Shown here: positions 1 to 64,000 of the stretch, in pieces
How positions within the stretch are numbered: position 1 is the stretch's first letter
How the letters are laid out: every line of letters starts with the position of its first letter
NCBI RefSeq assembly: GCF_900128445.1
Contig: NZ_LT671417.1
Location: forward strand, 2,491,201-2,555,200
Reading direction: 5' to 3'
Length of the DNA stretch: 64,000 nt
Origin: Thermophilibacter provencensis
GTDB taxonomy: Bacteria; Actinomycetota; Coriobacteriia; Coriobacteriales; Atopobiaceae
Made by a program: the position numbers and the translations under genes
The notes under the pieces: model-generated
Database searches by the model: none
The model's input: only the letters and a program-made list of their open reading frames with translations
Told to the model about the DNA's origin: nothing

Positions 1-405
1 CACGGCGCCCACCTCGCCGACCGCAAGGCCCTCCCCGTACCTGAGCTCCAGCGCCTCGCGCTGGGAGCGGGGCAGCCGGGCGAGGGCCGAGGCGAGGTCG
101 CGCCCGTCGTCCCCCTCCCCCGGGTCTCCCCCGCCGGGAAGCGCCTCAGGGAGCTCCGCCCATGAGGACGCGCGGTCCCGGGCCATGTCGGCGCAGACGT
201 TGCGCGCGATGGTAACGAGGTAGGCGCGGGCACGGCCCCGCTCCCGGTAGCGCGAGCGGGAGCGGACGAACCGCAGGAACGTCTCCTGGGCGGCGTCCTC
301 GGCGAGCCCCGCCGGCGCATGCCTGCGGCAGTACCGCAGCACGTCCGCATAGTGCTCGTCGACCAGGCGCTCAGCCTCGCCCTCTCGACCGTTCTTCTCG
401 CCCAC
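1..405 (-). CDS. ECF-type RNA polymerase sigma factor (partial, 3' end outside window)
   Basis: Translating the minus strand from a GTG at 405 gives 135 residues running off the left edge with no stop. The N-terminal part resembles sigma-70 region 2 (VDEHYADVLRYCRRH, then AQETFLRFVRS and ARAYLVTIARN). The C-terminal part starts region 4 (LPRSQREALELRYGEGLAV). A GGGAGGTGG ribosome site lies about 6 nt before the GTG. The second to fourth codons encode GEKN, one copy of the window-wide GAGAAGAACG motif. A membrane anti-sigma factor often follows such genes, but that would lie outside the window. The sigma subfamily cannot be assigned from this fragment. Confidence 0.8.
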   Translation of the reverse strand, partial: MGEKNGREGEAERLVDEHYADVLRYCRRHAPAGLAEDAAQETFLRFVRSRSRYRERGRARAYLVTIARNVCADMARDRASSWAELPEALPGGGDPGEGDDGRDLASALARLPRSQREALELRYGEGLAVGEVGAV

Positions 406-574
406 GGCGCCACCTCCCTCTATCCCTATTAACGCGACGGCAGATCGAGATGAGCGGTCGAACCGAAATATCCGGAAGGCAAGGCTCCCGCGAGCGGCGC
501 CCTCGGCAGGAGTTGAGAATTGCTTGACCATGTCCGGCTAACATTGAGGGGCTCCGGGTTCGACGGGAGGGATC

Positions 575-1294
575 ATGGACGTGACGCGCGGGGGGCACCG
601 GGACGCGCCCCTCATTCTCATAGTGGACGACGAGGCTGACATCGCGGACATGCTCGAGTCGTACTTCAGGCTCGAGGGTTACCGCACGCTCGTGGCGTGC
701 GACGCCGCGGGCGCGATCGAGGCGGCGGGCAGGGCGCCCGACGCCATACTCCTCGACGTCAACCTGCCGGACGCCGACGGCTTCTCGGTGTGCCGCACGA
801 TCCGCGAGCTCGTGGCCTGCCCCATCATCTTCCTCACCGCCCGCGTCGAGGACGCCGACGCGATCGCCGGCTTCGCCGCGGGCGGCGACGACTACGTGAC
901 CAAGCCCTTCTCGCTCGAGGTCCTCGGCGCCCGGGTGAGGGCGCAGCTCGCGCGCGAGCACAGGCGCCTCGACCGGGCGACGGTGCGCTTCCCGGGAGGC
1001 ATCGTCGTGGACTTCGCGCGCCGCGAGGTCCGTGTCGCGACCGACGGCGGCAGGCATGGCGAGCGCGTCGCCACCCTCGCGCGCAAGGACTTCGACATCG
1101 TGGCCCTCCTCGCCCACCGACCGGGGCAGGTCTTCGACCGCGACATGATCTACGAGCGCGTCTGGGGCGAGCCCGGCGACTCCTCCGTGGTGACGGAGCA
1201 CGTTCGGCGCGTCCGGCGCGCGCTCGCCGAGGCCGGCTGCGCGACAAATCCGCTCGCGACCGTGTGGGGCGTGGGGTACTCGTGGCGAGCGTGA
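575..1294 (+). CDS. OmpR/PhoB-family response regulator
   Basis: A 239-residue two-component response regulator. The receiver domain (about residues 12-125) has the acidic pair in VDDE, the predicted phospho-acceptor Asp61 in LLDVNLPD, the switch Thr in FLTAR and the conserved Lys110 in TKPF. The C-terminal half is a winged-helix DNA-binding domain with RKDFDIVALLAHRPGQVF and WGEPGDSSVVTEHVRR. A GGGAGG ribosome site precedes the ATG. Its 3' end overlaps the start of the histidine kinase gene, so the two are translationally coupled. The signal sensed is unknown. Because the partner kinase is frameshifted, this regulator may now be unpaired. Confidence 0.9.
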   Translation: MDVTRGGHRDAPLILIVDDEADIADMLESYFRLEGYRTLVACDAAGAIEAAGRAPDAILLDVNLPDADGFSVCRTIRELVACPIIFLTARVEDADAIAGFAAGGDDYVTKPFSLEVLGARVRAQLAREHRRLDRATVRFPGGIVVDFARREVRVATDGGRHGERVATLARKDFDIVALLAHRPGQVFDRDMIYERVWGEPGDSSVVTEHVRRVRRALAEAGCATNPLATVWGVGYSWRA

Positions 1295-2851
1295 GCGGGG
1301 CGCTGCGGGGTCTGCGGTCGCGCGCGGCAAACTGCTCGGTGCGCGCCGCCTTCGCGCTCTACGCCGCCGTCGCGCTGCTCGCCGCGCTCGCGCTCTCGTT
1401 CGTCGTCACCGGGCTCCTGGGGCTTCTCGCCAACTCCCTGCTGCCCGTGGACCCGTACGCGTACTCCGGCACGTACGTGTACGACGCGCGGAAAGGGGAG
1501 CTCGTGCCCGCCGAGGCGCTCTCCTGGTACGAGATACCCGCCTCAGAGGCACTCCGCGAGAGCTCGTCGGTCCAGGTCACGGCGGACGCGACCGACATCG
1601 TCACCCTCTACGTGGAGTCGCGCGCCGACGCGGGCAAGCTGCCGATCGCGGTCGACACGCCACCCTCGGAGGCCCGCGACGGGGAGCTGACGGACCTCGC
1701 GTGGTGGACGGGCGCCGAGGGATCGCAGGGCAAGTCGCTCGACTTCGCGGACGTCGCCGCCTACGACGCCGCGGCCCGCGCCGCGCGCCCCGGGTCCGAG
1801 GACGCCGAGCGGCTCGCAGAGGGGCTGCCCGACAACGCCGACGGGGAGCGTCCCGCGGTCTCCAACGTGGGCTACTACCTGCCCTATCCCGGCGACCCCG
1901 GCGCGTACCGGGCGCTCGCGTGGCTGGCGGTGGCGTCGGTGCCCGCGATATTCGTCGCCTGCCTCGTCATAGCGGGGCGGCGCTTCTACCGCAGCCGGCT
2001 CGCGGGCCCCATCGCGGCCATGGACGACGCGGCGCGGCGCATCGCCGCCAACGACCTCGACTTCCGCGTCCGGGCGACGCGCGACGACGAGCTCGGGAGG
2101 CTCTGCGGGCAGTTCGAGGCCATGCGCGCCGAGCTCGCGCGGACCGAGGGGGAGCTCTGGCGCGCGGCAGAGAGCCGCCGCCAGGTCAACGCCGCCTTCG
2201 CCCACGACCTGCGCACGCCCCTCACCGTGGTGCGCGGCCAGGCGGAGCTCATCGCCAGGATCGCCGGGAGGGACGACGTGCAGGCGGCGGCCGCGGCGAT
2301 CGTGCGCCAGGCCGAGCGCCTCTCCGACTTCGCCGACTCCATGCGCGGGCTCGACGCGCTCGAGGCCGCCGAGGTCGACCCGGCGCCGCTCGACCCGGCG
2401 GCGTGGGTGCGCGAGGCGGCGGCAGACGCCCGCGAGGTGGTGCGGGACGCGGGCCGCGGGCTCGTGGTCGCAAGCGCCGGCCTGCCGCCGCTCGTCATGG
2501 CGGACGGCCGCGCGCTCTCGCGCATCGCGGACAACCTCGTGGCCAACGCGGCGCGCTACGCCCGCTCCGAGGTGGGCGTCTCGCTCTCGTGGGCGGACGG
2601 GGAGCTCGAGCTCGTCGTCACCGACGACGGCCCCGGCTTCAGAGACGTTGCCCTGAAGCGGGCGGCGGAGCCCTTCTGGGGGGAGTCCAAGCGGTCACCT
2701 GGGCCTCGGGCTCTACGTGGCACGGCTCCTCGCCGAGAAGCACGGCGGTTCGCTCGAGCTGGCGCGCGCCGAGGGAGGGGGCGCGCTCGTCCGGGCACGC
2801 GTGTCCGCCCCGGAGACCCCGGCCGTGGCGCACGGGGCGCCGGATGCGTGA
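1282..2851 (+). pseudogene. Sensor histidine kinase, frameshifted in the ATP-binding domain
   Basis: A membrane sensor kinase begins at GTG 1282 (or GTG 1291), overlapping the response regulator. It has a first membrane segment (about 1340-1430), an extracytoplasmic domain, a second segment (about 1915-1975), HAMP, and a HisKA domain with AFAHDLRTPLTVVRGQ (H-box). The N box (DNLVANAARYA) and G1 (VTDDGPGF) follow. At about 2690 the frame is lost: the expected GGHLGLGLYVARLLAEKHGG is encoded one frame over and continues to a stop at 2849-2851, which sits inside a terminator hairpin. The uncorrected frame reads into junk to 2913. It is a single-indel pseudogene, a phase-variable allele or a sequence error. 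The catalytic G2 box would be lost without frame correction. Confidence 0.82.
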
Positions 2852-2868
2852 CGCCCCCGGTCTTTTTT
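2833..2868 (+). terminator. Rho-independent terminator after the two-component genes
   Basis: A CGGGGCG arm at 2833-2839 pairs with CGCCCCCG at 2852-2859, followed by TCTTTTTT. It overlaps the shifted-frame stop codon of the histidine kinase at 2849-2851. This supports that frame as the ancestral end of the gene. Confidence 0.7.
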
Positions 2869-2951
2869 GCCCCCTCTTCTCCCGTTGAGGCTTTCTTGAC
2901 CTCCCTTCCGTAGCCTACGTGCGGACGGCAGGAACGAGGACGGGAGACCAC

Positions 2952-3680
2952 ATGGGCGAAGGCAGCGAGGGCGCGGGGACGACAGGGGGATACGGCCGTC
3001 GGCGCGCGTGCGCCGTGGCGGCGACGGGGGCGCTCGCAACCCTTGCCCTCGCGCTCGGAGTCGCGTACGGGCCCGAGCTCTGGGGGTTCTTCGCCGACGG
3101 GGATGCCGTCCGCGCCTGGGCGGACGCCCAGGGGCCGCTCGCGCCCGTGGCCATGGGGGCGCTCGTCGTCGCCCAGATCGTGATCGCGGTGCTCCCCGGC
3201 GAGCCGGTCGAGCTCGCGGCGGGCTACCTCTTCGGCTTCTGGGAGGGCACGGCGGTGTGCCTGGCGGGCGGCATGGTGGGCACGCTCGTGGTGACCGTGC
3301 TGGTGAGGGCGCTCGGGATGCGCGTCGTGCGCGCGTTCTTCTCGGCCGAGCAGCTGGAGGGCGTCTCGTGGCTGCGCGACTCCGCGCGCTTCGAGCTCCT
3401 GATGTTCGTCGTGTTCCTCATCCCCGGCACCCCCAAGGACGTCCTCACCTACGTCGCGGGGCTCACCTCCTGCCGCTGGTGGCGCATCGCGGCCATCGCC
3501 ACGGTGGGGCGCATCCCCTCGGTCGTGACCTCGACGCTCGCCGCGGGGTTCGCCTCGCGGGGCGACTGGGCCGCGGCAGGGGCCACGCTCGCGGCGACCC
3601 TCGCCCTCGTCGGCGCCGGCGCGGCCGCCTACGCCGCCGTGAGGCGCCGGGAGGCCGCGAGGCAGGGGCGACCGAGGTAG
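2952..3680 (+). CDS. TVP38/TMEM64 (DedA-like, SNARE-associated) membrane protein
   Basis: About 242 residues with a basic N-terminus, a first hydrophobic segment (ATGALATLALALGVAYGPEL) and several later membrane spans. The family signature region is visible: AVLPGEPVELAAGYLFGFWEG, then FLIPGTPKDVLTYVAGL and GRIPSVVTSTLAAG. These match the VTT domain, linked in other bacteria to lipid or small-solute handling across the membrane. The ATG at 2952 is chosen because GGGAG lies 7 nt upstream; a GTG at 2919 has no visible ribosome site. It follows a terminator, so it has its own transcription unit. Confidence 0.85.
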   Translation: MGEGSEGAGTTGGYGRRRACAVAATGALATLALALGVAYGPELWGFFADGDAVRAWADAQGPLAPVAMGALVVAQIVIAVLPGEPVELAAGYLFGFWEGTAVCLAGGMVGTLVVTVLVRALGMRVVRAFFSAEQLEGVSWLRDSARFELLMFVVFLIPGTPKDVLTYVAGLTSCRWWRIAAIATVGRIPSVVTSTLAAGFASRGDWAAAGATLAATLALVGAGAAAYAAVRRREAARQGRPR

Positions 3681-3711
3681 AATGGGCGGGAAGCCGGCCG
3701 AGAGGAGACCC

Positions 3712-4437
3712 ATGGAAGCCCGCTCCCCCGCCACCCCCGAGAGCGCCAGGCGCATCCGTCGCGAGCTTGAGGCGCTCGCCGACCCCGCGTATCGGGACTT
3801 CCAGGCGAAGCTCGTGCCGACCGTCGACCCCGCGCGCATCCTCGGCGTGCGTACGCCGGCGCTGCGCTCCCTCGCCAGGCGGCTCGTCCGCGAGTGCCCG
3901 GACGGCGTCCGCGCGTTTCTCGGCACGCCGGCCCACGCGACCTACGATGAGATGAACCTCCACGGCGAGCTCATCGGCCGGGTGGCGAAAGAGCCCGAGG
4001 AGGCGTTCGGGCTGCTCGACGCGTTCCTCCCCCTCGTTGACAACTGGGCGACCTGCGACCTCATCCGCGTCCCCGCCTTCCGGCGCGACCTGCCCGCGGT
4101 GCTCGAGCGCATCCGGGGCTGGGTCGTCTCGGAGCCGGAATACGCGGTGCGCTTCGGGGTGGTACAGCTCATGACGCTCTTCCTGGATGACGCCTTCGAG
4201 CCCGAGCACCTCATGCTCGTCGCCGGCATCGACCGCCCCGAGTACTACATCAACATGGCGCGCGCCTGGTACTTCTCGTTCGCGCTCGTCAAGCAGCCCG
4301 CGGCGACGCTTCCCCTCTTCGAGCGGCGGCCGATCGCCCTTGACTCCTGGACGCACAACAAGGCGCTCCAGAAGGCGCGGGAGAGCCGCCGCATCGCACC
4401 GGATCAGAAGGCGTACCTGCAGTCGCTCAAGGCGTGA
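3712..4437 (+). CDS. DNA alkylation repair enzyme family (AlkD/HEAT-like)
   Basis: A 241-residue, largely helical protein of the DNA alkylation repair family. It has an N-terminal signature (LVPTVDPARILGVRTPALRSLARRL), a central VDNWATCDLIRV and a C-terminal SWTHNKALQKARESRRI. Family members are HEAT-repeat glycosylase-like proteins acting on alkylated bases. The shorter proteins annotated in Actinobacteria and Firmicutes are less well characterised, so enzymatic activity is inferred. The ATG at 3712 is preferred over ATG 3682 because GAGAGGAGA precedes it. It starts 31 nt after the TVP38-like gene and may be cotranscribed with it. Confidence 0.82.
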   Translation: MEARSPATPESARRIRRELEALADPAYRDFQAKLVPTVDPARILGVRTPALRSLARRLVRECPDGVRAFLGTPAHATYDEMNLHGELIGRVAKEPEEAFGLLDAFLPLVDNWATCDLIRVPAFRRDLPAVLERIRGWVVSEPEYAVRFGVVQLMTLFLDDAFEPEHLMLVAGIDRPEYYINMARAWYFSFALVKQPAATLPLFERRPIALDSWTHNKALQKARESRRIAPDQKAYLQSLKA

Positions 4438-4598
4438 GCGGCCAGCGCGGCTCCCGAGAGCAGGCGGGCGCCCACGCCCCGCAGATCCATGGCGACCTTG
4501 CTCCCTATTCGACGCGGCGAGCCCGCACGATCAAGGGCGGAGGGGCGGCGAAGCGGCCGGCGGCGCCCAGGGAAGCTGGCCTCAGCGTCGCGGAATCC

Positions 4599-5765
4599 CT
4601 AGCGCCCTGCCCCGGAGGGCCCAAGCGCCATGTCCCGATAGCGCGGATCATCGCCCGCGAGCTCACGCCACTCAGGGGACGATACCCGCTCGACGAGCGC
4701 CTGGCGCATGAGCGACGTCACCTCGTCAGCCTGGCGCGCCTTGTGCTCCGCCCACGCCTCGCCGGCACGGGAGGGGTCGAGACGGTCGCCCATGCGGTCC
4801 CACAGCGGGGAGCCGGACGGGTCCGGGCGCGCCGGGGCGGCGGGCACGGCCTCGAGCGCTCGCGCGAGGGCCTCGAGCGCGCCGTCCTTCTCGCCCGCCG
4901 CGCGCAACGCCTCGGCGACTTCAAGGGACATCGCCGCCGAGAAGGTCGGGTTCACCGCGCCCATGTCGAGCGCCTCGAAGACCACCGCGGCAGCGTCGCC
5001 GGCCGCACGGGCGAACGCCGCGTCGCCCCGCATGCCCACCTCCTGCATGAGCGACGAGAGCACGAAGCCCGCCGCGCGCAGGCGCTCCGCCTGCAGAAGG
5101 TCGAGGGCCTCGTCGTCGCGGCCGAGCCTGCGGTAGGCAGAGGCGAGGAGCATCGTCGGGGCGCTCGCGTCCTGCCGGCGCACGAGCGGCTCCAGCAGCT
5201 CCGCGGCCTCCTCGTGCCGTCCCGCCTGGAAGAGCGTCGTGGCCTTCTGCTGCTGGGCGAGGAAGAGGGCAGACGGGTCCGTGGTCACCTCGAGCACGCG
5301 GTCGAGCAGAGCGAGCGCCTCGTCCGCGAGCCCGCCGGCGTCGGACACGCCGCCCCTCTCGCCCGCAGGAGCGAACGGCGTGGCCATTCCGTCCGCCCAC
5401 ACCGTGAGGAGCGACGCCAGCATGAGCAGCAGGCTCGCGTCAGAGTAGTGCTCCGCAGCGATCGCACGCAGCCGTTCGCGCGCGGCCGAGAGGTCCTTCT
5501 CGCCCAGCGCGTAGACCTCGGCGTAGAGCGCGGCAGATTCCTCGCTCGTAAGCTCGTCATGCCAGTCGAAGAGCTCGTCCAGGGTGAGCGAGAAGTACGC
5601 GGCGATGCGCGGCAGCAGGCTCACGTCCGGGAAACTCTGTCCGAGCTCCCACTTGCTTACGGCGGCTTTCGAAACGCCGAGGTGGGCGGCGAGCGCCTCC
5701 TGCGTGACGCCGGCACGGCGCCGCTCCCGTGCGATCGTGCGACCGATGTTTACGCTCTCGCTCAT
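4599..5765 (-). CDS. XRE-family regulator with TPR-like C-terminal domain
   Basis: A 388-residue protein. Residues 8-62 form a Cro/CI helix-turn-helix (TIARERRRAGVTQEALAAHLGVSKAAVSKWELGQSF, in which AAVSKWE is the recognition helix). The rest is helical with TPR-like pairs (for example AGRHEEAAELLEPL, LGRDDEALDLLQ, EKDGALEALARALEA). Such HTH-plus-TPR regulators usually act as cytosolic repressors sensing a peptide or metabolic signal. No adjacent target is obvious: the neighbours are the convergent repair gene and a toxin-antitoxin pair. Two copies of the GAGAAGGAC motif encode EKD in it. Confidence 0.85.
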   Translation of the reverse strand: MSESVNIGRTIARERRRAGVTQEALAAHLGVSKAAVSKWELGQSFPDVSLLPRIAAYFSLTLDELFDWHDELTSEESAALYAEVYALGEKDLSAARERLRAIAAEHYSDASLLLMLASLLTVWADGMATPFAPAGERGGVSDAGGLADEALALLDRVLEVTTDPSALFLAQQQKATTLFQAGRHEEAAELLEPLVRRQDASAPTMLLASAYRRLGRDDEALDLLQAERLRAAGFVLSSLMQEVGMRGDAAFARAAGDAAAVVFEALDMGAVNPTFSAAMSLEVAEALRAAGEKDGALEALARALEAVPAAPARPDPSGSPLWDRMGDRLDPSRAGEAWAEHKARQADEVTSLMRQALVERVSSPEWRELAGDDPRYRDMALGPSGAGR

Positions 5766-5885
5766 GGCTCCCCCTCGACGCTGCAGCCGGCTTTCACCTC
5801 CAGTATGCGGTCGAGCAGAAGCGGAATCAAAGGAGCGCTCGTTGACATTCCTCGCACGCGGTCAACCGAGGCTCGACGCCGCTCC

Positions 5886-6371
5886 CTAAAGCCGTACGAA
5901 CATGCGACGAGAATCGCTCGCTAGGAACTGGAAACCAAAGTGAGCGTAGAAGCCCTCCGCGTGCTCGTCGGCCGGGTCGACGACAAGCGCCCGCGATGCG
6001 ACGATGCGCGACGCCGCAGCCGCGCGGCGAATGGCGTCCTGCAGCAGACGGGCACCCGCCGACTCCCCCTGATAGCGCTCATCAACGGCAAGCTGGCCAA
6101 GCAGCGTGCAGGGGATCGGGTTCGGGGCGTTTCGGCGCAACGAGCCGGCAAGCGTCCCAACACGCGCGACCGCATGAGTGCTCAGCGCATAGAAGCCGCA
6201 AATCTCACCTGTCGCGAGGGGCAGCACGTACACCCGCGCCGTTCCGTCGCGCATCGCGCGGTGCGCACGCTCCTTGAGCCAGGCGTCGCTATCGACGTTG
6301 CCGGAGCAGAACCCGCTCACATCGTCCTCATCGCGAAGCGAGCGAATGCGACGAAACGCTAATCCTCCCAT
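5886..6371 (-). CDS. GNAT-family acetyltransferase, probable toxin of a GNAT/RHH pair
   Basis: A 161-residue GNAT domain protein. Visible motifs are CTLLGQLAVDERYQGESAGARLL (motif A with the Q/RxxGxG-like acetyl-CoA loop) and FYAHFGFQFLA (motif B). It resembles the AtaT/TacT class, which acetylate charged tRNA, in size and in having an N-terminal FxSGNxxLDxWL-like segment (FCSGNVDSDAWLKERA). It overlaps the upstream antitoxin gene by 13 nt, the usual arrangement for these operons. The toxin role is inferred from this context; substrate unknown. Confidence 0.82.
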   Translation of the reverse strand: MGGLAFRRIRSLRDEDDVSGFCSGNVDSDAWLKERAHRAMRDGTARVYVLPLATGEICGFYALSTHAVARVGTLAGSLRRNAPNPIPCTLLGQLAVDERYQGESAGARLLQDAIRRAAAASRIVASRALVVDPADEHAEGFYAHFGFQFLASDSRRMFVRL

Positions 6372-6649
6372 GAGAACTCGCGATCGAGCAGCTCGCGGGT
6401 GGCAGCGGGAACGGCGGAGTCGAGGGCATTCGCAAAGCGTCCGTAGTCATCTGCGGAGAGGTAGGTCGTGGCATCGTCGCTCACCTGCCGGCGAACCTCA
6501 AACGGGAAGCCGCCGCACTCGTTGAACATGTGAACGAAGACCTTGATGGCAGCGGACGGCGTCAGGCCCAGGGCAGCGGTGTTCCTGACGAAGGCGTCCT
6601 TCTCCTCGGCGCTCAACTTGGTGTTGAGCGACGTCATTGTTGTTGCCAC
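6359..6649 (-). CDS. DinJ/RelB-like antitoxin
   Basis: About 96 residues from a GTG at 6649 (AAGGAGGAGGG sits 4-5 nt upstream). The N-terminus TSLNTKLSAEEKDAFVRNTA followed by LGLTPSAAIKVFVHMF is the ribbon-helix-helix pattern of DinJ/RelB antitoxins. The C-terminal acidic tail would contact the toxin. It precedes and overlaps the GNAT gene. The ATG at 6637 is an alternative start. AT-rich DNA upstream (about 6665-6730) contains a TATAAA-like element and is the likely autoregulated promoter. Confidence 0.83.
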   Translation of the reverse strand: MATTMTSLNTKLSAEEKDAFVRNTAALGLTPSAAIKVFVHMFNECGGFPFEVRRQVSDDATTYLSADDYGRFANALDSAVPAATRELLDREFSWED

Positions 6650-6749
6650 GGAACCCTCCTCCTTCTTAATTCGCTCGGAATCTGCTATTTGATTCATTTT
6701 ATACCACCTTAGACCACTATGTAATCTAACTAACTCAAAATGGCACCAC

Positions 6750-8126
6750 TCACACCTCGCCCAGCAGCACGCGCGCGCACTCGCGGACGCAGAGCAGGTA
6801 GTACAGGGCGAGAAGCCCGAGCGTGCCCACCACGGAGCACGCCGCGATGGCGAGAAACACCTCGTCGGGCACGCCGCCCGCGAGCTGGCGCACCAGCATG
6901 AGGCCAAAGCAGTCGTGCACCACCGCAAGCGCCGCGGGCAGCGCAAAGGCAACGCCCACCTGTGCTCGCACGGCAGCACGCGCCTGCCGTTCGTCCGTCC
7001 CGAGCGCCATCAGCGTGGCGTAGGCGCGCCGGCCGTTCGCAGCCTGGCTCACCTGCTGGAGCGCGAGCACCGCCGCAGCGGCAACGAGAAACGCCTCCCC
7101 GTAGAAGATCCCCACGTAGCCTATCGGCGCGAGCGACGCCTCCGAGAGCGCGCCCGGGTCCGCGAGCCCGGCCGCGCGCTGCCCCACCGAGAACAGGAGC
7201 CCCGCGCAGATCATGCAGACCGCGCAGGCCACGAGCACGCACGTGCACGAGAGGGCCTGGCACCCCGTGGACACGTGGCCCTCCACCTGCCGCAGCGTGA
7301 AGGCGCGCAGCCCCTCCCAGTAGCTGGATCCGCGGCGCACGCGACCCGGCGCGCCCGTCGCCACCAGCCGAAAGACGAGCGAGGTGGCAACGTAGGCGGC
7401 CCACCCCATCGGCAGGATCGCGATCACGAAGAGCCCGGGCTGGACCACGCACGAGCCCCACACCACGGCGAGAAGGACCACGGCCAGAACCGCCTGCGCG
7501 CGCGTCACGCCACGATGGGTTGCGAAGGTAAGCTGCTCCGGCGCACAGTCGTGCTCGAGAAGCTCCACGAGCGGCCGTCGCAGCACGTCAACCACGGAGA
7601 GCGCGATTGCCAGCCCCTCGATCCCGGCAAACCACGCGCACGCGTCGAGCGCGGCCGCGGGCGAGAAGGACCAGGCGAGTCGCCACGGCACGCCAAAGAC
7701 GAACGCCGCCACCGCGCCGAAGGCCGGCGACGCCACGACGCCGAGCGCGAGCCCCGCCGCCAGCGCCGCGAGCCCCACAAGCGCGCCTTCCGCCGCGAGG
7801 ATCGCCGCGAGCGCCGGCGCGCGCATCCCGAGCAGCGCGTACGTCCCGAACTCCCGCGAGCGACGCCGCACGATGAAGCGCGTGGCGTAGGCCACGAGCA
7901 CGGCGAAGACCAGCACCACAAAGACCGAGAAGGCACCCGTGATGTCGCGCGCCTTGTGGATGACCTCGAGCTGCGGGCCCGTGAGCGGCATCGCCAGGAG
8001 GTAGTCGCCCGAGGCGTTGAACGAGTAGAGCAGGCACGTGGCAAAGGCGAGCGTGACGAGGTAGGCCGAGTAGTCGCGCGCGCAGCGCGAGACGTTGCCG
8101 AGCGCGACGCGCAGGGTGACGGGCAT
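6750..8126 (-). CDS. FtsX-like ABC transporter permease (orphan)
   Basis: A 458-residue integral membrane protein with about 8-10 hydrophobic segments. It begins with a cytoplasmic stub and first span (DYSAYLVTLAFATCLLYSF). It has the FtsX/MacB-type segment RRRSREFGTYALLGMRAPALAAILAAEG and a repeat of it near the C-terminus (ATLMALGTDERQARAAVRAQ). This two-FtsX-domain layout is typical of BceB-type permeases for antimicrobial-peptide resistance, though no large extracellular loop is evident. No ATPase gene is adjacent, so its partner must lie elsewhere if it is active. It faces away from the XRE gene at 8349. Confidence 0.8.
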   Translation of the reverse strand: MPVTLRVALGNVSRCARDYSAYLVTLAFATCLLYSFNASGDYLLAMPLTGPQLEVIHKARDITGAFSVFVVLVFAVLVAYATRFIVRRRSREFGTYALLGMRAPALAAILAAEGALVGLAALAAGLALGVVASPAFGAVAAFVFGVPWRLAWSFSPAAALDACAWFAGIEGLAIALSVVDVLRRPLVELLEHDCAPEQLTFATHRGVTRAQAVLAVVLLAVVWGSCVVQPGLFVIAILPMGWAAYVATSLVFRLVATGAPGRVRRGSSYWEGLRAFTLRQVEGHVSTGCQALSCTCVLVACAVCMICAGLLFSVGQRAAGLADPGALSEASLAPIGYVGIFYGEAFLVAAAAVLALQQVSQAANGRRAYATLMALGTDERQARAAVRAQVGVAFALPAALAVVHDCFGLMLVRQLAGGVPDEVFLAIAACSVVGTLGLLALYYLLCVRECARVLLGEV

Positions 8127-8348
8127 GGCGGCTCCTTCCGGCCGGCGTCAGTGACAAGCCCATCGTCCTTCTCGCCCGCCCGGCGCGCCATCGCCCGGGC
8201 TTATGCTCCCCTAACGGTTTCGCAAGGTTACCTGCCGTAAACTGACACTCTACCAACGGTCGAGCCAACTCAACTGGCGGTCGGTTGAGCGCGGGGCGGC
8301 GTCGCGTGACGATGTCCCTGCCAGACGGACCCCAGCGAAAGGACCACC

Positions 8349-8759
8349 ATGACCAAGCAGACCTTCGGCGCCACCATCTCCGCCCTGCGCAAGGAGAAGG
8401 GCCTGACGCAGCTCGAGCTCGCCCGGCAGATGGGCGTCACGGACAAGGCCGTGAGCAAGTGGGAGCGCAATCTGTCGTTTCCGGACGTGGCGTCGCTGCC
8501 CAAGCTGGCCGAGGTGCTCGGCACCTCGGTGGACGAGCTGCTCGAGGTGAAGACGGCGGCGCAGGAGGAGCCGGCAGGGTCCCGCGTGCCCGCGCTCGTG
8601 GAGCTTGTCCTCAAGGCGGTCGCGCTGGCCATGGGCGTGGGCGTGACCGCGCTCACCATCGTGGACGAGGTGGAGCCGAGAAACGCGCTCGGGCTTCTCG
8701 GCATCGGCGTCGCGTGCCTGGCGCTCGTCCAGCTCATGCACGGCCCCGAGCAGGAGTGA
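8349..8759 (+). CDS. XRE-family regulator with C-terminal membrane segments
   Basis: A 136-residue protein. Residues 8-62 are a helix-turn-helix (ISALRKEKGLTQLELARQMGVTDKAVSKWERNLSF). The tail has hydrophobic stretches at about residues 76-98 and 112-130 (VELVLKAVALAMGVGVTAL and ALGLLGIGVACLALVQL). It may be a membrane-tethered regulator. It is divergent from the FtsX permease, which could be its target. A GAAAGGACCACC ribosome region precedes the ATG. Confidence 0.82.
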   Translation: MTKQTFGATISALRKEKGLTQLELARQMGVTDKAVSKWERNLSFPDVASLPKLAEVLGTSVDELLEVKTAAQEEPAGSRVPALVELVLKAVALAMGVGVTALTIVDEVEPRNALGLLGIGVACLALVQLMHGPEQE

Positions 8760-8785
8760 TACGAAGGGATTGTCCCTTCGTATCA
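8757..8785. terminator. Palindrome / bidirectional terminator-like hairpin
   Basis: A 13-bp perfect stem (TGATACGAAGGGA, loop TTG, TCCCTTCGTATCA) lies between the convergent XRE gene and the end of thiD. It overlaps the XRE stop codon. It belongs to the same general class as the other intergenic palindromes with a GGGAxxGTCCC-like centre. Confidence 0.65.
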
Positions 8786-9613
8786 TTACGCGCGATGACG
8801 CCACATGTGGTCCACGGGCCCGGAACCATGCCCCAGGTCCAGGCCGGAGGAGAGCGCGCCGGTGAGGTAGGCCTTCGCGCGCGACACCGCCTCGGGCAGT
8901 GCGAGACCCTCCGCCAGGCCGCAGGCGATGGCGCTCGAGAGCGTGCAGCCCGTGCCATGGGTGTTCCCGGTCTTAACGCGCGGGGCGCGCAGCCACGTCA
9001 CGCGCGGGGCGCCCTCGTCATCGACGGCCGACTCCACCAGCACGTCGTTGGCGTCAGCCACACCATGCCCGCCCTTGACGAGCACGGCACAGCCCAGGCG
9101 CTCGGCAAGCGCGAGCGCGGCCGCCTCCTGTTCCGCCTCAGAACGCACCGGCTCGCCGAGAAGAGCCTCCGCCTCGGGGATGTTGGGCGTGATCACGCGC
9201 GCGAGCGGCAGCAGGCGCCCCACGAGCGCCCCCGCTGCGCCGTCATCTATAAGGCGCGCGCCCGAGGTAGCCACCATCACCGGGTCCACGACCACGTTCT
9301 CGGCGCCCCAGCGCCCGAGCCGCTCGGCAATGGCCTCGACGATCACGGCGGAGGACACCATGCCCACCTTGACCGCGGCGGGCGGGATGTCCTCGAATAC
9401 GGCGTCGATTTGCTCGGCCACCATCTGGGGCGTGGCCTCCATGACGTCGCGCACGCCACGGGTGTTCTGCGCTGTGAGCGCGGTTATCGCGGTCTCGGCA
9501 AAGAGCCCGTGCGCGGCGATGGTCTTGATGTCCGCCTGGATGCCCGCACCGCCGCTCGAGTCCGAGCCGGCGATGGCGAGCACCGCGGGAACACTCCAGC
9601 TCCCCATGTCCAT
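8786..9613 (-). CDS. thiD: Hydroxymethylpyrimidine/phosphomethylpyrimidine kinase ThiD
   Basis: A 275-residue ribokinase-fold kinase that phosphorylates HMP and HMP-P in thiamine synthesis. The N-terminus [19 protein letters not shown] is the substrate-binding signature. The middle has TALTAQNT and [12 protein letters not shown]. The C-terminal [16 protein letters not shown] holds the anion hole and catalytic Asp-equivalent region of the family. It is the last gene of the thiC-to-thiD operon, 8 nt after thiE. The ATG at 9613 is preceded by a G-rich ribosome site; ATG 9607 is an alternative. Confidence 0.95.
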
Positions 9614-9621
9614 GAGACCCC

Positions 9622-10317
9622 CTATCTCGACTCCACGGCACCCTCGGCAAGGCAGCGCAGCTCGCGCGTCGCGGCCTCGATGTCCTCGGCGGCGAAGATC
9701 GCCGAGACCACCGCCGCCCCGTCGACGCCCGTCCCCGCGAGCGAGCCCATCGTGCGCGCGCTCACGCCCCCGATGGCCGTCACCGGGATGTCCACGGCGG
9801 CGCAGATGCGCGCGAGGCCCCCGAGGGACACGGCCACGGTGTCGGACTTGGTGGACGTTCCAAACAGCGCCCCCACCCCCAGGTAGTCCGCGCCAGCAGC
9901 CTGCGCGGCGAGCGCCTCCTCCACCGTGTGGGCCGAGACCCCCACGATGGCGTCCGGCCCGAGCGCCTCGCGCGCGGCGGCGCACGCTATGTCAGACTGC
10001 CCCACGTGAACGCCGTCCGCACCGCTGCGCCGGACCGCCTCCACGTCGTCGTCGATCACGAGGGGCACGCCGTCCGCACGGCAGAGGGGCAGGAGCTGGC
10101 GCGCCTCCGCCACAATCTCGTCCGTCGAGAGGCCCTTCTCGCGAAGCTGCACGAAGGTGGCTCCGCCCGCGATCGCCGCGCGGACGCAGTCCACGAGCGA
10201 ACGCCCCCTGAGCCAGGACCGATCCGTCACCGCGTAGAGCAGCATGCCACGGCGGATGTCGGCGGGCGAGAAGGATCCGCGGACGACGGGTCCCACTTTT
10301 ATGTGATTGGCGTCCAT
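9622..10317 (-). CDS. thiE: Thiamine-phosphate synthase ThiE
   Basis: A 231-residue TIM-barrel enzyme joining HMP-PP and thiazole phosphate. Visible are [15 protein letters not shown] (pyrophosphate site), [45 protein letters not shown] and AIGGV, all standard ThiE blocks. The first ~24 residues extend beyond the usual start; the ATG at 10317 has AGGAAAGGAGA upstream. A shorter ThiE-like paralogue lies immediately upstream in the operon, so this full-length copy is the likely synthase. Confidence 0.94.
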
Positions 10318-10340
10318 GAGGGACGTCTCCTTTCCTGGGC

Positions 10341-10904
10341 TCACGCCATTGCGTCGGACATGCGGACGGCACCGGCGGCACCGGCGGCGCGGACGGCAGG
10401 CTCGGTGGCGTCGGTGATGCCGCCGAGGGCGAGCACCGGCACGTGGGCCGCAGCGATGACCTGCTCGAGAAACGCGACCCCGCGGCCCGGGAGTGGCTTG
10501 CACGACGGCGCAAAGACGGGGCTCGCCACAAGGTAGTCGGCGCCGAGCCCCTCGGCAACCGCCACCTCGTCCACCTCGTGCACGTTGGTGCCGACGAGGG
10601 CGAACCCCTCCGGGCGCCCAACGCGCCCAAGCGCGGGCAGCGGCAGGTGCAGGCGCGACGCGCCGGCCTCACGGGCGGCGAGCACGTGGCCGTGGGCGAT
10701 AAAGGCGACGCCCGCGCGGTCGCAGGCCGCCATGACCTCGCGGGCAAGCGCGGCGTACGCACCGTCGTCCAAGTCCTTCTCGCGCATGATAAGCGCGTCG
10801 TAGGCACCGGCGACCCGCGCCACCTGCTCGGGCAGCGGCCGCGCGCAGCGGCACCGGTCCGTCATGGCAACGCGCAGGAAGCTGCCATCAAAGAGCGATC
10901 CCAT
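10341..10904 (-). CDS. ThiE/TenI-like thiamine-phosphate synthase paralogue
   Basis: About 187 residues with a ThiE/TenI-type TIM-barrel core: LIMREKDLDDGAYAALARE, then AGASRLHLPLPAL, VGTNVHEVDEVAVAEGLGADYLVASPVF and PVLALGGI. Compared with ThiE it lacks the full pyrophosphate and HMP-binding residues (VQLREKG is LIMREKD here). TenI proteins of Bacillus aromatise the thiazole carboxylate rather than couple it. This copy sits between thiH and thiE, so such a role is plausible but inferred. The ATG at 10904 is chosen; it begins 9 nt after thiH ends. Confidence 0.8.
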   Translation of the reverse strand: MGSLFDGSFLRVAMTDRCRCARPLPEQVARVAGAYDALIMREKDLDDGAYAALAREVMAACDRAGVAFIAHGHVLAAREAGASRLHLPLPALGRVGRPEGFALVGTNVHEVDEVAVAEGLGADYLVASPVFAPSCKPLPGRGVAFLEQVIAAAHVPVLALGGITDATEPAVRAAGAAGAVRMSDAMA

Positions 10905-10912
10905 AGGCGCCC

Positions 10913-12181
10913 TCACACCAGAACATGGTCGTTCATGACCGGCTCGAGCCCCATGTCTCGCATGGCGGTACACATCTCGGCCAGGCTGCGGCTGTCGTCG
11001 ATCTCAAACTGGTCGTCGCCCTCCTCAGCCTGGTGTGTATGCTCGCCGATGCCCGTGGACACGCCGGCCGAGACCTTGGTGGCCGTGATCGTGGCCACGT
11101 GGTCGCGGAAGCGCGCCGACTCGCGCGACGAGACCGTGACGCCGGCAAAGGGCATGAACAGGCGGTAAGCGCAGATGACCTGCAGGAGCTGCGCCTCGCT
11201 CACGTGCGGCCCGTTGGGCGTGACGGCGCCCGCGGCGGGACGCAGGCGCGGGCACGAGAAGGAGATCTCCGCGTGCGGGTAGGCCCGGCTCACGTAGTAG
11301 GCGTGCAGCGCGCAGGCGAGCGCGTCGTGGCGAAACTCCGAGAGGCCCAGCAGCGGCGCGAAGGCCACGCCGCGCATGCCTCCCCTGAGCGCGCGCTCCT
11401 GCGCCTCGAAGCGGTAGGGCATGATGCGCTTGCGGCCGCGCAGGTGGAGCTTGGCGTAGCGCGCCGGGTCATAGGTCTCCTGGAACACGGTCACGAAGTC
11501 CGCGCCGGCCTCGTGCAGGCGCGCGTAGTCGGCCACGTTGGCGGGGTACACCTCGACGCCGACGTTCCTGAAGCGCGCGGCCGCGAGCTCGCAGGCGCGC
11601 GCGATGTAATCGACGTCGGACGTCACCGGGTCCTCGCCGGTGAGCAGCAAGATCTCCTCCTGGCCCGTGGCGGCGATGGCGTCGAGCTCGGCGACGGTCT
11701 GCGCCTCGTCCAGGCGGGCGCGACGGATGCCGCTCTCGCAGTTGAAGCCGCAGTACACGCAGCGGTTCTCGCAGTAGTTTGCCAGGTAGAGCGGCGTGAA
11801 GAACTGGATGTTGGTGCCAAACCAGCGCACGCGCTCGGCCCGGGCCCGCTCGGCCATTTCCTCGAGGAAGGGCTCTGCCGCGGGCGACACGAGCACACCG
11901 AAGTCGGTGGGCTCCACCACGTCGGCGTCGAGCACGCGGCGCACGTCGGCGGCGGTCACGGCGTCGGGGTCGTAGGCCTCCACGGCGTCGAGCACGCGGT
12001 CGAACATGCCGTTGTCCAGGACGTCCATGTCGGGCAGGAAGGTCATGGGGTCCAGGCCGTAGTCGGTGCGGATGGCGCGCGCCATGTCCTTCTCGTCCAT
12101 GGAGACGATGCGGCGGCAGCGCTTACCCACCGGCATGGTCTCAGGCTCCGCGACCTGCACGTCCTTCTCGTCCGCGCTCAT
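10913..12181 (-). CDS. thiH: 2-iminoacetate synthase ThiH (radical SAM tyrosine lyase)
   Basis: A 422-residue radical SAM enzyme that cleaves tyrosine to dehydroglycine and p-cresol for thiazole formation without oxygen. The [10 protein letters not shown] segment is the CxxxCxxC cluster motif. Downstream are [25 protein letters not shown] and [11 protein letters not shown], all ThiH features. Its start overlaps the thiG stop by 4 nt (12178-12181), giving translational coupling. The N-terminal tail carries two GACGAGAAGGAC-type motif copies (SADEKD, SMDEKD). ThiH instead of ThiO fits an anaerobe. Confidence 0.95.
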
Positions 12182-12990
12182 CGGGCCTCCTCCCCCAGAA
12201 ATCCGGTGAGCGGGCTCGAGGCCTCGCCCGCGCCGTCGAGCACGCGGCCGGGGCCCGCAAGGAACGCCGCGCGGCCGGCCCGCACCGCGTCACCGAAGGC
12301 GCGCGCCATGAGTGGGATGTTGCCGGCGGTGGCCACGGCCGTGTTGGCCATGACGGCGGCCGCGCCCATCTCCATGGCCTCGCACGCCTGCGACGGGCGC
12401 CCGATGCCCGCGTCCACGATCACCGGCAGGTCAATCTCCTCGATGAGGATGCGGATGAAGTCCCGCGTCACCAGGCCGCGGTTGGAGCCGATGGGCGCGC
12501 CGAGCGGCATGACGGCGGCCGCGCCCGCGCTCACCAGGTCGCGCGCGACGTTGAGGTCGGGGTACATGTACGGCAGCACCGTGAAGCCCTCGCTCGCCAG
12601 CATGTCGGTGGCGCGGACGGTCTCGGCGTTGTCGGGCAGGAGGTAGCGCGCGTCGCGAATGACCTCGACCTTGATGAAGTCGCCGCAGCCAAGCTCGCGC
12701 GCGAGGCGGGCGATGCGCACGGCCTCCTCCGCCGTGCGGGCGCCCGAGGTGTTGGGCAGAAGCGTCACGCCCTCGGGCACGGCATCGAGGATGCTCCCCT
12801 CCTGATTGGTGTTGGCGCGGCGAACAGCAAGGGTCACGATCTGCGCGCCCGCGTCCTCCACGGCCGCCCTGACCACGTCGAGCCTGAACTTACCCGACCC
12901 CAGGATGAAGCGCGACGCAAACTCCTTGCCGCCGAGGGTCCAGGTGTCCGCGCTGGGCGCGACGGCGCCCGATGCGATGTGCTCTGTCAT
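12178..12990 (-). CDS. thiG: Thiazole synthase ThiG
   Basis: A 270-residue TIM-barrel enzyme that assembles the thiazole ring from deoxyxylulose phosphate, dehydroglycine and ThiS thiocarboxylate. Landmarks: [14 protein letters not shown] region ([13 protein letters not shown]), [29 protein letters not shown] with the Schiff-base Lys, and [21 protein letters not shown]. The ATG at 12990 follows AAAGGAAGC. The 92-nt gap from thiF is the only sizeable gap within the operon, and it shows no clear hairpin. Confidence 0.95.
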
Positions 12991-13082
12991 GGTGCTTCCT
13001 TTCGTTGATGGGCGCCGCGGGCGCTGGGCCCCGCAAAACAGGTCGGCCCGCGGCGCGTTTGGTTGCCAGATAACCGGGGACG

Positions 13083-13748
13083 TCAGGAGCCCTCGAGCCC
13101 CAGGACGATCCTCACGGCGAGAAGAGCCTGCTGGGCGGCGCAGAGCGCGACGCGCGGGGCGAGAAGCGCCCCGGTCGCCCCGACGTCCGACGCGCCGTCG
13201 CCGCAGACGTAGAAGCGCCGGCTCACCCGCCTCGTGACGATCTCGCTCGCCGAGCCCGCGCCCGCCATGCCGTTGCCGGCGACGAGCACGGGACCCTCGG
13301 GCAGGGTGAGGAGCTCCTCGGCGAGAAGCGCCTTGGCCTCGGGGTCGTCGAAGGCCTCGCAGACGATGTCGCACCCCCCGAAGATCACCCGGGCGTTCTC
13401 GGCCGTGACGCGGGTGCGCAGCGCCTGCACGCGCGTGCCCGAGCCGACGGCGCGGAGCTGCTCGGCGAGCGCCTCGACCTTGGGACGGCCCAGATGCTCG
13501 CGGAAGTAGTGCTGGCGGTTGAGGTTGCCCTCGTCAACCACGTCAAAGTCGGCGACAACGAGCTCGCCCACCCCGCTGCGCGCAAGCATGACGGCGATGT
13601 TGGAGCCGAGCCCGCCCGCCCCTGCGATCCCGATGCGCGCCGCGCGCAGGCGCTCCCGCGCCTCGTGCCCGATACGGCACTCGAGGGCGTCGGGGAGAGC
13701 GTCCCCCACGACGGCACCGCCCCTCTCGACGTCCCTCTCCCCCGCCAT
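13083..13748 (-). CDS. thiF: ThiS adenylyltransferase ThiF (family 2, short form)
   Basis: A 221-residue E1-like enzyme that adenylates the C-terminus of ThiS. The nucleotide-binding loop is [20 protein letters not shown], with [19 protein letters not shown] (Arg and Asp of the adenylation site) and a second-half Cys in FYVCGDGAS. It lacks the four zinc-binding cysteines of MoeB/long ThiF, as in the short family typical of anaerobes with ThiH. Its ATG overlaps the thiS stop (TGATG). Confidence 0.92.
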
Positions 13749-13945
13749 CAGCCGCCTCCCACGAAGCGGACGACCTCGAGTGCGTCCTCGGCCGTCAGCC
13801 GACGGGCGTCGAACTCGGCACGGGGAAGGATCTCTCCGTTGAGCTCGCACGCCACGCGGGCACGCTCGTATCCCATCTGCTCCAGCACCTCGGCGACGGT
13901 CCGGCCGTCGGCCTCGGGCGCGGTCCTGCCGTTTATCTGTGCCAT
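13748..13945 (-). CDS. thiS: Sulfur carrier protein ThiS
   Basis: A 65-residue ubiquitin-fold sulfur carrier ending in the obligatory Gly-Gly (VVRFVGGG). ThiF adenylates this tail, which is then thiocarboxylated. The internal VACELNGEILPRAEFDAR and ALEVVRF strands match the family. It lies 9 nt after thiC and overlaps thiF by 1 nt. Confidence 0.93.
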   Translation of the reverse strand: MAQINGRTAPEADGRTVAEVLEQMGYERARVACELNGEILPRAEFDARRLTAEDALEVVRFVGGG

Positions 13946-13954
13946 GGCAGCCCC

Positions 13955-15316
13955 CTATTCCAGGTCGAGGTCGATCGTGGTGCCCTCGAAGACCTTGTTC
14001 ACCGTGCGGACGGCGCACATCTTGCCGCACATGGTGCAGGTCCCCTCCGTCGAGGCAGGCGAGGCCTCGTGGCGCGCGCGGGCCGTGTCCGGGTCGAGCG
14101 CGTAGTCCCACATCTCGCCCCAGGCCAGGCGCCGTCGGGCGTCGCCCATGCGGTCGTCAACCTCGCGCGCGGCGGGCACGCCCTTGGCGATGTCCGCCGC
14201 GTGCGCGGCGATCCTGGTGGCGATAAGGCCGTCGAGCACGTCCTTTGCGTCGGGCAGGCAGAGGTGCTCGGCCGGCGTCACGTAGCAGAGGAAGTCCGCC
14301 CCGGCGCTCGCCGAGATGGCCCCGCCGATGGCCGCCGTGATGTGGTCGTAGCCCACGCCCACGTCCGTCACGAGCGGGCCGAGCACGTAGTACGGCGCGC
14401 CGTGGCAGAGGCGCTTCTCCATCGTCACGTTGGCGGCGATCTCGTTGATGGCCATGTGGCCCGGGCCCTCGATCATGACCTGCACGCCCGCGTCCCAGGC
14501 GCGCTTCGTGAGTTTACCGAGCTCGATCATCTCGGCGGTCTCCGCCGCGTCGTTGGCGTCGAAGAGGCAGCCCGGCCGGCACGAGTCGCCCAGCGAGATG
14601 GTCACATCGTACTCGTGGCAGATCTCGAGCACCTCGTCGTAGTGCTCGTAGAAGGGGTTCTCGTTGCCCGTGACCTCCATCCAGCCAAAGAGGAGGCTCC
14701 CGCCGCGGCTGACGATGTTCATGAGGCGCCCGGTCTCCTTGAAGGTCTCGATCACGCGGCGGTTGATGCCGCAGTGGATGGTGAGGAAGTCCACGCCGTC
14801 CTCCGCGTGGGCGCGCACCGTGGCGAGAAGGTCCTCAGCGGTGAGCTCCACGAGCGGCTTCTCCATGTAGCCAATGGCGTCGTACATGGGGACGGTGCCC
14901 ACCATGAGCGGCGTGCGCTCCACGAGCTGCTGGCGGAAGAAGCGGGTCTTGCCGGAGTTGGAGAGGTCCATGATGGCGTCCGCACCGTACTTCTCGGCCG
15001 TGCGTACCTTCTCCCACTCCATGCCGGCGTCCGCCACGTCCCCGGAGATGCCGAGGTTGACGTTGACCTTGGTGGAGAGGCCCGCGCCCACGCCGCGCGG
15101 CACGAGGCCCTTCTCGAGGTGGCGAACGTTGACCGGGATGGCGATGCGTCCCGCCGCCACGCCCGCGCGGATGAACTCCGGGTCTCGGCGCTCCGCCTCC
15201 GCCACGACGCGCATCTCGGGCGTGACCTGCCCAGCGCGGGCGTAGTCGAGCTGCGTGACGAGGCCCTTCTCGCCGCGCGGTGCCTGCCCGCCCAATTTCT
15301 CTACAGCTGTGCTCAT
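13955..15316 (-). CDS. thiC: Phosphomethylpyrimidine synthase ThiC
   Basis: A 453-residue radical SAM enzyme converting AIR to HMP-P. Core segments: NVNLGISGDV, MDLSNSGKTRFFRQQ, FLTIHCGINRR, SRGGSLLFGWM, DVTISLGDSCRPGC and VMIEGPGHMAINEIAANV. The C-terminal CTMCGKMC is the family's CxxCxxxxC-type cluster site. The ATG at 15316 has GGAGGG about 9 nt upstream and is preferred to an in-frame start at 15340 that lies inside the riboswitch tail. It is the first gene of the thiamine operon and is riboswitch controlled. Confidence 0.95.
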   Translation of the reverse strand: MSTAVEKLGGQAPRGEKGLVTQLDYARAGQVTPEMRVVAEAERRDPEFIRAGVAAGRIAIPVNVRHLEKGLVPRGVGAGLSTKVNVNLGISGDVADAGMEWEKVRTAEKYGADAIMDLSNSGKTRFFRQQLVERTPLMVGTVPMYDAIGYMEKPLVELTAEDLLATVRAHAEDGVDFLTIHCGINRRVIETFKETGRLMNIVSRGGSLLFGWMEVTGNENPFYEHYDEVLEICHEYDVTISLGDSCRPGCLFDANDAAETAEMIELGKLTKRAWDAGVQVMIEGPGHMAINEIAANVTMEKRLCHGAPYYVLGPLVTDVGVGYDHITAAIGGAISASAGADFLCYVTPAEHLCLPDAKDVLDGLIATRIAAHAADIAKGVPAAREVDDRMGDARRRLAWGEMWDYALDPDTARARHEASPASTEGTCTMCGKMCAVRTVNKVFEGTTIDLDLE

Positions 15317-15326
15317 GCGCAAAACT

Positions 15327-15413
15327 CCCTCCGTTGGCATTACCCATGTCAGGTTCCTCGGGTCGGGGCGGGCGCGCCCCCTCTCAGCCTGCCGTCCTGC
15401 AAGCTCCCCGCGC
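15327..15413 (-). ncRNA. TPP riboswitch (THI element)
   Basis: On the minus strand the leader reads GGGGAGCTTGCAGGAC, GGCTGAGAGGGGG, then ACCCGAGGAACCTGACATGG and GTAATGCCAACGGAGGGAG. CTGAGA and the ACCTGAxxxGGxTAATxCC block are the conserved TPP-binding core. The 3' end overlaps the thiC ribosome site (GGAGGG), so control is most likely at translation initiation: TPP binding would hide the site and lower operon expression. Confidence 0.95.
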
Positions 15414-15519
15414 TATGCGGTTGTTCCGGCGGAGCGAAGTCCGCCTGCGGCAAGTATAGCGCTCCCCTAGGACGTGTGTGCGCTCGAGTCTAGTGCGCCG
15501 CAGCGAGGCAAACGGCCCC

Positions 15520-16371
15520 TCAATCAAGGAGCTCGCCAGCAGCCTGCGCGTGAGCGCCATCACCACCTCCGCCTGGGCTTGCAAGCGCCGCGCGACCGCG
15601 AGGCGTTGCAACGAGCACGTGCTCGAGCGCCCCGGAGCCGTGAAGCGCCGCGCCGCAGGTCACGACCTCGCGGGCCAGCTCGGCGTCAGCGACCACGCTG
15701 CCGGCGACAAGGTCCGCTCCAGCCTCCAGCACCGGCGCGCAGATCGTGGCCGACGGGCCCACCACGCAGGTGAGCGCGCCGCGCGAAAGCTCCAGCAGGC
15801 GCGGCATGGTCTTGTTGGCGAGCGTCATGCCCGTCATGACGACGAGGTCCGCGCCCGGCAGCAGGTACTCGCAGGCGGTGTCGGGCAGGTCCGTGTCCGC
15901 GCGGGCAGAGCGCTCCAGCACGACGACGTCCGCATGCTCCGCGATGGCCGCGAGGTGCGGGAAGTGGCCGACCACCACCGCGCGGGGCCGCGAGCCGTCG
16001 CTCTTCTCGGCCGCCATGCGCGCGGCCACCGGGGCGAGAAACACGAACGGGTCCGTGCTCTCCGCGTCCTCGACCAGGCCCAGCGCACCCAGCCGCCCTC
16101 GCTGGTTGTGCCAGGCGTTGAGCGCCGCCACGCCCACCGACGCCACCTCGAAGTCCCACGACTTGGCACCCGCCGCAAGCTCGCGCAGCGGGCGGCCCGC
16201 CCAGCCGCGCTCCATGCGCAGGCGCGCGCCGCCGCGATGGAGCGCGGCCACGCCCGTCCCGCATTCGGCCTCGACGAGGCAGTGGTGGGCACCCATGACC
16301 ACGCGCCGCACGAGCGCGTCCTCGGGAACCTGGGCAATCATTCGGTCGTAGAGCGACCACGCATCTGTCAT
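15520..16371 (-). CDS. DUF364 protein (Rossmann-like, putative heavy-metal chelation domain)
   Basis: A 283-residue protein. The N-terminal DUF4213-like half (WSLYDRMIAQVPEDALVRRVVMGAHH, LRELAAGAKSWDFEVASVGVAALNAWHN) is followed by a Rossmann-like half (AVVVGHFPHLAAIAEHADVVVLER, LLPGADLVVMTGMTLANKTMPRLLEL, CVVGPSATICAPVLEAGADLVAGSVV). This family commonly accompanies Fec-type metal or oxyanion importers, as here. Function is inferred: substrate handling for the neighbouring transporter. GGAGG lies 5 nt before ATG 16371; ATG 16374 is too close. It is divergent from the NTPase gene. Confidence 0.82.
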   Translation of the reverse strand: MTDAWSLYDRMIAQVPEDALVRRVVMGAHHCLVEAECGTGVAALHRGGARLRMERGWAGRPLRELAAGAKSWDFEVASVGVAALNAWHNQRGRLGALGLVEDAESTDPFVFLAPVAARMAAEKSDGSRPRAVVVGHFPHLAAIAEHADVVVLERSARADTDLPDTACEYLLPGADLVVMTGMTLANKTMPRLLELSRGALTCVVGPSATICAPVLEAGADLVAGSVVADAELAREVVTCGAALHGSGALEHVLVATPRGRAALASPGGGGDGAHAQAAGELLD

Positions 16372-16435
16372 CATTTCCTCCAGGTTGGGTCGTCGCGACT
16401 TTGGCTCGTCGCGGTTGGGTCGGTCGGGAGGCGGC

Positions 16436-17023
16436 ATGCTGTTCATTCTCACCGGGGACATCCGGACGGGCAAGACCACGTGGCTCGAGGCGCGCGTGCG
16501 CGAGCTCGAGGCGGCGGGCGTGCCCGTGCGCGGCGTGCTCGCTCCGGGCGTGTGGCTCGACTGCAAGAAGGTCGGAATCGAGAACGCGCTGCTGCCCTCG
16601 CGCGAGCGCGTCCTTCTCGCCACGCCTGCCGGGGATGGGTGCTCGACCGGCCTGGGCTGGGACTTCGACGCTGCGGCGCTCGCCCGCGTGAACGCGCACC
16701 TCAACGGGCTTGCCGAGACGACAGGCGAGAAGGACGCGCGCCCCGGGCTCCTCGTCATCGACGAGGTCGGCCCGCTCGAGCTGCGCCGCGGCGGCGGCCT
16801 CACCGCGGCGCTCGAGCTGCTGGACGCCGGCCCCGCACCCATCTGGCCACACGCGCTCGTGGTCGTGCGCTCCGGCCTGGCCGATGAGGTGGCCGCCCGC
16901 TGGCGCCCCGCGTGGGGCTCGGTCGAGGTTCTGCGCCCCGACGAGCGGGGCAGGCGGCGCCTCCTGGGGTCCGTGCTCGACCAACGGGCGCCACACGGCG
17001 TTCGGGGAGAGGATTGTCGGTGA
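16436..17023 (+). CDS. THEP1-like nucleoside-triphosphatase / nucleotide kinase
   Basis: A 195-residue P-loop protein. ILTGDIRTGKTTW is the Walker A motif and LLVIDEVGPLELR is Walker B, the pattern of the NTPase_1/THEP1 family. GGGAGG is 5 nt upstream of ATG 16436. Homologues are often next to molybdenum or selenium cofactor genes and Fec-type transporters; here it lies between the DUF364 gene and the importer. A chaperone or nucleotide-sensing role is inferred. Confidence 0.82.
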   Translation: MLFILTGDIRTGKTTWLEARVRELEAAGVPVRGVLAPGVWLDCKKVGIENALLPSRERVLLATPAGDGCSTGLGWDFDAAALARVNAHLNGLAETTGEKDARPGLLVIDEVGPLELRRGGGLTAALELLDAGPAPIWPHALVVVRSGLADEVAARWRPAWGSVEVLRPDERGRRRLLGSVLDQRAPHGVRGEDCR

Positions 17024-17137
17024 TTTTTATCGCTCCCCACGAGTAGGGGCATGACGGCCGATTCGTCTACCTGCGGATCTTCGACCTCGCGTCGTGTCCA
17101 TACTCGCCAGGAGCCCGTAAAATCACAGACAATCTCC
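17011..17137. repeat. Inverted repeat spanning the NTPase/SBP convergent junction
   Basis: GGATTGTCGGTGATTTTTA at 17011-17029 and its inverted partner at 17117-17137 (reverse complement GGAGATTGTCTGTGATTTTA) match at about 17 of 19 positions. A CGAGTAGGGG / CCCCTACTCG pair is also present at about 17040 and 17135. The element covers the NTPase stop codon and ends just before the SBP stop. It could be a bidirectional terminator or a small miniature-element insertion. Confidence 0.6.
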
Positions 17138-17138
17138 C

Positions 17139-18248
17139 CTACTCGCGCACGGCGCCGCGCATCAGCGCGTCGTACTCCTCGTCCGTGAGGTCGTGGCCGT
17201 AGAAGAGCCGGTAGTACTCCCCCACCACGTCGCGCAGGTCGTCGTCGAAGCGCTCCGGGTAGCACAGGCGCGCGTACCACTGCAGGCCGATGATCTGGTT
17301 GACCGACGCCGGCATGGAGATCCAGTTGTACGGCACGCTCGGCGCGCGGAAGTAGTTGCCGGACGTGATGGCGGCAAGTTCAGCCCAGGCAGGCTCGTCC
17401 CCCACCGTGTCATAGATCGAGTCGCCCACGAAGACGATGAGCTCGGGGTCCCAGAGCGCGATCTGCTCGAGGCCGATCTCGTTGCCCTTGCCGCTGGACG
17501 ACGGGTCGTCCACCACGACGACGTTCTCGGAGCACAGGTCGATGATGCCCGACTGGAAGCCGCCGCGCGCCATCGCGTTGGTACCCGTGTCACCGAGCAG
17601 GTACGCCGCGCGCGGGCGCTCGCCCTCGGGCACCTCGGCCACGACGGCCTCGACCTCTGCCACCGCGTCGCGGCAGTACTCCGCAAGCTCAGCGGCCTTC
17701 TCGGAGTCCAGGATGTCCGCAAGCTGGTCGTAGAGCTCGGCGTAGCTGTGGAGGTCGGTCGAGTCGATGTGCACGCACGGGATGCCAATCTGCTCCTGCA
17801 GCGTGTCCAGCTCCTCGGCAAGCGAGTCCTTGGCCTCGCCGATGTCGATAATCAGCTGCGGGTCCGCCGCGGCGACGGCCTCGCGGTTGAAGTCGCCCTT
17901 GCCTCCGTAGATCTGGCCAAAGACGGGCAGGTCAGCGAGGTCCTCGCCGAGGTAGGCAAGCTGCTCGTCCGTAAGCTCGCCGGAGAGGCCGACCATCTTC
18001 TCGGGCGCCACCGTGAGCAGCACCTGCTGCGCCACGGGCCCGGATGCCGCGATGCGCTCGACCTCGGCCGGAATCTCCACCTCGCGCCCGAGCGAATCCG
18101 TGACCACGCGCGTGGCCGCCTGCTCCGCCGCAGGCCGCTGGTCGTCGGCCTGCTGACCGGACTCCGCCGCCGGCGTGCCCCCGCATGCCCCGAGCGACGC
18201 CGCCACCGCAAGCGCCGCAACAGCCGACAAGAACGTCCTTCTCCTCAC
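17139..18248 (-). CDS. ABC transporter substrate-binding lipoprotein (FepB/BtuF-like)
   Basis: A 369-residue periplasmic-type binding protein. The GTG start at 18248 has GGAAGGGAGAA upstream. The N-terminus RRRTFLSAVAALAVAASLGACGG is a lipoprotein signal with the lipobox LGAC. The mature part has the class III binding fold (VVTDSLGREVEIPAEVERIAAS, LIIDIGEAKD, LWDPELIVFVGDS). It is the third gene of a permease-ATPase-SBP unit. Fec-type systems carry siderophore iron, cobalamin or, in the MolABC case, molybdate. Placement beside XdhC/YqeB and MocA favours molybdate or tungstate, by inference only. Confidence 0.87.
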   Translation of the reverse strand: MRRRTFLSAVAALAVAASLGACGGTPAAESGQQADDQRPAAEQAATRVVTDSLGREVEIPAEVERIAASGPVAQQVLLTVAPEKMVGLSGELTDEQLAYLGEDLADLPVFGQIYGGKGDFNREAVAAADPQLIIDIGEAKDSLAEELDTLQEQIGIPCVHIDSTDLHSYAELYDQLADILDSEKAAELAEYCRDAVAEVEAVVAEVPEGERPRAAYLLGDTGTNAMARGGFQSGIIDLCSENVVVVDDPSSSGKGNEIGLEQIALWDPELIVFVGDSIYDTVGDEPAWAELAAITSGNYFRAPSVPYNWISMPASVNQIIGLQWYARLCYPERFDDDLRDVVGEYYRLFYGHDLTDEEYDALMRGAVRE

Positions 18249-18266
18249 TTCTTCTCCCTTCCGCCT

Positions 18267-18334
18267 GTAAATTGGGGACAGTCCCCAATTTACATAAAAC
18301 TTTTGTGCGAATTGGGGACTGTCCCCAATTCGCA
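18267..18334. repeat. Pair of GGGGACWGTCCCC palindromes
   Basis: Two perfect palindromes: 18267-18293 (13-bp arms GTAAATTGGGGAC, single-base centre A) and 18306-18334 (14-bp arms TGCGAATTGGGGAC, centre T). They share the AATTGGGGAC core. They lie between the ABC ATPase and the SBP; the second is inside the 3' end of the ATPase coding region. Confidence 0.85.
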
Positions 18335-19099
18335 GGCCGGCACGCAGGCGCGCGCCCGATCGTTGTGGAGCGAGCTGACCTCGACGGGCAGGCCGTAGAG
18401 CTCGCTCAGGAGCGGCCCGGTAATGACGTCCGCCGGCGAGCCGCACGCGCGCACGCGCCCGCCGTCGAGCGCGAGCACCGTGTCCGCGTAGAGGTAGGCC
18501 AGGTCGGGCGCGTGCGTGGACGCGATCACCGAGAGCCCCTCGCTCGCAAGCCGCCGCACGACCGCCATCACGCGCGCCGTGTTGCCAAAGTCGAGCGCGC
18601 TCGTGGGCTCGTCCATCACGATCGAGCGCGCGTCCTGCGCGATGGCGCGGGCGATAAGGACGAGCTGCCGCTCACCGCCAGAGACCTGCATGAAGCTCCG
18701 GTGCGCGAGGTGCGCCACGCCCACGCGCTCGAGCGCCTCCTCGGCGCGGGCGCGGTCCGCCGCGGCGGGCGCGCGCAGCGGCCCCAGGCGCGACGCCGCG
18801 CTCATGAGCACCACGTCGAGCACCTCGTAGTCAAAGACCTGCGCGTGGCTCTGCGGAACGAAGGCCATCTCGCGGGCGCGCTCGGCTATCGTGAGCTCCT
18901 TGAGCGGCCGGCCGTTCACGAGGATGGTCCCCGCGCGCGGGCGCTCGAGGCCCAGGATGCAGCGGAAGAGCGTGGTCTTGCCCACGCCGTTAGGCCCGAG
19001 CACGCACGCGAGCTCGCCGTCCGCGACGGAGAGGTCCACGCCCTCGAGAACCGCGTGGTCGCCGTAGGAGAAGCTGAGGCCGGAGATCTGGAAACTCAT
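18290..19099 (-). CDS. Fec-type ABC transporter ATP-binding protein
   Basis: A 269-residue ATPase. Walker A GPNGVGKTTLF, Q-loop FVPQSHAQV, signature VSGGERQLVLIARAI, Walker B SIVMDEPTSALD and the switch His in STHAPDLAYLY are all intact. It is the energy subunit for the permease at 19101. The last ~14 residues (ELGTVPNSHKSFM) are encoded by one of the intergenic palindromes, so the original stop has apparently been replaced by repeat DNA. Confidence 0.9.
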   Translation of the reverse strand: MSFQISGLSFSYGDHAVLEGVDLSVADGELACVLGPNGVGKTTLFRCILGLERPRAGTILVNGRPLKELTIAERAREMAFVPQSHAQVFDYEVLDVVLMSAASRLGPLRAPAAADRARAEEALERVGVAHLAHRSFMQVSGGERQLVLIARAIAQDARSIVMDEPTSALDFGNTARVMAVVRRLASEGLSVIASTHAPDLAYLYADTVLALDGGRVRACGSPADVITGPLLSELYGLPVEVSSLHNDRARACVPACELGTVPNSHKSFM

Positions 19100-19100
19100 G

Positions 19101-20117
19101 TCAGCCGCGCCCCCTCTTCACGATGAGCCACAGGAAGAACGGCGCGCCCACCACGGACGTGAGGATGCCGATGGGAATCTCCGCCGTGAGCGCGAGGCGC
19201 GCGATGTCGTCCACCACCAGGAGAAACGTGGCCCCAGCGAGCATGCTGGCCGGCAGGAGATGCCGGTAGTCACTGCCCACCAGACCGCGCGCGAGGTGCG
19301 GCACCACGAGCCCCACCCAGCCGATGAGCCCGGAGACCGCCACGCTCGCCGCGGTCACGAGGGCCGAGAAGAGCACGGCCACGGCGCGCACACGCGGGGC
19401 GTTAACGCCCATGGAGAGCGCCTCGTCATCGGACATCGTGAGGACGTTGAGGCGCCAGCGCATGGCCATGAGGCCCGCGAGTCCGATGGCGATGGGGCCG
19501 GCCGCCAGCGCGAGGTCGGCCACCTTGGCGCCGTTGAATGAGCCGAGCAGCCAAAAGGTGATGGCCTGCAGCTGGTTGGACGGGTCGGCCACGAGCTTGG
19601 TGTAGGAGACGCCGGCCTCGAAGAGCGACTTCACCATGATGCCGGCGAGCACGGTGACAAGGATTCGGTTGCCGCGCGCCCGGCCGCTCACCAGCAGCAC
19701 GATGCCCACCGCGACGAGCGAGACGGCAAAGGCGGAGCCGGAGATCGCGAGCGAGCCAGCCCCCGCGAGAATCGCCCAGCACGCGCCGAAGGCCGCGCCC
19801 TGCGACGCGCCGAGGAAGTCCGGCGAGACGAGCGGGTTCTGGAAGATGCCCTGGAAGGCGGCGCCGGCGGCCGAGAGGCTCGCGCCCACGAGAATCACGA
19901 GCAGGATGCGCGGCAGGCGCACGTTGAAGAAGAGCGTCTCCTGCTGCGCGGAGAAGTCGCCGAGGCCCGGCGCCACGCGGGAAAGCAGCAGCTCGAGCGC
20001 GTCGGCCGGGCCGATGGGATAGCGGCCGAGCGCCAGCGAGACGAGCACGGCGGCCACGAGCAGCGCGCCGAGAAGGGCTATGATGCGGCCGGGATGTCTG
20101 CGGGCGAGGGCCGTCAT
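19101..20117 (-). CDS. FecCD-family ABC transporter permease
   Basis: A 338-residue permease with about 9-10 membrane spans. FecCD blocks are visible: RLPRILLVILVGASLSAAGAAFQGIFQNPLVSPDFLG, the coupling region FWLLGSFNGAKVADL, and VSGLIGWVGLVVPHLARGLVGSDYRHLLPASML. The start overlaps the end of the YqeB-XdhC gene by 4 nt, so the importer is translationally coupled to the molybdo-enzyme accessory gene. This is the strongest local hint that the substrate is molybdate-like. Confidence 0.92.
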   Translation of the reverse strand: MTALARRHPGRIIALLGALLVAAVLVSLALGRYPIGPADALELLLSRVAPGLGDFSAQQETLFFNVRLPRILLVILVGASLSAAGAAFQGIFQNPLVSPDFLGASQGAAFGACWAILAGAGSLAISGSAFAVSLVAVGIVLLVSGRARGNRILVTVLAGIMVKSLFEAGVSYTKLVADPSNQLQAITFWLLGSFNGAKVADLALAAGPIAIGLAGLMAMRWRLNVLTMSDDEALSMGVNAPRVRAVAVLFSALVTAASVAVSGLIGWVGLVVPHLARGLVGSDYRHLLPASMLAGATFLLVVDDIARLALTAEIPIGILTSVVGAPFFLWLIVKRGRG

Positions 20118-21967
20118 GCGCGCTCGCCCTTCCCCGGTCCCTCGCCGCGACGCTCGGCGCGACGGCGGACGAGCTGCGCCACGATGGCAAGCGCGATCTC
20201 GGCGGGAGTGACGGCCCCGATGGCGAGGCCTATCGGCATAGCCACGGCGTCGACGCGCTCCTGCGGCACGCCTGAGGCGACGAGGTGCTCGCGAGCGAGG
20301 GCGGCCTTGCGGGCGCTGCCAATGCAGCCCACGTAGGCAGGCTGGACGTCGCGAGCCAGCACGGCGAGAAGGACCGTCTCGTCGTGGGCGTGCCCGTGCG
20401 TGAGCACGACGACGGAGTCGCGCGGCCCGATGGCGGCGCTGGCGGCAAGATCGTCAAACGCGCCGCAGTTCACGGTGGCTGCCTGCGGCAGACGCTCGCG
20501 CATGGCGAGCTCCGGGCGGTCGTCATAGACGTGGACCTCAAAGCCGGCCGCCGCGGCCGCCAGGCCCACGAGCGCGGCGCCCACGTGCCCGGCGCCAAAG
20601 ACGTGCAGACGGCTCGGGGCGGTAACGGGCTCGCGGTAGGTGGCGTGGGCATCGTCCCAGGCCGGGGCGTCCAAGCGCGCGGCCGGGCCGACCTCGATCT
20701 TAGGCGCGGCGGCGTCCGCCCAGCGCTCCGCCACGCAGGCGGGCTCGTCGCGCAGGAGCGCGTCACGCACGGCGAGAAGGACGGGCAGGTCGTCGGCCGT
20801 GAGCGCGCGCACGGCGAGCAGCGCGTCGCCACCACAGGCCATGGCGTCGCCGGTGTGGTACCACTCAAGGCTCGGTGCGCCGCCGGAGCGCACCGCGCGG
20901 GCGCGCTCGATGGCCAGCCGCTCGATCGCACCGCCGCCGACAGTCCCGATGAGCTGGTCGTTTGCGAGGACGGCCAGGCGTGCGCCCTCGTGGCGCGGCA
21001 TCGAGCCGCTCGTGGCGAGCAGGCTCGCCAGCCCCACGCGCCGCCCGGCCTCGAGCTCCGCCACGAGCGCGGAGACGAATCCCTCGTCAGAGAGAGAGCC
21101 GTTGACGGGGCGCGCGTTCTTCTCGCCCGCCGCGTTCTTCTCGCCCGCCGCGCCCTGCTCTGCCGCCGCGTTCTTCTCGCCCACGGCGCCCGAGAGCGCG
21201 AGGATCGCCTCGAGCACGCCGCCGCCCACGGCCAGCGCCTTGTCGGAGGCGCTCTCGATGTACTCCGGGTGGCAGCGCGGGTCCACGTCGCCGCACTTCA
21301 TGCCCTTGCGCACGGGAACGCCGGCCTGCAAGAGCCCCCGCACCACACCGTCAATTGTGGCGCGCATGGGCTCGCCGGCTACCGTGGCGCAGACGTCGCC
21401 GGCCGTGACCTGCGCGCCGATCTCCACGCACGGCTCGAAGACGCCGTCCGCGGACGCGCGCATCACGCGCTCGCCGGCGTAGCCGCCGATGAGCCCGGGC
21501 ACCGCCGTGTTGGGGATGGGCGAGCCCTCGTAGTAGACGCGCCCCAGGTAGTGGCCGCGCATCGTCTCCACCGCAGCGTCGCAGTCCTCGCGCGCGGTGA
21601 AGCCGGGACCCACGCCGATCACGACGGGCGCCATGTCGCGCGTGGTGCCAAGGTTGCGCTTGGCGAGAATTGCGTCCACCAGTGCGTCCGGCGCGAGCTC
21701 GCGCACGCAGGCGGCCTCGGGGTCAACGAGCACGGCGACGTTTCCCGCCGCCGCTGCCGCACGAGCCGATGCGGCGTCCGCGCAGAGCACGCCGCGCACG
21801 CCCTCCACGCGCGTCTCGCCCAAGCGGATGGCCTCCGAGAAGCACACGGTGCGCCGGATGGACGTGGGAACCGCAAGGTCGCACATCACGACCTGCATGC
21901 CTGCGCGGAAGAGCCGCAGCGCGATGCCCGACGCGATGTCCCCCGCCCCGCGAATGACGACCAGCAT
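20114..21967 (-). CDS. YqeB-XdhC fusion, selenium-dependent molybdenum hydroxylase maturation
   Basis: A 617-residue two-domain protein. Residues 1-265 match YqeB/EF2563 (MLVVIRGAGDIASGIALRLFRAGMQVVMCD and VVIGVGPGFTAREDCDAAVETMRGH). The C-terminal half is XdhC/CoxI: GLASLLATSGSMPRHEGARLAV, GTVGGGAIE, then a Rossmann part RLHVFGAGHVGAALVGLAAAAGFE-like and YVGCIGSARK. XdhC proteins protect or sulfurate the Mo cofactor; YqeB tracks selenium-dependent hydroxylases. The two are normally separate genes. The linker is AVGEKNAAAEQGAAGEKN followed by another GEKN, built from three GAGAAGAACG motif copies. ATG 21967 has GAGGGG upstream. Confidence 0.9.
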   Translation of the reverse strand: MLVVIRGAGDIASGIALRLFRAGMQVVMCDLAVPTSIRRTVCFSEAIRLGETRVEGVRGVLCADAASARAAAAAGNVAVLVDPEAACVRELAPDALVDAILAKRNLGTTRDMAPVVIGVGPGFTAREDCDAAVETMRGHYLGRVYYEGSPIPNTAVPGLIGGYAGERVMRASADGVFEPCVEIGAQVTAGDVCATVAGEPMRATIDGVVRGLLQAGVPVRKGMKCGDVDPRCHPEYIESASDKALAVGGGVLEAILALSGAVGEKNAAAEQGAAGEKNAAGEKNARPVNGSLSDEGFVSALVAELEAGRRVGLASLLATSGSMPRHEGARLAVLANDQLIGTVGGGAIERLAIERARAVRSGGAPSLEWYHTGDAMACGGDALLAVRALTADDLPVLLAVRDALLRDEPACVAERWADAAAPKIEVGPAARLDAPAWDDAHATYREPVTAPSRLHVFGAGHVGAALVGLAAAAAGFEVHVYDDRPELAMRERLPQAATVNCGAFDDLAASAAIGPRDSVVVLTHGHAHDETVLLAVLARDVQPAYVGCIGSARKAALAREHLVASGVPQERVDAVAMPIGLAIGAVTPAEIALAIVAQLVRRRAERRGEGPGKGERA

Positions 21968-22106
21968 ATCCGGAAACCCCCTCGTCAACGTTATACTTTC
22001 AAAAGCATAACGGCCTGCGCGACCACTCGTATTCCATCTGGTTAGTCTAGCTTACAAAATGTTTGCCTTAACGCGCTGCCCCCCGAACGGCACCTTCCCG
22101 CCGGTG

Positions 22107-22139
22107 ATGGGTCAAAAGTGACAGGCACTTTTGACCCAT
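22107..22139. repeat. 14-bp-arm palindrome
   Basis: ATGGGTCAAAAGTG (22107-22120), loop ACAGG, CACTTTTGACCCAT (22126-22139). It is a member of the GACAGG/GACTGTCC-centred palindrome class seen throughout 18-32 kb, placed upstream of the YqeB-XdhC gene and downstream of the cysteine desulfurase. Confidence 0.8.
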
Positions 22140-22185
22140 TCGGCGGCGATTGCCCTCCGCCTGCGCGGTCGTCGTCACCCCCGCC

Positions 22186-22318
22186 CCTGGGTACGTACAC
22201 AATTTCAAGGTCTATTCGGTACCATGCAATATTGTTTCCGCAGCTAGCGGGGTTGAGCTCCCCAGCATCAACTTCGCAATAGTGTACGTATCCGGGACGG
22301 CAGCGTACGTACCCGGAA
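22186..22318. repeat. Non-coding element with nested inverted ends (MITE-like)
   Basis: About 130 nt without a credible gene. The ends carry TACGTACACAATTTCAAG (22192-22209) and an inverted imperfect copy at 22271-22290 (reverse complement TACGTACACTATTGCGAAG). An outer pair also exists, GGGTACGTAC at 22189 and GTACGTACCC at 22305. The centre contains a GGGGAGCTCAACCCC-like hairpin. Together with the palindrome at 22107 this fills the 394-nt gap between cysteine desulfurase and YqeB-XdhC. No promoter is certain. Confidence 0.5.
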
Positions 22319-22361
22319 GAAGGGGACCGCCGCAGCCGACGCGCCGCAGGCGAGAAGATCC

Positions 22362-23510
22362 TCAACTCGCGGCGATAGCCCGCACGGCGTCCACGGCAGC
22401 GTCGACCTCCTCCTCCGTATTGAACCAGCCGCAGCTCAGGCGCACGGCGCCCCTGCGCTCCGTCCCCAGCGCGCGGTGCATGAGCGGCGCGCAGTGGGCG
22501 CCGGCGCGGCAGGCGATCCCCCAGCCGGAAGCGAGCGCGTCGGCAACCTCGGCCGAGTCCAGGCCGTCCACGTTCAGCGCCACGATCGACCCGCAGCGCC
22601 CGGTCGCCACGGGCCATCCGCCGTACACCGTCACGCCCGACACCCCGGCCACGCCCTCGTAGAGCCTCTGCGCGAGCTCGTGCTCGCGCGCGCCGACCGC
22701 AGCCGGCCCGCCGCCCTCCTCGATGCACCGCACGGCGGCGAGAAGCCCGGCGAGGCCGTGGGCGTTGAGCGTGCCCGCCTCCATGCGCGTGGGCCACCCC
22801 AGCGGGTGGCGACGGTCGAACGAGTGGACGCCGGAGCCCCCCTCCGCCCACGGCCGTGGCTCGACGCCCTCGGCCACCGCCATCCCGCCCGTGCCCTGCG
22901 GGCCCATGAGGCCCTTGTGCCCGGTGAAGCAGACCACGTCGAGGCCCATGGATGCCATGTCCAGGGGCACCGCCCCCGCCGTCTGCGACGCGTCCACCAC
23001 GACGAGCGCGCCGACCGCGTGCGCGAGCTCGGCCACGCGCGCCACGTCCACGAGGTTGCCGGTCACGTTGGAGCCGTGCGTCACCGCGACGAGGCGCGTG
23101 CCCGGCGTGGCAAGCCGCTCGAGGTCGTCCATGTCCAAGAAACCGTACGCGTCGCAGCCCGCGTACGCCACCTCCGCGCCCCACTCGTCCGCCAGGCGCG
23201 CGAGCGGCCGCAGCACGGAGTTGTGCTCCAGCACGGTGGTCACCACGCGGTCGCCCGGCCCCACAAGGCCCGAGATCGCAGCGTTGAGGGCGCAGGTCGA
23301 GTTTGCCGAGAAGCACACGTGGTCGGCGCGCGGGCAGCCGAGCAGATGCGCCATCGCCTCGCGACAGCGCAGCACCATGCGCCCCGCGTCGAGCGCGCCC
23401 GCGGACGCGCCGCGCCCGGCGTTGCCGAGCGAGCCCATCGCGGCCACGACGGCATCCACGACCTCCTGCGGCTTGCGCATCGTGGTTGCCGCGTTGTCCA
23501 GGTAGATCAT
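22362..23510 (-). CDS. Cysteine desulfurase / selenocysteine lyase-like (class V aminotransferase)
   Basis: A 382-residue PLP enzyme. The N-terminus MIYLDNAATTMRKPQEV is typical. THGSNVTGNLVDV and DASQTAGAVPLDM bind PLP, and CFTGHKGLMGPQGTGGM contains the Schiff-base Lys. The C-terminal GIACRAGAHCAPLMH contains the catalytic-loop Cys. Genes of this type beside YedF and DUF3343 are associated with selenium donation to hydroxylases or tRNA, so a Se or S donor role for the Mo enzyme is inferred. ATG 23510 is chosen; GTG 23519 is also possible. Confidence 0.9.
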   Translation of the reverse strand: MIYLDNAATTMRKPQEVVDAVVAAMGSLGNAGRGASAGALDAGRMVLRCREAMAHLLGCPRADHVCFSANSTCALNAAISGLVGPGDRVVTTVLEHNSVLRPLARLADEWGAEVAYAGCDAYGFLDMDDLERLATPGTRLVAVTHGSNVTGNLVDVARVAELAHAVGALVVVDASQTAGAVPLDMASMGLDVVCFTGHKGLMGPQGTGGMAVAEGVEPRPWAEGGSGVHSFDRRHPLGWPTRMEAGTLNAHGLAGLLAAVRCIEEGGGPAAVGAREHELAQRLYEGVAGVSGVTVYGGWPVATGRCGSIVALNVDGLDSAEVADALASGWGIACRAGAHCAPLMHRALGTERRGAVRLSCGWFNTEEEVDAAVDAVRAIAAS

Positions 23511-23578
23511 CGACCCCACGTCCTTCTCGCCTGCCGATTAACGCGCATAATCTGCTACGACTTTCTATATCCTCAGGT

Positions 23579-23616
23579 GGAAATAGCGCACATGTCAGAT
23601 TTTGCGCGTTATTTCC
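23579..23616. terminator. Hairpin between DUF3343 and cysteine desulfurase
   Basis: GGAAATAGCGC at 23579 pairs with GCGCGTTATTTCC ending at 23616, with an intervening loop of about 14 nt. It lies between two same-strand genes, so it may attenuate rather than end transcription. Confidence 0.5.
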
Positions 23617-23677
23617 GTCCCGCGCCACGCCTGCGCCGTACCCGGGCCCGCCTCGCCGACGAGAAGGACGGCACGCC

Positions 23678-23929
23678 TCAGCGAAACTCCAGCAGCTCCA
23701 CCACGGCCCAGCCCTCCACGGGCACGCCGTCGGCGGCAAGCGCTGCCGCGAGCTCGTCTTGCGCCTCCGGCGCGGCCTTCCACGCCAGCCCGCAGCCTGC
23801 CGCGACCTCCCCGGGAACCGGGATCATGCGGCCGGGCAGCCCGCGCCGAAGGCAGCACTCCTCGCACGACATCGCCGCCGTGGCGGTGGGAAACGTCACC
23901 ACCAAAGACGGCACCCGCACGCGCGCCAT
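23678..23929 (-). CDS. DUF3343 protein (selenium-metabolism associated)
   Basis: An 83-residue protein with the DUF3343 pattern: SLVVTFPTATAAMSCEECCLRRGLPGRMIPVPGEVAAGCGLAWKA. Conserved cysteines are in SCEECC and AAGCG. The fold in this family handles a thiol or persulfide-like group. It is placed 15 nt after yedF and before a cysteine desulfurase, a layout seen with selenium-dependent molybdenum hydroxylase genes. Biochemical function is unknown. Confidence 0.83.
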   Translation of the reverse strand: MARVRVPSLVVTFPTATAAMSCEECCLRRGLPGRMIPVPGEVAAGCGLAWKAAPEAQDELAAALAADGVPVEGWAVVELLEFR

Positions 23930-23944
23930 CGCCCGCCGTCGGCC

Positions 23945-24595
23945 CTACGGCCGCACCACGAGGCTCGCGCCGGTCAGGCGCTGCGCGATCACGTACATGT
24001 TGGTCACCTCGCCCACGGCCAGCGTGTCCGCGATGCCGTAGTGGTCGAGGCAGGTCCCGCAGGTGAGCACCTCCACGCCGGAGGCCGCGAGGCCCCGCAG
24101 GTCCTCGAGCGCCGCGGACCCCTCGCAGCTGAGGCGCGCGCCTCCGTTGTAGAGCAGGACGCACGCCGGCAGCTCGTCGAGCTGCGTGAGCGAGTAGACG
24201 AAGCTCCCCATGAGCTTCTTTCCCAGCACGTCGTCCCCGGTGCCCATGCACTCAGAGGTGATCGCCACGACCACGCGGCGCGGAGAGGCCGCCGCGGACG
24301 GCGTGCCCGGCGCCGGCACCTCGCACGTCGCCGACTCGGCCTCCGCGTCGCTCACCCCGAGCGCCACGGACGTGGTCACGGTAACGCGCCATTCCTTCTC
24401 GCCCAGGCGCTCGCTCGCCACCGCGCAGCCCTTGCCCTCGCCCATGCGCGTGAGGTTCTGCACCGCGATCTCGTTGTCCACGAGCGTCTCCACGCTGCCC
24501 GGGCCGGCCAGCGCCGCGAGTGCCTTGAGGGTCCGCACCACGGGGATGGGGCACGCCTCGCCCCGCGCGTCGATCGTGAGCACCGTCTCTGCCAT
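23945..24595 (-). CDS. yedF: Selenium metabolism protein YedF (TusA + DsrE-like)
   Basis: A 216-residue protein. Residues 1-75 are a TusA/SirA domain (LTIDARGEACPIPVVRTLKAL, with the conserved CPxP Cys and VDNEIAVQNLTRM). The C-terminal half is DsrE/F-like (VVVAITSECMGTGDDVLGKKLMGSF, ELPACVLLYNGGARLSCEGS, VLTCGTCLDHYG) with several cysteines. It probably carries selenium or sulfur between desulfurase and acceptor. It is divergent from yqeC, sharing a ~118-nt promoter region. Confidence 0.9.
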   Translation of the reverse strand: MAETVLTIDARGEACPIPVVRTLKALAALAGPGSVETLVDNEIAVQNLTRMGEGKGCAVASERLGEKEWRVTVTTSVALGVSDAEAESATCEVPAPGTPSAAASPRRVVVAITSECMGTGDDVLGKKLMGSFVYSLTQLDELPACVLLYNGGARLSCEGSAALEDLRGLAASGVEVLTCGTCLDHYGIADTLAVGEVTNMYVIAQRLTGASLVVRP

Positions 24596-24713
24596 GTCCG
24601 TCCCTTCGCTCGCTCGCCGAAAATCGTTCTGCCTGCCAGACAGATTGTAATAGGGCGTTATATTTTGAGAACTACAAAGCGGCAGGCGGTAGGACAGCAT
24701 CGAGGAGGTGCGC

Positions 24714-25373
24714 ATGGGCTTTGCGGAGGCGCTGGGTGTGGGACGCGGCGTGACGTCGGTCGTGGGCAGCGGCGGCAAGACGTCGCTCCTGGCGGCGCTC
24801 GCGCGCGAGCTGCCGGGTACCGTCGTGCTCGCCACCACCACGCACATCCTGCCGTTTGCGGACGTGCCGCTCGTGACATCGGGAGACGCCGCGGACGTGC
24901 GGGCGGCGCTCGCGGCGTCGCGCGTCGTCTGCGTGGGCTCGCGGGGCGAGAAGGACGGCAAGCTCGTAGCCCCCTCCCTCGGCATGGAGGCGCTCGCCGC
25001 CCTCGCGGACTACGTCCTCGTGGAGGCCGACGGCGCGCGGCGGCTGCCGCTCAAGGCGCACGCCGCCTGGGAGCCCGTCATCCCCGCGTGCTCGGGCCGC
25101 ACGGTGCTCGTGCTCGGCGCGTCGGGGCTCGACCGGCCCGTGCGCGAGGCGGTCCACCGCCCGGAGCTCTTCTGCGAGCTCGCCGGCTGCGCGCCGGAGG
25201 ACCTTGCCACGCCCGCGCTCGTCGCCCGCGCCGCCAACGCCGAGGCGCTTGCCGACGTCGCCCTCGTCAACCAGGCCGAGACGGCGCCCGGGCGCGCCCG
25301 CGAGCTCGCGGTCCTTCTCGCCATCCCGGCGTTCGTGGGTAGCCTGCGAACCGGAACCATAGGCACGCCATAG
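24714..25373 (+). CDS. yqeC: YqeC, selenium-dependent hydroxylase accessory P-loop protein
   Basis: A 219-residue protein of the YqeC family. VTSVVGSGGKTSLLAALARELPG is a Walker A-like loop, VVLATTTHI follows, and DYVLVEADGARRLPLKAHAAWEPV is the family hallmark. YqeC is a marker for selenium-dependent molybdenum hydroxylases. GAGGAGGT lies 4 nt before ATG 24714. It points away from yedF. Its exact reaction is not known. Confidence 0.9.
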   Translation: MGFAEALGVGRGVTSVVGSGGKTSLLAALARELPGTVVLATTTHILPFADVPLVTSGDAADVRAALAASRVVCVGSRGEKDGKLVAPSLGMEALAALADYVLVEADGARRLPLKAHAAWEPVIPACSGRTVLVLGASGLDRPVREAVHRPELFCELAGCAPEDLATPALVARAANAEALADVALVNQAETAPGRARELAVLLAIPAFVGSLRTGTIGTP

Positions 25374-25505
25374 GCGTTCAAGACCGCAGGGGCACTGCCA
25401 GAAAACTCCGCGTAGCCGAACGCAACCCAAAGTTGCGCGATAGGTGCTGTTGTCAACCGGGGCGACTTGCTATGGTTGAGGCCAGCCACGCGGAAAGGAG
25501 CTGCC

Positions 25506-25871
25506 ATGATTTACGGACTGGGACCGACGGAGCTCGCCATAGGGGCGCTCGTCGCGCTGGTAAGCGCCCTGCCGTGGATTCTGCTCGTGGTGCTCATGGT
25601 TCTTGCCATCCGGTGGTTCCTGCGCCAGGAGCGCGAGCGCAAGGACCCCGAGCGCGTGGCCGTGCGCCGCTCGCTCGGCGAGGTGCTGCGCGCCCATCGC
25701 GAGCGCTGCAAGATGACGCAGGAGCTTGTTGCCGAGAAGATCGGCGTCAGCAGGCAGGCCGTGTCCAAGTGGGAGTCGGGCGCCACGGAGCCCAGCACGA
25801 GCAACCTCATCAAGGTCGCCCGCCTCTATGGCATCGACCCGGCCGACCTCCTCCGCGAGGTAGAGGACTAG
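25506..25871 (+). CDS. Membrane-anchored XRE-type regulator (TM then HTH)
   Basis: A 121-residue protein with the reverse order of the gene at 8349: an N-terminal membrane segment (LAIGALVALVSALPWILLVVLMVLAI), a basic linker (RQERERKDPERVAVRRS), then a helix-turn-helix (VLRAHRERCKMTQELVAEKIGVSRQAVSKWESGATEPS). AAAGGAG precedes ATG 25506. Direct membrane tethering of the DNA-binding domain is likely. Target unknown; it sits between yqeC and ridA. Confidence 0.85.
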   Translation: MIYGLGPTELAIGALVALVSALPWILLVVLMVLAIRWFLRQERERKDPERVAVRRSLGEVLRAHRERCKMTQELVAEKIGVSRQAVSKWESGATEPSTSNLIKVARLYGIDPADLLREVED

Positions 25872-25908
25872 CTAAAAAAACAGACCGGCACCTGAGGACC
25901 GAGACGGC

Positions 25909-25978
25909 GGACGCCCGCCGACTTCCTAAGCAGGATCTTCCGCAAAGCGCAGTCCTGCGTGGAAGTCGGCGGGCGTCC
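25909..25978. repeat. 18-bp perfect inverted repeat with internal hairpin
   Basis: GGACGCCCGCCGACTTCC (25909-25926) and its exact complement GGAAGTCGGCGGGCGTCC (25961-25978). A nested GCAGGAT / AGTCCTGC pair sits in the 34-nt loop. It lies between the convergent HTH gene and ridA, so a strong bidirectional terminator or a structured RNA is likely. A cruciform is possible. Confidence 0.75.
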
Positions 25979-25997
25979 CCTCCCGGCGAGGCTCTGC

Positions 25998-26384
25998 CTA
26001 CAGGTAGGCCACGGCCTTGATCTCGACCTTGGCGGCCTTGGGCAGCGCGGCCACCTCGAAGGCGGCGCGGCTGGGGTAGGGCGCCTCAAAGAACTCGCCG
26101 TAGACCTCGTTCATGGCCGCGAAGTCGACGATGTCGTCCAGGAGGACGGTGACCTCGGCGACGTCGGCCATGCTCGCGCCGGCGGCCTCGAGGATGTTCT
26201 TGATGTTGGTGAGGCTCTGGCGGGTCTGGGCGGCGATGTCCTCGCCGGCGAACTCGCCGGTTGCCGGGTCGATCGGCAGCTGGCCGGACACGTGAATGGC
26301 CTTGGTGGCCGGGGCGGCCACCGCCGCGGAGTAGGGGCCGAGCGCGGCGGGAGCCTTGTCGGTGACGATTGCCTCGATTGCCAT
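25998..26384 (-). CDS. ridA: RidA family enamine/imine deaminase
   Basis: A 128-residue YjgF/YER057c/UK114 protein. Family blocks are visible: APAALGPYSAAVAAPATKAIHVSGQLPIDPATGEF, QTRQSLTNIKNILEAAGASMADVAEVTVLL and YPSRAAFEVAALPKAAKVEIKAVAYL. The conserved Arg in PSRAAFEV is present. RidA removes reactive 2-aminoacrylate made by PLP lyases; diaminopropionate ammonia-lyase (ygeX, same cluster) makes exactly such an intermediate. It is the last gene of the cluster. Confidence 0.95.
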   Translation of the reverse strand: MAIEAIVTDKAPAALGPYSAAVAAPATKAIHVSGQLPIDPATGEFAGEDIAAQTRQSLTNIKNILEAAGASMADVAEVTVLLDDIVDFAAMNEVYGEFFEAPYPSRAAFEVAALPKAAKVEIKAVAYL

Positions 26385-26403
26385 ATTCTTCTCCTTTCTG
26401 TGT

Positions 26404-26507
26404 GTGACAGGGGGACGGAGGTTTTGTCACCGCTCCGTCCCTGTGTCACCTGGTTCCAAGCGTGACAGGGGGACGGAGCGGTGACAAAACCTCCGTCCCC
26501 CTGTCAC
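26404..26507. repeat. Two GTGACAGGGGGACGGAG palindromes
   Basis: Unit 1 (26404-26449) is imperfect. Unit 2 has perfect 17-bp arms: GTGACAGGGGGACGGAG at 26462-26478 and its complement at 26491-26507, enclosing CGGTGACAAAAC. The units are related and partly inverted with respect to one another. They fill the hydA-ridA gap. Confidence 0.82.
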
Positions 26508-26515
26508 GTCTCACA

Positions 26516-27889
26516 CTATCTTGCCACGTAACGGCCGGGGGTGGGGCCGCAGGGCTCGCCGTCGCGTGCCACGAGCTCGCCGCCCACGTAGACGAGGTGC
26601 GCCCGTCCGTGCGCCTCGAAGCCCTCCCACGGCGTGTAGTCCACGGCCTGGTGCTGCGTGGCTGCAGAGATCACCCAGCGCGCCGACGGGTCCCACACGC
26701 AGACGTCGGCAGCGGCGCCCACGGCGAGCCGCCCGCGCTCCGGCCACAGGCCGAAGACGCGCGCCGGGCCCTCGGAGAGCAGCCGGCACAGCTCCATCGG
26801 ACCGAGCTGGCCCTCGAAGGTCGTGGCCACGACGGCCGGGCGGTGCTCGATGCCGGGCCCGCCGTTGGGGATCTTGGTGAAGTCGCCGCGGCCGCGGTCC
26901 TTCTGGCCGTGCAGGTTGAACGAGCAGTGGTCCGTCGCGACGGAGTCCACCTCGCCGGCAAGCACCGCCTCGCGCAGCGCGCGCACGTCGGCCGGCTTGC
27001 GCAAGGGCGGGCTCATCACGTACTTGGCGCCCGCGAAGCCGTCGTCGCCGGACTCGAGGTAGCGGGTGTCGTCGAGCGTGAGGTACTGCGGGCAGGTCTC
27101 CACGTAGACGCCCCTCTGGCCGCGGGCGCGGGCGGCGCGCACGGCGAGAAGGCCGAGCTTCGTGGAGAGGTGCACCACGTTCACCTTGGCACCCGCGACC
27201 TGCGCCAGGTAGAGCAGCCTGCTCACCGCGTCCGCCTCGGCCTCGGCGGGACGGGAGAGCGGGTGCCCCTCCGGGCCCGCGATGCCGGCGCCCAGCACGC
27301 GCCTCTGCAGCTCGTTCACCACGTCGCCGTTCTCGCAGTGCACGCAGAGAACGGCGTCCAAGTCGCGCACGACCTCCAGGCAGCGGAGCGTCTCCGCGTC
27401 CGTGAGCCGCAGGTGGTCGTAGGCGAGGTAGGTCTTGAAGCTGCTCACGCCCGCCTCGCGCATGCGACGCATCTGGGCGGGCGAGTCCTCGCCCCACTCG
27501 GAGATGGCCATGTGGAAGCCGTAGTTGGCCGTGCAGCCGGCCCCGCTCTCCGCGCGGCGGTGCCACTCGGCCAGCGCGTCGTCCATCGTCACGCCGCGAT
27601 CGGCCGTGGCGTAGTCCACGATGCAGGTGGTGCCGCCGCAGGCCGCAGCGCGCGTGCCGGTCTCAAAGCTGTCGGCCGTCCAGTCCATGCCGGTCCAGCA
27701 CTGCAGATGGGTATGCGCGTCGATGAAGCCGGGGAACACCCAGCAGCCGCTCACGTCCTCGACCTCGTCGCCGGGCGCGGGCTCGATGTGAGCCGCAAGG
27801 CCAACGATCTTCTCGCCCTCCAGCGCGAGGTCGCCGCGGCGCAGGCCCTCCGGCGTGACCAGCGTGCCCCCGGCCAGGATTCTTCTCAC
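26516..27889 (-). CDS. Dihydropyrimidinase / hydantoinase-type amidohydrolase
   Basis: A 457-residue cyclic amidohydrolase from GTG 27889 (GGAGGG upstream). Metal ligands: DAHTHLQ; the carboxylated Lys in SSFKTYLAYD; HCENG; VVHLST; and VATDHCSFN with the catalytic Asp. In anaerobic purine-degradation clusters such an enzyme opens a cyclic ureide. Its neighbours ygeW, ygeX, ygeY and arcC fit that. The true substrate cannot be read from sequence. Confidence 0.92.
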   Translation of the reverse strand: MRRILAGGTLVTPEGLRRGDLALEGEKIVGLAAHIEPAPGDEVEDVSGCWVFPGFIDAHTHLQCWTGMDWTADSFETGTRAAACGGTTCIVDYATADRGVTMDDALAEWHRRAESGAGCTANYGFHMAISEWGEDSPAQMRRMREAGVSSFKTYLAYDHLRLTDAETLRCLEVVRDLDAVLCVHCENGDVVNELQRRVLGAGIAGPEGHPLSRPAEAEADAVSRLLYLAQVAGAKVNVVHLSTKLGLLAVRAARARGQRGVYVETCPQYLTLDDTRYLESGDDGFAGAKYVMSPPLRKPADVRALREAVLAGEVDSVATDHCSFNLHGQKDRGRGDFTKIPNGGPGIEHRPAVVATTFEGQLGPMELCRLLSEGPARVFGLWPERGRLAVGAAADVCVWDPSARWVISAATQHQAVDYTPWEGFEAHGRAHLVYVGGELVARDGEPCGPTPGRYVAR

Positions 27890-27910
27890 CGCAATCCCTC
27901 CTCTCTCGTT

Positions 27911-27943
27911 ACCTGACAAACTGCCCTGTCACCTTTGTCAGGT
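27911..27943. repeat. ACCTGACAAA palindrome
   Basis: ACCTGACAAA at 27911-27920 and its complement at 27934-27943 enclose CTGCCCTGTCACC. The right arm overlaps the stop codon of the ModE-MocA gene, so the repeat forms its 3' end. Confidence 0.75.
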
Positions 27944-28882
27944 CCTGTCGGCCAGCGCGCCCTCAAGGCGCGCCAGGTCGTCGGGCGTGTCCACGTCCGC
28001 AAGCTCCCACTCGTCGGTCGCCTCCACCAGGCGAACGCGGCACATGAGCTCGGAATGACCGTCCAGGAGGACGCGCCCTCCCGCGTCGCCCTCGAGTCCC
28101 GCCAGCGCGCCCAGCGTGTCGCTTGGCCAGAGCACCGGGTTCGCGGGCCGACCCTGCCACGCCAGCCGCACGATCGCCGTGGGCTCGTGCGTGAGCGCGC
28201 TCACCAGCGAGCGCACGCTCCCCTCGCGCAGGAGGGGCTGGTCGCCGGTCACGAAGAGGCAGCCGGCACGATGCCCCAGCGCCTCCAGGCCCGCGCGCAT
28301 CGTGTCGCTCTTGAGCGGGCCCTCCGCGCGCACGCAGCGCACGCCGAGCCGCTCGCACAGCGCCTCGACCGCGTCCCAGCGCGTGACCACCACGACGTCC
28401 AGCAGGTCCGCCGGCAGCGCAGCGAGCGTGCGCTCGAGCACCGGCGCGCCGGCCAGCGGCGCCAGGAGCTTCCCTCCCGGCTCGCCGCCGAAGCGCGCGC
28501 CCTCGCCGGACGCCATGACCACGCAGCCCAGGCGCGGCGCGTCGACAAAGCCCGAGAAGCACGTCTCGTAGGAAGCGGAGAGGGCCCGGCGGCTCGTGCG
28601 CTCGAACGCGCGGTAGCGCTCGATGAGCTCGCACGCCTCGGCCGTGAGCTGGGACCCGCCTCCCCCGGACCCGCCCACGGTCCGCTCGGTGAGCGCAAGG
28701 CCGAAGGCGCGCTCCGCGTCGCGCACGAGGCGCGTGGCCTTGGTGTAGGCCATGCCCATCTCGATGGCGGCGGCGCGGAGGCTCCCGAGCTCCCCCACGC
28801 GCTCCAGCAGGTCGACGGGACCGGGCCCGAAGACCCGGCGCCCGTCGTCATCCAGAAGATATGCCCTGAGGTCGGGTCTCAT
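27938..28882 (-). CDS. ModE-like HTH fused to MocA-type molybdenum cofactor cytidylyltransferase
   Basis: A 314-residue fusion. Residues 1-105 are a ModE N-terminal winged helix (VDLLERVGELGSLRAAAIEMGMAYTKATRLVRDAERAFGL, LTAEACELIERYRAFE). Residues 118-310 are a nucleotidyltransferase (CVVMASGEGARFGGEPGGKLLAPLAG, then CLFVTGDQPLL and DVDTPDDLARLEG). MocA attaches CMP to molybdopterin for xanthine-dehydrogenase-type enzymes. ModE domains usually sense molybdate or bind DNA; the fusion could couple cofactor synthesis to regulation. It fits the Se/Mo hydroxylase theme. Confidence 0.88.
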   Translation of the reverse strand: MRPDLRAYLLDDDGRRVFGPGPVDLLERVGELGSLRAAAIEMGMAYTKATRLVRDAERAFGLALTERTVGGSGGGGSQLTAEACELIERYRAFERTSRRALSASYETCFSGFVDAPRLGCVVMASGEGARFGGEPGGKLLAPLAGAPVLERTLAALPADLLDVVVVTRWDAVEALCERLGVRCVRAEGPLKSDTMRAGLEALGHRAGCLFVTGDQPLLREGSVRSLVSALTHEPTAIVRLAWQGRPANPVLWPSDTLGALAGLEGDAGGRVLLDGHSELMCRVRLVEATDEWELADVDTPDDLARLEGALADRT

Positions 28883-28913
28883 GCCCGCGATTCACCGTCC
28901 TTCTCGCCGAGCC

Positions 28914-28942
28914 GCCCTTCTCGCCGAGCCGGCGAGAAGGGC
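28914..28942. repeat. Inverted pair of the TTCTCGCC/GGCGAGAA motif
   Basis: GCCCTTCTCGCC (28914-28925), loop GAGCC, GGCGAGAAGGGC (28931-28942): a 12-bp stem made of two motif copies. A third copy (GTCCTTCTCGCC) is at 28897. It lies between arcC and the ModE-MocA gene and could act as a terminator or attenuator. Confidence 0.7.
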
Positions 28943-28960
28943 CCGGGGCCTGCGGCCCTC

Positions 28961-28987
28961 GTGCAAAAGTGACTGTCCCTTTTGCAC
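28961..28987. repeat. GTGCAAAAG palindrome with GACTGTCCC core
   Basis: GTGCAAAAG at 28961 and CTTTTGCAC ending 28987, centre TGACTGTCC. It is the same sequence unit as the two copies at 31225-31308. Confidence 0.8.
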
Positions 28988-28988
28988 A

Positions 28989-29930
28989 CTAACCACGTAC
29001 GATGGTACCCGTCTTGCCGGCGATGCCGTCCGCCGCGCGCTCGAGGAGCGTGATCAGTGAAGAGCGGCCCTCGCCGGACTGCGCGAACGCGAGCGCAGCC
29101 TGGACCTTGGGCAGCATCGAGCCCGGCGCGAACTGGCCCTCCTCGATGTAGCGCGCGGCGGTCTCGGGCGTGAGCTCGTCCAGCCACTGCTGGTCGGGCT
29201 TGCCAAAGTTCACGGCGACCTTCTCCACGGCCGTGAGGATCACCAGGAAGTCGGCATCCAGCTGCTCGGCCAGGCGTGCTGCCGCGAAGTCCTTGTCGAT
29301 GACGGCCGCCGCTCCCTTGAGGTGGTTGCCCTCGGTCCTGAACACGGGGATGCCTCCGCCGCCGCAGGCGATGACCACGTGATTGGTCTCGACGAGCGAG
29401 CGGATGGTGTCAAGCTCCACGATGCCCGCGGGCTTGGGAGAGGCCACCACGCGGCGATACCCGCGCCCGGCGTCCTCCACCACGTCGTAGCCGCGCTCGG
29501 CGATCATGCGCTCGGCCTCCTCGCGCGTCATGAAGGAGCCGATCGGCTTGGTGGGGTTGGCGAAGGCGGGGTCGTTGGGGTCCACCTCGACCTGCGTGAG
29601 CACGGTGGCCGCGCCCACGTCTATCCCGCGGTCGAGCATCTCCTCGCGCAGCGCGTTCTGCAGGTCGTATCCGATGTAGCCCTGGCTCATGGCCACGCAG
29701 ACCGACAGCGGGCACGGGATGTACTTCTCGGGGTCGGAGCGCGTGAGCTGCGTCATGGCCTCCTGAATCATGCCCACCTGCGGCCCGTTGCCGTGGGCAA
29801 CCACGACCTCGTTGCCCTGCTCGATGAGGTCCACGATCGCGCGCGCCGTGTGCTTGACGGCCTGCATCTGCTCGGGCAGGTTGTTGCCCAGGGCGTTCCC
29901 GCCGAGGGCGATGACGATTCTCTTACCCAT
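28989..29930 (-). CDS. arcC: Carbamate kinase ArcC
   Basis: A 313-residue carbamate kinase that makes ATP from carbamoyl phosphate. Signature blocks: IVIALGGNALG at the start, VVVAHGNGPQVG, ACGGGGIPVF with the phosphate loop, and VIDKDFAAARLAEQLDADFLVILTAVE. It directly follows ygeW in transcription order, so carbamoyl phosphate from the YgeW reaction would be turned into ATP. A palindrome lies on each side. Confidence 0.95.
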   Translation of the reverse strand: MGKRIVIALGGNALGNNLPEQMQAVKHTARAIVDLIEQGNEVVVAHGNGPQVGMIQEAMTQLTRSDPEKYIPCPLSVCVAMSQGYIGYDLQNALREEMLDRGIDVGAATVLTQVEVDPNDPAFANPTKPIGSFMTREEAERMIAERGYDVVEDAGRGYRRVVASPKPAGIVELDTIRSLVETNHVVIACGGGGIPVFRTEGNHLKGAAAVIDKDFAAARLAEQLDADFLVILTAVEKVAVNFGKPDQQWLDELTPETAARYIEEGQFAPGSMLPKVQAALAFAQSGEGRSSLITLLERAADGIAGKTGTIVRG

Positions 29931-29951
29931 GGTTCCTCTCCTGAATAGAAA

Positions 29952-29988
29952 AGTTGCCTAAAAGGGGCCTGTCCCCTTTTAGGCAACT
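29952..29988. repeat. 16-bp-arm palindrome AGTTGCCTAAAAGGGG
   Basis: AGTTGCCTAAAAGGGG (29952-29967), loop CCTGT, complement 29973-29988. It is perfect. It lies between ygeW and arcC on the same strand. Confidence 0.85.
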
Positions 29989-30004
29989 CTGGGGAATCGA
30001 GCGA

Positions 30005-31207
30005 TTAGGCCTGGTTCCAGCGGGGCTTGGCCGCGGCCTCGAGCGCCGCGAGCGTGGCCACGGGGTCCTTGACCTTCTGCAGGAAGATCATCGCCGCGAT
30101 GGCATACGGCTTGTAGCTGGCCTCCTTGTACATGCCCACGCGGTGCATGTCAAAGACGTCGGCCATGACCTCGCCGTGCTCGCAGGAGACGCCGGAGATG
30201 TCGGCGGGCAGCGGGTGCATGTAGATGGTGTCGTCGCCGTGAGCGGTCTTGGCCATGAGCTCGCGCGTGGAGCACCAGTCCATGTGGGTGGCGTTCTGGG
30301 CGAGGAGCTCCTTCTCGAGCGCCTTGATGCCGGCGTCGTCGCCCTCGGCGTAGAGGTTGGTGCGCTTCTCCATGGCGGCGTAGGGGGCCCAGCTCTTGGG
30401 GATGACGATGTCGGCGCCCTCGAAGGCCTCGGCCATGGTGTTCACCTGGCGGAACGTGCAGCCGGACTCCGCGGCGTAGGCCTTCGCGGCCTCAACGCGG
30501 TCGCCCATGAGGTCGTAGCCCTCGGGGTGGGCCAGCGTGACGTCCATGCCGAAGCGCGGGAGCAGCGAGATGAGCGACTGCGGGCAGGAGAGCGGCTTGC
30601 CGTAGCTCGGGGAGTACGCCCAGGTCACGGCCACCTTCTTGCCGCGCAGGTTCTCCAGGCCGCCGAACTCCTCGATGAGGTAGAGCATGTCGGCGGAGGA
30701 CTGGGTCGGGTGGTCGGAGTCGGACTGCAGGGAGATGAGGGTCGGGCGGTGGTCGAGCACGCCGTCCTTGTAGGCCTCGTCGACGGACTCGGCGACCTCG
30801 GCCATGTAGGCGTCTCCCTTGCCGATGTACATGTCGTCGCGGATGCCGATGACGTCGGCCATGAAGGAGATCATCGTGGCGGTCTCGCGGACGGTCTCGC
30901 CGTGCGCGATCTGGGACTTGCCCTCGTCGAGGTCCTGGAGCTGGAGGCCCAGGAGGTTCGTGGCCTTGGAGAACGAGAAGCGCGTGCGGGTGGAGTTGTC
31001 GCGGAAGAGCGAGACGGCGAGGCCGGAGTCGAAGATGCGCGGCGAGATGTTGCGCTCGCGGAGGTTGCGCAGGGCCGCGGCCACGGCGTAGAGCGCGCGG
31101 AGCTCGTCGGTGGTCTTGTCCCAGGTGTGCAGGAAGTCGGCGTTGTACATGCCGGAGAAGTCGTAGCCCTTGAGCTCGTCGAGAAGCGCGGAGAAGTCCT
31201 TGGCCAT
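30005..31207 (-). CDS. ygeW: YgeW-type knotted carbamoyltransferase
   Basis: A 400-residue member of the aspartate/ornithine carbamoyltransferase superfamily. The carbamoyl-phosphate motif is FRDNSTRTRFSF, with SDHPTQSSADML (the HPxQ motif) and MHPLPADISGVSCEHGEV near the C-terminus. The YgeW group is an unknown-substrate carbamoyltransferase found with ygeX, ygeY and arcC. AAAGGAAAC precedes ATG 31207. It probably phosphorolyses a carbamoylated amino-acid derivative to carbamoyl phosphate; that direction is inferred from the neighbouring kinase. Confidence 0.93.
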   Translation of the reverse strand: MAKDFSALLDELKGYDFSGMYNADFLHTWDKTTDELRALYAVAAALRNLRERNISPRIFDSGLAVSLFRDNSTRTRFSFSKATNLLGLQLQDLDEGKSQIAHGETVRETATMISFMADVIGIRDDMYIGKGDAYMAEVAESVDEAYKDGVLDHRPTLISLQSDSDHPTQSSADMLYLIEEFGGLENLRGKKVAVTWAYSPSYGKPLSCPQSLISLLPRFGMDVTLAHPEGYDLMGDRVEAAKAYAAESGCTFRQVNTMAEAFEGADIVIPKSWAPYAAMEKRTNLYAEGDDAGIKALEKELLAQNATHMDWCSTRELMAKTAHGDDTIYMHPLPADISGVSCEHGEVMADVFDMHRVGMYKEASYKPYAIAAMIFLQKVKDPVATLAALEAAAKPRWNQA

Positions 31208-31224
31208 GTTCGTTTCCTTTCTGC

Positions 31225-31308
31225 GTGCAAAAGGGACAGTCACTTTTGCACGGTCCGATTCTTCGGTTCTGGGGGCGTGCAAAAGTGACTGTCCCTTTTG
31301 CACGCCCC
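31225..31308. repeat. Two opposite copies of the GTGCAAAAG palindrome
   Basis: The copy at 31225-31251 reads GTGCAAAAGGGACAGTCAC and onward. The copy at 31277-31303 reads GTGCAAAAGTGACTGTCCC and onward and is extended by GGGGC/GCCCC to about 31272-31308. Each is the reverse complement of the other. They fill the ygeY-ygeW gap. Confidence 0.85.
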
Positions 31309-31316
31309 ACGCATCG

Positions 31317-32723
31317 CTACTTGATGTCGTTGTCAGTGGCGCCGGCGCGGAAGACGGTGACGTCGCCGGTCTTCTTGGACGGGTCGTAGAGGTTGAGCGC
31401 GGCGGTGTAGAGCGCGGCGCAGGTCACGAGGTCCTGCTTGTAGGTGACCTCGTTGGGTGCGTGCGCCTGGCTCTCGGCGCCGGGGCCAAAGCCCACGCAC
31501 GGGATGCCGTAGCGGCCCTGGATGGACACGCAGTTGGTGGAGAAGGTCCACTTGTCGGTCAGCGGACGGCCGGCGCGCTTGTCCATGGACGGCTCGCAGC
31601 CGATGCGTTCCTCGCCGAAGAGCTCGTGGTGGGCGTCGACGAGGGCCTGGACGTGAGCGGCGCTCTCGGCGTTGATCCACGTGGGGAAGTAGGCCTCGGT
31701 CTCGTAGACGGTGCCCTTCCAGCTGGGGCGGTCGTACATGTACATGGAGACCTTGACGTCATCGCCGTACTTCTTGACGGCGGGCAGGTCGCGGATCTCC
31801 TGGAGGCAGGAGTCCCAGGTCTCGCCGGCGGTCATGCGGCGGTCGATGGAAATCGCGCAGCTGTCGGCCACGGCGCAGCGGCTGGGCGAGGTGTAGAAGA
31901 TCTGCGACACGGTGCAGGTGCCGCGGCCCAGGAAGCGCGCGTCCTCAAAGTGCTCGGGGTTGTACTTGGGGTCGAGCATCTTGACGAGGCCCTTGATGTC
32001 GGTGGACTCGTCGCAGCCGTTGTTGTTGAGGGCGCGGACGTCGGCGATGATGTCGGCCATCTTGTAGATGGCGTTGTCGCCACGGTCGGGCGCGGAGCCG
32101 TGGCAGGAGACGCCGTGCACGTCAACGCGGATCTCCATGCGGCCGCGGTGGCCGCGATAGATGCCGCCGTCGGTGGGCTCGGTGGAGATGACGAACTCGA
32201 TCTTCTCGCGCGCGTCCTCCGGGCCGTCGAAGTACTTGTTGACGATGTACTGCCAGCACATGCCGTCGCAGTCCTCCTCCTGGACCGAGCCGACGACCAT
32301 GATCTTGTAGCCCTCGGGGATGAGGCCGAGGTCCTTCATCATCTTCGCGGCGTACGTGGCGGAGGCCATGCCGCCCTCCTGATCGGAGCCGCCGCGACCG
32401 TAGATGAGCTCGTCGGTCTCGTAGCCCTCGTAGGGGTCGGCCTCCCAGTTGTCGCGGTTGCCGATGCCCACGGTGTCGATGTGGGAGTCGATGGCGATGA
32501 TCTTGTCGCCCTCGCCCATCCAGCCGATCACGTTGCCCAGGCCGTCGACCTCGACCTTGTCAAAGCCGAGCTTCTCCATCTCGGCCTTGATGCAGGCCAC
32601 GACCTCGCCCTCCTCGCAGGACTCGGAGGGGTGGGAGATCATGGCGCGAAGGAAGGCGGTCATGTCCTTGCCATAGGCCTCCGCGGCGCTCTTGATCTCG
32701 TCGAAGTTCAGTTCCTTGGCCAT
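31317..32723 (-). CDS. ygeY: YgeY-type M20 peptidase/deacylase
   Basis: A 468-residue M20-family metallohydrolase of the YgeY group. Metal ligands: [10 protein letters not shown] (His, Asp), [11 protein letters not shown] (bridging Asp), QEEDCDGM (Glu pair) and [11 protein letters not shown]. The dimerisation domain contains [20 protein letters not shown]. The C-terminal His is in [15 protein letters not shown]. It is annotated in E. coli as a selenium-metabolism-linked hydrolase and belongs to reported anaerobic urate or purine gene sets. It probably hydrolyses an acylated intermediate feeding ygeX. Confidence 0.93.
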
Positions 32724-32766
32724 TTTGCTTACGTCCTTTCTGACGCCCTCGTTACCAGTCTTCTGC

Positions 32767-32788
32767 CGAGAAGAACGCGTTCTTCTCG
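32767..32788. repeat. 22-nt perfect palindrome of the GAGAAGAACG motif
   Basis: CGAGAAGAACG fused to its own complement CGTTCTTCTCG with no loop, in the 72-nt gap between ygeX and ygeY. Confidence 0.85.
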
Positions 32789-32795
32789 CCCTTCC

Positions 32796-34010
32796 CTACT
32801 CGGCGGGGTACGCGCCATCCCACACGACCCTGCGGTAGTTCACCGGGTCCGTGTCGCCCTCGGTCGAGAAGAGCAGCACGGAACTCGTCTCGTCCAGGCC
32901 GATGGCCTCGCGGAGCTCGGCGTACTCGTCAGACTCCATGAGGGTCGTGATCAGGCCCGCTCCCACGGCGCCGGACTCGCCGGAGATGACGCGCGGGTCG
33001 CCCTTCCTGGGGGCGCCGAGCACGCGCATGCCCTTGGCGGCCACCCAGTTGGGGCAGCTCACAAACACGGACACGTGGTTGCGCAGGATGTCCCAGCCCA
33101 GCGTGTTGGGCTCGCCGCACGCCAGACCCGCCATGATCGTGGGCATGTCGCCGTCCACGATGCGCGGGTCGCCGTCGCCGGCAAGCGCGCCCTTGTAGAG
33201 GCAGGCCGCGGTGTCGGCCTCCATCACCACGAAGGTGGGCGGGTTGTCGGGGAAGAGGTTGGTGAAGTAGCCCACCACGCCGCCGGCCAGGCTGCCGACG
33301 CCGGCCTGCACGAAGACGTGCGTCGGGCGCTCCACGCCGGCTGCCGCATACTGCTCGGCCGCCTCGGAGGCCATGGTGCCGTAGCCCTCCATGATCCAGG
33401 ACGGGATCTCCTCGTAGCCGTCCCAGGCGGTGTCCTGCACGATGACGCCGTTCTCGCAGGCCTCGGCCTCGGCGGCGGCCATGCGGACGCACTCGTCGTA
33501 GTTGACGTCCTCGATGGTGACCTCGGCGCCCTCGGCGGCGATGTTGTCAAAGCGGCTCTTCACGCTGCCCTTGGGCATGTGCACGACGGCCCTCTGGCCC
33601 AGCTTGTTGGCGGCCCAGGCGACGCCGCGGCCGTGGTTGCCGTCCGTGGCGGTGAAGAAGGTGGCCTGACCGAAGTCGCGCGCCAGCTCGTCGCTCGTGA
33701 GGTAGTCGTAGGTCATCTCGGAGACCGGGCGGCCGATCTTGCCCGCGATGTAGTTGGCCATGGCGAAGGAGCCGCCGAGCACCTTGAAGGCGTTGAGGCC
33801 AAAGCGGTAGGACTCGTCCTTCACGGCCAGGTTCGCGAGGCCGAGCTCGCCCGCCAGCCGGTCCAGCTTGGCGAGCGGGGTGACGTCGTACTGCGGGAAG
33901 CTCCTGTGGAAGCTGCGCGCCGCCTCCACGTTCTCGAGGGACATGATGCCAAGGTGCTTGTCGTCGCTCTTAGGCATCTTGTTGGCGACCCACTTGATCT
34001 TCTCGCTCAA
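32796..34010 (-). CDS. ygeX: Diaminopropionate ammonia-lyase YgeX
   Basis: A 404-residue PLP enzyme converting 2,3-diaminopropionate to pyruvate and ammonia. YRFGLNAFKVLGGSFA contains the PLP Lys, FTATDGNHGRGVAWAAN binds the substrate carboxylate, and GSLAGGVVGYF is the phosphate-binding glycine loop. The chosen start is TTG 34010 (SEKIKWVANKMPKSDDKHLG), with AAGGAGG 5 nt upstream. It is the first gene of the ygeX-ygeY-ygeW-arcC block and yields pyruvate for fermentation. Confidence 0.94.
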   Translation of the reverse strand: MSEKIKWVANKMPKSDDKHLGIMSLENVEAARSFHRSFPQYDVTPLAKLDRLAGELGLANLAVKDESYRFGLNAFKVLGGSFAMANYIAGKIGRPVSEMTYDYLTSDELARDFGQATFFTATDGNHGRGVAWAANKLGQRAVVHMPKGSVKSRFDNIAAEGAEVTIEDVNYDECVRMAAAEAEACENGVIVQDTAWDGYEEIPSWIMEGYGTMASEAAEQYAAAGVERPTHVFVQAGVGSLAGGVVGYFTNLFPDNPPTFVVMEADTAACLYKGALAGDGDPRIVDGDMPTIMAGLACGEPNTLGWDILRNHVSVFVSCPNWVAAKGMRVLGAPRKGDPRVISGESGAVGAGLITTLMESDEYAELREAIGLDETSSVLLFSTEGDTDPVNYRRVVWDGAYPAE

Positions 34011-34335
34011 CGCTTCCTCCTTGTGCTCTGGCGGCTTTCCCGCCTGCGCTCTCGTGCTTGCCGTGCTTGCCAACTTTTTGTCTGGTATCCAAACAAAATG
34101 TTTGTTAGCCCATATATTCCCACTTTTCAAGCGTGTTTCAAGAGGAAATTTTGCGGTGTCGCAGACGGTACGTTTGCGGCTGCGAACGGCATGCCAGGAA
34201 GAACCACTTCATGACCAGCACACGCGACGTTCGTTCTTCTTGGCGGGGCGGCCGACCGCTCGACGCGGGAGAGCCGCCCCCAGCCCGCCGCCGCCAGAAA
34301 GAGCGGGGGACAGGGCCGCTCGCGCGCCGCGGCGG
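34011..34335. other. Promoter-side intergenic region of the ygeX cluster
   Basis: 325 nt without a convincing gene. About 34060-34140 is AT-rich and contains the symmetric CAAACAAAATGTTTG (34089-34103) and TATATT, a reasonable operator/promoter zone for ygeX. The part from 34200 on is GC-rich and featureless apart from a CCGCCGCCAG-rich stretch. Confidence 0.45.
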
Positions 34336-35094
34336 CTAGGACAGGTGGACGCGCTCGGCGACGAAGGCGTCCAGCGCCTCGACCCCCTCAAGCGACGAGG
34401 ACAGGGAGACGCGCGCGTCAGCCGTGCGGACCACGAGCCTGCGCAGCGCCCCCGACCCGTCCGGGGCGACCACGCGATCGACACCCGTGACCTCGGAGAA
34501 TGCGAACGCGCGCTCGGGGCCGAGCGTCGGCCGCACCCTCATCCCGCCCAGGTCCGCCGTCACCCCAAAACGCCACGAGCGCAGGGCGAGCGCCGCGCAG
34601 AGCAGGGAGAGGGGCGCGAGAAGGACGTTGATGAGCACCACGCCGTAGACCCCCTCGAGGGAGCCCATCACGAGGGAGAGGGCCAGCTCGGCGGCGGCGA
34701 CCAGCGCCGCCAGGAGCGTCCAGAGCGCCGCGCTCGACCGCGGCGCGCGGACCTCGACCCGGAGGTGGTGGCCCCCTTGGCACCACAGCTCCCCGTCCTC
34801 GCCGAAAAAGCGGACGTCAAAGCTGTCGCAGACCCACGGCCACAGCGAGCAGACCGCCTCGGCGACGGCAAGCCGCCGGGCGCCGTCGAGCCCGGCGGCG
34901 GTGAAGGCCCCGTCCGCGCCCAGAAACCGCATCTCGTCCGCATGCGCGCAGAACCCGTCCTCCGCGGTCATGCGCCCGGGGACGAGCGATGTGCCACCCG
35001 GCAGGCGCACGCCAAACGAGCGCTCCAGCTCCCCGAGGTCCCACTCGGAGAGCTCGACGACGAGACGGGCGTCTGTGAGCTCAGCGACCCTCAT
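34336..35094 (-). CDS. Membrane protein with possible PH-like domain
   Basis: A 252-residue protein not assigned to a named family with confidence. Residues ~1-115 are soluble. Two hydrophobic spans follow (LWTLLAALVAAAELALSLVMG and VVLINVLLAPLSLLCAALAL). The C-terminal ~75 residues are beta-rich (FGVTADLGGMRVRPTLGPERAFAFSEVTGVDRVV), similar in style to bacterial PH-like domains. It is downstream of, and overlaps the corrected frame of, the SUKH gene, so the two are probably cotranscribed. A link to contact-dependent immunity is conceivable but unsupported. Confidence 0.6.
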   Translation of the reverse strand: MRVAELTDARLVVELSEWDLGELERSFGVRLPGGTSLVPGRMTAEDGFCAHADEMRFLGADGAFTAAGLDGARRLAVAEAVCSLWPWVCDSFDVRFFGEDGELWCQGGHHLRVEVRAPRSSAALWTLLAALVAAAELALSLVMGSLEGVYGVVLINVLLAPLSLLCAALALRSWRFGVTADLGGMRVRPTLGPERAFAFSEVTGVDRVVAPDGSGALRRLVVRTADARVSLSSSLEGVEALDAFVAERVHLS

Positions 35095-35139
35095 GCGTGC
35101 CGTCCCGCCGGCTGGCCTTGGTGACGTCCTGGGTGCCCT

Positions 35140-35559
35140 CTAGGGCCGCCAGCACGTCCGAGAAGCTCCGTGCGAGAAGGACCGGCCCTCGTAGACGTTC
35201 TCCTGACGGGCGTCGTCAAAGTAGCCCTCAGGAGCCTGCAGGAGAACGCTGCCGTACGTGCTCGAGCGCTCGTCGCAGTCGAGCGCCGCAACGCAGCCAC
35301 AGCTGTCGAAGATCGGCAGCAGATGCTCCGCTATCAGTCCCTCCGCGCGGCAGCATCGATAGATGTCGGGTATGCGCTCGGCGGAAAACCACTCGGAGAC
35401 CTCGCACTCGTCGCCGTCGCCCGTGACGAGATACGCCCGCGAGGGCATGACGGGCTCGACGTGCGCGGCTGCAGCGTCCTGGAAGAGGAAGTCCCTGTAC
35501 TCGATGGGCACGGGATGGCGGAACTCTTGCACGATCCAGCCCGCGAAGTCGCTCTCCAT
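35140..35559 (-). CDS. SMI1/KNR4 (SUKH)-like protein, 3' end frameshifted
   Basis: 139 residues from ATG 35559 (GGGAGGGGCAC upstream). The body EFRHPVPIEYRDFLFQDAAAAHVEP and IPDIYRCCRAEGLIAEHLLPIFDSCGC resembles SUKH proteins, a superfamily of immunity proteins. The end is odd: after VYEGRSFSH the frame runs to a stop at 35140. Removing 14 nt (about 35168-35181, CCGTGCGAGAAGGA on the plus strand) restores SFSDVLAALEGTQDV and reaches a stop overlapping the next gene. The insertion contains one GCGAGAAGGA motif. Confidence 0.6.
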   Translation of the reverse strand: MESDFAGWIVQEFRHPVPIEYRDFLFQDAAAAHVEPVMPSRAYLVTGDGDECEVSEWFSAERIPDIYRCCRAEGLIAEHLLPIFDSCGCVAALDCDERSSTYGSVLLQAPEGYFDDARQENVYEGRSFSHGASRTCWRP

Positions 35560-36104
35560 GTGCCCTCCCCCGCCTCGTTGGCGTGCGTCCCCTGTTTTCC
35601 ATCTTACGAGAAGGGCGGGTGGAGTGACGGCCGGCGCCTCGTTGCTGGTAGTGAGACACGTGCTGTGGACGATCAAGCACATGAACGTCTAGGTGCTCGG
35701 CACGCCAGCGGCGCTGACCGCGGCGGATGCCACGCTCGTAGCACCGAACGTAGCCAAAGTCGTGCAAGTGTGGGTGTGGCGGAGCTCTCGAAACGCAGGG
35801 CGTCGCAGTGCAGCTGGAGCGCATGGACATGCCACCGATGCCGACGGCCACACGTGTTTGACGTCCCGCGTCATGGCGAGAGGGATCTCCCTGTGGGCGA
35901 GAAGAGCGTGTGGCCGAGGCTGGTCTAGCAAGGAAGTCGGGCGGGGCCCGCCGCGTTGTTCGCCAAGAGAGTTGGGCGGAAGGCTGGAGAGAGCGTAGTC
36001 TGGCTTGCCTCCACCTCGGAACACGTTGCGCCTCGCGCGGCGTCTGAAATGGCCACCGGGAACGGATCGCATGATTTGGGTTGAAGTGTTCTACCAGAGA
36101 AACA
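35560..36104. other. 545-nt gap with no supported gene
   Basis: No frame in this stretch shows recognisable family features, and none has a good ribosome site. It separates the SUKH and ADP-ribosylglycohydrolase genes and may be decayed DNA. No clear repeats or hairpins were seen. Confidence 0.5.
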
Positions 36105-36893
36105 TCAGAAGAGGCAGCGCTCGATGATGTCCTTGCCCCTCAGCGCCTCCATCCAGGCAGGTGGGATGGCGTCCGCCCCGTACGCGATGCCCGCGAGCGA
36201 CCCGGCCACGGCGGCCGTGGTGTCCGTGTCGTCCCCGAGGTTGACCGCGCGCAGCACGCACTCCGCGTAGGATTCCGAGACCACCAGACACCAGAGCGCG
36301 GCGCAGTAGGTATCTCGCACAAATCCGCCCGAGCCCAGGTCCTTCTCGCTGGCGGCGAGAAGGACCTCGTAGTCCGGGACCGCCTCCGCCGGCGAGGCGC
36401 CAGCCGCGAGCGCGCGCATCACGCGCACCATGTCCACGCAGGCCTCGGTGGATACGGGGTGCGCGTGCGTGATAGCCGAGACCGCGCGGACCTCGTCGTC
36501 CGTGGCGTCCGTAAAGGCGAGCGGCGCGATGCGCATGAGCGAGCCGTTGCCGTTGTCGCGCTCGCCCGCGCAGCCCACGCCGGCGGCGAGCGCGCGGGCC
36601 GTAGTGTTGCCGTAGTCAAAGACCACGCCGTCGATGGCGTAGGCGCCGTCGTCGATCCACGCGCGGAACCGGGAGAGCATGTCGCCTGTGTCCACGCGCC
36701 CGCAGACGCGAATGCTGTCGCAGGTGGCGAGCGTCATGCTCGTGTCGTCCGACCAGGTGCCCGCCGGCTGGTCGTGCGTGCCGTGGCCGACCATCCCCGT
36801 GCAAGCGAAGCTCCCCCGCGGGCGGAACTCGTACGGCACGCCGAGCGCGTCACCCACGGCCAGGCCATAGATCGCGTCACGAAGCGTTGGCAT
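36105..36893 (-). CDS. ADP-ribosylglycohydrolase (DraG/ARH family), copy 1
   Basis: A 262-residue enzyme removing ADP-ribose. Metal-binding motifs: GLAVGDALGVPYEF, GTWSDDTSMTLA (first Asp pair), GNGSLMRIAPL and VNLGDDTDTTAAVAGSLAG (second Asp cluster). GGAGGGAGGA precedes ATG 36893. The start overlaps the MBL hydrolase gene by 17 nt, so they form an operon. A close paralogue lies at 46563. One inverted GAGAAGGAC motif pair lies inside the gene (36337-36367). Confidence 0.92.
   Translation of the reverse strand: MPTLRDAIYGLAVGDALGVPYEFRPRGSFACTGMVGHGTHDQPAGTWSDDTSMTLATCDSIRVCGRVDTGDMLSRFRAWIDDGAYAIDGVVFDYGNTTARALAAGVGCAGERDNGNGSLMRIAPLAFTDATDDEVRAVSAITHAHPVSTEACVDMVRVMRALAAGASPAEAVPDYEVLLAASEKDLGSGGFVRDTYCAALWCLVVSESYAECVLRAVNLGDDTDTTAAVAGSLAGIAYGADAIPPAWMEALRGKDIIERCLF
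36337..36367. repeat. 13-bp inverted pair of the GAGAAGGAC motif inside a gene
   Basis: AGGTCCTTCTCGC (36337-36349), loop TGGCG, GCGAGAAGGACCT (36355-36367). It is a perfect stem inside the ADP-ribosylglycohydrolase coding sequence (encoding VLLAASEKDLG), absent from the paralogue at 46563, where the same place codes for DIAARPVDEI. Confidence 0.85.
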
Positions 36894-37632
36894 GCGCTCC
36901 TCCCTCCCCCGGGGCCGGCTGCAGCAGCTCGCGCAGATATCCGACGAACTCGTCCGGGCCCTCCGGCGGGCAGTGGCCGATGACGAAGGTCTCCGGTGCC
37001 GGGTCCAGGCCCTCAATCGTGGTGAGAAGTGCGCGCAGCCGCGCGGGGTCGAGGTGGCAGACGGCCAAGTCGTCGCCGGAGTCGTAGTCCTCGCAGAAGC
37101 AGTCGCCAACGAAGAGGGTACGCTCCTCGGGGACGTAGACGAGCGTAGAGTCGTTGGTGTGGGGCGCGTCCGTGGCGATCAGCCGGGCCGTCGCGCCGCC
37201 GAGGTCGATCGCGAGCTCGCCCTCAAACTCTATGTCGGCGGTCACGACGACAGGGTCCTCCCCGGGCGGGAACTCCTCGGCAAAGCCCTGGGCCGAGCGG
37301 ATGTCCGCGTGGCGCGGGTCATCCGGGTCCGAGAGGATTCCACGCGCCTCGAGTAGGTGCTCGTTCGTCTCTTTCCGGGCGACCGTGAGGCCGGCGACGG
37401 CGCTCATGCCAAAGCTGTGATCCCAGTGCCAGTGCGTAAGCGCGGTGAGGTCGGGCAGCGAAAGGCCCGCCGAGACGAGCTCGCGGTAGAAGTCCGCGAC
37501 GTGGCGCGGCGAGTAGCCCGCGTCGACGGCAAGCGCGAGGCGATCCCCACGCACGAGCGCCAGCACGGGACGGTCAAGCTCCCCGACGTGCTGGAGATAG
37601 GATATGCGCTCCGACAGGCGAACGAGCGTCAT
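36877..37632 (-). CDS. MBL-fold metallo-hydrolase
   Basis: A 251-residue metallo-beta-lactamase-fold protein. TALTHWHWDHSFG is the HxHxDH metal motif; further ligands are in DAPHTNDSTLVYV and LFVGDCFCEDYDSG and the C-terminal VIGHCPPEG. Substrate cannot be predicted. It is cotranscribed with the ADP-ribosylglycohydrolase. Confidence 0.9.
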   Translation of the reverse strand: MTLVRLSERISYLQHVGELDRPVLALVRGDRLALAVDAGYSPRHVADFYRELVSAGLSLPDLTALTHWHWDHSFGMSAVAGLTVARKETNEHLLEARGILSDPDDPRHADIRSAQGFAEEFPPGEDPVVVTADIEFEGELAIDLGGATARLIATDAPHTNDSTLVYVPEERTLFVGDCFCEDYDSGDDLAVCHLDPARLRALLTTIEGLDPAPETFVIGHCPPEGPDEFVGYLRELLQPAPGEGGAHANAS

Positions 37633-37681
37633 GGCGCCTCCTTGCGTACTTGCCCGAAGTGGCAGAAACCCCGGGACGGCC

Positions 37682-37909
37682 CTAAAGAAGCAGGTCGTAG
37701 CTTCCCTGGTCGATGTTGAACCTCATGTTGCCGACGGTCTGCTCAAGACCGAACGAGCCGTCGGGCCGGATGACGCTTTGCATGCCACCGGGCGAGGGAA
37801 GGATCTGCGTCATCCGCCCCGTCGCGAGGTCAAAGCGCATGGTGCCGATCTGATGCTCGAGGTGTGTCGTGCCGTCGGACCTGATCACGCTGCGAAAGCC
37901 GTTGTCCAT
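37682..37909 (-). CDS. Small two-repeat beta protein, function unknown
   Basis: 75 residues made of two similar units: FRSVIRSDGTTHLEHQIG with TMRFDLATG, and MQSVIRPDGSFGLEQTVG with NMRFNIDQG. Each looks like a pair of short beta hairpins. GGAGGAGAA lies upstream of ATG 37909. No family is recognised. It is between the MBL and HIRAN genes on the same strand. Confidence 0.6.
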   Translation of the reverse strand: MDNGFRSVIRSDGTTHLEHQIGTMRFDLATGRMTQILPSPGGMQSVIRPDGSFGLEQTVGNMRFNIDQGSYDLLL

Positions 37910-37958
37910 GGTTCTCCTCCCGTTCTTCTCACCTTCCCAGCCGTACGCCGACCGGGTC

Positions 37959-38285
37959 TCAGCGAGCGTCCGTCACGAAGACGCCGACGCGCACCTGCTT
38001 CCAAGGCGCAGCCTCCGGGTCCACCTGCAGCACGCGCGCCTCGAACGCCGCGGCGTGCCCGTAGAAGCACATCACCGAGAGCACGGCGTTCTCGTCCGAT
38101 GGAACGTAACCGAGCTTGGTCCCATGGTAGCGCAGCGCAACTGCCTCGGGATCGTGCGGGTTGTCCGGCTCCGGGACAAGCTTGAGTAGCGTGCCCGCCT
38201 TGAGCTCCCCGAGCACCAGCGCACCATCCCAGAACTGGAACCCCGCGACGTTGAACGACATCAGCTGACGTGACGGCTCGTACAT
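37959..38285 (-). CDS. HIRAN-domain protein
   Basis: A 108-residue protein that is essentially one HIRAN domain: FNVAGFQFWDGALVLGELKAGTLLKLVPEPDNPHDPEAVALRYHGTKLGYVPSDENAVLS. The PxNPxDxxAVAL and KLGYxP blocks are diagnostic. HIRAN domains bind DNA 3' ends or are found in DNA-processing proteins; stand-alone versions have unknown roles. GAGAGGGGAG precedes ATG 38285. It marks the left side of the defence-rich region. Confidence 0.85.
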   Translation of the reverse strand: MYEPSRQLMSFNVAGFQFWDGALVLGELKAGTLLKLVPEPDNPHDPEAVALRYHGTKLGYVPSDENAVLSVMCFYGHAAAFEARVLQVDPEAAPWKQVRVGVFVTDAR

Positions 38286-38405
38286 GTTGGCTCCCCTCTC
38301 TCGACTTGAGGGGAGTGTACAAGGGCGACCGGACAATAATTCGACGCGGGCCGCTTACGCCGCCTTTCGCGAAGCCCCCGTACGCCTAGACCAGGCAAGG
38401 CTCAA

Positions 38406-39263
38406 TCAAAGGTTCTCGAGCGTACGGCGATAAGCATCGGTCAAATCGGTAAAGGCCGGATCGGAGAGAAAATCATGCGTCGTCGAAATCTGCCAGCCGT
38501 TGACGTGCGAAACCTCCCTCGCGTAACGCCGCGCTATAGAGCAGGGAATTTCTCCGCCAAAGGCAATATCGCCATCTGGCTCAAAGAGCACGACAGAGAG
38601 CACGTCAAAGTTCCAGGATCGAAAGGCGGAGAGTGGCGTTGTCCTTACGTCCGTTAGCATGCGAGCCTTCACCTGAATGAGCGTTCCATCCTTAAGCTCG
38701 ACATCGGCAGAGGGATGTGAGACAGCAAGAGGAACCGTACCGTGATACTCGGCAACGATCCGCTCAGCAAGCTCTCCAACAACGTTATTTGACCTACCAA
38801 GAGCAGATGAGATGCGGTTCTTCACTGAGCAGAACTCGCGCCAAAGGGAGCCTATGGGCTCACTGGACTCATTTGTGGAAGCGGAGGCGGCCGCGCCCTC
38901 TGAATGGGACTGTTCATGCAGTCCCACATCTGCTTTTGTGGAAACCTCATACGAGAATTGCTCTTTGGGACAATACTCGCTCAGCTTTGGAAAGTCTCTC
39001 CTGTTGACGGCACGGTAGTACCAGCGCAACGCATTCTGAAGTCCGCCATTACGCTCCTCCGGACACGACTTGAGCGTAAGCAGCGCGGCGTAGACTCGGT
39101 CATCATTTGCCACAACCACGTCAAGGTCTTCTCTCAAAATGCGCTCTACCCTGCGGGCTCTGCTCAGACGCGTCCGAATTGCCTTGTCGCTGAGAGGATC
39201 GTTCTTCTCCCTGAGAGGATCGTTCTTCTCCAAGAGCGCGTCACGAAGCTTCCACTCGTTCAT
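38406..39263 (-). CDS. PD-(D/E)XK-like protein, possible restriction nuclease
   Basis: A 285-residue protein. The C-terminal half has NNVVGELAERIVAEYHG, then SADVELKDGTLIQVKARML. An Asp followed by a hydrophobic strand and QVK is the PD-(D/E)XK catalytic pattern. WNFDVLSVVLFEPDGD follows, as in DUF6998/restriction-like proteins. The N-terminus contains a tandem repeat, EKNDPLREKNDPLS, encoded by two 21-bp copies carrying GTTCTTCTCC. No methyltransferase partner is adjacent. Base composition is lower in GC than to the left. Confidence 0.65.
   Translation of the reverse strand: MNEWKLRDALLEKNDPLREKNDPLSDKAIRTRLSRARRVERILREDLDVVVANDDRVYAALLTLKSCPEERNGGLQNALRWYYRAVNRRDFPKLSEYCPKEQFSYEVSTKADVGLHEQSHSEGAAASASTNESSEPIGSLWREFCSVKNRISSALGRSNNVVGELAERIVAEYHGTVPLAVSHPSADVELKDGTLIQVKARMLTDVRTTPLSAFRSWNFDVLSVVLFEPDGDIAFGGEIPCSIARRYAREVSHVNGWQISTTHDFLSDPAFTDLTDAYRRTLENL
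39197..39238. repeat. Tandem 21-bp repeat carrying the GAGAAGAAC motif
   Basis: CTGAGAGGATCGTTCTTCTC C occurs twice in direct succession, in frame, duplicating seven codons in the nuclease-like gene. Confidence 0.85.
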
Positions 39264-39387
39264 TGCCCCACACCCTTTATTCGCTTTAACGTATGCATCA
39301 CGACCGCATGGCGAGACCCAGGCAGAAACCTCACCTTTCAGTCACAAAATCGGTTAACAGATCTTACGGGCAGTTTCCAATCCCCTA

Positions 39388-39747
39388 CTACGACTGGGAG
39401 TACTCGTCCGCAATCTTCGTGTAAGTGCCGTATGAGTGGCCGTGCAGTTTCAGCCACTCGTCTCTCTTTCGATAGGCACACAGCGCCCTAGCGAGAGCAT
39501 CTGCTCCATAGTCTCGAGCTATCCAGTCCAGAAAGCTGCGCCGGGCGAAAGTACTTATGTCACGACCAAGCGTTCCTCTCTGTACTAGAGAAACAACGGC
39601 ATCGATATAGATTCTTGCGGAGCCCGCGTCCATTCCGGTTGATCTTGATACGTAATCCGCTAGCTTGGGCTTTGGTTCCCCATTGCGCAGTACCCTCCCG
39701 GCAGCTTCGTAGCAGGCACAAATCTGAGCTTCAGTTATTGCTGACAT
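39388..39747 (-). CDS. Hypothetical protein of the defence island
   Basis: 119 residues from ATG 39747 (GAGGAGG upstream). The sequence AEAQICACYEAAGRVLRNG-like start, LADYVSRSTGMDAGSARIYIDAVVSLVQRGTLGRDIS and FLDWIARDYGADALARALCAYRKRDEWLKLHG is helical and compact. Similar segments occur as N-terminal domains of HNH-type nucleases, but no catalytic residues are visible here. It could be a detached accessory domain. Confidence 0.55.
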   Translation of the reverse strand: MSAITEAQICACYEAAGRVLRNGEPKPKLADYVSRSTGMDAGSARIYIDAVVSLVQRGTLGRDISTFARRSFLDWIARDYGADALARALCAYRKRDEWLKLHGHSYGTYTKIADEYSQS

Positions 39748-39912
39748 GAATGCCTCCTCGTTTGAATTGAACAAGGCAAACGTTAGCAGGTGAGACGTAA
39801 TAACTAAATAGTAAACTTTCGGCTAAATTGATGGTTGCACGTCACCTTCCATTTTCACGTACTACCGCAGCCACCCCGCGATCTTGCGGATACCCAGCAG
39901 CCTGTCAGCGAT

Positions 39913-40560
39913 TCACGGATAGAGCTCGTCCCAGTGGTCGGGCGCCAAGTCAGCCGGCAGCTTCACAAGCAGCTCTCGGGACTTCTCGTTTGCGTCGTTC
40001 CAGACAACCTCTCCCCCGTCGCGACCAAGAAGCTCGTCAATCTCGTCCTTCCGCTCCAGGAGCCGCTCGTACAGCGAGAAGTCCGCAATCCAGATGCTCG
40101 CGCCAACCCAAGCGTCCCGACGCGAGTAATACGCAAGGGCGTTGGCACCTCGAAGGCCCAGGCTGAACGAGATATTCCAGCCGGAGTTCTCATACCGATT
40201 CGACTGATCCCCGTACGCTTCCACAAAGTCCGGGCGGTCGGAGCAGTAGTTGAAGAGCCCGTCCCAGAACGCCGTACGAAAGATCTTGGGGTCAATTTCC
40301 TCAGCTCGCTCGGCATCCATCAGGTATTGCACGCGCACGCCGACGAGAAGCGGGCCCGTCTCGCCCACGAGCCGGGAGCGGAAGACCTCGGGCTCCGGTG
40401 CGCCGATGTCCTCGCGGCCGACCGCAAGGTCGATGGGGCAGCCCAGCCTGTCGGCTATCTGCCAACATGTGCGACTGATGCGCGACGCGAGCGAGACAAG
40501 ATGAGACAGCGCAACTCCCGCCTGTGCAGGAGGCGCGGGCCCAGGGGGCGGCGGGAGCAC
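39913..40560 (-). pseudogene. DUF4268-like C-terminal fragment
   Basis: About 190 residues with a DUF4268-like core (FWDGLFNYCSDRPDFVEAY, ISFSLGLRGANALAYYSRRDAWVGASIWI, YERLLERKDEIDELLG, VVWNDANEK). DUF4268 is usually the C-terminal part of a larger nuclease-like protein. The 5' end has no credible start and abuts the exonuclease fragment in a different frame, so this is probably a truncated remnant. Confidence 0.6.
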
Positions 40561-41039
40561 GGGGCAATGTATCCTTGTAGTTCCCCGAGCCCCCTTGTTG
40601 GATATCTCTGGCGGTCAGCATCCCATCGCCCTGCAACGGGTGCGAACTCTCGCATTACGTCAAAGACCGACGCGTTGCCGAAGGAGATGCCTGCCGTCTG
40701 AAGAAACAGGAGGTCAAAGGCGACGTTATAACCAACGATAAGATCTGTGCCCTCGAAGAACTCCTCAATCTCCGGCTTCAGCAACACCAAAGACGGACAG
40801 CCTGTCACCATCGAAGGAGAGATGCCGTGGGTGCGCTGCGCCAAAGGCCAGCTTGAGTGATGCTCGGGTCGTACGTAGCGAGACAGCGAGACCTCTCCAT
40901 CGCCACGAACAAGAGCAATCTGCAGTACTTCATCGGAACGCGGGTCGAGTCCTGTGCTCTCAACGTCAAGGCACACGACCCTATCGCACGAGATTTCGCG
41001 CAGAGCGGTAATGTCCCCCGTTCTGTACCACAGTCTCAT
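40455..41039 (-). pseudogene. DnaQ-like 3'-5' exonuclease, C-terminus lost
   Basis: Residues 1-150 are a DEDD exonuclease: CLDVESTGLDPRSDEVLQIAL (Exo I, D-x-E) and LIVGYNVAFDLLFLQTAG (Exo II). After GELQGYIAP, near 40575, similarity ends and the frame continues in low-complexity residues. The Exo III motif (HxAxxD) is missing, so the enzyme should be inactive. The lost end coincides with the start of the DUF4268 fragment, which suggests a deletion joined the two. Confidence 0.72.
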
Positions 41040-41125
41040 TGCGCCTCCGTTCGCGATGGCTTCAAGTGTCTAGACCATAGCAACCGGACCGGACAATAAT
41101 CCCTCCTAGGGCACGCGGAGGACGT

Positions 41126-42250
41126 TTACCCCTCAACCCCATACCGCGCCAGCAACGCCTCGCGATTCTCAATCAGGTACTCCCTCATGAACGGAATCGA
41201 GAAGCCCACGTATCCACGGGCTGTCGGCTCAATGACCTGACGGGAGACGAGCAGCTTTCGCGCAGTGGAAAGAGATGAGGCAGGAACGCCCAGCCGGCTG
41301 GCTATTTCCCCCGTTGAAGAAGCCAGCACGTCCTCCGACATCGCAACCAAATACTCCATCGCTGTCTTGGGAAGATGGGCGATTGCCGTCTCGAGCACCG
41401 TGCGCTCGAACTCCCGCCGCGCGACGGCAACGCCCTTCTCGACATCCTCAGCTGAAATGGCGTCGAATTCCCCGCCGCCACGAACCTGTGCGGCGCGCCA
41501 GATGTTGTAGCCCACCAGCTGAATGAGATAGGCATACCCCGCGGTTGAGTCGGCGGCAGTTGCGAGCGCGCCCTCGTCAATCCGGACGCCATTCTTCTCG
41601 AAAGTTGCCCTGAGCGCCGCCTCGACCTCGCCCACAGGAATGGTGTCCAGCTCTTTCGGGTACGCGCGCCTCAAGAACGTAGGCCCGTCCTCACCCAGCA
41701 GATTCATCACTCCCGCAGTCAGCCCCGCAAAAACAAAGGCGATGTTGCGACGCTCCCGGATAAGATGCTGAATCGCTACGGCAATCTCGCGAACGTCCTC
41801 AACGCTGGCGTCCTGAATCTCGTCAATTGTCACGAGCAAGCCTTTTCCCTTCTCGGTCAGCTTGCCGGCGACGCGCTCCAAGGCTTCATAGATATCCTCA
41901 GTTCTGTGAGGCTCCTCCTTCTGAGCCTTCGCCTTTACGACCATGAGATCAAGCTCTACCGAGTAGTCAACGCTGTCCGTCTTCTCGAGACGTCGACAAA
42001 TCAATTGGGGAAGGTGCTCCGCCGCCGTCACGTCCACAACGCGCCACCCGCGCTGACGGGCAATATCGCCCAGCTCAGTGAGAAGAACGGTCTTGCCCGA
42101 GCCTCTTGGGCCCGTAATGCGCATAAGCCTGCCGGGGGCGCCGACGCCCTCCTCAAGCCCAATCTCAAAGTCGTCGAGAACCGCATCGCGACCTGCCAGG
42201 ACTGGGGGCTCCGCACCCGCAGTCGGCTTGAACGGGTTGACCTTCCTCAT
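41126..42250 (-). CDS. AAA ATPase with C-terminal winged helix
   Basis: A 374-residue ATPase. Walker A is ITGPRGSGKTVLLTE, Walker B LLVTIDEIQDASVEDV, and sensor FVFAGLTAGVM. The C-terminal ~90 residues form a winged-helix-like domain (EYLVAMSEDVLASSTGEIASRLGVPASSLSTARKLLVSRQVIEPTARG). It resembles archaeal-type STAND-like ATPases found alone in actinobacterial accessory regions. ATG 42250 has GAGGAGG 6 nt upstream. The leader contains iterated AACGAAAACGG boxes. A deletion remnant of a second copy lies at 44556. Confidence 0.85.
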   Translation of the reverse strand: MRKVNPFKPTAGAEPPVLAGRDAVLDDFEIGLEEGVGAPGRLMRITGPRGSGKTVLLTELGDIARQRGWRVVDVTAAEHLPQLICRRLEKTDSVDYSVELDLMVVKAKAQKEEPHRTEDIYEALERVAGKLTEKGKGLLVTIDEIQDASVEDVREIAVAIQHLIRERRNIAFVFAGLTAGVMNLLGEDGPTFLRRAYPKELDTIPVGEVEAALRATFEKNGVRIDEGALATAADSTAGYAYLIQLVGYNIWRAAQVRGGGEFDAISAEDVEKGVAVARREFERTVLETAIAHLPKTAMEYLVAMSEDVLASSTGEIASRLGVPASSLSTARKLLVSRQVIEPTARGYVGFSIPFMREYLIENREALLARYGVEG

Positions 42251-42276
42251 GGCGCCTCCTCGCGTCGAGGGCTCCG

Positions 42277-42345
42277 TTTTCGTTATTTTATCCGTTTTCG
42301 TTTTTTTATTTTTTCTCGTTTTTCTATTTGAGATGGGAGGACGTC
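42277..42345 (-). promoter_or_regulatory. AT-rich leader with AACGAAAACGG iterons upstream of the AAA ATPase
   Basis: On the minus strand AACGAAAACGGATAAAAT is followed directly by AACGAAAACGGA, preceded by an A/T-rich tract. A close copy of this ~50-bp leader lies at 44632-44690. The ATPase's own winged helix could bind it; that is inference. Confidence 0.5.
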
Positions 42346-42431
42346 GAGCGCAGCTGCGGACCCGTGACCACAACAAATAGGCCCGGGAGCCGCCCTCAGC
42401 TCCCGGGCCCGCACGCGTCAACAGTCAGCAC

Positions 42432-42554
42432 CTACACCGTCATGCCGCCGTCGACGGCCAGGACCTCGCCCGTCACGTAGGACGCGAGGTCGCTCGCCAG
42501 GCAGACGAAGGCGCTGAGCACGCCCTTGGTGTTGGTGTCGATGATCTTGCCAAG
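42432..42554 (-). pseudogene. SDR oxidoreductase (FabG-like) C-terminal remnant
   Basis: About 40 codons ending at a TAG: EELGKIIDTNTKGVLSAFVC, then LASDLASYVTGEVLAVDGGM TV. The TNTKG segment and the YVTGExLxVDGGM end are classical short-chain dehydrogenase pieces that are normally ~100 residues apart, so an internal deletion joined them. Confidence 0.75.
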
Positions 42555-42616
42555 CTCCTCACAATAGCGTCAGACTTGATTGTCAGTCAGGCTGCCGCCG
42601 CCCCGAACCGTGACGG

Positions 42617-42907
42617 TCACTCCATCACCTCGAACTCGTCGATGAACCAGCACGGTCGGTCTGAGTCGGGGTCCCCGTCGACGAACCAGCAGCCACCATG
42701 GCGACTTGGATGCATGGTCGGGCACTCGGCTACGGTCTCCCACGCATCGTCGTCCTCCGCCCTGTTCTCGTCAACGCATCGCTCGTATTCCCACTCGATT
42801 GATTCGACATAGGCAATCGCAGCCTCGCGCGTGGAGTAGACGCGCTCAACGTAGCTCAGGTGGTCGCTATAGCAGCCGGATTCATGTCGGACGAGATAGA
42901 CCTTCAC
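42617..42907 (-). CDS. Small acidic hypothetical protein
   Basis: A 96-residue protein rich in Asp/Glu and aromatic residues (MKVYLVRHESGCYSDHLSYV, REAAIAYVESIEWEYERC, CWFIDEFEVME). GGGGAGGAAG lies upstream. The start resembles small DUF proteins that display a beta strand plus helix, but no firm family can be named. It is isolated between the SDR remnant and the AlbA_2 gene. Confidence 0.55.
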   Translation of the reverse strand: MKVYLVRHESGCYSDHLSYVERVYSTREAAIAYVESIEWEYERCVDENRAEDDDAWETVAECPTMHPSRHGGCWFVDGDPDSDRPCWFIDEFEVME

Positions 42908-42983
42908 TTCTTCCTCCCCTTGCTATGACGGACTCGTTTGCCCATGAGCCAGCTTATGCTGTCCTAAAACATCGCAGAGGAGC

Positions 42984-44405
42984 CTACCCCACCCTCACAT
43001 ACCGCTGGAACTTGCTCCTCGGGACGTCCGGCATGGTGAGCGCCAACTTCCCCGCGCGCACCAGCGGGAGGATGCGCGTACGCCGAGCCGTCTCGACCTG
43101 AAGCCCAAGCTCCTCCGCGATCTCCTCCCTGGAGCGAGGCTCACGGCAGAACTCGAGAATCCGCTCCTCGTCGGCAACGACCCCATCGTTCTTCTCGGCA
43201 CGCCCACCGTAGAGCGTGCAAATGAATGTTCCCCTGCGCTCCGTGAACTCCGGCTCTCTGAGCCCCGCGGCACGCATCGCATCGCGCATCGCGGGAATCC
43301 CCGAGTGTCGGTTTTCCACGTCATGCGTTATCTCCAGCAGGGAGATGAGCGTGGGGTTTCTCGTTGGGAGACTCTCCCGGCCCAGAGCCTCCACGGTGTT
43401 TCCGCCGAAGATGCCGCCGGGATTGACGCACTCGATCCTGTTGGAGTACACAACCAGACGGACGGGGGTGCCTATCGCATAGGGACCATAGTCCCTGTGG
43501 ACGAGGGCGTTCGCAATCATCTCCCTCACGGCAACCTCGGGGTACTCCGGGACGTTGTCGCGCTTGAGGCCCTTCACGACGGACGAAACGCGGACGTTGC
43601 GAGCAACGAATGCCCACGCGTCGTCCAGCATCTGTGGGATAGTGCCCTCGATGGTCCGGTTATCCAGGAAGCGCCGGCCCTCCTCGCCGGCGCCCATATG
43701 CTCCCCCGCCACCGCGACCGCGGTGATGCAGCAGTTCCGGTAGAGCCTCTGGGGGTAATCGCCAAGCGTCATCATTCCGGCAAGCGTCGGGGCGTCATCG
43801 CGCAGAACCCCCGTGAGGCGGAGCACGTCATCGTCGCTGCGACCCTCGAGGCGCGGACGATCCCTTCGGGCGTCAAGAACATATCTGGCAGTAGAGTCCA
43901 CGTCGAGCATGCCGCGCGAGGCGTCGGGGTGCACCGAGACATCGTCGGAGACACCCTTCTTGAAAGCGTCAATCTCGTACAGCTCGGCGTCGGTCATGTG
44001 CTCGTCAGCGTCGCCAACACGCACGTAAGACCCCTTGAGCATGCCCGACGTGCGCCGGTACGCAGGGCGCTCCCCCATCATGAGACCACGGATGTGAGCA
44101 ACGACGATCGTCTTACCGTCCAGCTCGCCAGTCTGAATGAACGGATGGATCTGCGGCTCCATCTCGCGGCACTGCTCGACGATGCTCTTCTGGAGCGCCT
44201 GGGCATCGTAGACGCCGCATGGCTTGAAGCCATTTGCCTCGTCGATTCCAAAGACGATGGCACCGCCCTCCTCCTGATTCGAGAACGAGGAGAGCGTGTC
44301 GTAGATGCGCGGGGCACCCTGCGCAGCCGCCTTCACCTCAATGGTCTGCGTCTCGCAGCGCATCGAGAGGACCTTTTGGATTAGTTGGTGAAGGGACTCC
44401 GGCAT
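42984..44405 (-). CDS. Schlafen/AlbA_2 domain protein (RecG-like putative regulator)
   Basis: About 473 residues. The N-terminal AlbA_2/Schlafen domain (CETQTIEVKAAAQGAPRIYDTLSSFSNQEEGGAIVFGIDE) is followed by the RecG-C-like ATPase domain typical of this family (VREMIANALVHRDYGPYAIGTPVRLVVYSNRIECVNPGG, LPTRNPTLISLLE). A C-terminal winged helix follows (RILEFCREPRSREEIAEELGLQVETARRT). ATG 44405 has AGGTGGTG upstream. Iterated ACCGT boxes occupy its promoter, consistent with self-regulation by the winged helix. Such proteins are frequent in phage-defence islands. Confidence 0.85.
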   Translation of the reverse strand: MPESLHQLIQKVLSMRCETQTIEVKAAAQGAPRIYDTLSSFSNQEEGGAIVFGIDEANGFKPCGVYDAQALQKSIVEQCREMEPQIHPFIQTGELDGKTIVVAHIRGLMMGERPAYRRTSGMLKGSYVRVGDADEHMTDAELYEIDAFKKGVSDDVSVHPDASRGMLDVDSTARYVLDARRDRPRLEGRSDDDVLRLTGVLRDDAPTLAGMMTLGDYPQRLYRNCCITAVAVAGEHMGAGEEGRRFLDNRTIEGTIPQMLDDAWAFVARNVRVSSVVKGLKRDNVPEYPEVAVREMIANALVHRDYGPYAIGTPVRLVVYSNRIECVNPGGIFGGNTVEALGRESLPTRNPTLISLLEITHDVENRHSGIPAMRDAMRAAGLREPEFTERRGTFICTLYGGRAEKNDGVVADEERILEFCREPRSREEIAEELGLQVETARRTRILPLVRAGKLALTMPDVPRSKFQRYVRVG

Positions 44406-44431
44406 GGTGATCACCACCTAGATTGAGTTTC

Positions 44432-44545
44432 TCGGTACCGTAATTCTACCGTAAAACCGTGTCTCTATACCGTTCTTTTACTTACGATACCGTAATTTGG
44501 CCAAAAACCGTTATCTATACCGAAAAGTCTCGCGAAATACCGAGA
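44432..44545. promoter_or_regulatory. Cluster of ACCGT(A) boxes upstream of the AlbA_2 gene
   Basis: At least six ACCGT and two ACCG boxes in ~115 bp: GGTACCGTAATT, CTACCGTAAAACCGTG, ATACCGTTC, ATACCGTAATT, AAACCGTTAT, ATACCGAAAAG and ATACCGAGA. All face the same way on the plus strand, in AT-rich DNA. This is a typical multi-site operator layout. Confidence 0.65.
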
Positions 44546-44555
44546 AATCGGCTGT

Positions 44556-44690
44556 CACACCTCGGCCCCTCGCCGCAAGCAACGCCTTGCGATTCCCATC
44601 CAGAAGCTCCCCCGTAACCGAAATCGTGGTTTTATCCGTTTTCGTTATTTTATTTTTTCTCGTTTTCTTATTCGAGAAATGCGGCTCACT
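44556..44690 (-). pseudogene. Deletion remnant of a second AAA ATPase gene
   Basis: On the minus strand the A/T-rich leader (as upstream of the ATPase at 41126) runs straight into GGGGAGCTTCTGGATGGGAA and onward, encoding GELLDGNRKALLAARG. This matches the ATPase C-terminus REYLIENREALLARYG. Everything between leader and last ~20 codons is gone. Confidence 0.72.
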
Positions 44691-44776
44691 GGGCGCGACC
44701 GAAAAGCGCCTGTCCTCAATACAAAACGGGCCCGAAAGCAACTCCAGGGCCCGTGAAGTCCAGCGCTACCGCGCGA

Positions 44777-45526
44777 CTACCAATCATGAAAGTCGTCTTT
44801 CACCGGCGACCACGTCCCAGCCAGGAAGTCGACAGGCTCGGTCGTCTCCTCTATTCGCACGCCGATTCGCTCGAGGAATCCCCGGTACTGCTCGTCAACG
44901 CCAAAGAACGGGTCCGTGTCCGCACCGCTCGGGATCCCCTTCTCCAGGAGGGCGAGGCACAGCTCGCGCTCGTCCTCCCAACGCTTGCCTCGCCGCCACA
45001 CGTCATGGATGCACGCGTCGGGACTCGGGAGAATCCAGACCGTCCTGTCCTTCCGGTTGTGGAACCCAGCGCACTCCGCGATGTCGACAACGTTGACGCG
45101 GACGATTCCGCGGCCGCCCCCGTTCTTCTCCTTGTCCGGCATGAACGAGGTATGGAACAGGCGCCCGCCGGCAGCGAACACGTCGCTCTTGACCGGATGC
45201 ACGTAATGGTGACGGGCAACAAGAACCGACACGACCGCAAGCGCGGCAAACACGACGAACACAGCAGCGCCGATCACGGCGAGCCACGTGACGTCCCGAT
45301 CCCCAAACTCGCCGCGCAAGACGCCGTCGACGAGTGTCACGACGACGATGGCAAAGACGATGAGGAAGACCAGGGCGAAGGCGGCCACCCCGAGCGCCGT
45401 GCTGTCATGCGCGTAGGAGCGCCCGAACGTCCAGGCGGCCTTTGCCGCGGCCTTCTCGTCGTCCGTCGGCTCGATGATCCGTGCCAGACGCTGGCTCGAC
45501 CGCTCTTGTCCCCTACTCATCTCCAT
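44777..45526 (-). CDS. Two-span membrane protein, function unknown
   Basis: 249 residues. After a charged N-terminus there are two hydrophobic segments (ALGVAAFALVFLIVFAIVVV and WLAVIGAAVFVVFAALAVVS), then a ~140-residue soluble C-terminal domain with YVHPVKSDVFAAGGRLFHTSF and REELCLALLEKG-like helices. No family recognised. It lies 17 nt upstream of the PIN gene end on the same strand; a role with the toxin-antitoxin pair is not evident. Confidence 0.6.
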   Translation of the reverse strand: MEMSRGQERSSQRLARIIEPTDDEKAAAKAAWTFGRSYAHDSTALGVAAFALVFLIVFAIVVVTLVDGVLRGEFGDRDVTWLAVIGAAVFVVFAALAVVSVLVARHHYVHPVKSDVFAAGGRLFHTSFMPDKEKNGGGRGIVRVNVVDIAECAGFHNRKDRTVWILPSPDACIHDVWRRGKRWEDERELCLALLEKGIPSGADTDPFFGVDEQYRGFLERIGVRIEETTEPVDFLAGTWSPVKDDFHDW

Positions 45527-45543
45527 AGCCTTTCCGAACGCAC

Positions 45544-46029
45544 CTACTCCCCAACCAGCGCGAGAAAGTCGTCCACCGAGAGCGCCGCCACGGGAGCGTG
45601 GCGCAGAAGTGCCTCGTCGCTGGTCACGAGATAGTCAGCCTTCGCGCGCTGAGCCGCCGCCAGAACCATACAACCCTCGAAGTCCGTGTGGATTCGCTGA
45701 TACTTTCGTGCAAGCCAGACATCCGAGGAATCGGCGCCCACAGCCGTCGCAATCTCGTCCATGTTGGTGACGCAGGCCGCGGCGTAGGCGGCTATGGCGC
45801 GAGCCTGGCCCTCGGAGAGCGCCGTACCCGCCGTCCGTGCCTGACGCTTGAGCGAGGCACCCACGAGGTAGAACACGTCCTTCGACGTGCCGATCGCGTA
45901 GAGCAGATCAATCCCCTTGCGAATGCAGACATCGATCAGCTCGCTTGCCTCGCGGGAGCGCGGACGTGCCCCGTCGAACGCGTCGAGCCAGACGTTGGTA
46001 TCGAGAAGAACGCGCGAAGGCTGTGACAT
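45544..46029 (-). CDS. PIN-domain ribonuclease toxin
   Basis: A 161-residue PIN domain. Acidic metal ligands are visible at VLLDTNVWLDAF (first Asp), the central SKDVFYL/EIA region, DFEGCMVLAAAQRAKADYLVTSDEALL (Asp at DFEG and SDE). It begins immediately after the antitoxin stop codon. PIN toxins cleave RNA and are held inactive by the upstream antitoxin. Confidence 0.87.
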   Translation of the reverse strand: MSQPSRVLLDTNVWLDAFDGARPRSREASELIDVCIRKGIDLLYAIGTSKDVFYLVGASLKRQARTAGTALSEGQARAIAAYAAACVTNMDEIATAVGADSSDVWLARKYQRIHTDFEGCMVLAAAQRAKADYLVTSDEALLRHAPVAALSVDDFLALVGE

Positions 46030-46407
46030 CTACGCCTCCCTGTCCAGGCGCTCGTCATACCAGTCCTCGCGGAGGTCGTCCCAGGATGGGATGTCCGCCC
46101 CGTCGTTTCCGAGGATGCCGAGCTCGCGGGCCGTCCGTGCGTACAGGGAACGCAGGCCGATAATCGCGGATGCCTTCCGAGCCGACTCGTCAGAGAGCGC
46201 AGAAGCCACACCGGGCTCGATGACCTTGCGCACAGACGCCGCGTCATCCTGATGGTCCACCACAAACTGCCAGAGCCCGCGCACCGCCGCCGACGGCGAG
46301 TAGCCAAGCCGCGTGAGCACGGCGTCCCCGGCTTCTTTGAGGGCCATGTCTATGCGCGTATTCATCTGCGTCTGCCGAACCTGCGGCGCCGCGGTTGTTC
46401 CTGGCAT
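46030..46407 (-). CDS. RHH antitoxin paired with the PIN toxin
   Basis: About 125 residues. TQMNTRIDMALKEAGDAVLTRLGYSPSAAVRGLWQFVVDH is the ribbon-helix-helix pattern of RelB/DinJ-type antitoxins, followed by an extended toxin-binding region. It is paired with a PIN toxin, where VapB-type partners are usual. GAGG lies 7 nt before ATG 46407; ATG 46413 is possible. The promoter contains a repeated TATAGCAG/TATAGCAA element (46428-46442). Confidence 0.82.
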   Translation of the reverse strand: MPGTTAAPQVRQTQMNTRIDMALKEAGDAVLTRLGYSPSAAVRGLWQFVVDHQDDAASVRKVIEPGVASALSDESARKASAIIGLRSLYARTARELGILGNDGADIPSWDDLREDWYDERLDREA

Positions 46408-46465
46408 ACTCATCACCTCGACTTTGTATAGCAGTATAGCAAGAATAATCTGACATGCGATGACC

Positions 46466-46516
46466 TTTGCTCAGAAAAGTTGACTCAAAACTTTTGACTC
46501 AACTTTTCTGAGCAAA
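46466..46516. repeat. 25-bp-arm palindrome TTTGCTCAGAAAAGTTGA
   Basis: Arms 46466-46490 and 46492-46516 around a single C, with one mismatched pair. It carries GACTCA in the core and resembles the GACTGTCC palindromes in layout. It is located between the second ADP-ribosylglycohydrolase and the antitoxin promoter. Confidence 0.8.
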
Positions 46517-46562
46517 ACAACCGAGCAAACTCGAGCATGTCGAGAAATAAAGCAAGCACGCC

Positions 46563-47339
46563 TCAGAACAGGCAGCTCTCGATGAGGGCCTTGCCCCGCA
46601 GCTTGTTTAGCCACTCGAGCGGGATTCTCTCGATGCCGTAGACGATGCCGGCGAGCGCGCCGGCGACGGCGGCCGTGGTGTCCGTGTCGTCCCCGAGGTT
46701 CACCGCGGCGAGCGTGCACTCGGCGTAGCTCGACGTGTTGGCCAGGCACCAGAGCGCGGCGTCGAAGGTGTCACGCACGAAGCCGCCTGAGCGAATCTCG
46801 TCCACAGGGCGCGCAGCGATATCTCCCGCCACGTCCGCCGAGCTCGCGCCGGCGATGAGGTCCCGCGCGATATGCACAATGGCAACGCACGCCTCCGTGG
46901 ACGTTGGGTGCGCGTGCGTTATCGCGGAGGCGGCGCGCACCTCGTCGTCGGTGGCATCGGTGAACGCGAGCGGGACCGTGCGCATGAGCGAGCCGTTGCC
47001 GTTGTCCCACTCCCCCGCAAGGCCGTGCCCGCGCTCGAGCGCCTCGCGCGTTGCGTTACCGATGTCGAAGAGCCCGTTGACCGTGTAGGCGCCGTCGCGA
47101 TACCACCGCACGAAGCGCTCGCGGATGTCATCGACGTCAATGCGTCCCAGCTCACGATAGCTGTCGCAGATTGCAAGCGCCATCGACGTGTCGTCGCTCC
47201 ACGTACCCGCCGGCTGGTTGTGGCTGCCGTGGCCGATCATGTCCGTGCAGCGGAACGAGCCCCGCGGACGAAACTCGTACGGAACGCCCAGCGCGTCGGC
47301 CACCGCCTGACCGTAGACACAGTCGCGAAGTGTTGGCAT
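46563..47339 (-). CDS. ADP-ribosylglycohydrolase (DraG/ARH family), copy 2
   Basis: 258 residues, closely similar along its length to the gene at 36105: MPTLRDCVYGQAVADALGVP, GTWSDDTSMALA, GNGSLMRTVPLAF and VNLGDDTDTTAAVAGALAG. All metal-binding aspartates are present. GAGAGGGG precedes ATG 47339. It has no MBL partner. Placement inside the island suggests a function against ADP-ribosylation-based effectors or simply a duplicated house enzyme. Confidence 0.9.
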   Translation of the reverse strand: MPTLRDCVYGQAVADALGVPYEFRPRGSFRCTDMIGHGSHNQPAGTWSDDTSMALAICDSYRELGRIDVDDIRERFVRWYRDGAYTVNGLFDIGNATREALERGHGLAGEWDNGNGSLMRTVPLAFTDATDDEVRAASAITHAHPTSTEACVAIVHIARDLIAGASSADVAGDIAARPVDEIRSGGFVRDTFDAALWCLANTSSYAECTLAAVNLGDDTDTTAAVAGALAGIVYGIERIPLEWLNKLRGKALIESCLF

Positions 47340-47389
47340 GGTTGCCCCTCTCAAAACGGCACCTCAAACAATACGTCAAACGAGACAAC

Positions 47390-48364
47390 TCACCCGCGCA
47401 GCTCCGCTTCAATCTCCTCGATGGTAAGAAGCGAGCCACGAAGTTCCTCCGGCATCAGCTTGGAGAGCTCGTACTCGGATATGCCGATCGGCTGGCTGGA
47501 GCCCTCCACCGCGTACTGTGCCAGCACATTGTCTTTGCCTTTGCAGATAAGAAGCCCGACCGTTGGCTGATCAATCTCGCTCTTCAGGATGTGGTTGACC
47601 GCCACGACGTAGGTCCCGAGCTGCCCCACGTACTCCGGCCTGAAGTCGGTGGCCTTAACCTCAATGACCACATAGCATTGAAGTGCGGCGTGGTAGAAAA
47701 GAAGGTCGATCCACTGTTCCGTCTTCCCCACCACCAGACGGTACTCCCGACCGAGGAGAGCGAAGCCCATTCCCAGCTCCATCAGGAACTGGGAGATATT
47801 GGTCATCAGGGCATCCTTGAGCTCACGCTCGTCGTAGTCGTCGCGAATGGCGAGAAAGTCGAACTGATAGGGGTCGCGTGTGATCTCCCGAGCGAGGTCG
47901 CCCTGCGGGGCGGGAAGCGCACTCGTAAAGTTGTTTACCGCCTTGCCCTGACGCTCATAGAGACCGCTATCCAGATAGTTGAGCAATACGGCGCGCGACC
48001 AGCCATTCTCCACGGTCTTACGGATGTAGAACTCCGCTTTCTCGCGGCTGCCACGACACTTGTCAATAATCGTTCTGATATGGCCCCATGGGACAGAGAA
48101 CAACTCATCGCAAGCCGGCAATTCTGCCATAAGTTGTGGCAGAATTGCCGGGCCCACAGGAAGCAGCTCGTAGAAGCGCTTCATGTACCGAAGGTTGCGC
48201 GGCGAGAAGCTCTTGGCGTTCAGAATCTCCTTTTTAAGGTCCCTGCTCGGCGTCTCGAAGAACCCCGAGCCCCACCAACTCTCAGCATGCAACTCGGCAA
48301 TGTCTTTTCCCAACTGCCAGTAGAACAGCAAAATCTCACGGTTTACCGAATCTGCCGCCTTGAT
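47390..48364 (-). pseudogene. DUF1016/YhcG-type PD-(D/E)XK nuclease, 5'-truncated
   Basis: About 325 codons. The DUF1016 N-terminal region (VNREILLFYWQLGKDIAEL, FSPRNLRYMKRFYELLP, WGHIRTIIDKC) and nuclease domain (LGREYRLVVGKTEQWIDLLFYHAALQCYVVIEVKATDFRPEYVGQL; catalytic D..EVK) are intact. The frame is open only back to 48364, where a TAG precedes IKAADSVNREIL, and no ATG, GTG or good ribosome site exists there. Roughly 20 N-terminal residues of the family are missing. TTG 48331 is a weak alternative start. Confidence 0.78.
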
Positions 48365-48560
48365 CTAACTGCATATTTACATCATTAGCAAAGCCGCTAA
48401 GCCAGAGACAACGCTCAAGATGATTGATTAACGTCGTGTTCTACACCACGTCAGTTGTTTTCTAAACGCCATCTATACCCCAGCATATACTGCCGCATGA
48501 TATGGTCTAATCCAGCAAGCTGGTTTCTGAATATCTGATATGACAGACAAAAAGCCGGCA

Positions 48561-49178
48561 CTACACCTCGTGCCTTGTCTTCATGGAATTAAGCAGTCCT
48601 ACGCCGACCTCTAGCGTCCAAATAATGGAGTCAAAAGAGTATTTATCGATATCTCCGTGTGCAGCGCTGTTAAGTGGTGGTATCAAGTCTCGAAGGAGCG
48701 CATATTCGTCTGAATTAATCAGTTTGTCATTGTGCAGGATACTAGCAAGTTTGCCCAATCCACACCTGTAAAACTGAACATTGTTCTTTTCGGCAATTGC
48801 TCGTAACGTTTTTTCAAGCTCTATGCGCAGTGAAACTAAGGCGAGCTTTGGATCGCCCTGGACAATATCATCCAATGATCCATCAATCCTCTGCGCAGTT
48901 AGATTATCAACTTCGACTGCCTCAAGATTTAGTTTTTGTATATTTTCCTGCATTCTTACCTGTGTTTCCCTGTCAATTAACTCAACTTTTCCGATACCAC
49001 TAATCTCCAAAGTCTTTATATAGGGAATTAACCACGGCATAAGAGCAAATATAATTAGGATGATGAAAGTACTGTCAATGCTGGCCTTAGGGAAAACTAC
49101 ATGAAGAATCGCTAGGGTGACAAATAGAGCAGTAATAATAATGCTTAGAGCAACCTTCGACTTCTTCATATTAATCAT
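48561..49178 (-). CDS. Low-GC membrane protein with HEPN-like C-terminal helices
   Basis: 205 residues. Two membrane segments near the N-terminus (VALSIIITALFVTLAILHVVF and FIILIIFALMPWLIPYI) precede a helical cytoplasmic domain ending in YALLRDLIPPLNSAAHGDIDKYSFDSIIWTLEVGVGLL. The AAHG pattern recalls DUF4145/HEPN-like domains, but catalytic residues are not certain. GC content is far below the rest of the window, a sign of recent transfer. Possible abortive-infection membrane effector; unproven. Confidence 0.6.
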   Translation of the reverse strand: MINMKKSKVALSIIITALFVTLAILHVVFPKASIDSTFIILIIFALMPWLIPYIKTLEISGIGKVELIDRETQVRMQENIQKLNLEAVEVDNLTAQRIDGSLDDIVQGDPKLALVSLRIELEKTLRAIAEKNNVQFYRCGLGKLASILHNDKLINSDEYALLRDLIPPLNSAAHGDIDKYSFDSIIWTLEVGVGLLNSMKTRHEV

Positions 49179-49319
49179 GAAAACCCCGATTCATGTCACA
49201 TTTTCAGTCTCTGAATAGAGTATCAAAATTATGGGCCTTGAGAGGGTAATCGACTATGGGGGTGACAGGACCTCGAAGTCACGCTCGGGATGCCGTTAAG
49301 CGTGAGCGCAGATGACGCT

Positions 49320-50029
49320 CTAGTCCCATACATACAAATCGCACTGCTCTTTTGGGATTACCAGGCAGCTCTTGTCGAAGCTGCCCTTGAAGTGCGCCTT
49401 CTTCCCCGCGAGGGCACATCGGATAGCTCAGAGTTATAAGCCGTAAGTGTGAGGTTGCCCAGCGTGTTGATGAGCTCTTCGTAGACGCGCTCGCAGTCAT
49501 CCCCAAGCATCTCGCGCCACTCCGCACTAGCAAGCGCATTCAGCGGCTTCGCGTGCCAGCTGTTCTCAAGCGTGGTGAGCAGGTAGAAGCCACGTTTGAA
49601 CGCGTAGCAGTCGCGCGTCCTGAGCGCCCGCTCGAACTCCGCGTCGCTCGGCATGCGTCGAGCCGTCCCCTCCTCTCCCAGAAGAATCGCCTCATAGGCC
49701 TCGCGGATGTTGCCACCGTCATCCCGCACCGCGTTCAGCCGCGCAATCACGGACAAGAAGAACTTGTTCAGGCTGTTTGTCGCAACGTCACACACAGAGC
49801 GACGGAAGAGGTAGCTCTCCGTGGTCCTCAGCATGGAAGCGAAGTCGTCATGCGAGAGGGCATCGCCGACATAGTCCTCGAAGAAGGACATGAGCAGCGG
49901 GTTCACAACGGAGACGTCGAGCGCGTGGATGCGAGCGAGAAGAACGCGGAGCACCTTGTCCTCACAGGCACCAGCCGTGATGCACGCGTAGTGCCCGCCA
50001 TAGCGGTAGCGCAGTCCAGCTATATCCAA
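49320..50029 (-). pseudogene. DUF262/DUF1524 (GmrSD-like) nuclease C-terminal fragment, frameshifted
   Basis: The fragment contains the helical middle of GmrSD-type enzymes (VSVVNPLLMSFFEDYVGD) and DUF1524 sequence INTLGNLTLTAYNSELSD. At about 49415 the frame slips: KKAHFKGSFDKSCLVIPKEQ and CDLYVWD-stop continue in another frame to 49320. The N-terminal ParB-like DUF262 domain is absent. It is therefore doubly broken. GmrSD systems restrict modified phage DNA. Confidence 0.75.
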
Positions 50030-50729
50030 GCATGACCCCCTTCCGCATGTTCTCGATCTCCGCCTTCACGACGGCGACGTCCTGCTCCAGGGCGTAGGTG
50101 CGCTCGACCATGTATTAGGACGCGGCCGCGGAAGAACCGTCGCGCTCACAGACGAACTGTTCCGCGTGTTGGAGTCAGCTCCCTCGGTTGGCCTTGAAGC
50201 GGAAGCTCGCTGGGGCCTCGTCGAGCATGCGTGGGAGGCCGGCGTGTCGCAGGCGCTCGTAAGCATTGCATATGACGGAGAGGCCGGCGCATTCTGCGCG
50301 GCAGAGGGAGGCATGCGGAGAAGGGGGCTCGCATCTGCCCGACACGCCCTCAACGGATACCAAAATGGACAGCGCTTCTACTGCTACGCGAGGATAGACC
50401 TTGAGAGCAAGCGGACGTGCGACGTCGACCACTTCTTTCCCCACGTGCTCGCATCAGCGCTCCCGGGCGTTAACATCGACGGCGTGTGGAACCTCGTGCT
50501 AGCGTGCCCAGAGTGCAACCGCGGAGAAGGCGGATAATTCGCGCGTGTGCCTGCGATCGAGTACCTCGAACGCCTGTCCAAGAGGAACGAGTTCCTCGTA
50601 AGCAGCCACCACCCGCTGCGCGAGGCGATAATCACGCAGACTGGCGCAACCGAAGATGAGCGCCGCTCTTTTCTTGCTCGCGTTGACCGCGAGGCTGTGA
50701 ATGTGCTCATTCACCGTTGGAGGACGCCG

Positions 50730-50735
50730 GCTAGG
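50730..50735. repeat. Target-site duplication, left copy (GCTAGG)
   Basis: Identical to 51810-51815, flanking the IS481-like element. It lies in the HNH coding sequence and supplies the transposase stop codon on the minus strand. Confidence 0.85.
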
Positions 50736-51710
50736 TGTTGCGTGCCATGACGTTGTTTACGCCGACGATGCGCGACATTGGCGGCTGACCCCCGCACGCG
50801 CTGTGCGGACGTCCCCAATTGTAGTGCTCGATGAAGGCGGGCAGGGCCTCGGCCCTGCCCGCCTCGCTCTCCCACGCCCTCCCGTACTGCCACTCCTGCG
50901 CCAGCGTGCGGTTCATGCGCTCTGCCTTGCCGTTCTGCCACGGGCTGTATGGCCTGGTGTATATGTGGCGGACGCCCTCGGACGCCAGGAGGGCGTTGAA
51001 CTCGCCCGAGCGGTAGCCGGGGTCGTTGTCGGTCATCACGCGCTCGACCGCGACCCCGAGGCCCGCGAAGAACGCCAGGCAGCGGGACACGAACGCCGAG
51101 CGCGTGGCCCTCCTCTCGTCCGGCAGCAGCTCCGCATAGGCGACCCTCGAGAAGTCGTCCACGGCGACGTGCAGGCACGACGCCCCCGCGCCGGAGTGCC
51201 CGCCGTAGGGGTCCCCGCCCCTGCCGAGGGCGCGCCAGCCGCCGCCGTCGGGGATCCGGGCGACCTTCTTCACGTCGACGTGCACGAGCTCGCCGGGGCG
51301 CGACCTCTCGTAGCGCGCGGGCGTGACGGGGCCCCTCCGGCGGACCTCGCCGGTCACGCGGTCGACGTCGGCCAGGCGCGGCAGCCCGGAGCGCGCCACG
51401 ATCCTGGCGCAGGTGCGGGCCGGAACGCCCGTGGCGGCGGCGAGGGCGAGCGGGGCGAGCAGCATGGAGCGCCTCGCCTCGACGACCCTCGCCTCGGCCT
51501 CGGGCGACGTGGACCTCGCGAGCCTGCGCGGCCTGCTCGGGCGGTCGGACATGGGCTCGCCCCTGCGGGACCGGGCGAGCCACTTGCTCGCGGTCTGCCT
51601 GCTCACGCCCATCTGGCAGGCGCGTCCGAGACGCGCATGCCGCCGGCGACCCGGCGGCACAGCAGCTCGAGGCCCCTCGGCGTGAGCCTTGCGTTAGGAT
51701 GTTGGGACAT
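50731..51710 (-). pseudogene. IS481-family transposase, frameshifted near its 5' end
   Basis: The frame from ATG 51710 gives SQHPNARLTPRGLELLCRRV and AGGMRVSDA, then slips at about 51625. The body continues in another frame as CQMGVSRQTASKWLARSRRG, LVHVDVKKVARIPDGGG (first catalytic Asp), ERVMTDNDPGYRSGEF (second Asp) and YSPWQNGKAERMNRTL (Glu), ending NNVMARNT. The DDE triad is intact, so a one-base indel in the HTH region is the only visible defect. Confidence 0.85.
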
Positions 51711-51809
51711 GGGAGGCCCCCTCTGCCGTAAGCCTAGACAACTCACAGCATGCGGGAGGCCTCCCTATTTGTCACCCTCCGGATGTGAACAACGTATCGG
51801 CACTGAACA
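50736..51809 (-). mobile_element. IS481-like insertion sequence (1074 bp)
   Basis: Terminal inverted repeats: TGTTGCGTGCCATGACGTTG from 50736 inwards and TGTTCAGTGCCGATACGTTG from 51809 inwards (about 17 of 20 shared). TGT ends and a 6-bp GCTAGG duplication fit the IS481 family. It carries one transposase gene on the minus strand and interrupts the HNH gene. Confidence 0.88.
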
Positions 51810-51815
51810 GCTAGG
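51810..51815. repeat. Target-site duplication, right copy (GCTAGG)
   Basis: Direct repeat of 50730-50735. After it the HNH frame continues GGTCTAGCAACGTTCTGA. Confidence 0.85.
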
Positions 51816-51927
51816 GGTCTAGCAACGTTCTGATGTAACGTCCCGCCTCTCGTGCCGCCCGCACGACAGGCTCGTCCCCAGCGGCATCCGGCGGCGCGTT
51901 CACCCCTCCAGCACATGCGGCACAGGC

Positions 51928-51956
51928 TGTTGATGTGCAAAAAGAAGTGGTCCGAA
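51928..51956. repeat. 29-bp direct repeat, copy A
   Basis: TGTTGATGTGCAA followed by AAAGAAGTGGTCCGAA. It matches copy B (52709-52737) at 26 of 29 positions, same orientation. It borders the IS3 remnant on its left and is probably an insertion-sequence end. Confidence 0.8.
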
Positions 51957-51996
51957 GGGGGTGGTAACGGAAATCCGTACCTGGCCGCGCTGCTCC

Positions 51997-52708
51997 TCAG
52001 GCCGCCAGGTCCATCGATTTCCGGTACTCCATGGGGCTCAGACTCCCGAGCGAGCGCTTCCTGCGCCGAGAGTTGTGCCACTCGATATACGAGCGTATCG
52101 CCCCCTCGAGGTCGTCGAGCGTGGCGGCTGACCAGTCCCCGTGCTCGAGCATCTCCGCCTTCATCGTGCCTCGAACCGCCCTTCCATCCTCGAGTTGTCC
52201 GGGCTGCTGCCCTTGCGCGACATCGAGCGCTGGATGCCCGCCTCCCTGCATGTGTCGAGCCAGTCGGGCCAGCGGTAACGGCATCCGCGGTCGCTATGAA
52301 CGATCAGGAACCCCCTGTCCCCCTCGCCGACCGTCTCGAGCGCCGCCCCGGGCATCGAGTTCGCCATCTCGGAGTCCGGCGATCGGGAGGCCGTCCAGCT
52401 CACGATGGCGCCGTCGAAGCAGTCGAGGACGGGGCTGAGACGCAGCCTGCCGGCGGGGGTCGAGAACGTCATCGCGTCTGTGAACCAGAGGCGGCTGGGA
52501 GCGCCGCGCTGAAGTCGTGCCTGATTCTGTTTCCCGGACGCTCGGATATCTCCCCCTTGTAGGAGCGGTGCTTCCTCTTCCTCCTCTCGGTTCCGGCGGC
52601 GACCGTCTCCCCCTCGGCCATGAGGCGAGCCACCCTCCGCTCGCCGATCGCATGACTCTTGGCACGCAGCTCGTCAGCGATCCACCTCCTCCCGTACGCG
52701 CCGCCGCT
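51997..52708 (-). pseudogene. IS3-family (IS150-like) OrfB remnant with frameshifts
   Basis: Fragments in three frames, read in order, give AYGRRWIADELRAKSHAIGE and RRVARLMAEG; RLRLSPVLDCFDGAIVSW; FLIVHSDRGCRYRW and IQRSMSRKGSSPDNSRMEG; GTMKAEMLEHGDWS; and YIEWHNSRRRKRSLGSLSPM. These are standard OrfB blocks including the SDRG Asp and the DN region. At least two frameshifts, and no OrfA is present. Confidence 0.85.
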
Positions 52709-52737
52709 TGTTGATGTGCAATATGAACTGGTCCGAA
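52709..52737. repeat. 29-bp direct repeat, copy B
   Basis: TGTTGATGTGCAA followed by TATGAACTGGTCCGAA. It cuts into the 5' part of the OrfB remnant, so it marks either a second nested element or a recombination junction. Confidence 0.8.
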
Positions 52738-52936
52738 TGAGCGTCGGCTTCTGAGCGACGCACGCATCAGGAATTGAGCTGTGTTTGATAGCCTCGGAGT
52801 TGCAGGCTTGAGCGTCGAAATAATTCGGGTCTGAGCACGAAATTCTTTCGGCTTCGTGCACGGACACGCCGACCATCTGCAGTCGGCCCGACAATGTCGT
52901 TATTTCGGTTTACGATGCAAGGAGAGCCAGGGAGGA

Positions 52937-53300
52937 ATGATTGGCGTGGACAAGATAGAAAACGTAAGCAAAAGGGCCCGGCGCGTCAATCCGATTGCGT
53001 CGATTGCGAGGGCGATCGGCGTCTCGGAGCCCACGGTCCGCAAGTACGCGAGGATGGACGACCTCTCCCTGGAGCCCCCGCGCTGAGCGAGCCGAAGAGC
53101 GACCTGCTCGCGCCCTACGAGGAGGCGATCAAGGCCTGGCTCGACGACGACCGAGGGAACTGGCGCAAGCAGCGCCAGCGCCACACGGCGACGAGGGTCT
53201 ACGTGAGGCTCCGCGACGAGGAGGGTTACGCGGGCAGCTGCTCCACCGTGCAGCGCTACGTCAGGCGGCGCCGAGAGCAGACGGCCCGCGAGCGCAACCG
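52937..53300 (+). pseudogene. IS21-type IstA N-terminal remnant
   Basis: ATG 52937 (GGGAGGA upstream) reads IGVDKIENVSKRARRVNPIA and SIARAIGVSEPTVRKYARMD (helix-turn-helix). After a frameshift near 53080 it continues SEPKSDLLAPYEEAIKAWLD, QRHTATRVYVRLRDEEGYAG and SCSTVQRYVRRRR. The IstA catalytic domain and IstB are missing, cut off by the IS256 fragment. Confidence 0.8.
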
Positions 53301-53570
53301 CAGGACCTCCTCGGGGAAGTAGCTGCCCTCGCGCAGCCTGGGGATCCTGAGGGTGATCTCGCCGATCACCGTCATCACGCGGCGCTCGCGGTAGCCGTTG
53401 CGGCGCACGCCCTCCTCGCTGGCGATCTCCTCGACGGCCATCTCCATCGCGGAGTTGACGCAGCCCTCCACGAGCCCGACGGCGAGCCGCCTGAAGTCGA
53501 TCGTGCCGTCGGCGGTCATCGGCATGTCGGTCAGCGCCATCGGCGCCGCGCCCTGCTGTAAAGTGTCCAT
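53300..53570 (-). pseudogene. IS256/Mutator-type transposase N-terminal remnant
   Basis: About 90 codons from ATG 53570: TIDFRRLAVGLVEGCVNSAM, RRNGYRERRVMTVIGEITLR and IPRLREGSYFPEEVL. The NGYRER and IPRLRxGSYFP blocks identify the N-terminal part of Mutator-family transposases. It is truncated at the junction with the IstA fragment near 53300. Confidence 0.82.
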
Positions 53571-53733
53571 GTGGTCATCTCCCAAGTCTCTGTCAGCGTG
53601 GTAACTGAAGATTCTAGGCGGTGGCCACACCCCTTTTCGGGGGTGCTCTAACATGCTCGACACCATCATCTGGCACGTAATCTAAAGCAGCTGAGGAGAT
53701 AACATGCTTCAACGCCATCTCCTCAGCTCAAGC

Positions 53734-54183
53734 CTACAGTGGTATCAGAGACAGTCCCTGCTCGTTTTTCAACATCGCCTCTATGACGTCATCATTCCCG
53801 TCGGACACCAAGGCAACCAAATCTCGGGTATTGTTCCCCACCGTGCGGACAACCGCCCAAACAGGCACAAAGCCCTTCAGTTCGCTCTCCGGAACAAAAT
53901 CATGATCTGCGTCAATATAGTTCTCGAACAATTCTCCTCCAAGATGTGCGCCAGCTCGTCGGCGCATCTGTGCCAGGGCCGTCGGACGGAGTATCTTGCG
54001 CTCCGCCCAACGGCCTATAGAATTAGAGTCTGTCGGACGGGCTAAGCCCGCTCCGAGCCGCCTCGTAGAGCCCCGTCTGCACACGGGGCTCTACCCTCTC
54101 TTGCGGAACCTGATCCTGCCAACATAGCGAATCCTGGTCGGCAGCATTCGGAACCGTACGCGTATAGTCCTCACAGCTCATCA
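53734..54183 (-). CDS. Hypothetical protein, possibly frameshifted
   Basis: The clearest part (53734-54084) encodes NSIGRWAERKILRPTALAQM, GGELFENYIDADHDFVPESE and LKGFVPVWAVVRTVGNNTRD, ending KNEQGLSLIPL. No family recognised. A different frame from ATG 54183, behind a strong GGGGAGG, encodes MSCEDYTRTVPNAADQDSLC and ends at a stop near 54030. The two may be halves of one gene joined by an indel near a GC-rich hairpin (54066-54093). Confidence 0.45.
54066..54093. repeat. 11-bp hairpin TAGAGCCCCGT
   Basis: TAGAGCCCCGT, loop CTGCAC, ACGGGGCTCTA; perfect. It lies where the two possible frames of the hypothetical gene overlap. Confidence 0.7.
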
Positions 54184-54247
54184 CCTCCCCTCGCATCGAG
54201 AGAATTAACCGGCCGCTGATATGTAGATCAACCTGTCAAGAGGCAAG

Positions 54248-54497
54248 ACCGTCCCGGCCCGCGGAGGTGCGGGTTGGGACGGTTTCGCTATGCTCCGATC
54301 CGGGGCGGCGGCGCGGCGGAGAGCCGGAAGGCTTCAGCGATCTCCAGTCTGACATCCGCGCGTCGTGGCGCATTCCGATCTGTCCGGCGCGGGGCACCCG
54401 CTTTCTAGGATCGCGCGTCGCCAGGGGCTGCGCATAGCGGCATCGCGGTTCTCCCCATCGCCCGCCCGGCGCCTGCGCCCCGGGGGTCGGCGGTTTG
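54248..54497 (-). ncRNA. Candidate IS110 non-coding end / bridge-RNA region
   Basis: 250 nt between a strong hairpin (ACCGTCCCGGCCCGC at 54248, partner GCGGGTTGGGACGGT ending 54283) and the stop of the IS110 transposase. No gene is visible. GC-rich segments could fold into several stems. IS110/IS1111 elements encode a structured guide RNA in one non-coding end, and here the downstream side is the longer one. This is an inference from layout only. Confidence 0.4.
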
Positions 54498-55583
54498 TCA
54501 GCCCTCGCAGTTGGCGAGGGCCCAGACGAAGCCGGCGAGCTCGCGCGCGACGGCGACGTTGGCCTTCGCGGGGCGCACGCCCCTCCTCCTCAGCCGCTCC
54601 GCCTTCGAGTGGAGCCTCCGGTTGGCCTCCGCCGCGACGCGAGCGGCCTCCGGGCCTATCCCCCGGCGCGCGGCGACCTCGGTCGGCAGCAGGGGGCTCC
54701 ATCTGCGCGCGTGGTGCCAGGCGGCCTCGACGAGCAGCGTCCGGACGTGGGCGTTGCCCGTCCGCGTGATCGGCCCCCGCGCGACCGAGCCGCCCGACGA
54801 GCCCTCCGAGGGCACGAGGCCGAGGTAGGACATGAACGAGGGGGCCGTCGGGAAGCGCGAGAAGTCGCCGATCTCGGCGGCCACGGAGAAGGCGGTGACG
54901 GTGGAGATGCCGCGCACGGCCGAGAGCCGGGAGACGACGGGGCGCCACTCGTCGGTCGCGGCGAGCGCGGCGATGGCGGCGTCGAGCCGGTCGCGCCGCT
55001 GCTCGCAGGCGACGACCTGCTGCAGGTACTCCGAGAGCACGAGCCCCTCGGTCGAAAGCGGCAGCTCGATGGAGCGCAGCCAGTCGCGGTGGGCTGCGGT
55101 CCAGGCGCTCTTCCCCGGGTAGACGAGCCCCTTCCTCAGCAGCATCTTGGAGAGCCTGTGGCGTGCCGCCATGAGGTCGTCCCGGGCGTCGGCGCGGGCT
55201 CGGGCGAGGTCGCGGGCGGCCTCCTGCCCGGGCGTCGGGCACCACACCTCGACGACGTTGCCGACCGCGAGCATGCGCGCCAGGAACACGGCGTCGCGCC
55301 TGTCAGTCTTCACGCGGTCCCCGGCCGGCCGGAGCATCTTGCTCACCGCGCCCACCACGCACGGCAGACCGAGGGCGTCGAGGGAGCGCTTGAGGTCGAA
55401 GCCGGTGGGGCCGGACTCGTAGACGGCCCGCGCGGGCTGCGGCAGGGCCGCCGCCCACGCGGCGACGGCGGCCGCGTCGTAGCCGAACGAGCTCTCCTCG
55501 ACCTCCCCGGTCTCCGGGACGAAGGCCGCCGCGGCGATCGAGCGGGCGTGTACGTCGAGGCCGACGCTGGTACGATAGATCAT
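54498..55583 (-). CDS. IS110-family transposase (DEDD recombinase)
   Basis: A 361-residue protein. The N-terminal RuvC-like DEDD domain has SVGLDVHARSIAAAAFVPET (first Asp), RAVYESGPTGFDLKRSL (Glu) and VKTDRRDAVFLARML (Asp pair). The C-terminal Transposase_20 domain has AVRGISTVTAFSVAAEIGDFSRF, SYLGLVPSEGSSG and TGNAHVRTLLVEAAW with the nucleophile Ser zone (PSEGSSGG). It is full length and undisrupted, unlike the neighbouring IS fragments. Element ends are not certain. Confidence 0.93.
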   Translation of the reverse strand: MIYRTSVGLDVHARSIAAAAFVPETGEVEESSFGYDAAAVAAWAAALPQPARAVYESGPTGFDLKRSLDALGLPCVVGAVSKMLRPAGDRVKTDRRDAVFLARMLAVGNVVEVWCPTPGQEAARDLARARADARDDLMAARHRLSKMLLRKGLVYPGKSAWTAAHRDWLRSIELPLSTEGLVLSEYLQQVVACEQRRDRLDAAIAALAATDEWRPVVSRLSAVRGISTVTAFSVAAEIGDFSRFPTAPSFMSYLGLVPSEGSSGGSVARGPITRTGNAHVRTLLVEAAWHHARRWSPLLPTEVAARRGIGPEAARVAAEANRRLHSKAERLRRRGVRPAKANVAVARELAGFVWALANCEG

Positions 55584-55701
55584 GGCTGGGACCTCCTATG
55601 ACTTGTGGCGGGCCTGTCTCACGACTCGAGCCTAACCCACGTCGCCGCTGGCGCGGCCCTTGGTTCATAGAGAGAGGTCCCAGTCGCTCTCTACATATCT
55701 T

Positions 55702-55827
55702 CTAGTGGCACCTGGCCCTGTGCCTGGCGAGCGTCTTGCCATCCTTCGACTTCTGCTTGCTCGATGTCGACGACTTGGCGAGACGTCTTGCCGCGGCTCC
55801 AAGCCTGCCGCCCGAATGACGCGCCAT
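55702..55827 (-). CDS. Small basic protein (41 aa), function unknown
   Basis: ATG 55827 has an exceptional ribosome site, GGGGAGGAGG, 5 nt upstream. The product MARHSGGRLGAAARRLAKSS then TSSKQKSKDGKTLARHRARC H is highly basic (Arg, Lys, His rich). It lies between the IS110 transposase and the divergent AAA gene. Nucleic-acid binding is plausible from charge alone. It is too short to assign a family. Confidence 0.5.
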   Translation of the reverse strand: MARHSGGRLGAAARRLAKSSTSSKQKSKDGKTLARHRARCH

Positions 55828-55878
55828 ACTAGCCTCCTCCCCACATCCGAACTCCTACTTAAGGCGATAGTAGCATCT

Positions 55879-55906
55879 CTCGATTTGAAAATCTAGAACT
55901 CGATTT
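55879..55906. promoter_or_regulatory. Direct repeats CTCGATTT upstream of the AAA-subtilase pair
   Basis: CTCGATTTGAAAAT at 55879 and CTCGATTTCAATCC at 55899 are 20 bp apart, two helical turns, in an AT-rich stretch. A TATACT box follows at about 55935 and a strong GGAAGGAGAGGAG ribosome site before ATG 55968. It is a plausible operator for the C-terminal HTH of the AAA protein. Confidence 0.45.
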
Positions 55907-55967
55907 CAATCCGTCCCATTTTGACCAGAATCAGCTATACTGGAGAAGTGGAAGGAGAGGAGACAAT

Positions 55968-56999
55968 ATGAAGCGCGCCGATATCGTCAGGCTTATTCGT
56001 GCCCATTGCGATCAGGACAATATAGAGTTCAACACCGTAGCCCATTACATTGCCCAAGAGTTTGAGAGCACGGGCGAGCATGAGCTCGCCTCCTACATCA
56101 TGTCCCTCATCTCGCAGACAAGGACATTTGTTCCCCAAGACTTTGGCGAGACTCACGTCTACCTCCGCCCGGTGACAATTGACAACGCCCCCCTGCCCCT
56201 CCCTGAATGCATTGCCGGCGATCTCCGAGGAATCATCAACGCTGTCAGTAGGAACATGGGCGTCAACGCATTTCTGTTTCAGGGCCCTCCGGGAACCGGG
56301 AAAACCGAATCGGCAAAACAGCTGGCAAGAATCCTTAGTCGCACCCTGTATATCGTTGACTTCAATTCAGTAATCGATAGTCATCTCGGAGAAACCTCTA
56401 AGAACATCTCGTCTCTGTTCGAGGAGGTCAATCAGGCCGGTAAGAGAGCGGTAGTCCTTTTCGACGAGATTGACGCACTCGCTCTGGACCGTATCAACCA
56501 AAACGACGTTCGCGAGATGGGTCGCGCAACATCTACGCTGCTCAGGGAGCTCGACAATCTCTCTGAGAGCGTCGTAGTCATCGCCACCACGAACCTCTAC
56601 GACAAACTCGACCGGGCGCTAACCCGACGCTTCGACACGTCGGTTGACTTCAGCCGCTACACCCATGAGGACCTCGAGGATGTTGGCGTGTCCATCATGT
56701 CCCAGTACGCCTCTCAGCTTGACTTCATTCGTAGCGACCTCAAGCTCTTCAAGAAGATCCTCCACTGCGCCTCAAAGCTCCCCTTCCCCGGAGAGCTGTC
56801 AAACACCATCAGGAGCTGCGTGGCGTTCAGCGATCCCAACAACCCCTACGACTACCTGAGGCGCCTGTTCGAGGCGCTGTCGCCTTCGACAAATATGTCG
56901 GTAGCAAGCCTATCTGCCCTCGGGTTTACAGTGCGAGAGATTGAGGCGCTGACGGGCACGCCAAGGAGCACGGTCTCGCGCATGATCAAGGAGGTGTAA
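55968..56999 (+). CDS. AAA+ ATPase with C-terminal HTH, partner of a subtilase
   Basis: 343 residues. A helical N-terminal region (~1-85) is followed by an AAA core: FLFQGPPGTGKTESAKQLAR (Walker A), VVLFDEIDALALDR (Walker B), VVVIATTNLYDKLDRALTRRFD (sensor and arginine finger). The last ~35 residues, LSALGFTVREIEALTGTPRS TVSRMIKEV, look like a resolvase-type helix-turn-helix. The stop is 1 nt before the subtilase GTG start. The AAA class resembles the FtsH/katanin-like ATPases paired with S8 proteases in defence islands. Likely role: regulate or feed the protease. Trigger unknown. Confidence 0.85.
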   Translation: MKRADIVRLIRAHCDQDNIEFNTVAHYIAQEFESTGEHELASYIMSLISQTRTFVPQDFGETHVYLRPVTIDNAPLPLPECIAGDLRGIINAVSRNMGVNAFLFQGPPGTGKTESAKQLARILSRTLYIVDFNSVIDSHLGETSKNISSLFEEVNQAGKRAVVLFDEIDALALDRINQNDVREMGRATSTLLRELDNLSESVVVIATTNLYDKLDRALTRRFDTSVDFSRYTHEDLEDVGVSIMSQYASQLDFIRSDLKLFKKILHCASKLPFPGELSNTIRSCVAFSDPNNPYDYLRRLFEALSPSTNMSVASLSALGFTVREIEALTGTPRSTVSRMIKEV

Positions 57000-57000
57000 C

Positions 57001-59238
57001 GTGAACAACCTGCTAATGCTCCAGAAGGACTTCGAATCAAAGTCCGCAGCCGCACCGACACACCCAACCATTCCGGCAAAGGCAGAGGTGAGCGCAAACG
57101 ACATGCGAAGGCTCGCCCGATCCCTTCGGAGCGCAATAGCTGCCTGGCCAAAGGAAGCCCCGCTGCAAAAGATGCTTATTAGCGTTGAGTACAGGAAGAT
57201 TGCCGCCAAGAGCAATCGAATCAAGCGCATCTTCGCGGAGGGGGCGCAGGACCCCGAAGTTAGCATTCGCGGCGCACGCTACGATGGGTCCGAAGACAGC
57301 AGACATCACGTAATTACTCATTACGTAAGTCGAGATGTTGCCGAGGCCTCTGCCAATGAATTGGAACTTGCGGCCAGCTTGCTGAAAGAACATTTCGGAG
57401 GACACATCGACAAGAAGTCGCTCGACAACCTCTGGGACAGGAGCGCTGGCAACACCAACGAGTCCTGGAAGAAGCTCACGGGAGGCGTGCTGTCCCGGAT
57501 TAACTTTGCCCGGCTCATCCACGATACCTGTCACGTTGCGGGGTTCGACATCCCTCGCCCCCCAGCAAAAGAAGACGATGTCGTCCTGACGACACTCTAC
57601 AGGACCGACGGAACGGCCTATGAGATGCTCCAGAGGCTGGGCATTGACGTCTTGTTCCTAGACACACTCGGAGACAGCGCCGTACTCAAGCAGGCGCAGT
57701 ACCGCAAGCTTTACGAGACTGCTCCTTACCTCATCGCCATGTCCACATTCGACATGTCCCAGCTCGACGCGATTGACGTAACTGAGCCCTCCGAGACTAC
57801 GGGTCCGCTATCCATCGGAAGCCCCTCAACCGAGCCCACCATCGGGGTCATAGATACCCCCTTCGACACGGAATACCCACCGTATTTCAGCGAATGGGTT
57901 GATGTTCACAATGAGTTGCCAGGAAGCGTTCTCCCAAGAAGCGAGGATTACGTCCATGGCACCTGTGTCACCTCGCTCATCGTAAACGGCCACATGATGA
58001 ACCCCGGCCTCGATGACGGCTGCGGGTGCTTTAGGGTGAGGCATTTCGGAATAGCCCCCGCAAACGGACTAAACTCGTTTGTAATAGCGCGCAAAATCAA
58101 AGATATCGTCGAAGATAATCCCGATATCCACGTCTGGAACCTTTCTCTTGGATCGGACAAGGAGACGGAGCGCTTCTGTATCTCCCCCGAGGCGGAGGTG
58201 CTAGACAAGTTGCAGAGCACCAGAAACGTATTGTTCGTGGTCGCCGCAACGAACAACAAAACCTGCAGAGTCCACAGGATTGGCGCCCCCGCGGACTCAG
58301 TCAACTCCCTAGTCGTCAGCTCCGTCAGACCAGACGGCACACCGGCAAGCTACAGCCGCAGCGGCCCAGTCCTGGACTTCTATCGCAAGCCCGACGTAGC
58401 GTACTATGGAGGCGACAATGGCTGCAAGCTCTCTGCCTGCTGCGGCACCGGAGAGAAACTATGCATGGGCACGTCATACGCAGCCCCGCTTATCGCGAGA
58501 AAGGCAGCATTTCTCATTGATGTGATGAGCATTCCTCGGGATGCAGCAAAGGCATTGCTTATCGACTCAGCATCCGGCTGGAGGAATGACGGCCCTCACC
58601 CAATCATCGGGCACGGTATCGTGCCCGTCGACATTCACGACGTGCTGGAAGCCCCAAACAACGAGATTAGATTCTTCTTGACCGGTACGGCAAACACCTA
58701 TGAGACGTACAACTACGGAATCCCCGTCCCCGTGGCAGGAAACGCATTTCCTTACCTTGCCCGTGCCGTCTTATGTTACGCACCAAAATGCGATAGGAAC
58801 CAAGGAGTTGACTACACCTCAACAGAGCTTGACCTGCACTTCGGTCGACTCCGGGCGGGAGGAGTAGCCTCAATAAAACTAAACACTCAGGGCGAGAAGA
58901 ACGACCGAACTACCGAGAAAGACGCACGCGATTTTCTAGGTAAGTGGGACAACGTGAAGCGAATCTGCGACAAAATCCCGGCTCACCCACGTGCAAGAAA
59001 AATCTACGACATGCCAGCATGGGGCATCAAGATTCGCAAGACATCCCGATTGAGCATGGGAGATCCGGCTGCCCAGCCTTTCGGCCTAGTGGCAACCCTC
59101 AGGGAGATAAACAATGCAAACCGAATTGATAGCTTCGTCCAGCATTGCGTTGCTGAGGGATGGATGGTACGCGCGTTCGATGTGGACACCCAAATTCGAA
59201 TTTTCAATGCGGAGCAGGTTGAGATCGAGTTCGAATAA
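57001..59238 (+). CDS. Cytoplasmic S8 subtilisin-like serine protease
   Basis: 745 residues from GTG 57001. There is no signal peptide, so it should act inside the cell. Residues ~1-270 are an N-terminal region without recognised domain. The catalytic domain follows: TIGVIDTPFD (Asp), DYVHGTCVTSLIVNG (His), VVAATNNK (oxyanion Asn) and CMGTSYAAPLIARKAAFLID (Ser). All four catalytic elements are intact. A ~200-residue C-terminal domain follows (FFLTGTANTYETYNYGIPVP onwards). It is cotranscribed with the AAA gene. Such pairs are known as uncharacterised or candidate anti-phage modules. Confidence 0.88.
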   Translation: MNNLLMLQKDFESKSAAAPTHPTIPAKAEVSANDMRRLARSLRSAIAAWPKEAPLQKMLISVEYRKIAAKSNRIKRIFAEGAQDPEVSIRGARYDGSEDSRHHVITHYVSRDVAEASANELELAASLLKEHFGGHIDKKSLDNLWDRSAGNTNESWKKLTGGVLSRINFARLIHDTCHVAGFDIPRPPAKEDDVVLTTLYRTDGTAYEMLQRLGIDVLFLDTLGDSAVLKQAQYRKLYETAPYLIAMSTFDMSQLDAIDVTEPSETTGPLSIGSPSTEPTIGVIDTPFDTEYPPYFSEWVDVHNELPGSVLPRSEDYVHGTCVTSLIVNGHMMNPGLDDGCGCFRVRHFGIAPANGLNSFVIARKIKDIVEDNPDIHVWNLSLGSDKETERFCISPEAEVLDKLQSTRNVLFVVAATNNKTCRVHRIGAPADSVNSLVVSSVRPDGTPASYSRSGPVLDFYRKPDVAYYGGDNGCKLSACCGTGEKLCMGTSYAAPLIARKAAFLIDVMSIPRDAAKALLIDSASGWRNDGPHPIIGHGIVPVDIHDVLEAPNNEIRFFLTGTANTYETYNYGIPVPVAGNAFPYLARAVLCYAPKCDRNQGVDYTSTELDLHFGRLRAGGVASIKLNTQGEKNDRTTEKDARDFLGKWDNVKRICDKIPAHPRARKIYDMPAWGIKIRKTSRLSMGDPAAQPFGLVATLREINNANRIDSFVQHCVAEGWMVRAFDVDTQIRIFNAEQVEIEFE

Positions 59239-59254
59239 AAACTCATCACATAAT

Positions 59255-59291
59255 GATTGCCGGGGCGACCGCTTTGACCGTCCCGGCAATC
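59255..59291. terminator. Hairpin terminator between the subtilase and mcrC
   Basis: GATTGCCGGG (59255-59264) and CCCGGCAATC (59282-59291), 17-nt loop containing GACCGTC. It is placed 17 nt after the subtilase stop and before the convergent mcrC gene. The rest of the gap to 59522 shows no supported gene. Confidence 0.6.
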
Positions 59292-59522
59292 TCAAAAACG
59301 ACCTGGCATCTGCTCCTCATAATACGCACCCGTATAAAGCTCGATAGTCTTCGGTATATTCCCCCATCATCGTCATACGCGAGAGCATCATCACTTCGCA
59401 TTCTCGGTCTTGACGAAGGGCTCTGGCGACGTAGGTTCGGCTCATCAGAGATTCGGAGCAAGGGCCCCTACCCACTTTTCGCGACACTACACACGTATCG
59501 TCTACGGCGTAATCCCTGCCGC

Positions 59523-60566
59523 CTACCCCAGCAGCCCCGCAATCGCATCGAGCTGGGCTGCGATACCGGCAAAGTCTTGATTCAAATCGAGCGTTCGTGC
59601 GTGATACTGGTGCCCCATGTCCTTCCAGCTCTTGGCATCAAACGTGGCGTCCTCGGTCTTTGCGTACAAGAGCATCCCAGAAACATCCCCGCTAAACGAA
59701 GGCGCAGCGTGCATGACATACGCAAAGATCTGGTTCACATTCGCCGGAGATAATATCTCTTTTCCGAAGTGTGTTCCCAGAATGCTGCCGTAGCATTTGG
59801 CATCGATAATCAGGCAGTTGCCGTTCTTGTGCAGCATCACGTCGGTATAGAGACGCGGAAGAAAGCTGGGCTCCACATCCCCCGCCGCACGCTTGACCTC
59901 ATTCGCCGCAGGATGCAACTCCAGCCAATGGCGCCGGTAATACTCCAGGATGAACTTCTCGTACAGCCGATGCAGGGCATCGCCGCTCAACACGTTCGCA
60001 AGCTTAACGTCACCTACGTCCGTTCTGGGCAGCAGCTCATGGAGAACCAGATAGCACACGTTCATAAGAAGCTGGTACGCCCGATTGTTTCTGTGGTACC
60101 TCAAGGCGTCCCACGCAATGTGCCGAACATCGAGCAGCGCAACGCCCTGCATGAAAACCAACGATCTCTTAAGCTCGCGCTTCCGCTCAGGGGCAACATC
60201 CGACGAGCGCATAAGATGAAATGCCGTCGTCTTAAGTATCTGATTCTTATACGTATTCTCCGCGCGCTCGTCAAACGCGCAATGCAAATCCTGCCGCTGC
60301 TTCAGGCGCAGGCGCATAGTCTTGTCCAAATCAATGCGTCCGGCAACACGGAGCAAGTCCTCCTCACGCGCCTGATACTCCCGTTCAAAGCCGCGCCGCC
60401 GCTGCGAGTCCAGTCCGACAGCAAGAATCGCCGCAAGCAGGTCCAACACATTGTCGAACGGCTCAACCTCGAGCCGTTGGAAATCCGCAACGTCAATCGC
60501 CCGGAAAGCATATGCCATCATGTAGTAGATGTTCTTAACGACAACCGTGTCTTCCGAGCAACCCAT
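59523..60566 (-). CDS. mcrC: McrC-type restriction subunit
   Basis: A 347-residue nuclease subunit of the McrBC system. The N-terminus VVVKNIYYMMAYAFRAIDVADFQRLE is the McrC signature. The C-terminal PD-(D/E)XK site is visible as LYTDVMLHKNGNCLIIDAKCYGS (Asp, then D-x-K). It begins 2 nt after the mcrB stop, in one operon. McrBC cleaves DNA with modified cytosines after GTP-driven translocation. Confidence 0.92.
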   Translation of the reverse strand: MGCSEDTVVVKNIYYMMAYAFRAIDVADFQRLEVEPFDNVLDLLAAILAVGLDSQRRRGFEREYQAREEDLLRVAGRIDLDKTMRLRLKQRQDLHCAFDERAENTYKNQILKTTAFHLMRSSDVAPERKRELKRSLVFMQGVALLDVRHIAWDALRYHRNNRAYQLLMNVCYLVLHELLPRTDVGDVKLANVLSGDALHRLYEKFILEYYRRHWLELHPAANEVKRAAGDVEPSFLPRLYTDVMLHKNGNCLIIDAKCYGSILGTHFGKEILSPANVNQIFAYVMHAAPSFSGDVSGMLLYAKTEDATFDAKSWKDMGHQYHARTLDLNQDFAGIAAQLDAIAGLLG

Positions 60567-60568
60567 GT

Positions 60569-62989
60569 CTAGAACACGCTCTCGAGCTTCTCGGTGATGC
60601 TGGCAACCTTGTCCTGATCGTCAAACCAATACTCGGCAATGAGCGGCTCAATCTCGTAACGAGCAACGCTGTGCACCTCATCGTCGGACACACCCGCGCC
60701 CAGACAGAAGTAGCTGTGGCCAATGCAGAAGCCCTTCCCCAGGGTCGGGTCCTCGGCAATCCGCTGATTCACCTCTCGCACCTCATCTACCAGCGCGTTG
60801 AGCTTTTTGCTTCCCGTTTGATTCAGCCTTTCAGCAAACCCGGGGGAATCGAGCGCAGGTGCCATGTCAAAGAAGGCGAAGCGCCGACGAAGCGCATAAT
60901 CAATAAGGGCGAGGCCACGGTCGGCGGTGTTCATCATGCCAATGAGGTACAGGTTCTCAGGAACTGAAAGCCTGCTGCGATCAGTTGCCAGCACAACGGA
61001 ATCTCCGCGATGATCAGCCTCGATGAGCAATAGCAGCTCGCCAAACACCTTTGAGATGTTTGCCCGATTGATCTCGTCGATAATGAAGAAGTACTTTCGT
61101 GCGATATCGCGCGCGGCGCGGCTGCAAAACTCGGCGAACACGCCGGGCTGGATGTCGAAGCCACCCTCACCGTTGGGACGGTACCCAACGACGAAATCCT
61201 CGTAGGCGTACGACTGGTGGAACTGCACAAAGCCGATGCGCGAATCATCCTCCTCGCCCATCATGGCATACGCAAGTCGTTTGGCGGCATACGTTTTGCC
61301 CGTACCCGGTGCACCCTGCAGAATGAGGTTCTTCTTTCGCTCAAGCAAACCCTTCATGGTAGAGAGGTCTTGCCTGGAGACAAAGACGTCCTGGAGGAAC
61401 TGCTCATCGCTATACGGCTTTTTGTCAGATGCCTGAATGGGCGATGTGTCATCCTCGTCAAACATCTCTTCGAGCCGCAGATACTCTTCTTCTGTGAGCT
61501 TGAAGAAGCTGCCGTTGGGATTCTTGCAGAACTCGCACTGAGACAGCGTTGGGTCATCCTTAATGTCAGCAAGCGGAACGGGGGCATCAAGATCGCGCAC
61601 CTTCTTGAAATACAGGCGCTTACCGTCTTGTGGCTTTGATACCTCACAGATGGCTACGATCTTCTTCACGGGCGTGGTCTCATAGCCAACAACCACATCG
61701 CCCGCCCGGGCATCGAGGAAGTTCTTATAAATGCGTCGCGGATTGCCCTTCTCATTACGAATGGTGTAGCTCTGCTCTTCCCCCACGGCAATCTCGGAGA
61801 ACGACCAAATCTTCCTGTTGGCGGTAAGCCACCAATACTGTTTGGAGGCGTCCAAAGCACCTGCGGCATCCCCTGGGCCTGGCTTGGCGTACAGCGGGAC
61901 ACTGCTAAAATCTCGTGACTTCAGGGCCTCTTTAAGCTCGGGGCGAATCATCCACAGGAATGAGCCACTCTCCTCCGTTGAGGCGCTTTTACCGTAAAAC
62001 ATGACTGCCCAGTATTTCCCCTGCCACAGCGGACAGTGAAGCTCTTCAGCAACGCGCTTGGCAAACCAAACGGCAACGTTTCGATAGTGCTCCGCACTCT
62101 CGCCGTAAGTCTCTGCAAGCTGTGTGCAGGTCGCCTTTCCGCCGACATCCATCATGCGGCGAAGCAGTGCCTGTGCCTGTGAATTAAAGATGGAAGGGTC
62201 ATCGAGCATCATGTCCCAGACATCAGCATCGATTCCGGGGTCGTAGTCATCAAGCTTGGGGAAATATCCCTTGGGGGTTTTCGGCGCAGGCTTCCACAAG
62301 TACGCATCGGCAGAGAGCTCGTAGAAGGGCTTATCCGTTGCGGCGCGCACGGCATCCATGATGGCAAGGTAGCCCTCGCCGGTGGGCAAGGCGTTGCCCT
62401 TGACCTCGATGCCGAGCTTCTGGGCAAGATAGTCCCTGCTGTGGGCATCGAGGGGCATGAAGCAGCCGGGCTGGATCCAGAAGAGGCCAATAGTGATGTT
62501 CCATTTAATGCAGCGCTGGGAGCGGACGACGTCAAACGCATGAGCCATTTTATGGCGAGACTCTACTCCTGCAGGGTTGTCAGCCAGTTCCATTGCGGAG
62601 CAAAAGAGCTCCCACAGGTTATCGATATCATGCGCATCACGGTCCTGCTTACCTGCAAAGAACCAGCTGCGCATATTGTTTACATGCGGTAGTCCCTCGT
62701 AGTCCGTTGGCGTGGCAACATTTTGGCTGCCAAGACCGTCGAGCGCTAGCCGAACAATACGATTCCTCTTTTCCCAACTGACACCGCGATTGAAAGAGGC
62801 GAAGAACGTAAACGGATCAATGGTAGTAAGACCTTCCGCCTCTACATCAATGGGAAATGTCAAATCCTTGTTGCCGCTGAAGATAGATTCAAACAGTTCC
62901 AGCAGACGGGACCGATTGTCACTTAAGCCGTAAATCCCCTGCACGATTGCGGCGTATGCAGGAATCCAAGAAAACTGAGTCTGAGACAT
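60569..62989 (-). CDS. mcrB: McrB-type GTPase with internal EVE-like domain
   Basis: 806 residues. A long N-terminal region (~1-375) includes helical segments. An EVE-like modified-base-binding domain follows at ~385-465 (YWWLTANRKIWSFSEIAVGE, FLDARAGDVVVGYETTPVKK). The AAA motor has LILQGAPGTGKTYAAKRLAY (Walker A), FVQFHQSYAYEDFVVGYRP, YFFIIDEINRANISKVFGEL (Walker B) and the McrB signature MMNTADRGLALIDYALRRRF. TTGGAGGACC precedes ATG 62989. The EVE domain would read the DNA modification, so target specificity may differ from E. coli McrBC. Confidence 0.92.
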   Translation of the reverse strand: MSQTQFSWIPAYAAIVQGIYGLSDNRSRLLELFESIFSGNKDLTFPIDVEAEGLTTIDPFTFFASFNRGVSWEKRNRIVRLALDGLGSQNVATPTDYEGLPHVNNMRSWFFAGKQDRDAHDIDNLWELFCSAMELADNPAGVESRHKMAHAFDVVRSQRCIKWNITIGLFWIQPGCFMPLDAHSRDYLAQKLGIEVKGNALPTGEGYLAIMDAVRAATDKPFYELSADAYLWKPAPKTPKGYFPKLDDYDPGIDADVWDMMLDDPSIFNSQAQALLRRMMDVGGKATCTQLAETYGESAEHYRNVAVWFAKRVAEELHCPLWQGKYWAVMFYGKSASTEESGSFLWMIRPELKEALKSRDFSSVPLYAKPGPGDAAGALDASKQYWWLTANRKIWSFSEIAVGEEQSYTIRNEKGNPRRIYKNFLDARAGDVVVGYETTPVKKIVAICEVSKPQDGKRLYFKKVRDLDAPVPLADIKDDPTLSQCEFCKNPNGSFFKLTEEEYLRLEEMFDEDDTSPIQASDKKPYSDEQFLQDVFVSRQDLSTMKGLLERKKNLILQGAPGTGKTYAAKRLAYAMMGEEDDSRIGFVQFHQSYAYEDFVVGYRPNGEGGFDIQPGVFAEFCSRAARDIARKYFFIIDEINRANISKVFGELLLLIEADHRGDSVVLATDRSRLSVPENLYLIGMMNTADRGLALIDYALRRRFAFFDMAPALDSPGFAERLNQTGSKKLNALVDEVREVNQRIAEDPTLGKGFCIGHSYFCLGAGVSDDEVHSVARYEIEPLIAEYWFDDQDKVASITEKLESVF

Positions 62990-63050
62990 CGGTCCTCCAA
63001 AGAAAAGAAAGCTGATAGCCGTATTCTATCGCGCAGTGAGGACGGGTTGA

Positions 63051-64000
63051 TTAGCAGCCAGGCGCAGTGTTCGATTCCGCCGCAGTAGTCGAATCTCTTC
63101 GCAAATAGTTCGCCGATGGCAGAGCTATCCCGCACCACGTGTTGTGATCCGACAGGCACCAAGCCAAATGATTATTTGGCTGCGTAAGGTCGACCTTTGA
63201 GACGTCGATTTCACCGGACATCAACCTTGGCAGCAGAGTATCACGCATACGCTCCAGGGCTTGCATCTCATCATCGTTCCGGCGAATCAATGCATCAATA
63301 GGTTCTAACCGGGACTCTAGGCGGGCTATCACATCGCTGCTGGGAAGATAAACTGGGAGCTTCTTCAAAGCCTTTCCATTGATTGACCCAAACACGGTGC
63401 CGTCACCATTGAAAGTGTCAAGTTGTCTTCCCTGGGCTCTGACAAGATGATGGACGAAGCTTTGATTGTTCTCCGAATGGATTGCAGCAAGGCCTCGACC
63501 GATACAACAATCTTCGTTCGCAATATTCAAATCACCAACAGGCGCTCGCACACTCATGAGCGTATCGCCTTCTCGCGCCATGCGCTTTGGTTCGGTAGTA
63601 AATAGGCGTCTGCGTGGGAAGAAAGCTCCGAACTCGGCGCGACCTTGATAAAAGACCTCGCCGTTCCCATCTTCATTGTACGAAGATCCTGACGGAGATT
63701 GGCCCATGGTGACTTGCGCAATGTCCGACAATATCGCGTTAGGCTCATTTGACTGGGGGCATTCTCTATTGAAGAGCGCGTCTCCGAGCTCAGCTAAATA
63801 ATCATTTTGGCGATTGTTCTCTCGAATCTTCTTTTCAAAAGCCGAAAGAACGCTAGCTATTTTGCTCTGGACCTCAATTGGGAGATCAGGCAGAAGCTCA
63901 GAATCGGCAAACACTTTGTATTGGAAGTTCGAGAGACCGGTCGACCTATTTTGATAACCCCATGTTCTACCGGCAGAGTACATTTCCTGAAGCCAGTAGT
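63051..64000 (-). CDS. hsdS: Type I restriction specificity subunit HsdS (5' end outside window)
   Basis: The frame is open to the right edge (WLQEMYSAGRTWGYQNRSTG), so the start lies beyond 64000. Visible are the end of the first target-recognition region, the conserved central helix (PIEVQSKIASVLSAFEKKIRENNRQNDYL), a second target domain (ILSDIAQVTMGQSPSGSSYN) and the distal helix (IARLESRLEPIDALIRRNDDEMQALERMRDTLLPRLMSGEIDVSKVDL). About 35 residues follow the usual family end. HsdM and HsdR are expected to the right; they are not in the window. Confidence 0.9.
   Translation of the reverse strand, partial: YWLQEMYSAGRTWGYQNRSTGLSNFQYKVFADSELLPDLPIEVQSKIASVLSAFEKKIRENNRQNDYLAELGDALFNRECPQSNEPNAILSDIAQVTMGQSPSGSSYNEDGNGEVFYQGRAEFGAFFPRRRLFTTEPKRMAREGDTLMSVRAPVGDLNIANEDCCIGRGLAAIHSENNQSFVHHLVRAQGRQLDTFNGDGTVFGSINGKALKKLPVYLPSSDVIARLESRLEPIDALIRRNDDEMQALERMRDTLLPRLMSGEIDVSKVDLTQPNNHLAWCLSDHNTWCGIALPSANYLRRDSTTAAESNTAPGC

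What the first reader, a model, noticed from the sequence alone, without database searches (positions are those of the whole stretch)
55968..59238. Self-contained AAA ATPase-subtilase pair: candidate protease-based defence system
An intact AAA+ ATPase and an intact intracellular S8 protease are fused into one operon (1-nt gap) between IS elements and McrBC/HsdS. Both have all catalytic residues, while most nearby genes are broken, so the pair appears recent and under selection. Similar AAA-S8 pairs have been noticed in defence islands, but I know of no settled mechanism. A protease unleashed by an ATPase sensor would be an abortive-infection design.
Basis: partly seen in the sequence, partly recalled or inferred. 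Interest (0 to 1): 0.8.

Follow-up and report, generated by a model that had tools for sequence, protein, structure and literature searches.

The report
ATPase–protease toxin–antitoxin gene pair
The pair is a real, intact two-gene module in a gut bacterium: a protein-cutting toxin made next to the ATPase that most likely restrains it, a distant branch of the already known IetAS toxin–antitoxin and anti-phage family, so mostly familiar, although whether this branch stops phages is an open and testable question.

Summary
An intact AAA ATPase (55968-56999, 343 aa) is followed after 1 nt by an intact S8 protease (57001-59238, 745 aa) among defence genes and IS elements. It is not an unnoticed kind of system. 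PADLOC names the pair IetA/IetS (E 7.4e-44, 3.5e-61), but NCBIfam's IteA/IteS cut-offs are far from met. Tree and profile comparisons put it in a separate, deep branch of the AAA–S8 family. That branch holds a Mycoplasma hyorhinis pair; published work names M. hyorhinis among homologues of the mycoplasma TA132/3 system, in which the S8 gene is the toxin and the AAA gene its antitoxin (PMC8562856). The scan found 448 related stretches; of the 80 loci kept, 77 hold both full-length genes, ATPase first. Catalytic and Walker residues are kept wherever read, and dN/dS is 0.08-0.09. The protease model has a subtilisin-type prodomain; the ATPase ends in a helix-turn-helix. Best reading: a proteolytic toxin held off by its ATPase and freed when the pair is perturbed, as by phage or gene loss. 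Restraint is published for relatives; the phage trigger here is inference.

The parts
55968..56999 (+). IetA-like AAA ATPase, 343 aa, predicted antitoxin
   Evidence: ORF; Pfam AAA 1.6e-29; PADLOC IetA 7.4e-44; profile-profile match to 11 IetA-type proteins over 332 columns, E 6.5e-42
55974..56111 (+). N-terminal three-helix region of IetA (residues 3-48)
   Evidence: AF2 model; shared with the distant IetA branch
56271..56654 (+). AAA core (residues 102-229): Walker A 106-113, Walker B 162-167, N209, R220/R221
56901..56993 (+). C-terminal helix-turn-helix of IetA (residues 312-342), possible DNA binding/autoregulation
   Evidence: three helices in model; HTH_IclR E 0.0091 (below cut-off); HTH_38 in 13 of 67 relatives, best 3e-6
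57001..59238 (+). IetS-like S8 protease, 745 aa, GTG start, predicted toxin
   Evidence: ORF; Pfam S8 5.1e-29; PADLOC IetS 3.5e-61; start supported by invariant N2 in alignment
57001..57570 (+). N-terminal domain of IetS (residues 1-190) with conserved AKSNR motif (69-73)
   Evidence: K70, S71, R73 and H103 in 103 of 103 rows with letters; related AK[ST][NH]R in 6 of 11 distant IetS-type proteins
57571..57750 (+). Subtilisin-propeptide-like (I9-type) domain, residues about 191-250
   Evidence: strand-helix-strand-strand-helix-strand order in model; alignments to pro-subtilisin structures start at residue 191
57829..58650 (+). S8 catalytic domain (residues about 277-550): D285, H319, N418, S492
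58651..59235 (+). C-terminal domain of IetS (551-745), beta-rich, partly matched by the C-terminal part of KP-43/SubHal
55702..55967 (+). Upstream region shared with L031 and L032; candidate promoter/operator, including a GATTTGAAAATC dyad (55882-55893)
   Evidence: the sigma-70 scan found no promoter match
59255..59291 (+). Inverted repeat just past the pair (13-nt arms, 92% complementary); candidate hairpin at the end of the unit
   Evidence: no run of T, and one search lists no + strand terminator

Best explanation
A chromosomal AAA-S8 toxin-antitoxin pair of the IetAS/TA132-3 superfamily, most likely working as an abortive-infection or island-stabilising module. (1) The S8 protein is a cytosolic subtilisin-like toxin that damages the cell by proteolysis (shown for relatives, inferred here). 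(2) The co-translated AAA ATPase binds it and keeps it inactive (neutralisation shown for relatives; binding inferred). (3) The protease carries a subtilisin-type prodomain ahead of its catalytic domain, so the ATPase probably acts by holding or restoring the latent state rather than by feeding substrate (inferred from the model). (4) The C-terminal helix-turn-helix of the ATPase suggests that it also represses its own promoter (inferred). (5) Phage infection, or loss of the genes, upsets the balance and frees the protease (inferred; anti-phage activity is reported for the distant IetAS branch, recalled).
For: Both PADLOC halves hit. Profile-profile homology to IetAS-type pairs over the whole ATPase (E 6.5e-42) and over protease columns 267-733 (E 3.6e-58). 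The M. hyorhinis pair lies in the same branch: ATPase 44%, protease 37% identity; PMC8562856 section 15 lists M. hyorhinis as a TA132/3 homologue and shows toxin-alone constructs fail (<10^2 against ~10^6 transformants/ug with both genes) for M. bovis, M. feriruminatoris and M. gallisepticum; section 12 shows S8 toxicity and its neutralisation in E. coli. PMC6755753 passages: knockout of the ATPase alone is lethal, of both viable. Gene order and coupling: 77 of 80 loci full-length, spacing -50 to +9 nt, 75 of 77 within 20 nt. Of 396 class genomes the same 14 hold ATPase and intact protease. Distances of A and S correlate, r 0.903, n 78, 0 of 2000 permutations as high. Selection dN/dS 0.08-0.09. 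Prodomain. Neighbourhoods: 184 and 223 PADLOC families matched among 134 and 135 neighbour ORFs, 16 among 129 control ORFs.
Against: NCBIfam IteA/IteS equivalog cut-offs not met: 121.5 of 510 and 155.8 of 900 bits. The first 250 residues of the protease align only weakly with those of IetS (probability 9.7%, E 0.0033). L029, an unverified phage-labelled contig, has an S8 frame starting near residue 258 with no ATPase found in the 10.9 kb before it. L059 has an intact protease behind an ATPase gene with one in-frame stop. In B. subtilis the mycoplasma toxin was detected but the paper reports no growth defect for it (PMC8562856 section 12). No phage test exists in my evidence for this branch. 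The neighbourhood test counts families, not proteins, and its control is from Coriobacteriia only.
Confidence: 0.7

Rival explanations
1. Stabilisation module only: the pair is an addiction cassette that keeps a mobile element or island in the genome and has no role against phages.
For: The Agrobacterium pair is known for plasmid stability and incompatibility (title seen in reference lists; content recalled). Full-length branch members occur on Carnobacterium and Macrococcus/Macrococcoides plasmids. GC 55.2% against 65.8% for the window suggests transfer.
Against: Neighbours are rich in restriction genes compared with control ORFs, and the distant IetAS branch is catalogued as anti-phage by PADLOC and NCBIfam. 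Addiction and defence do not exclude each other.
Confidence: 0.2
2. ATP-dependent degradation machine: the AAA ring recognises phage or host proteins and feeds them to the S8 protease, as in FtsH or the proteasome; the ATPase is activator, not antitoxin.
For: Best Foldseek matches of the ATPase model are proteasomal ATPases; arginine fingers and Walker motifs invariant.
Against: Published genetics of relatives goes the other way: the protease is toxic without the ATPase and neutralised with it (PMC8562856, PMC6755753). AAA domains of this clade resemble many functions.
Confidence: 0.07
3. Ordinary intracellular protease with a housekeeping chaperone, not a conflict system.
For: Chromosomal position; subtilisin fold close to ordinary secreted and intracellular subtilisins.
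Against: Patchy: 16 of 396 class genomes match, 2 of these only as broken pieces; relatives assigned to 11 phyla in 74 of the 80 loci, many of them metagenome bins; island context.
Confidence: 0.03

Closest known systems
Mycoplasma TA132/3 AAA-ATPase/subtilisin-like protease toxin-antitoxin (PMC8562856, PMC6755753)
   Same: Same gene order, sizes (353/757 aa against 343/745) and no intergenic gap; a named homologue (M. hyorhinis) lies in the same tree branch with full-length similarity.
   Different: About 37-44% identity; high-GC actinobacterial host; toxicity and neutralisation not tested for this pair. The M. mycoides proteins themselves were not compared.
IetAS (IteA/IteS), pTiC58 toxin-antitoxin and PADLOC/NCBIfam anti-phage system
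   Same: AAA gene directly before S8 gene; PADLOC profiles hit; ATPase homologous over nearly its whole length, protease from residue 267 on.
   Different: About 25% identity over the C-terminal two thirds; below NCBIfam cut-offs; separate branch, SH-aLRT 100; N-terminal domain barely alignable.
Trip13-type AAA regulator of HORMA-CBASS (works-like comparison only)
   Same: AAA ATPase that, as recalled, switches a defence effector off; PADLOC TRIP13 E 1.3e-17; 6p8v_C among Foldseek matches, rank 27.
   Different: IetA profiles score far better; the effector here is a protease, with no cyclase or HORMA seen in the window genes scanned.

Membership tests
AAA-S8 (IetAS-like) superfamily | AAA ATPase gene immediately before an S8 protease gene, same strand | tested here: met
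   Window, 1-nt gap; 77 of 80 relatives
AAA-S8 (IetAS-like) superfamily | Homology of both proteins to IetA and IetS | tested here: met
   PADLOC; hhalign
AAA-S8 (IetAS-like) superfamily | Intact Walker motifs and S8 catalytic residues | tested here: met
AAA-S8 (IetAS-like) superfamily | N-terminal protease domain shared with IetS | tested here: inconclusive
   hhalign probability 9.7%, E 0.0033, but the AKS[NH]R motif aligns; AK[ST][NH]R in 6 of 11 distant proteins
IteAS equivalog (NCBIfam NF042959/NF042956) | Curated score cut-offs 510 and 900 bits | tested here: not met
   121.5 and 155.8 bits: not filed as an IteAS equivalog
IteAS equivalog (NCBIfam NF042959/NF042956) | Anti-phage activity | not testable with these tools
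   needs phage assays
Mycoplasma TA132/3-type pair | Full-length similarity to, and same branch as, a named TA132/3 homologue | tested here: met
   M. hyorhinis L024; named in PMC8562856 section 15
Mycoplasma TA132/3-type pair | Direct match to M. mycoides T133/A132 | not tested
Mycoplasma TA132/3-type pair | Toxicity of the S8 protein and neutralisation by the ATPase | not testable with these tools
   needs expression assays

The most novel reading that the evidence does not exclude
This deep AAA-S8 branch, which includes the mycoplasma pair kept in the near-minimal cell JCVI-syn2.0/syn3A, is an unrecognised anti-phage family distinct from IetAS. In it a Trip13-like AAA off-switch clamps a protease that still carries its own subtilisin-type prodomain, and infection releases a proteolytic cell-death effector; in some lineages a HAD-like partner (PDC-S34) has joined.
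Probability: 0.3. Interest if true: 0.6.

Novelty: new member of a known kind. Interest (0 to 1): 0.36.

Why it matters
If the reading is right, the AAA-S8 toxin-antitoxin of mycoplasmas, including the one in the minimal cell, and the anti-phage IetAS are two branches of one family, and the question of what triggers the protease can be asked in non-pathogenic gut actinobacterial material. I found no solved structure of IetS by sequence search (23 matches at E<=0.001, by name all other subtilases), and my paper searches (open-licence PMC only) listed no mechanistic study of IetAS; subscription papers were not seen. The full-length model offers a concrete hypothesis: in-cis prodomain plus in-trans AAA restraint.

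Tried and rejected
Rejected: the IS110 as carrier of the pair (L031 lacks it). Rejected: McrBC as part of the system (no match in L031 or L032 flanks). Tried without result: sigma-70 promoter scan (0 found, 1.7 expected) and + strand terminators (none listed); a shared upstream operator: the GATTT-N2-AAATC dyad is kept in L031, not in L032. A fixed third gene: the commonest neighbour cluster reached 7 of 80 loci. The small basic ORF before the pair was found in 4 of 94 loci by a loose pattern, one of these (L030) of another kind. Seed searches of neighbours gave only McrB 3, type III Mod 3, Res 1, integrase 2, IS110 1, IS481 1, IS30 1 loci of 80, so the restriction-rich picture rests on PADLOC. 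Tree caveats: quick search, no bootstrap, unrooted, warnings of long branches meeting in the IetAS rows; the set was 42 branch rows and 11 others, chosen by me. A result against the orphan-free picture: L029 (not in the counts) and L059.
Full report
Observation. The window holds two intact, adjacent genes: an AAA ATPase at 55968-56999 and an S8 protease at 57001-59238, separated by one nucleotide. Pfam confirms both (AAA E 1.6e-29; Peptidase_S8 E 5.1e-29). The genome is a 2.63 Mb, 3-contig assembly with a single copy of the pair; the nearest relatives are an Atopobiaceae metagenome bin (protease 91%) and Olsenella sp. An188 (73%). dN/dS against the first is 0.078 for the ATPase and 0.091 for the protease; against the second it is 0.053 for the protease, with saturated dS, and was not computable for the ATPase. 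The pair is 55.2% GC in a 65.8% GC window.

Surroundings. Upstream lie IS481 and IS110 transposases and, further off, a GmrSD-like fragment, a PDC-S02 protein, a pAgo-like fragment and a methyl-directed nuclease-like gene; downstream McrC, an EVE-McrB protein and a partial HsdS. Only 8 further window ORFs were scanned with PADLOC and 5. DNA similarity with L031 covers window 55702-59316 (89.5%) and 53690-54212 (82.1%), which lie 3 nt apart in L031; the IS110 sits between them in the window. L032 matches 55719-59241 (72.3%) and 53977-54117 (69.8%). Apart from two matches under 75 nt elsewhere, neither locus matches the window further, so McrBC is not part of the transferred unit.

What it is. 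PADLOC hits are IetA (E 7.4e-44) and IetS (E 3.5e-61). NCBIfam's anti-phage IteA and IteS models are the best hits too, but at 121.5 of 510 and 155.8 of 900 bits. So it is related to, not an equivalog of, the catalogued anti-phage pair. tblastn splits the relatives in two: full-length ones at 36-42% in plasmid and phage records, and many at 22-29% over the C-terminal part, including annotated iteS genes. Profile comparison joins the branches: ATPase 332 columns, E 6.5e-42; protease columns 267-733, E 3.6e-58; the N-terminal protease domain only weakly (probability 9.7%, E 0.0033), although an AKS[NH]R-type motif aligns there. The pattern AK[ST][NH]R occurs in 6 of 11 distant proteins, while shuffled sequences show it at about 0.0002 per sequence. 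A 53-row tree puts the 42 rows of this branch on one side of a branch 3.92 changes per column long (SH-aLRT 100); it is unrooted and has long-branch warnings.

Spread. The genome-contig scan kept 448 stretches of 481 as relatives; the best 80 loci were fetched. By record title 74 of these fall in 11 phyla, 49 in Bacillota; many are metagenome bins, so single assignments are unsure. Of 80 loci, 77 have both genes full-length, spacing -50 to +9 nt, 75 of 77 within 20 nt; L037 is cut by the contig end, L059 has a stop inside the ATPase gene, L107 a short protease frame. In 396 class genomes, 16 match the protease, 2 of them (G155, G314) only in broken pieces; the other 14 are exactly the 14 with an ATPase match. 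Distances of the two proteins correlate (r 0.903, 78 pairs, 0 of 2000 permutations). Seven loci come from viral contigs, five plasmid-collection records hold at least 80% of the protease (the M. hyorhinis one, 844 kb, looks like a chromosome) and one phage-collection record does. One exception matters: L029, an unverified phage-labelled contig, has the catalytic and C-terminal part at 49% identity without the first 250 residues and without an ATPase in the 10.9 kb before it. It may be a remnant or an assembly artefact.

Defence neighbourhood. The nearest ORFs (up to two each side, at least 120 aa, within 4 kb) of 78 of the 80 loci, 269 in all, match 184 (134 ORFs) and 223 (135 ORFs) PADLOC families at 1e-15; 129 of 184 control ORFs from 20 stretches of seven Coriobacteriia genomes match 16. 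The listed top families are mostly type I and II restriction-modification genes and PDC-S34. These are counts of families, which overlap, not of proteins, and the control is taxonomically narrower than the test set. Seven loci carry a PDC-S34 HAD-like protein; in four of them it starts 13-23 nt after the pair.

Structure. The protease model (pLDDT 89.0, pTM 0.90) matches SubHal and KP-43 subtilases over residues 277-700 (Z 28.0 and 27.8, rmsd 3.1-3.2, 361 aligned). Alignments with pro-subtilisin structures begin at model residue 191 (3whi Z 24.0, rmsd 3.7, 317 aligned; 2zwo Z 23.2, rmsd 4.4, 317; 3t41 Z 22.9, rmsd 4.4, 325), and residues 194-250 show the strand-helix-strand-strand-helix-strand order of the I9 propeptide (order recalled; elements). 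The linker after it has lower confidence, 68-73 over 251-270. The ATPase model (pLDDT 85.4, pTM 0.72) has three N-terminal helices, an AAA core and a C-terminal three-helix HTH; Pfam HTH_38 is found in 13 of 67 relatives (best 3e-6) and HTH_23 in 4 of 11 distant ones (best 0.0011), the window protein itself only below cut-off.

Mechanism. Shown for relatives, in papers: toxicity of the S8 protein and rescue by the ATPase in E. coli and M. capricolum (PMC8562856: abstract, passages, sections 12 and 15), and lethality of losing the ATPase alone (PMC6755753: passages). Inferred here: the ATPase holds a prodomain-bearing protease in a latent state; the HTH may tie in self-repression; infection or gene loss frees the enzyme. 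Anti-phage activity of IetAS is recalled from Gao et al. 2020 (not held); listings of ietAS as a defence system and among systems with phage escape mutants were seen as passages in PMC11811056 and PMC10286901. Against an easy reading, the paper reports no growth defect for the mycoplasma toxin in B. subtilis although it was detected there.

Verdict. Real, intact, selected and probably functional, but a new member of a known kind. What is worth following is that this branch unites the mycoplasma toxin-antitoxin with the anti-phage IetAS family, and that I met no phage test of it in the searches named above.

Noticed in passing
window 55702-55827, - strand: A 41-aa basic ORF divergent from the pair; also found before the pair in L031 and, in a similar form, in L017; the DNA is conserved in L032.
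   Followed up: partly
window 54213-55701: IS110 element inserted where L031 has near-contiguous DNA (8696/8700), giving a natural empty site.
   Followed up: partly
window 55882-55893: GATTTGAAAATC dyad upstream of the ATPase gene, kept as a dyad in L031 and not in L032; possible operator for the ATPase's HTH.
   Followed up: no
window 60569-62989: McrB-type protein with an EVE domain (384-509) ahead of its AAA domain (554-704), next to McrC.
   Followed up: no
window 38409-50029, - strand: Further defence-like genes and fragments: mREase_II-like 38409-39263, pAgo-like piece 42987-44417, PDC-S02 47393-48331, GmrSD-like piece 49361-50029.
   Followed up: no
L075, L085, L095, L096, L101, L108, L110: PDC-S34 HAD-like protein near the pair in 7 of 80 loci, 13-23 nt after it in four.
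   Followed up: partly
L029 10944-12458: S8 protein of this branch without its N-terminal 250 residues and without the ATPase, in an unverified phage-labelled contig, after a helicase-like gene.
   Followed up: partly
L059 233-1275: Listeria costaricensis: ATPase gene with one in-frame stop in front of an intact protease.
   Followed up: no
L030 4149-7542 and L145 4512-7923: AAA-S8 pairs of the distant branch in E. coli phage vB_EcoS-683R6 and Paenibacillus phage Dash.
   Followed up: no
L024 4947-14280: The M. hyorhinis pair is followed on the same strand by several site-specific DNA methyltransferase genes and a DEAD/DEAH helicase.
   Followed up: no
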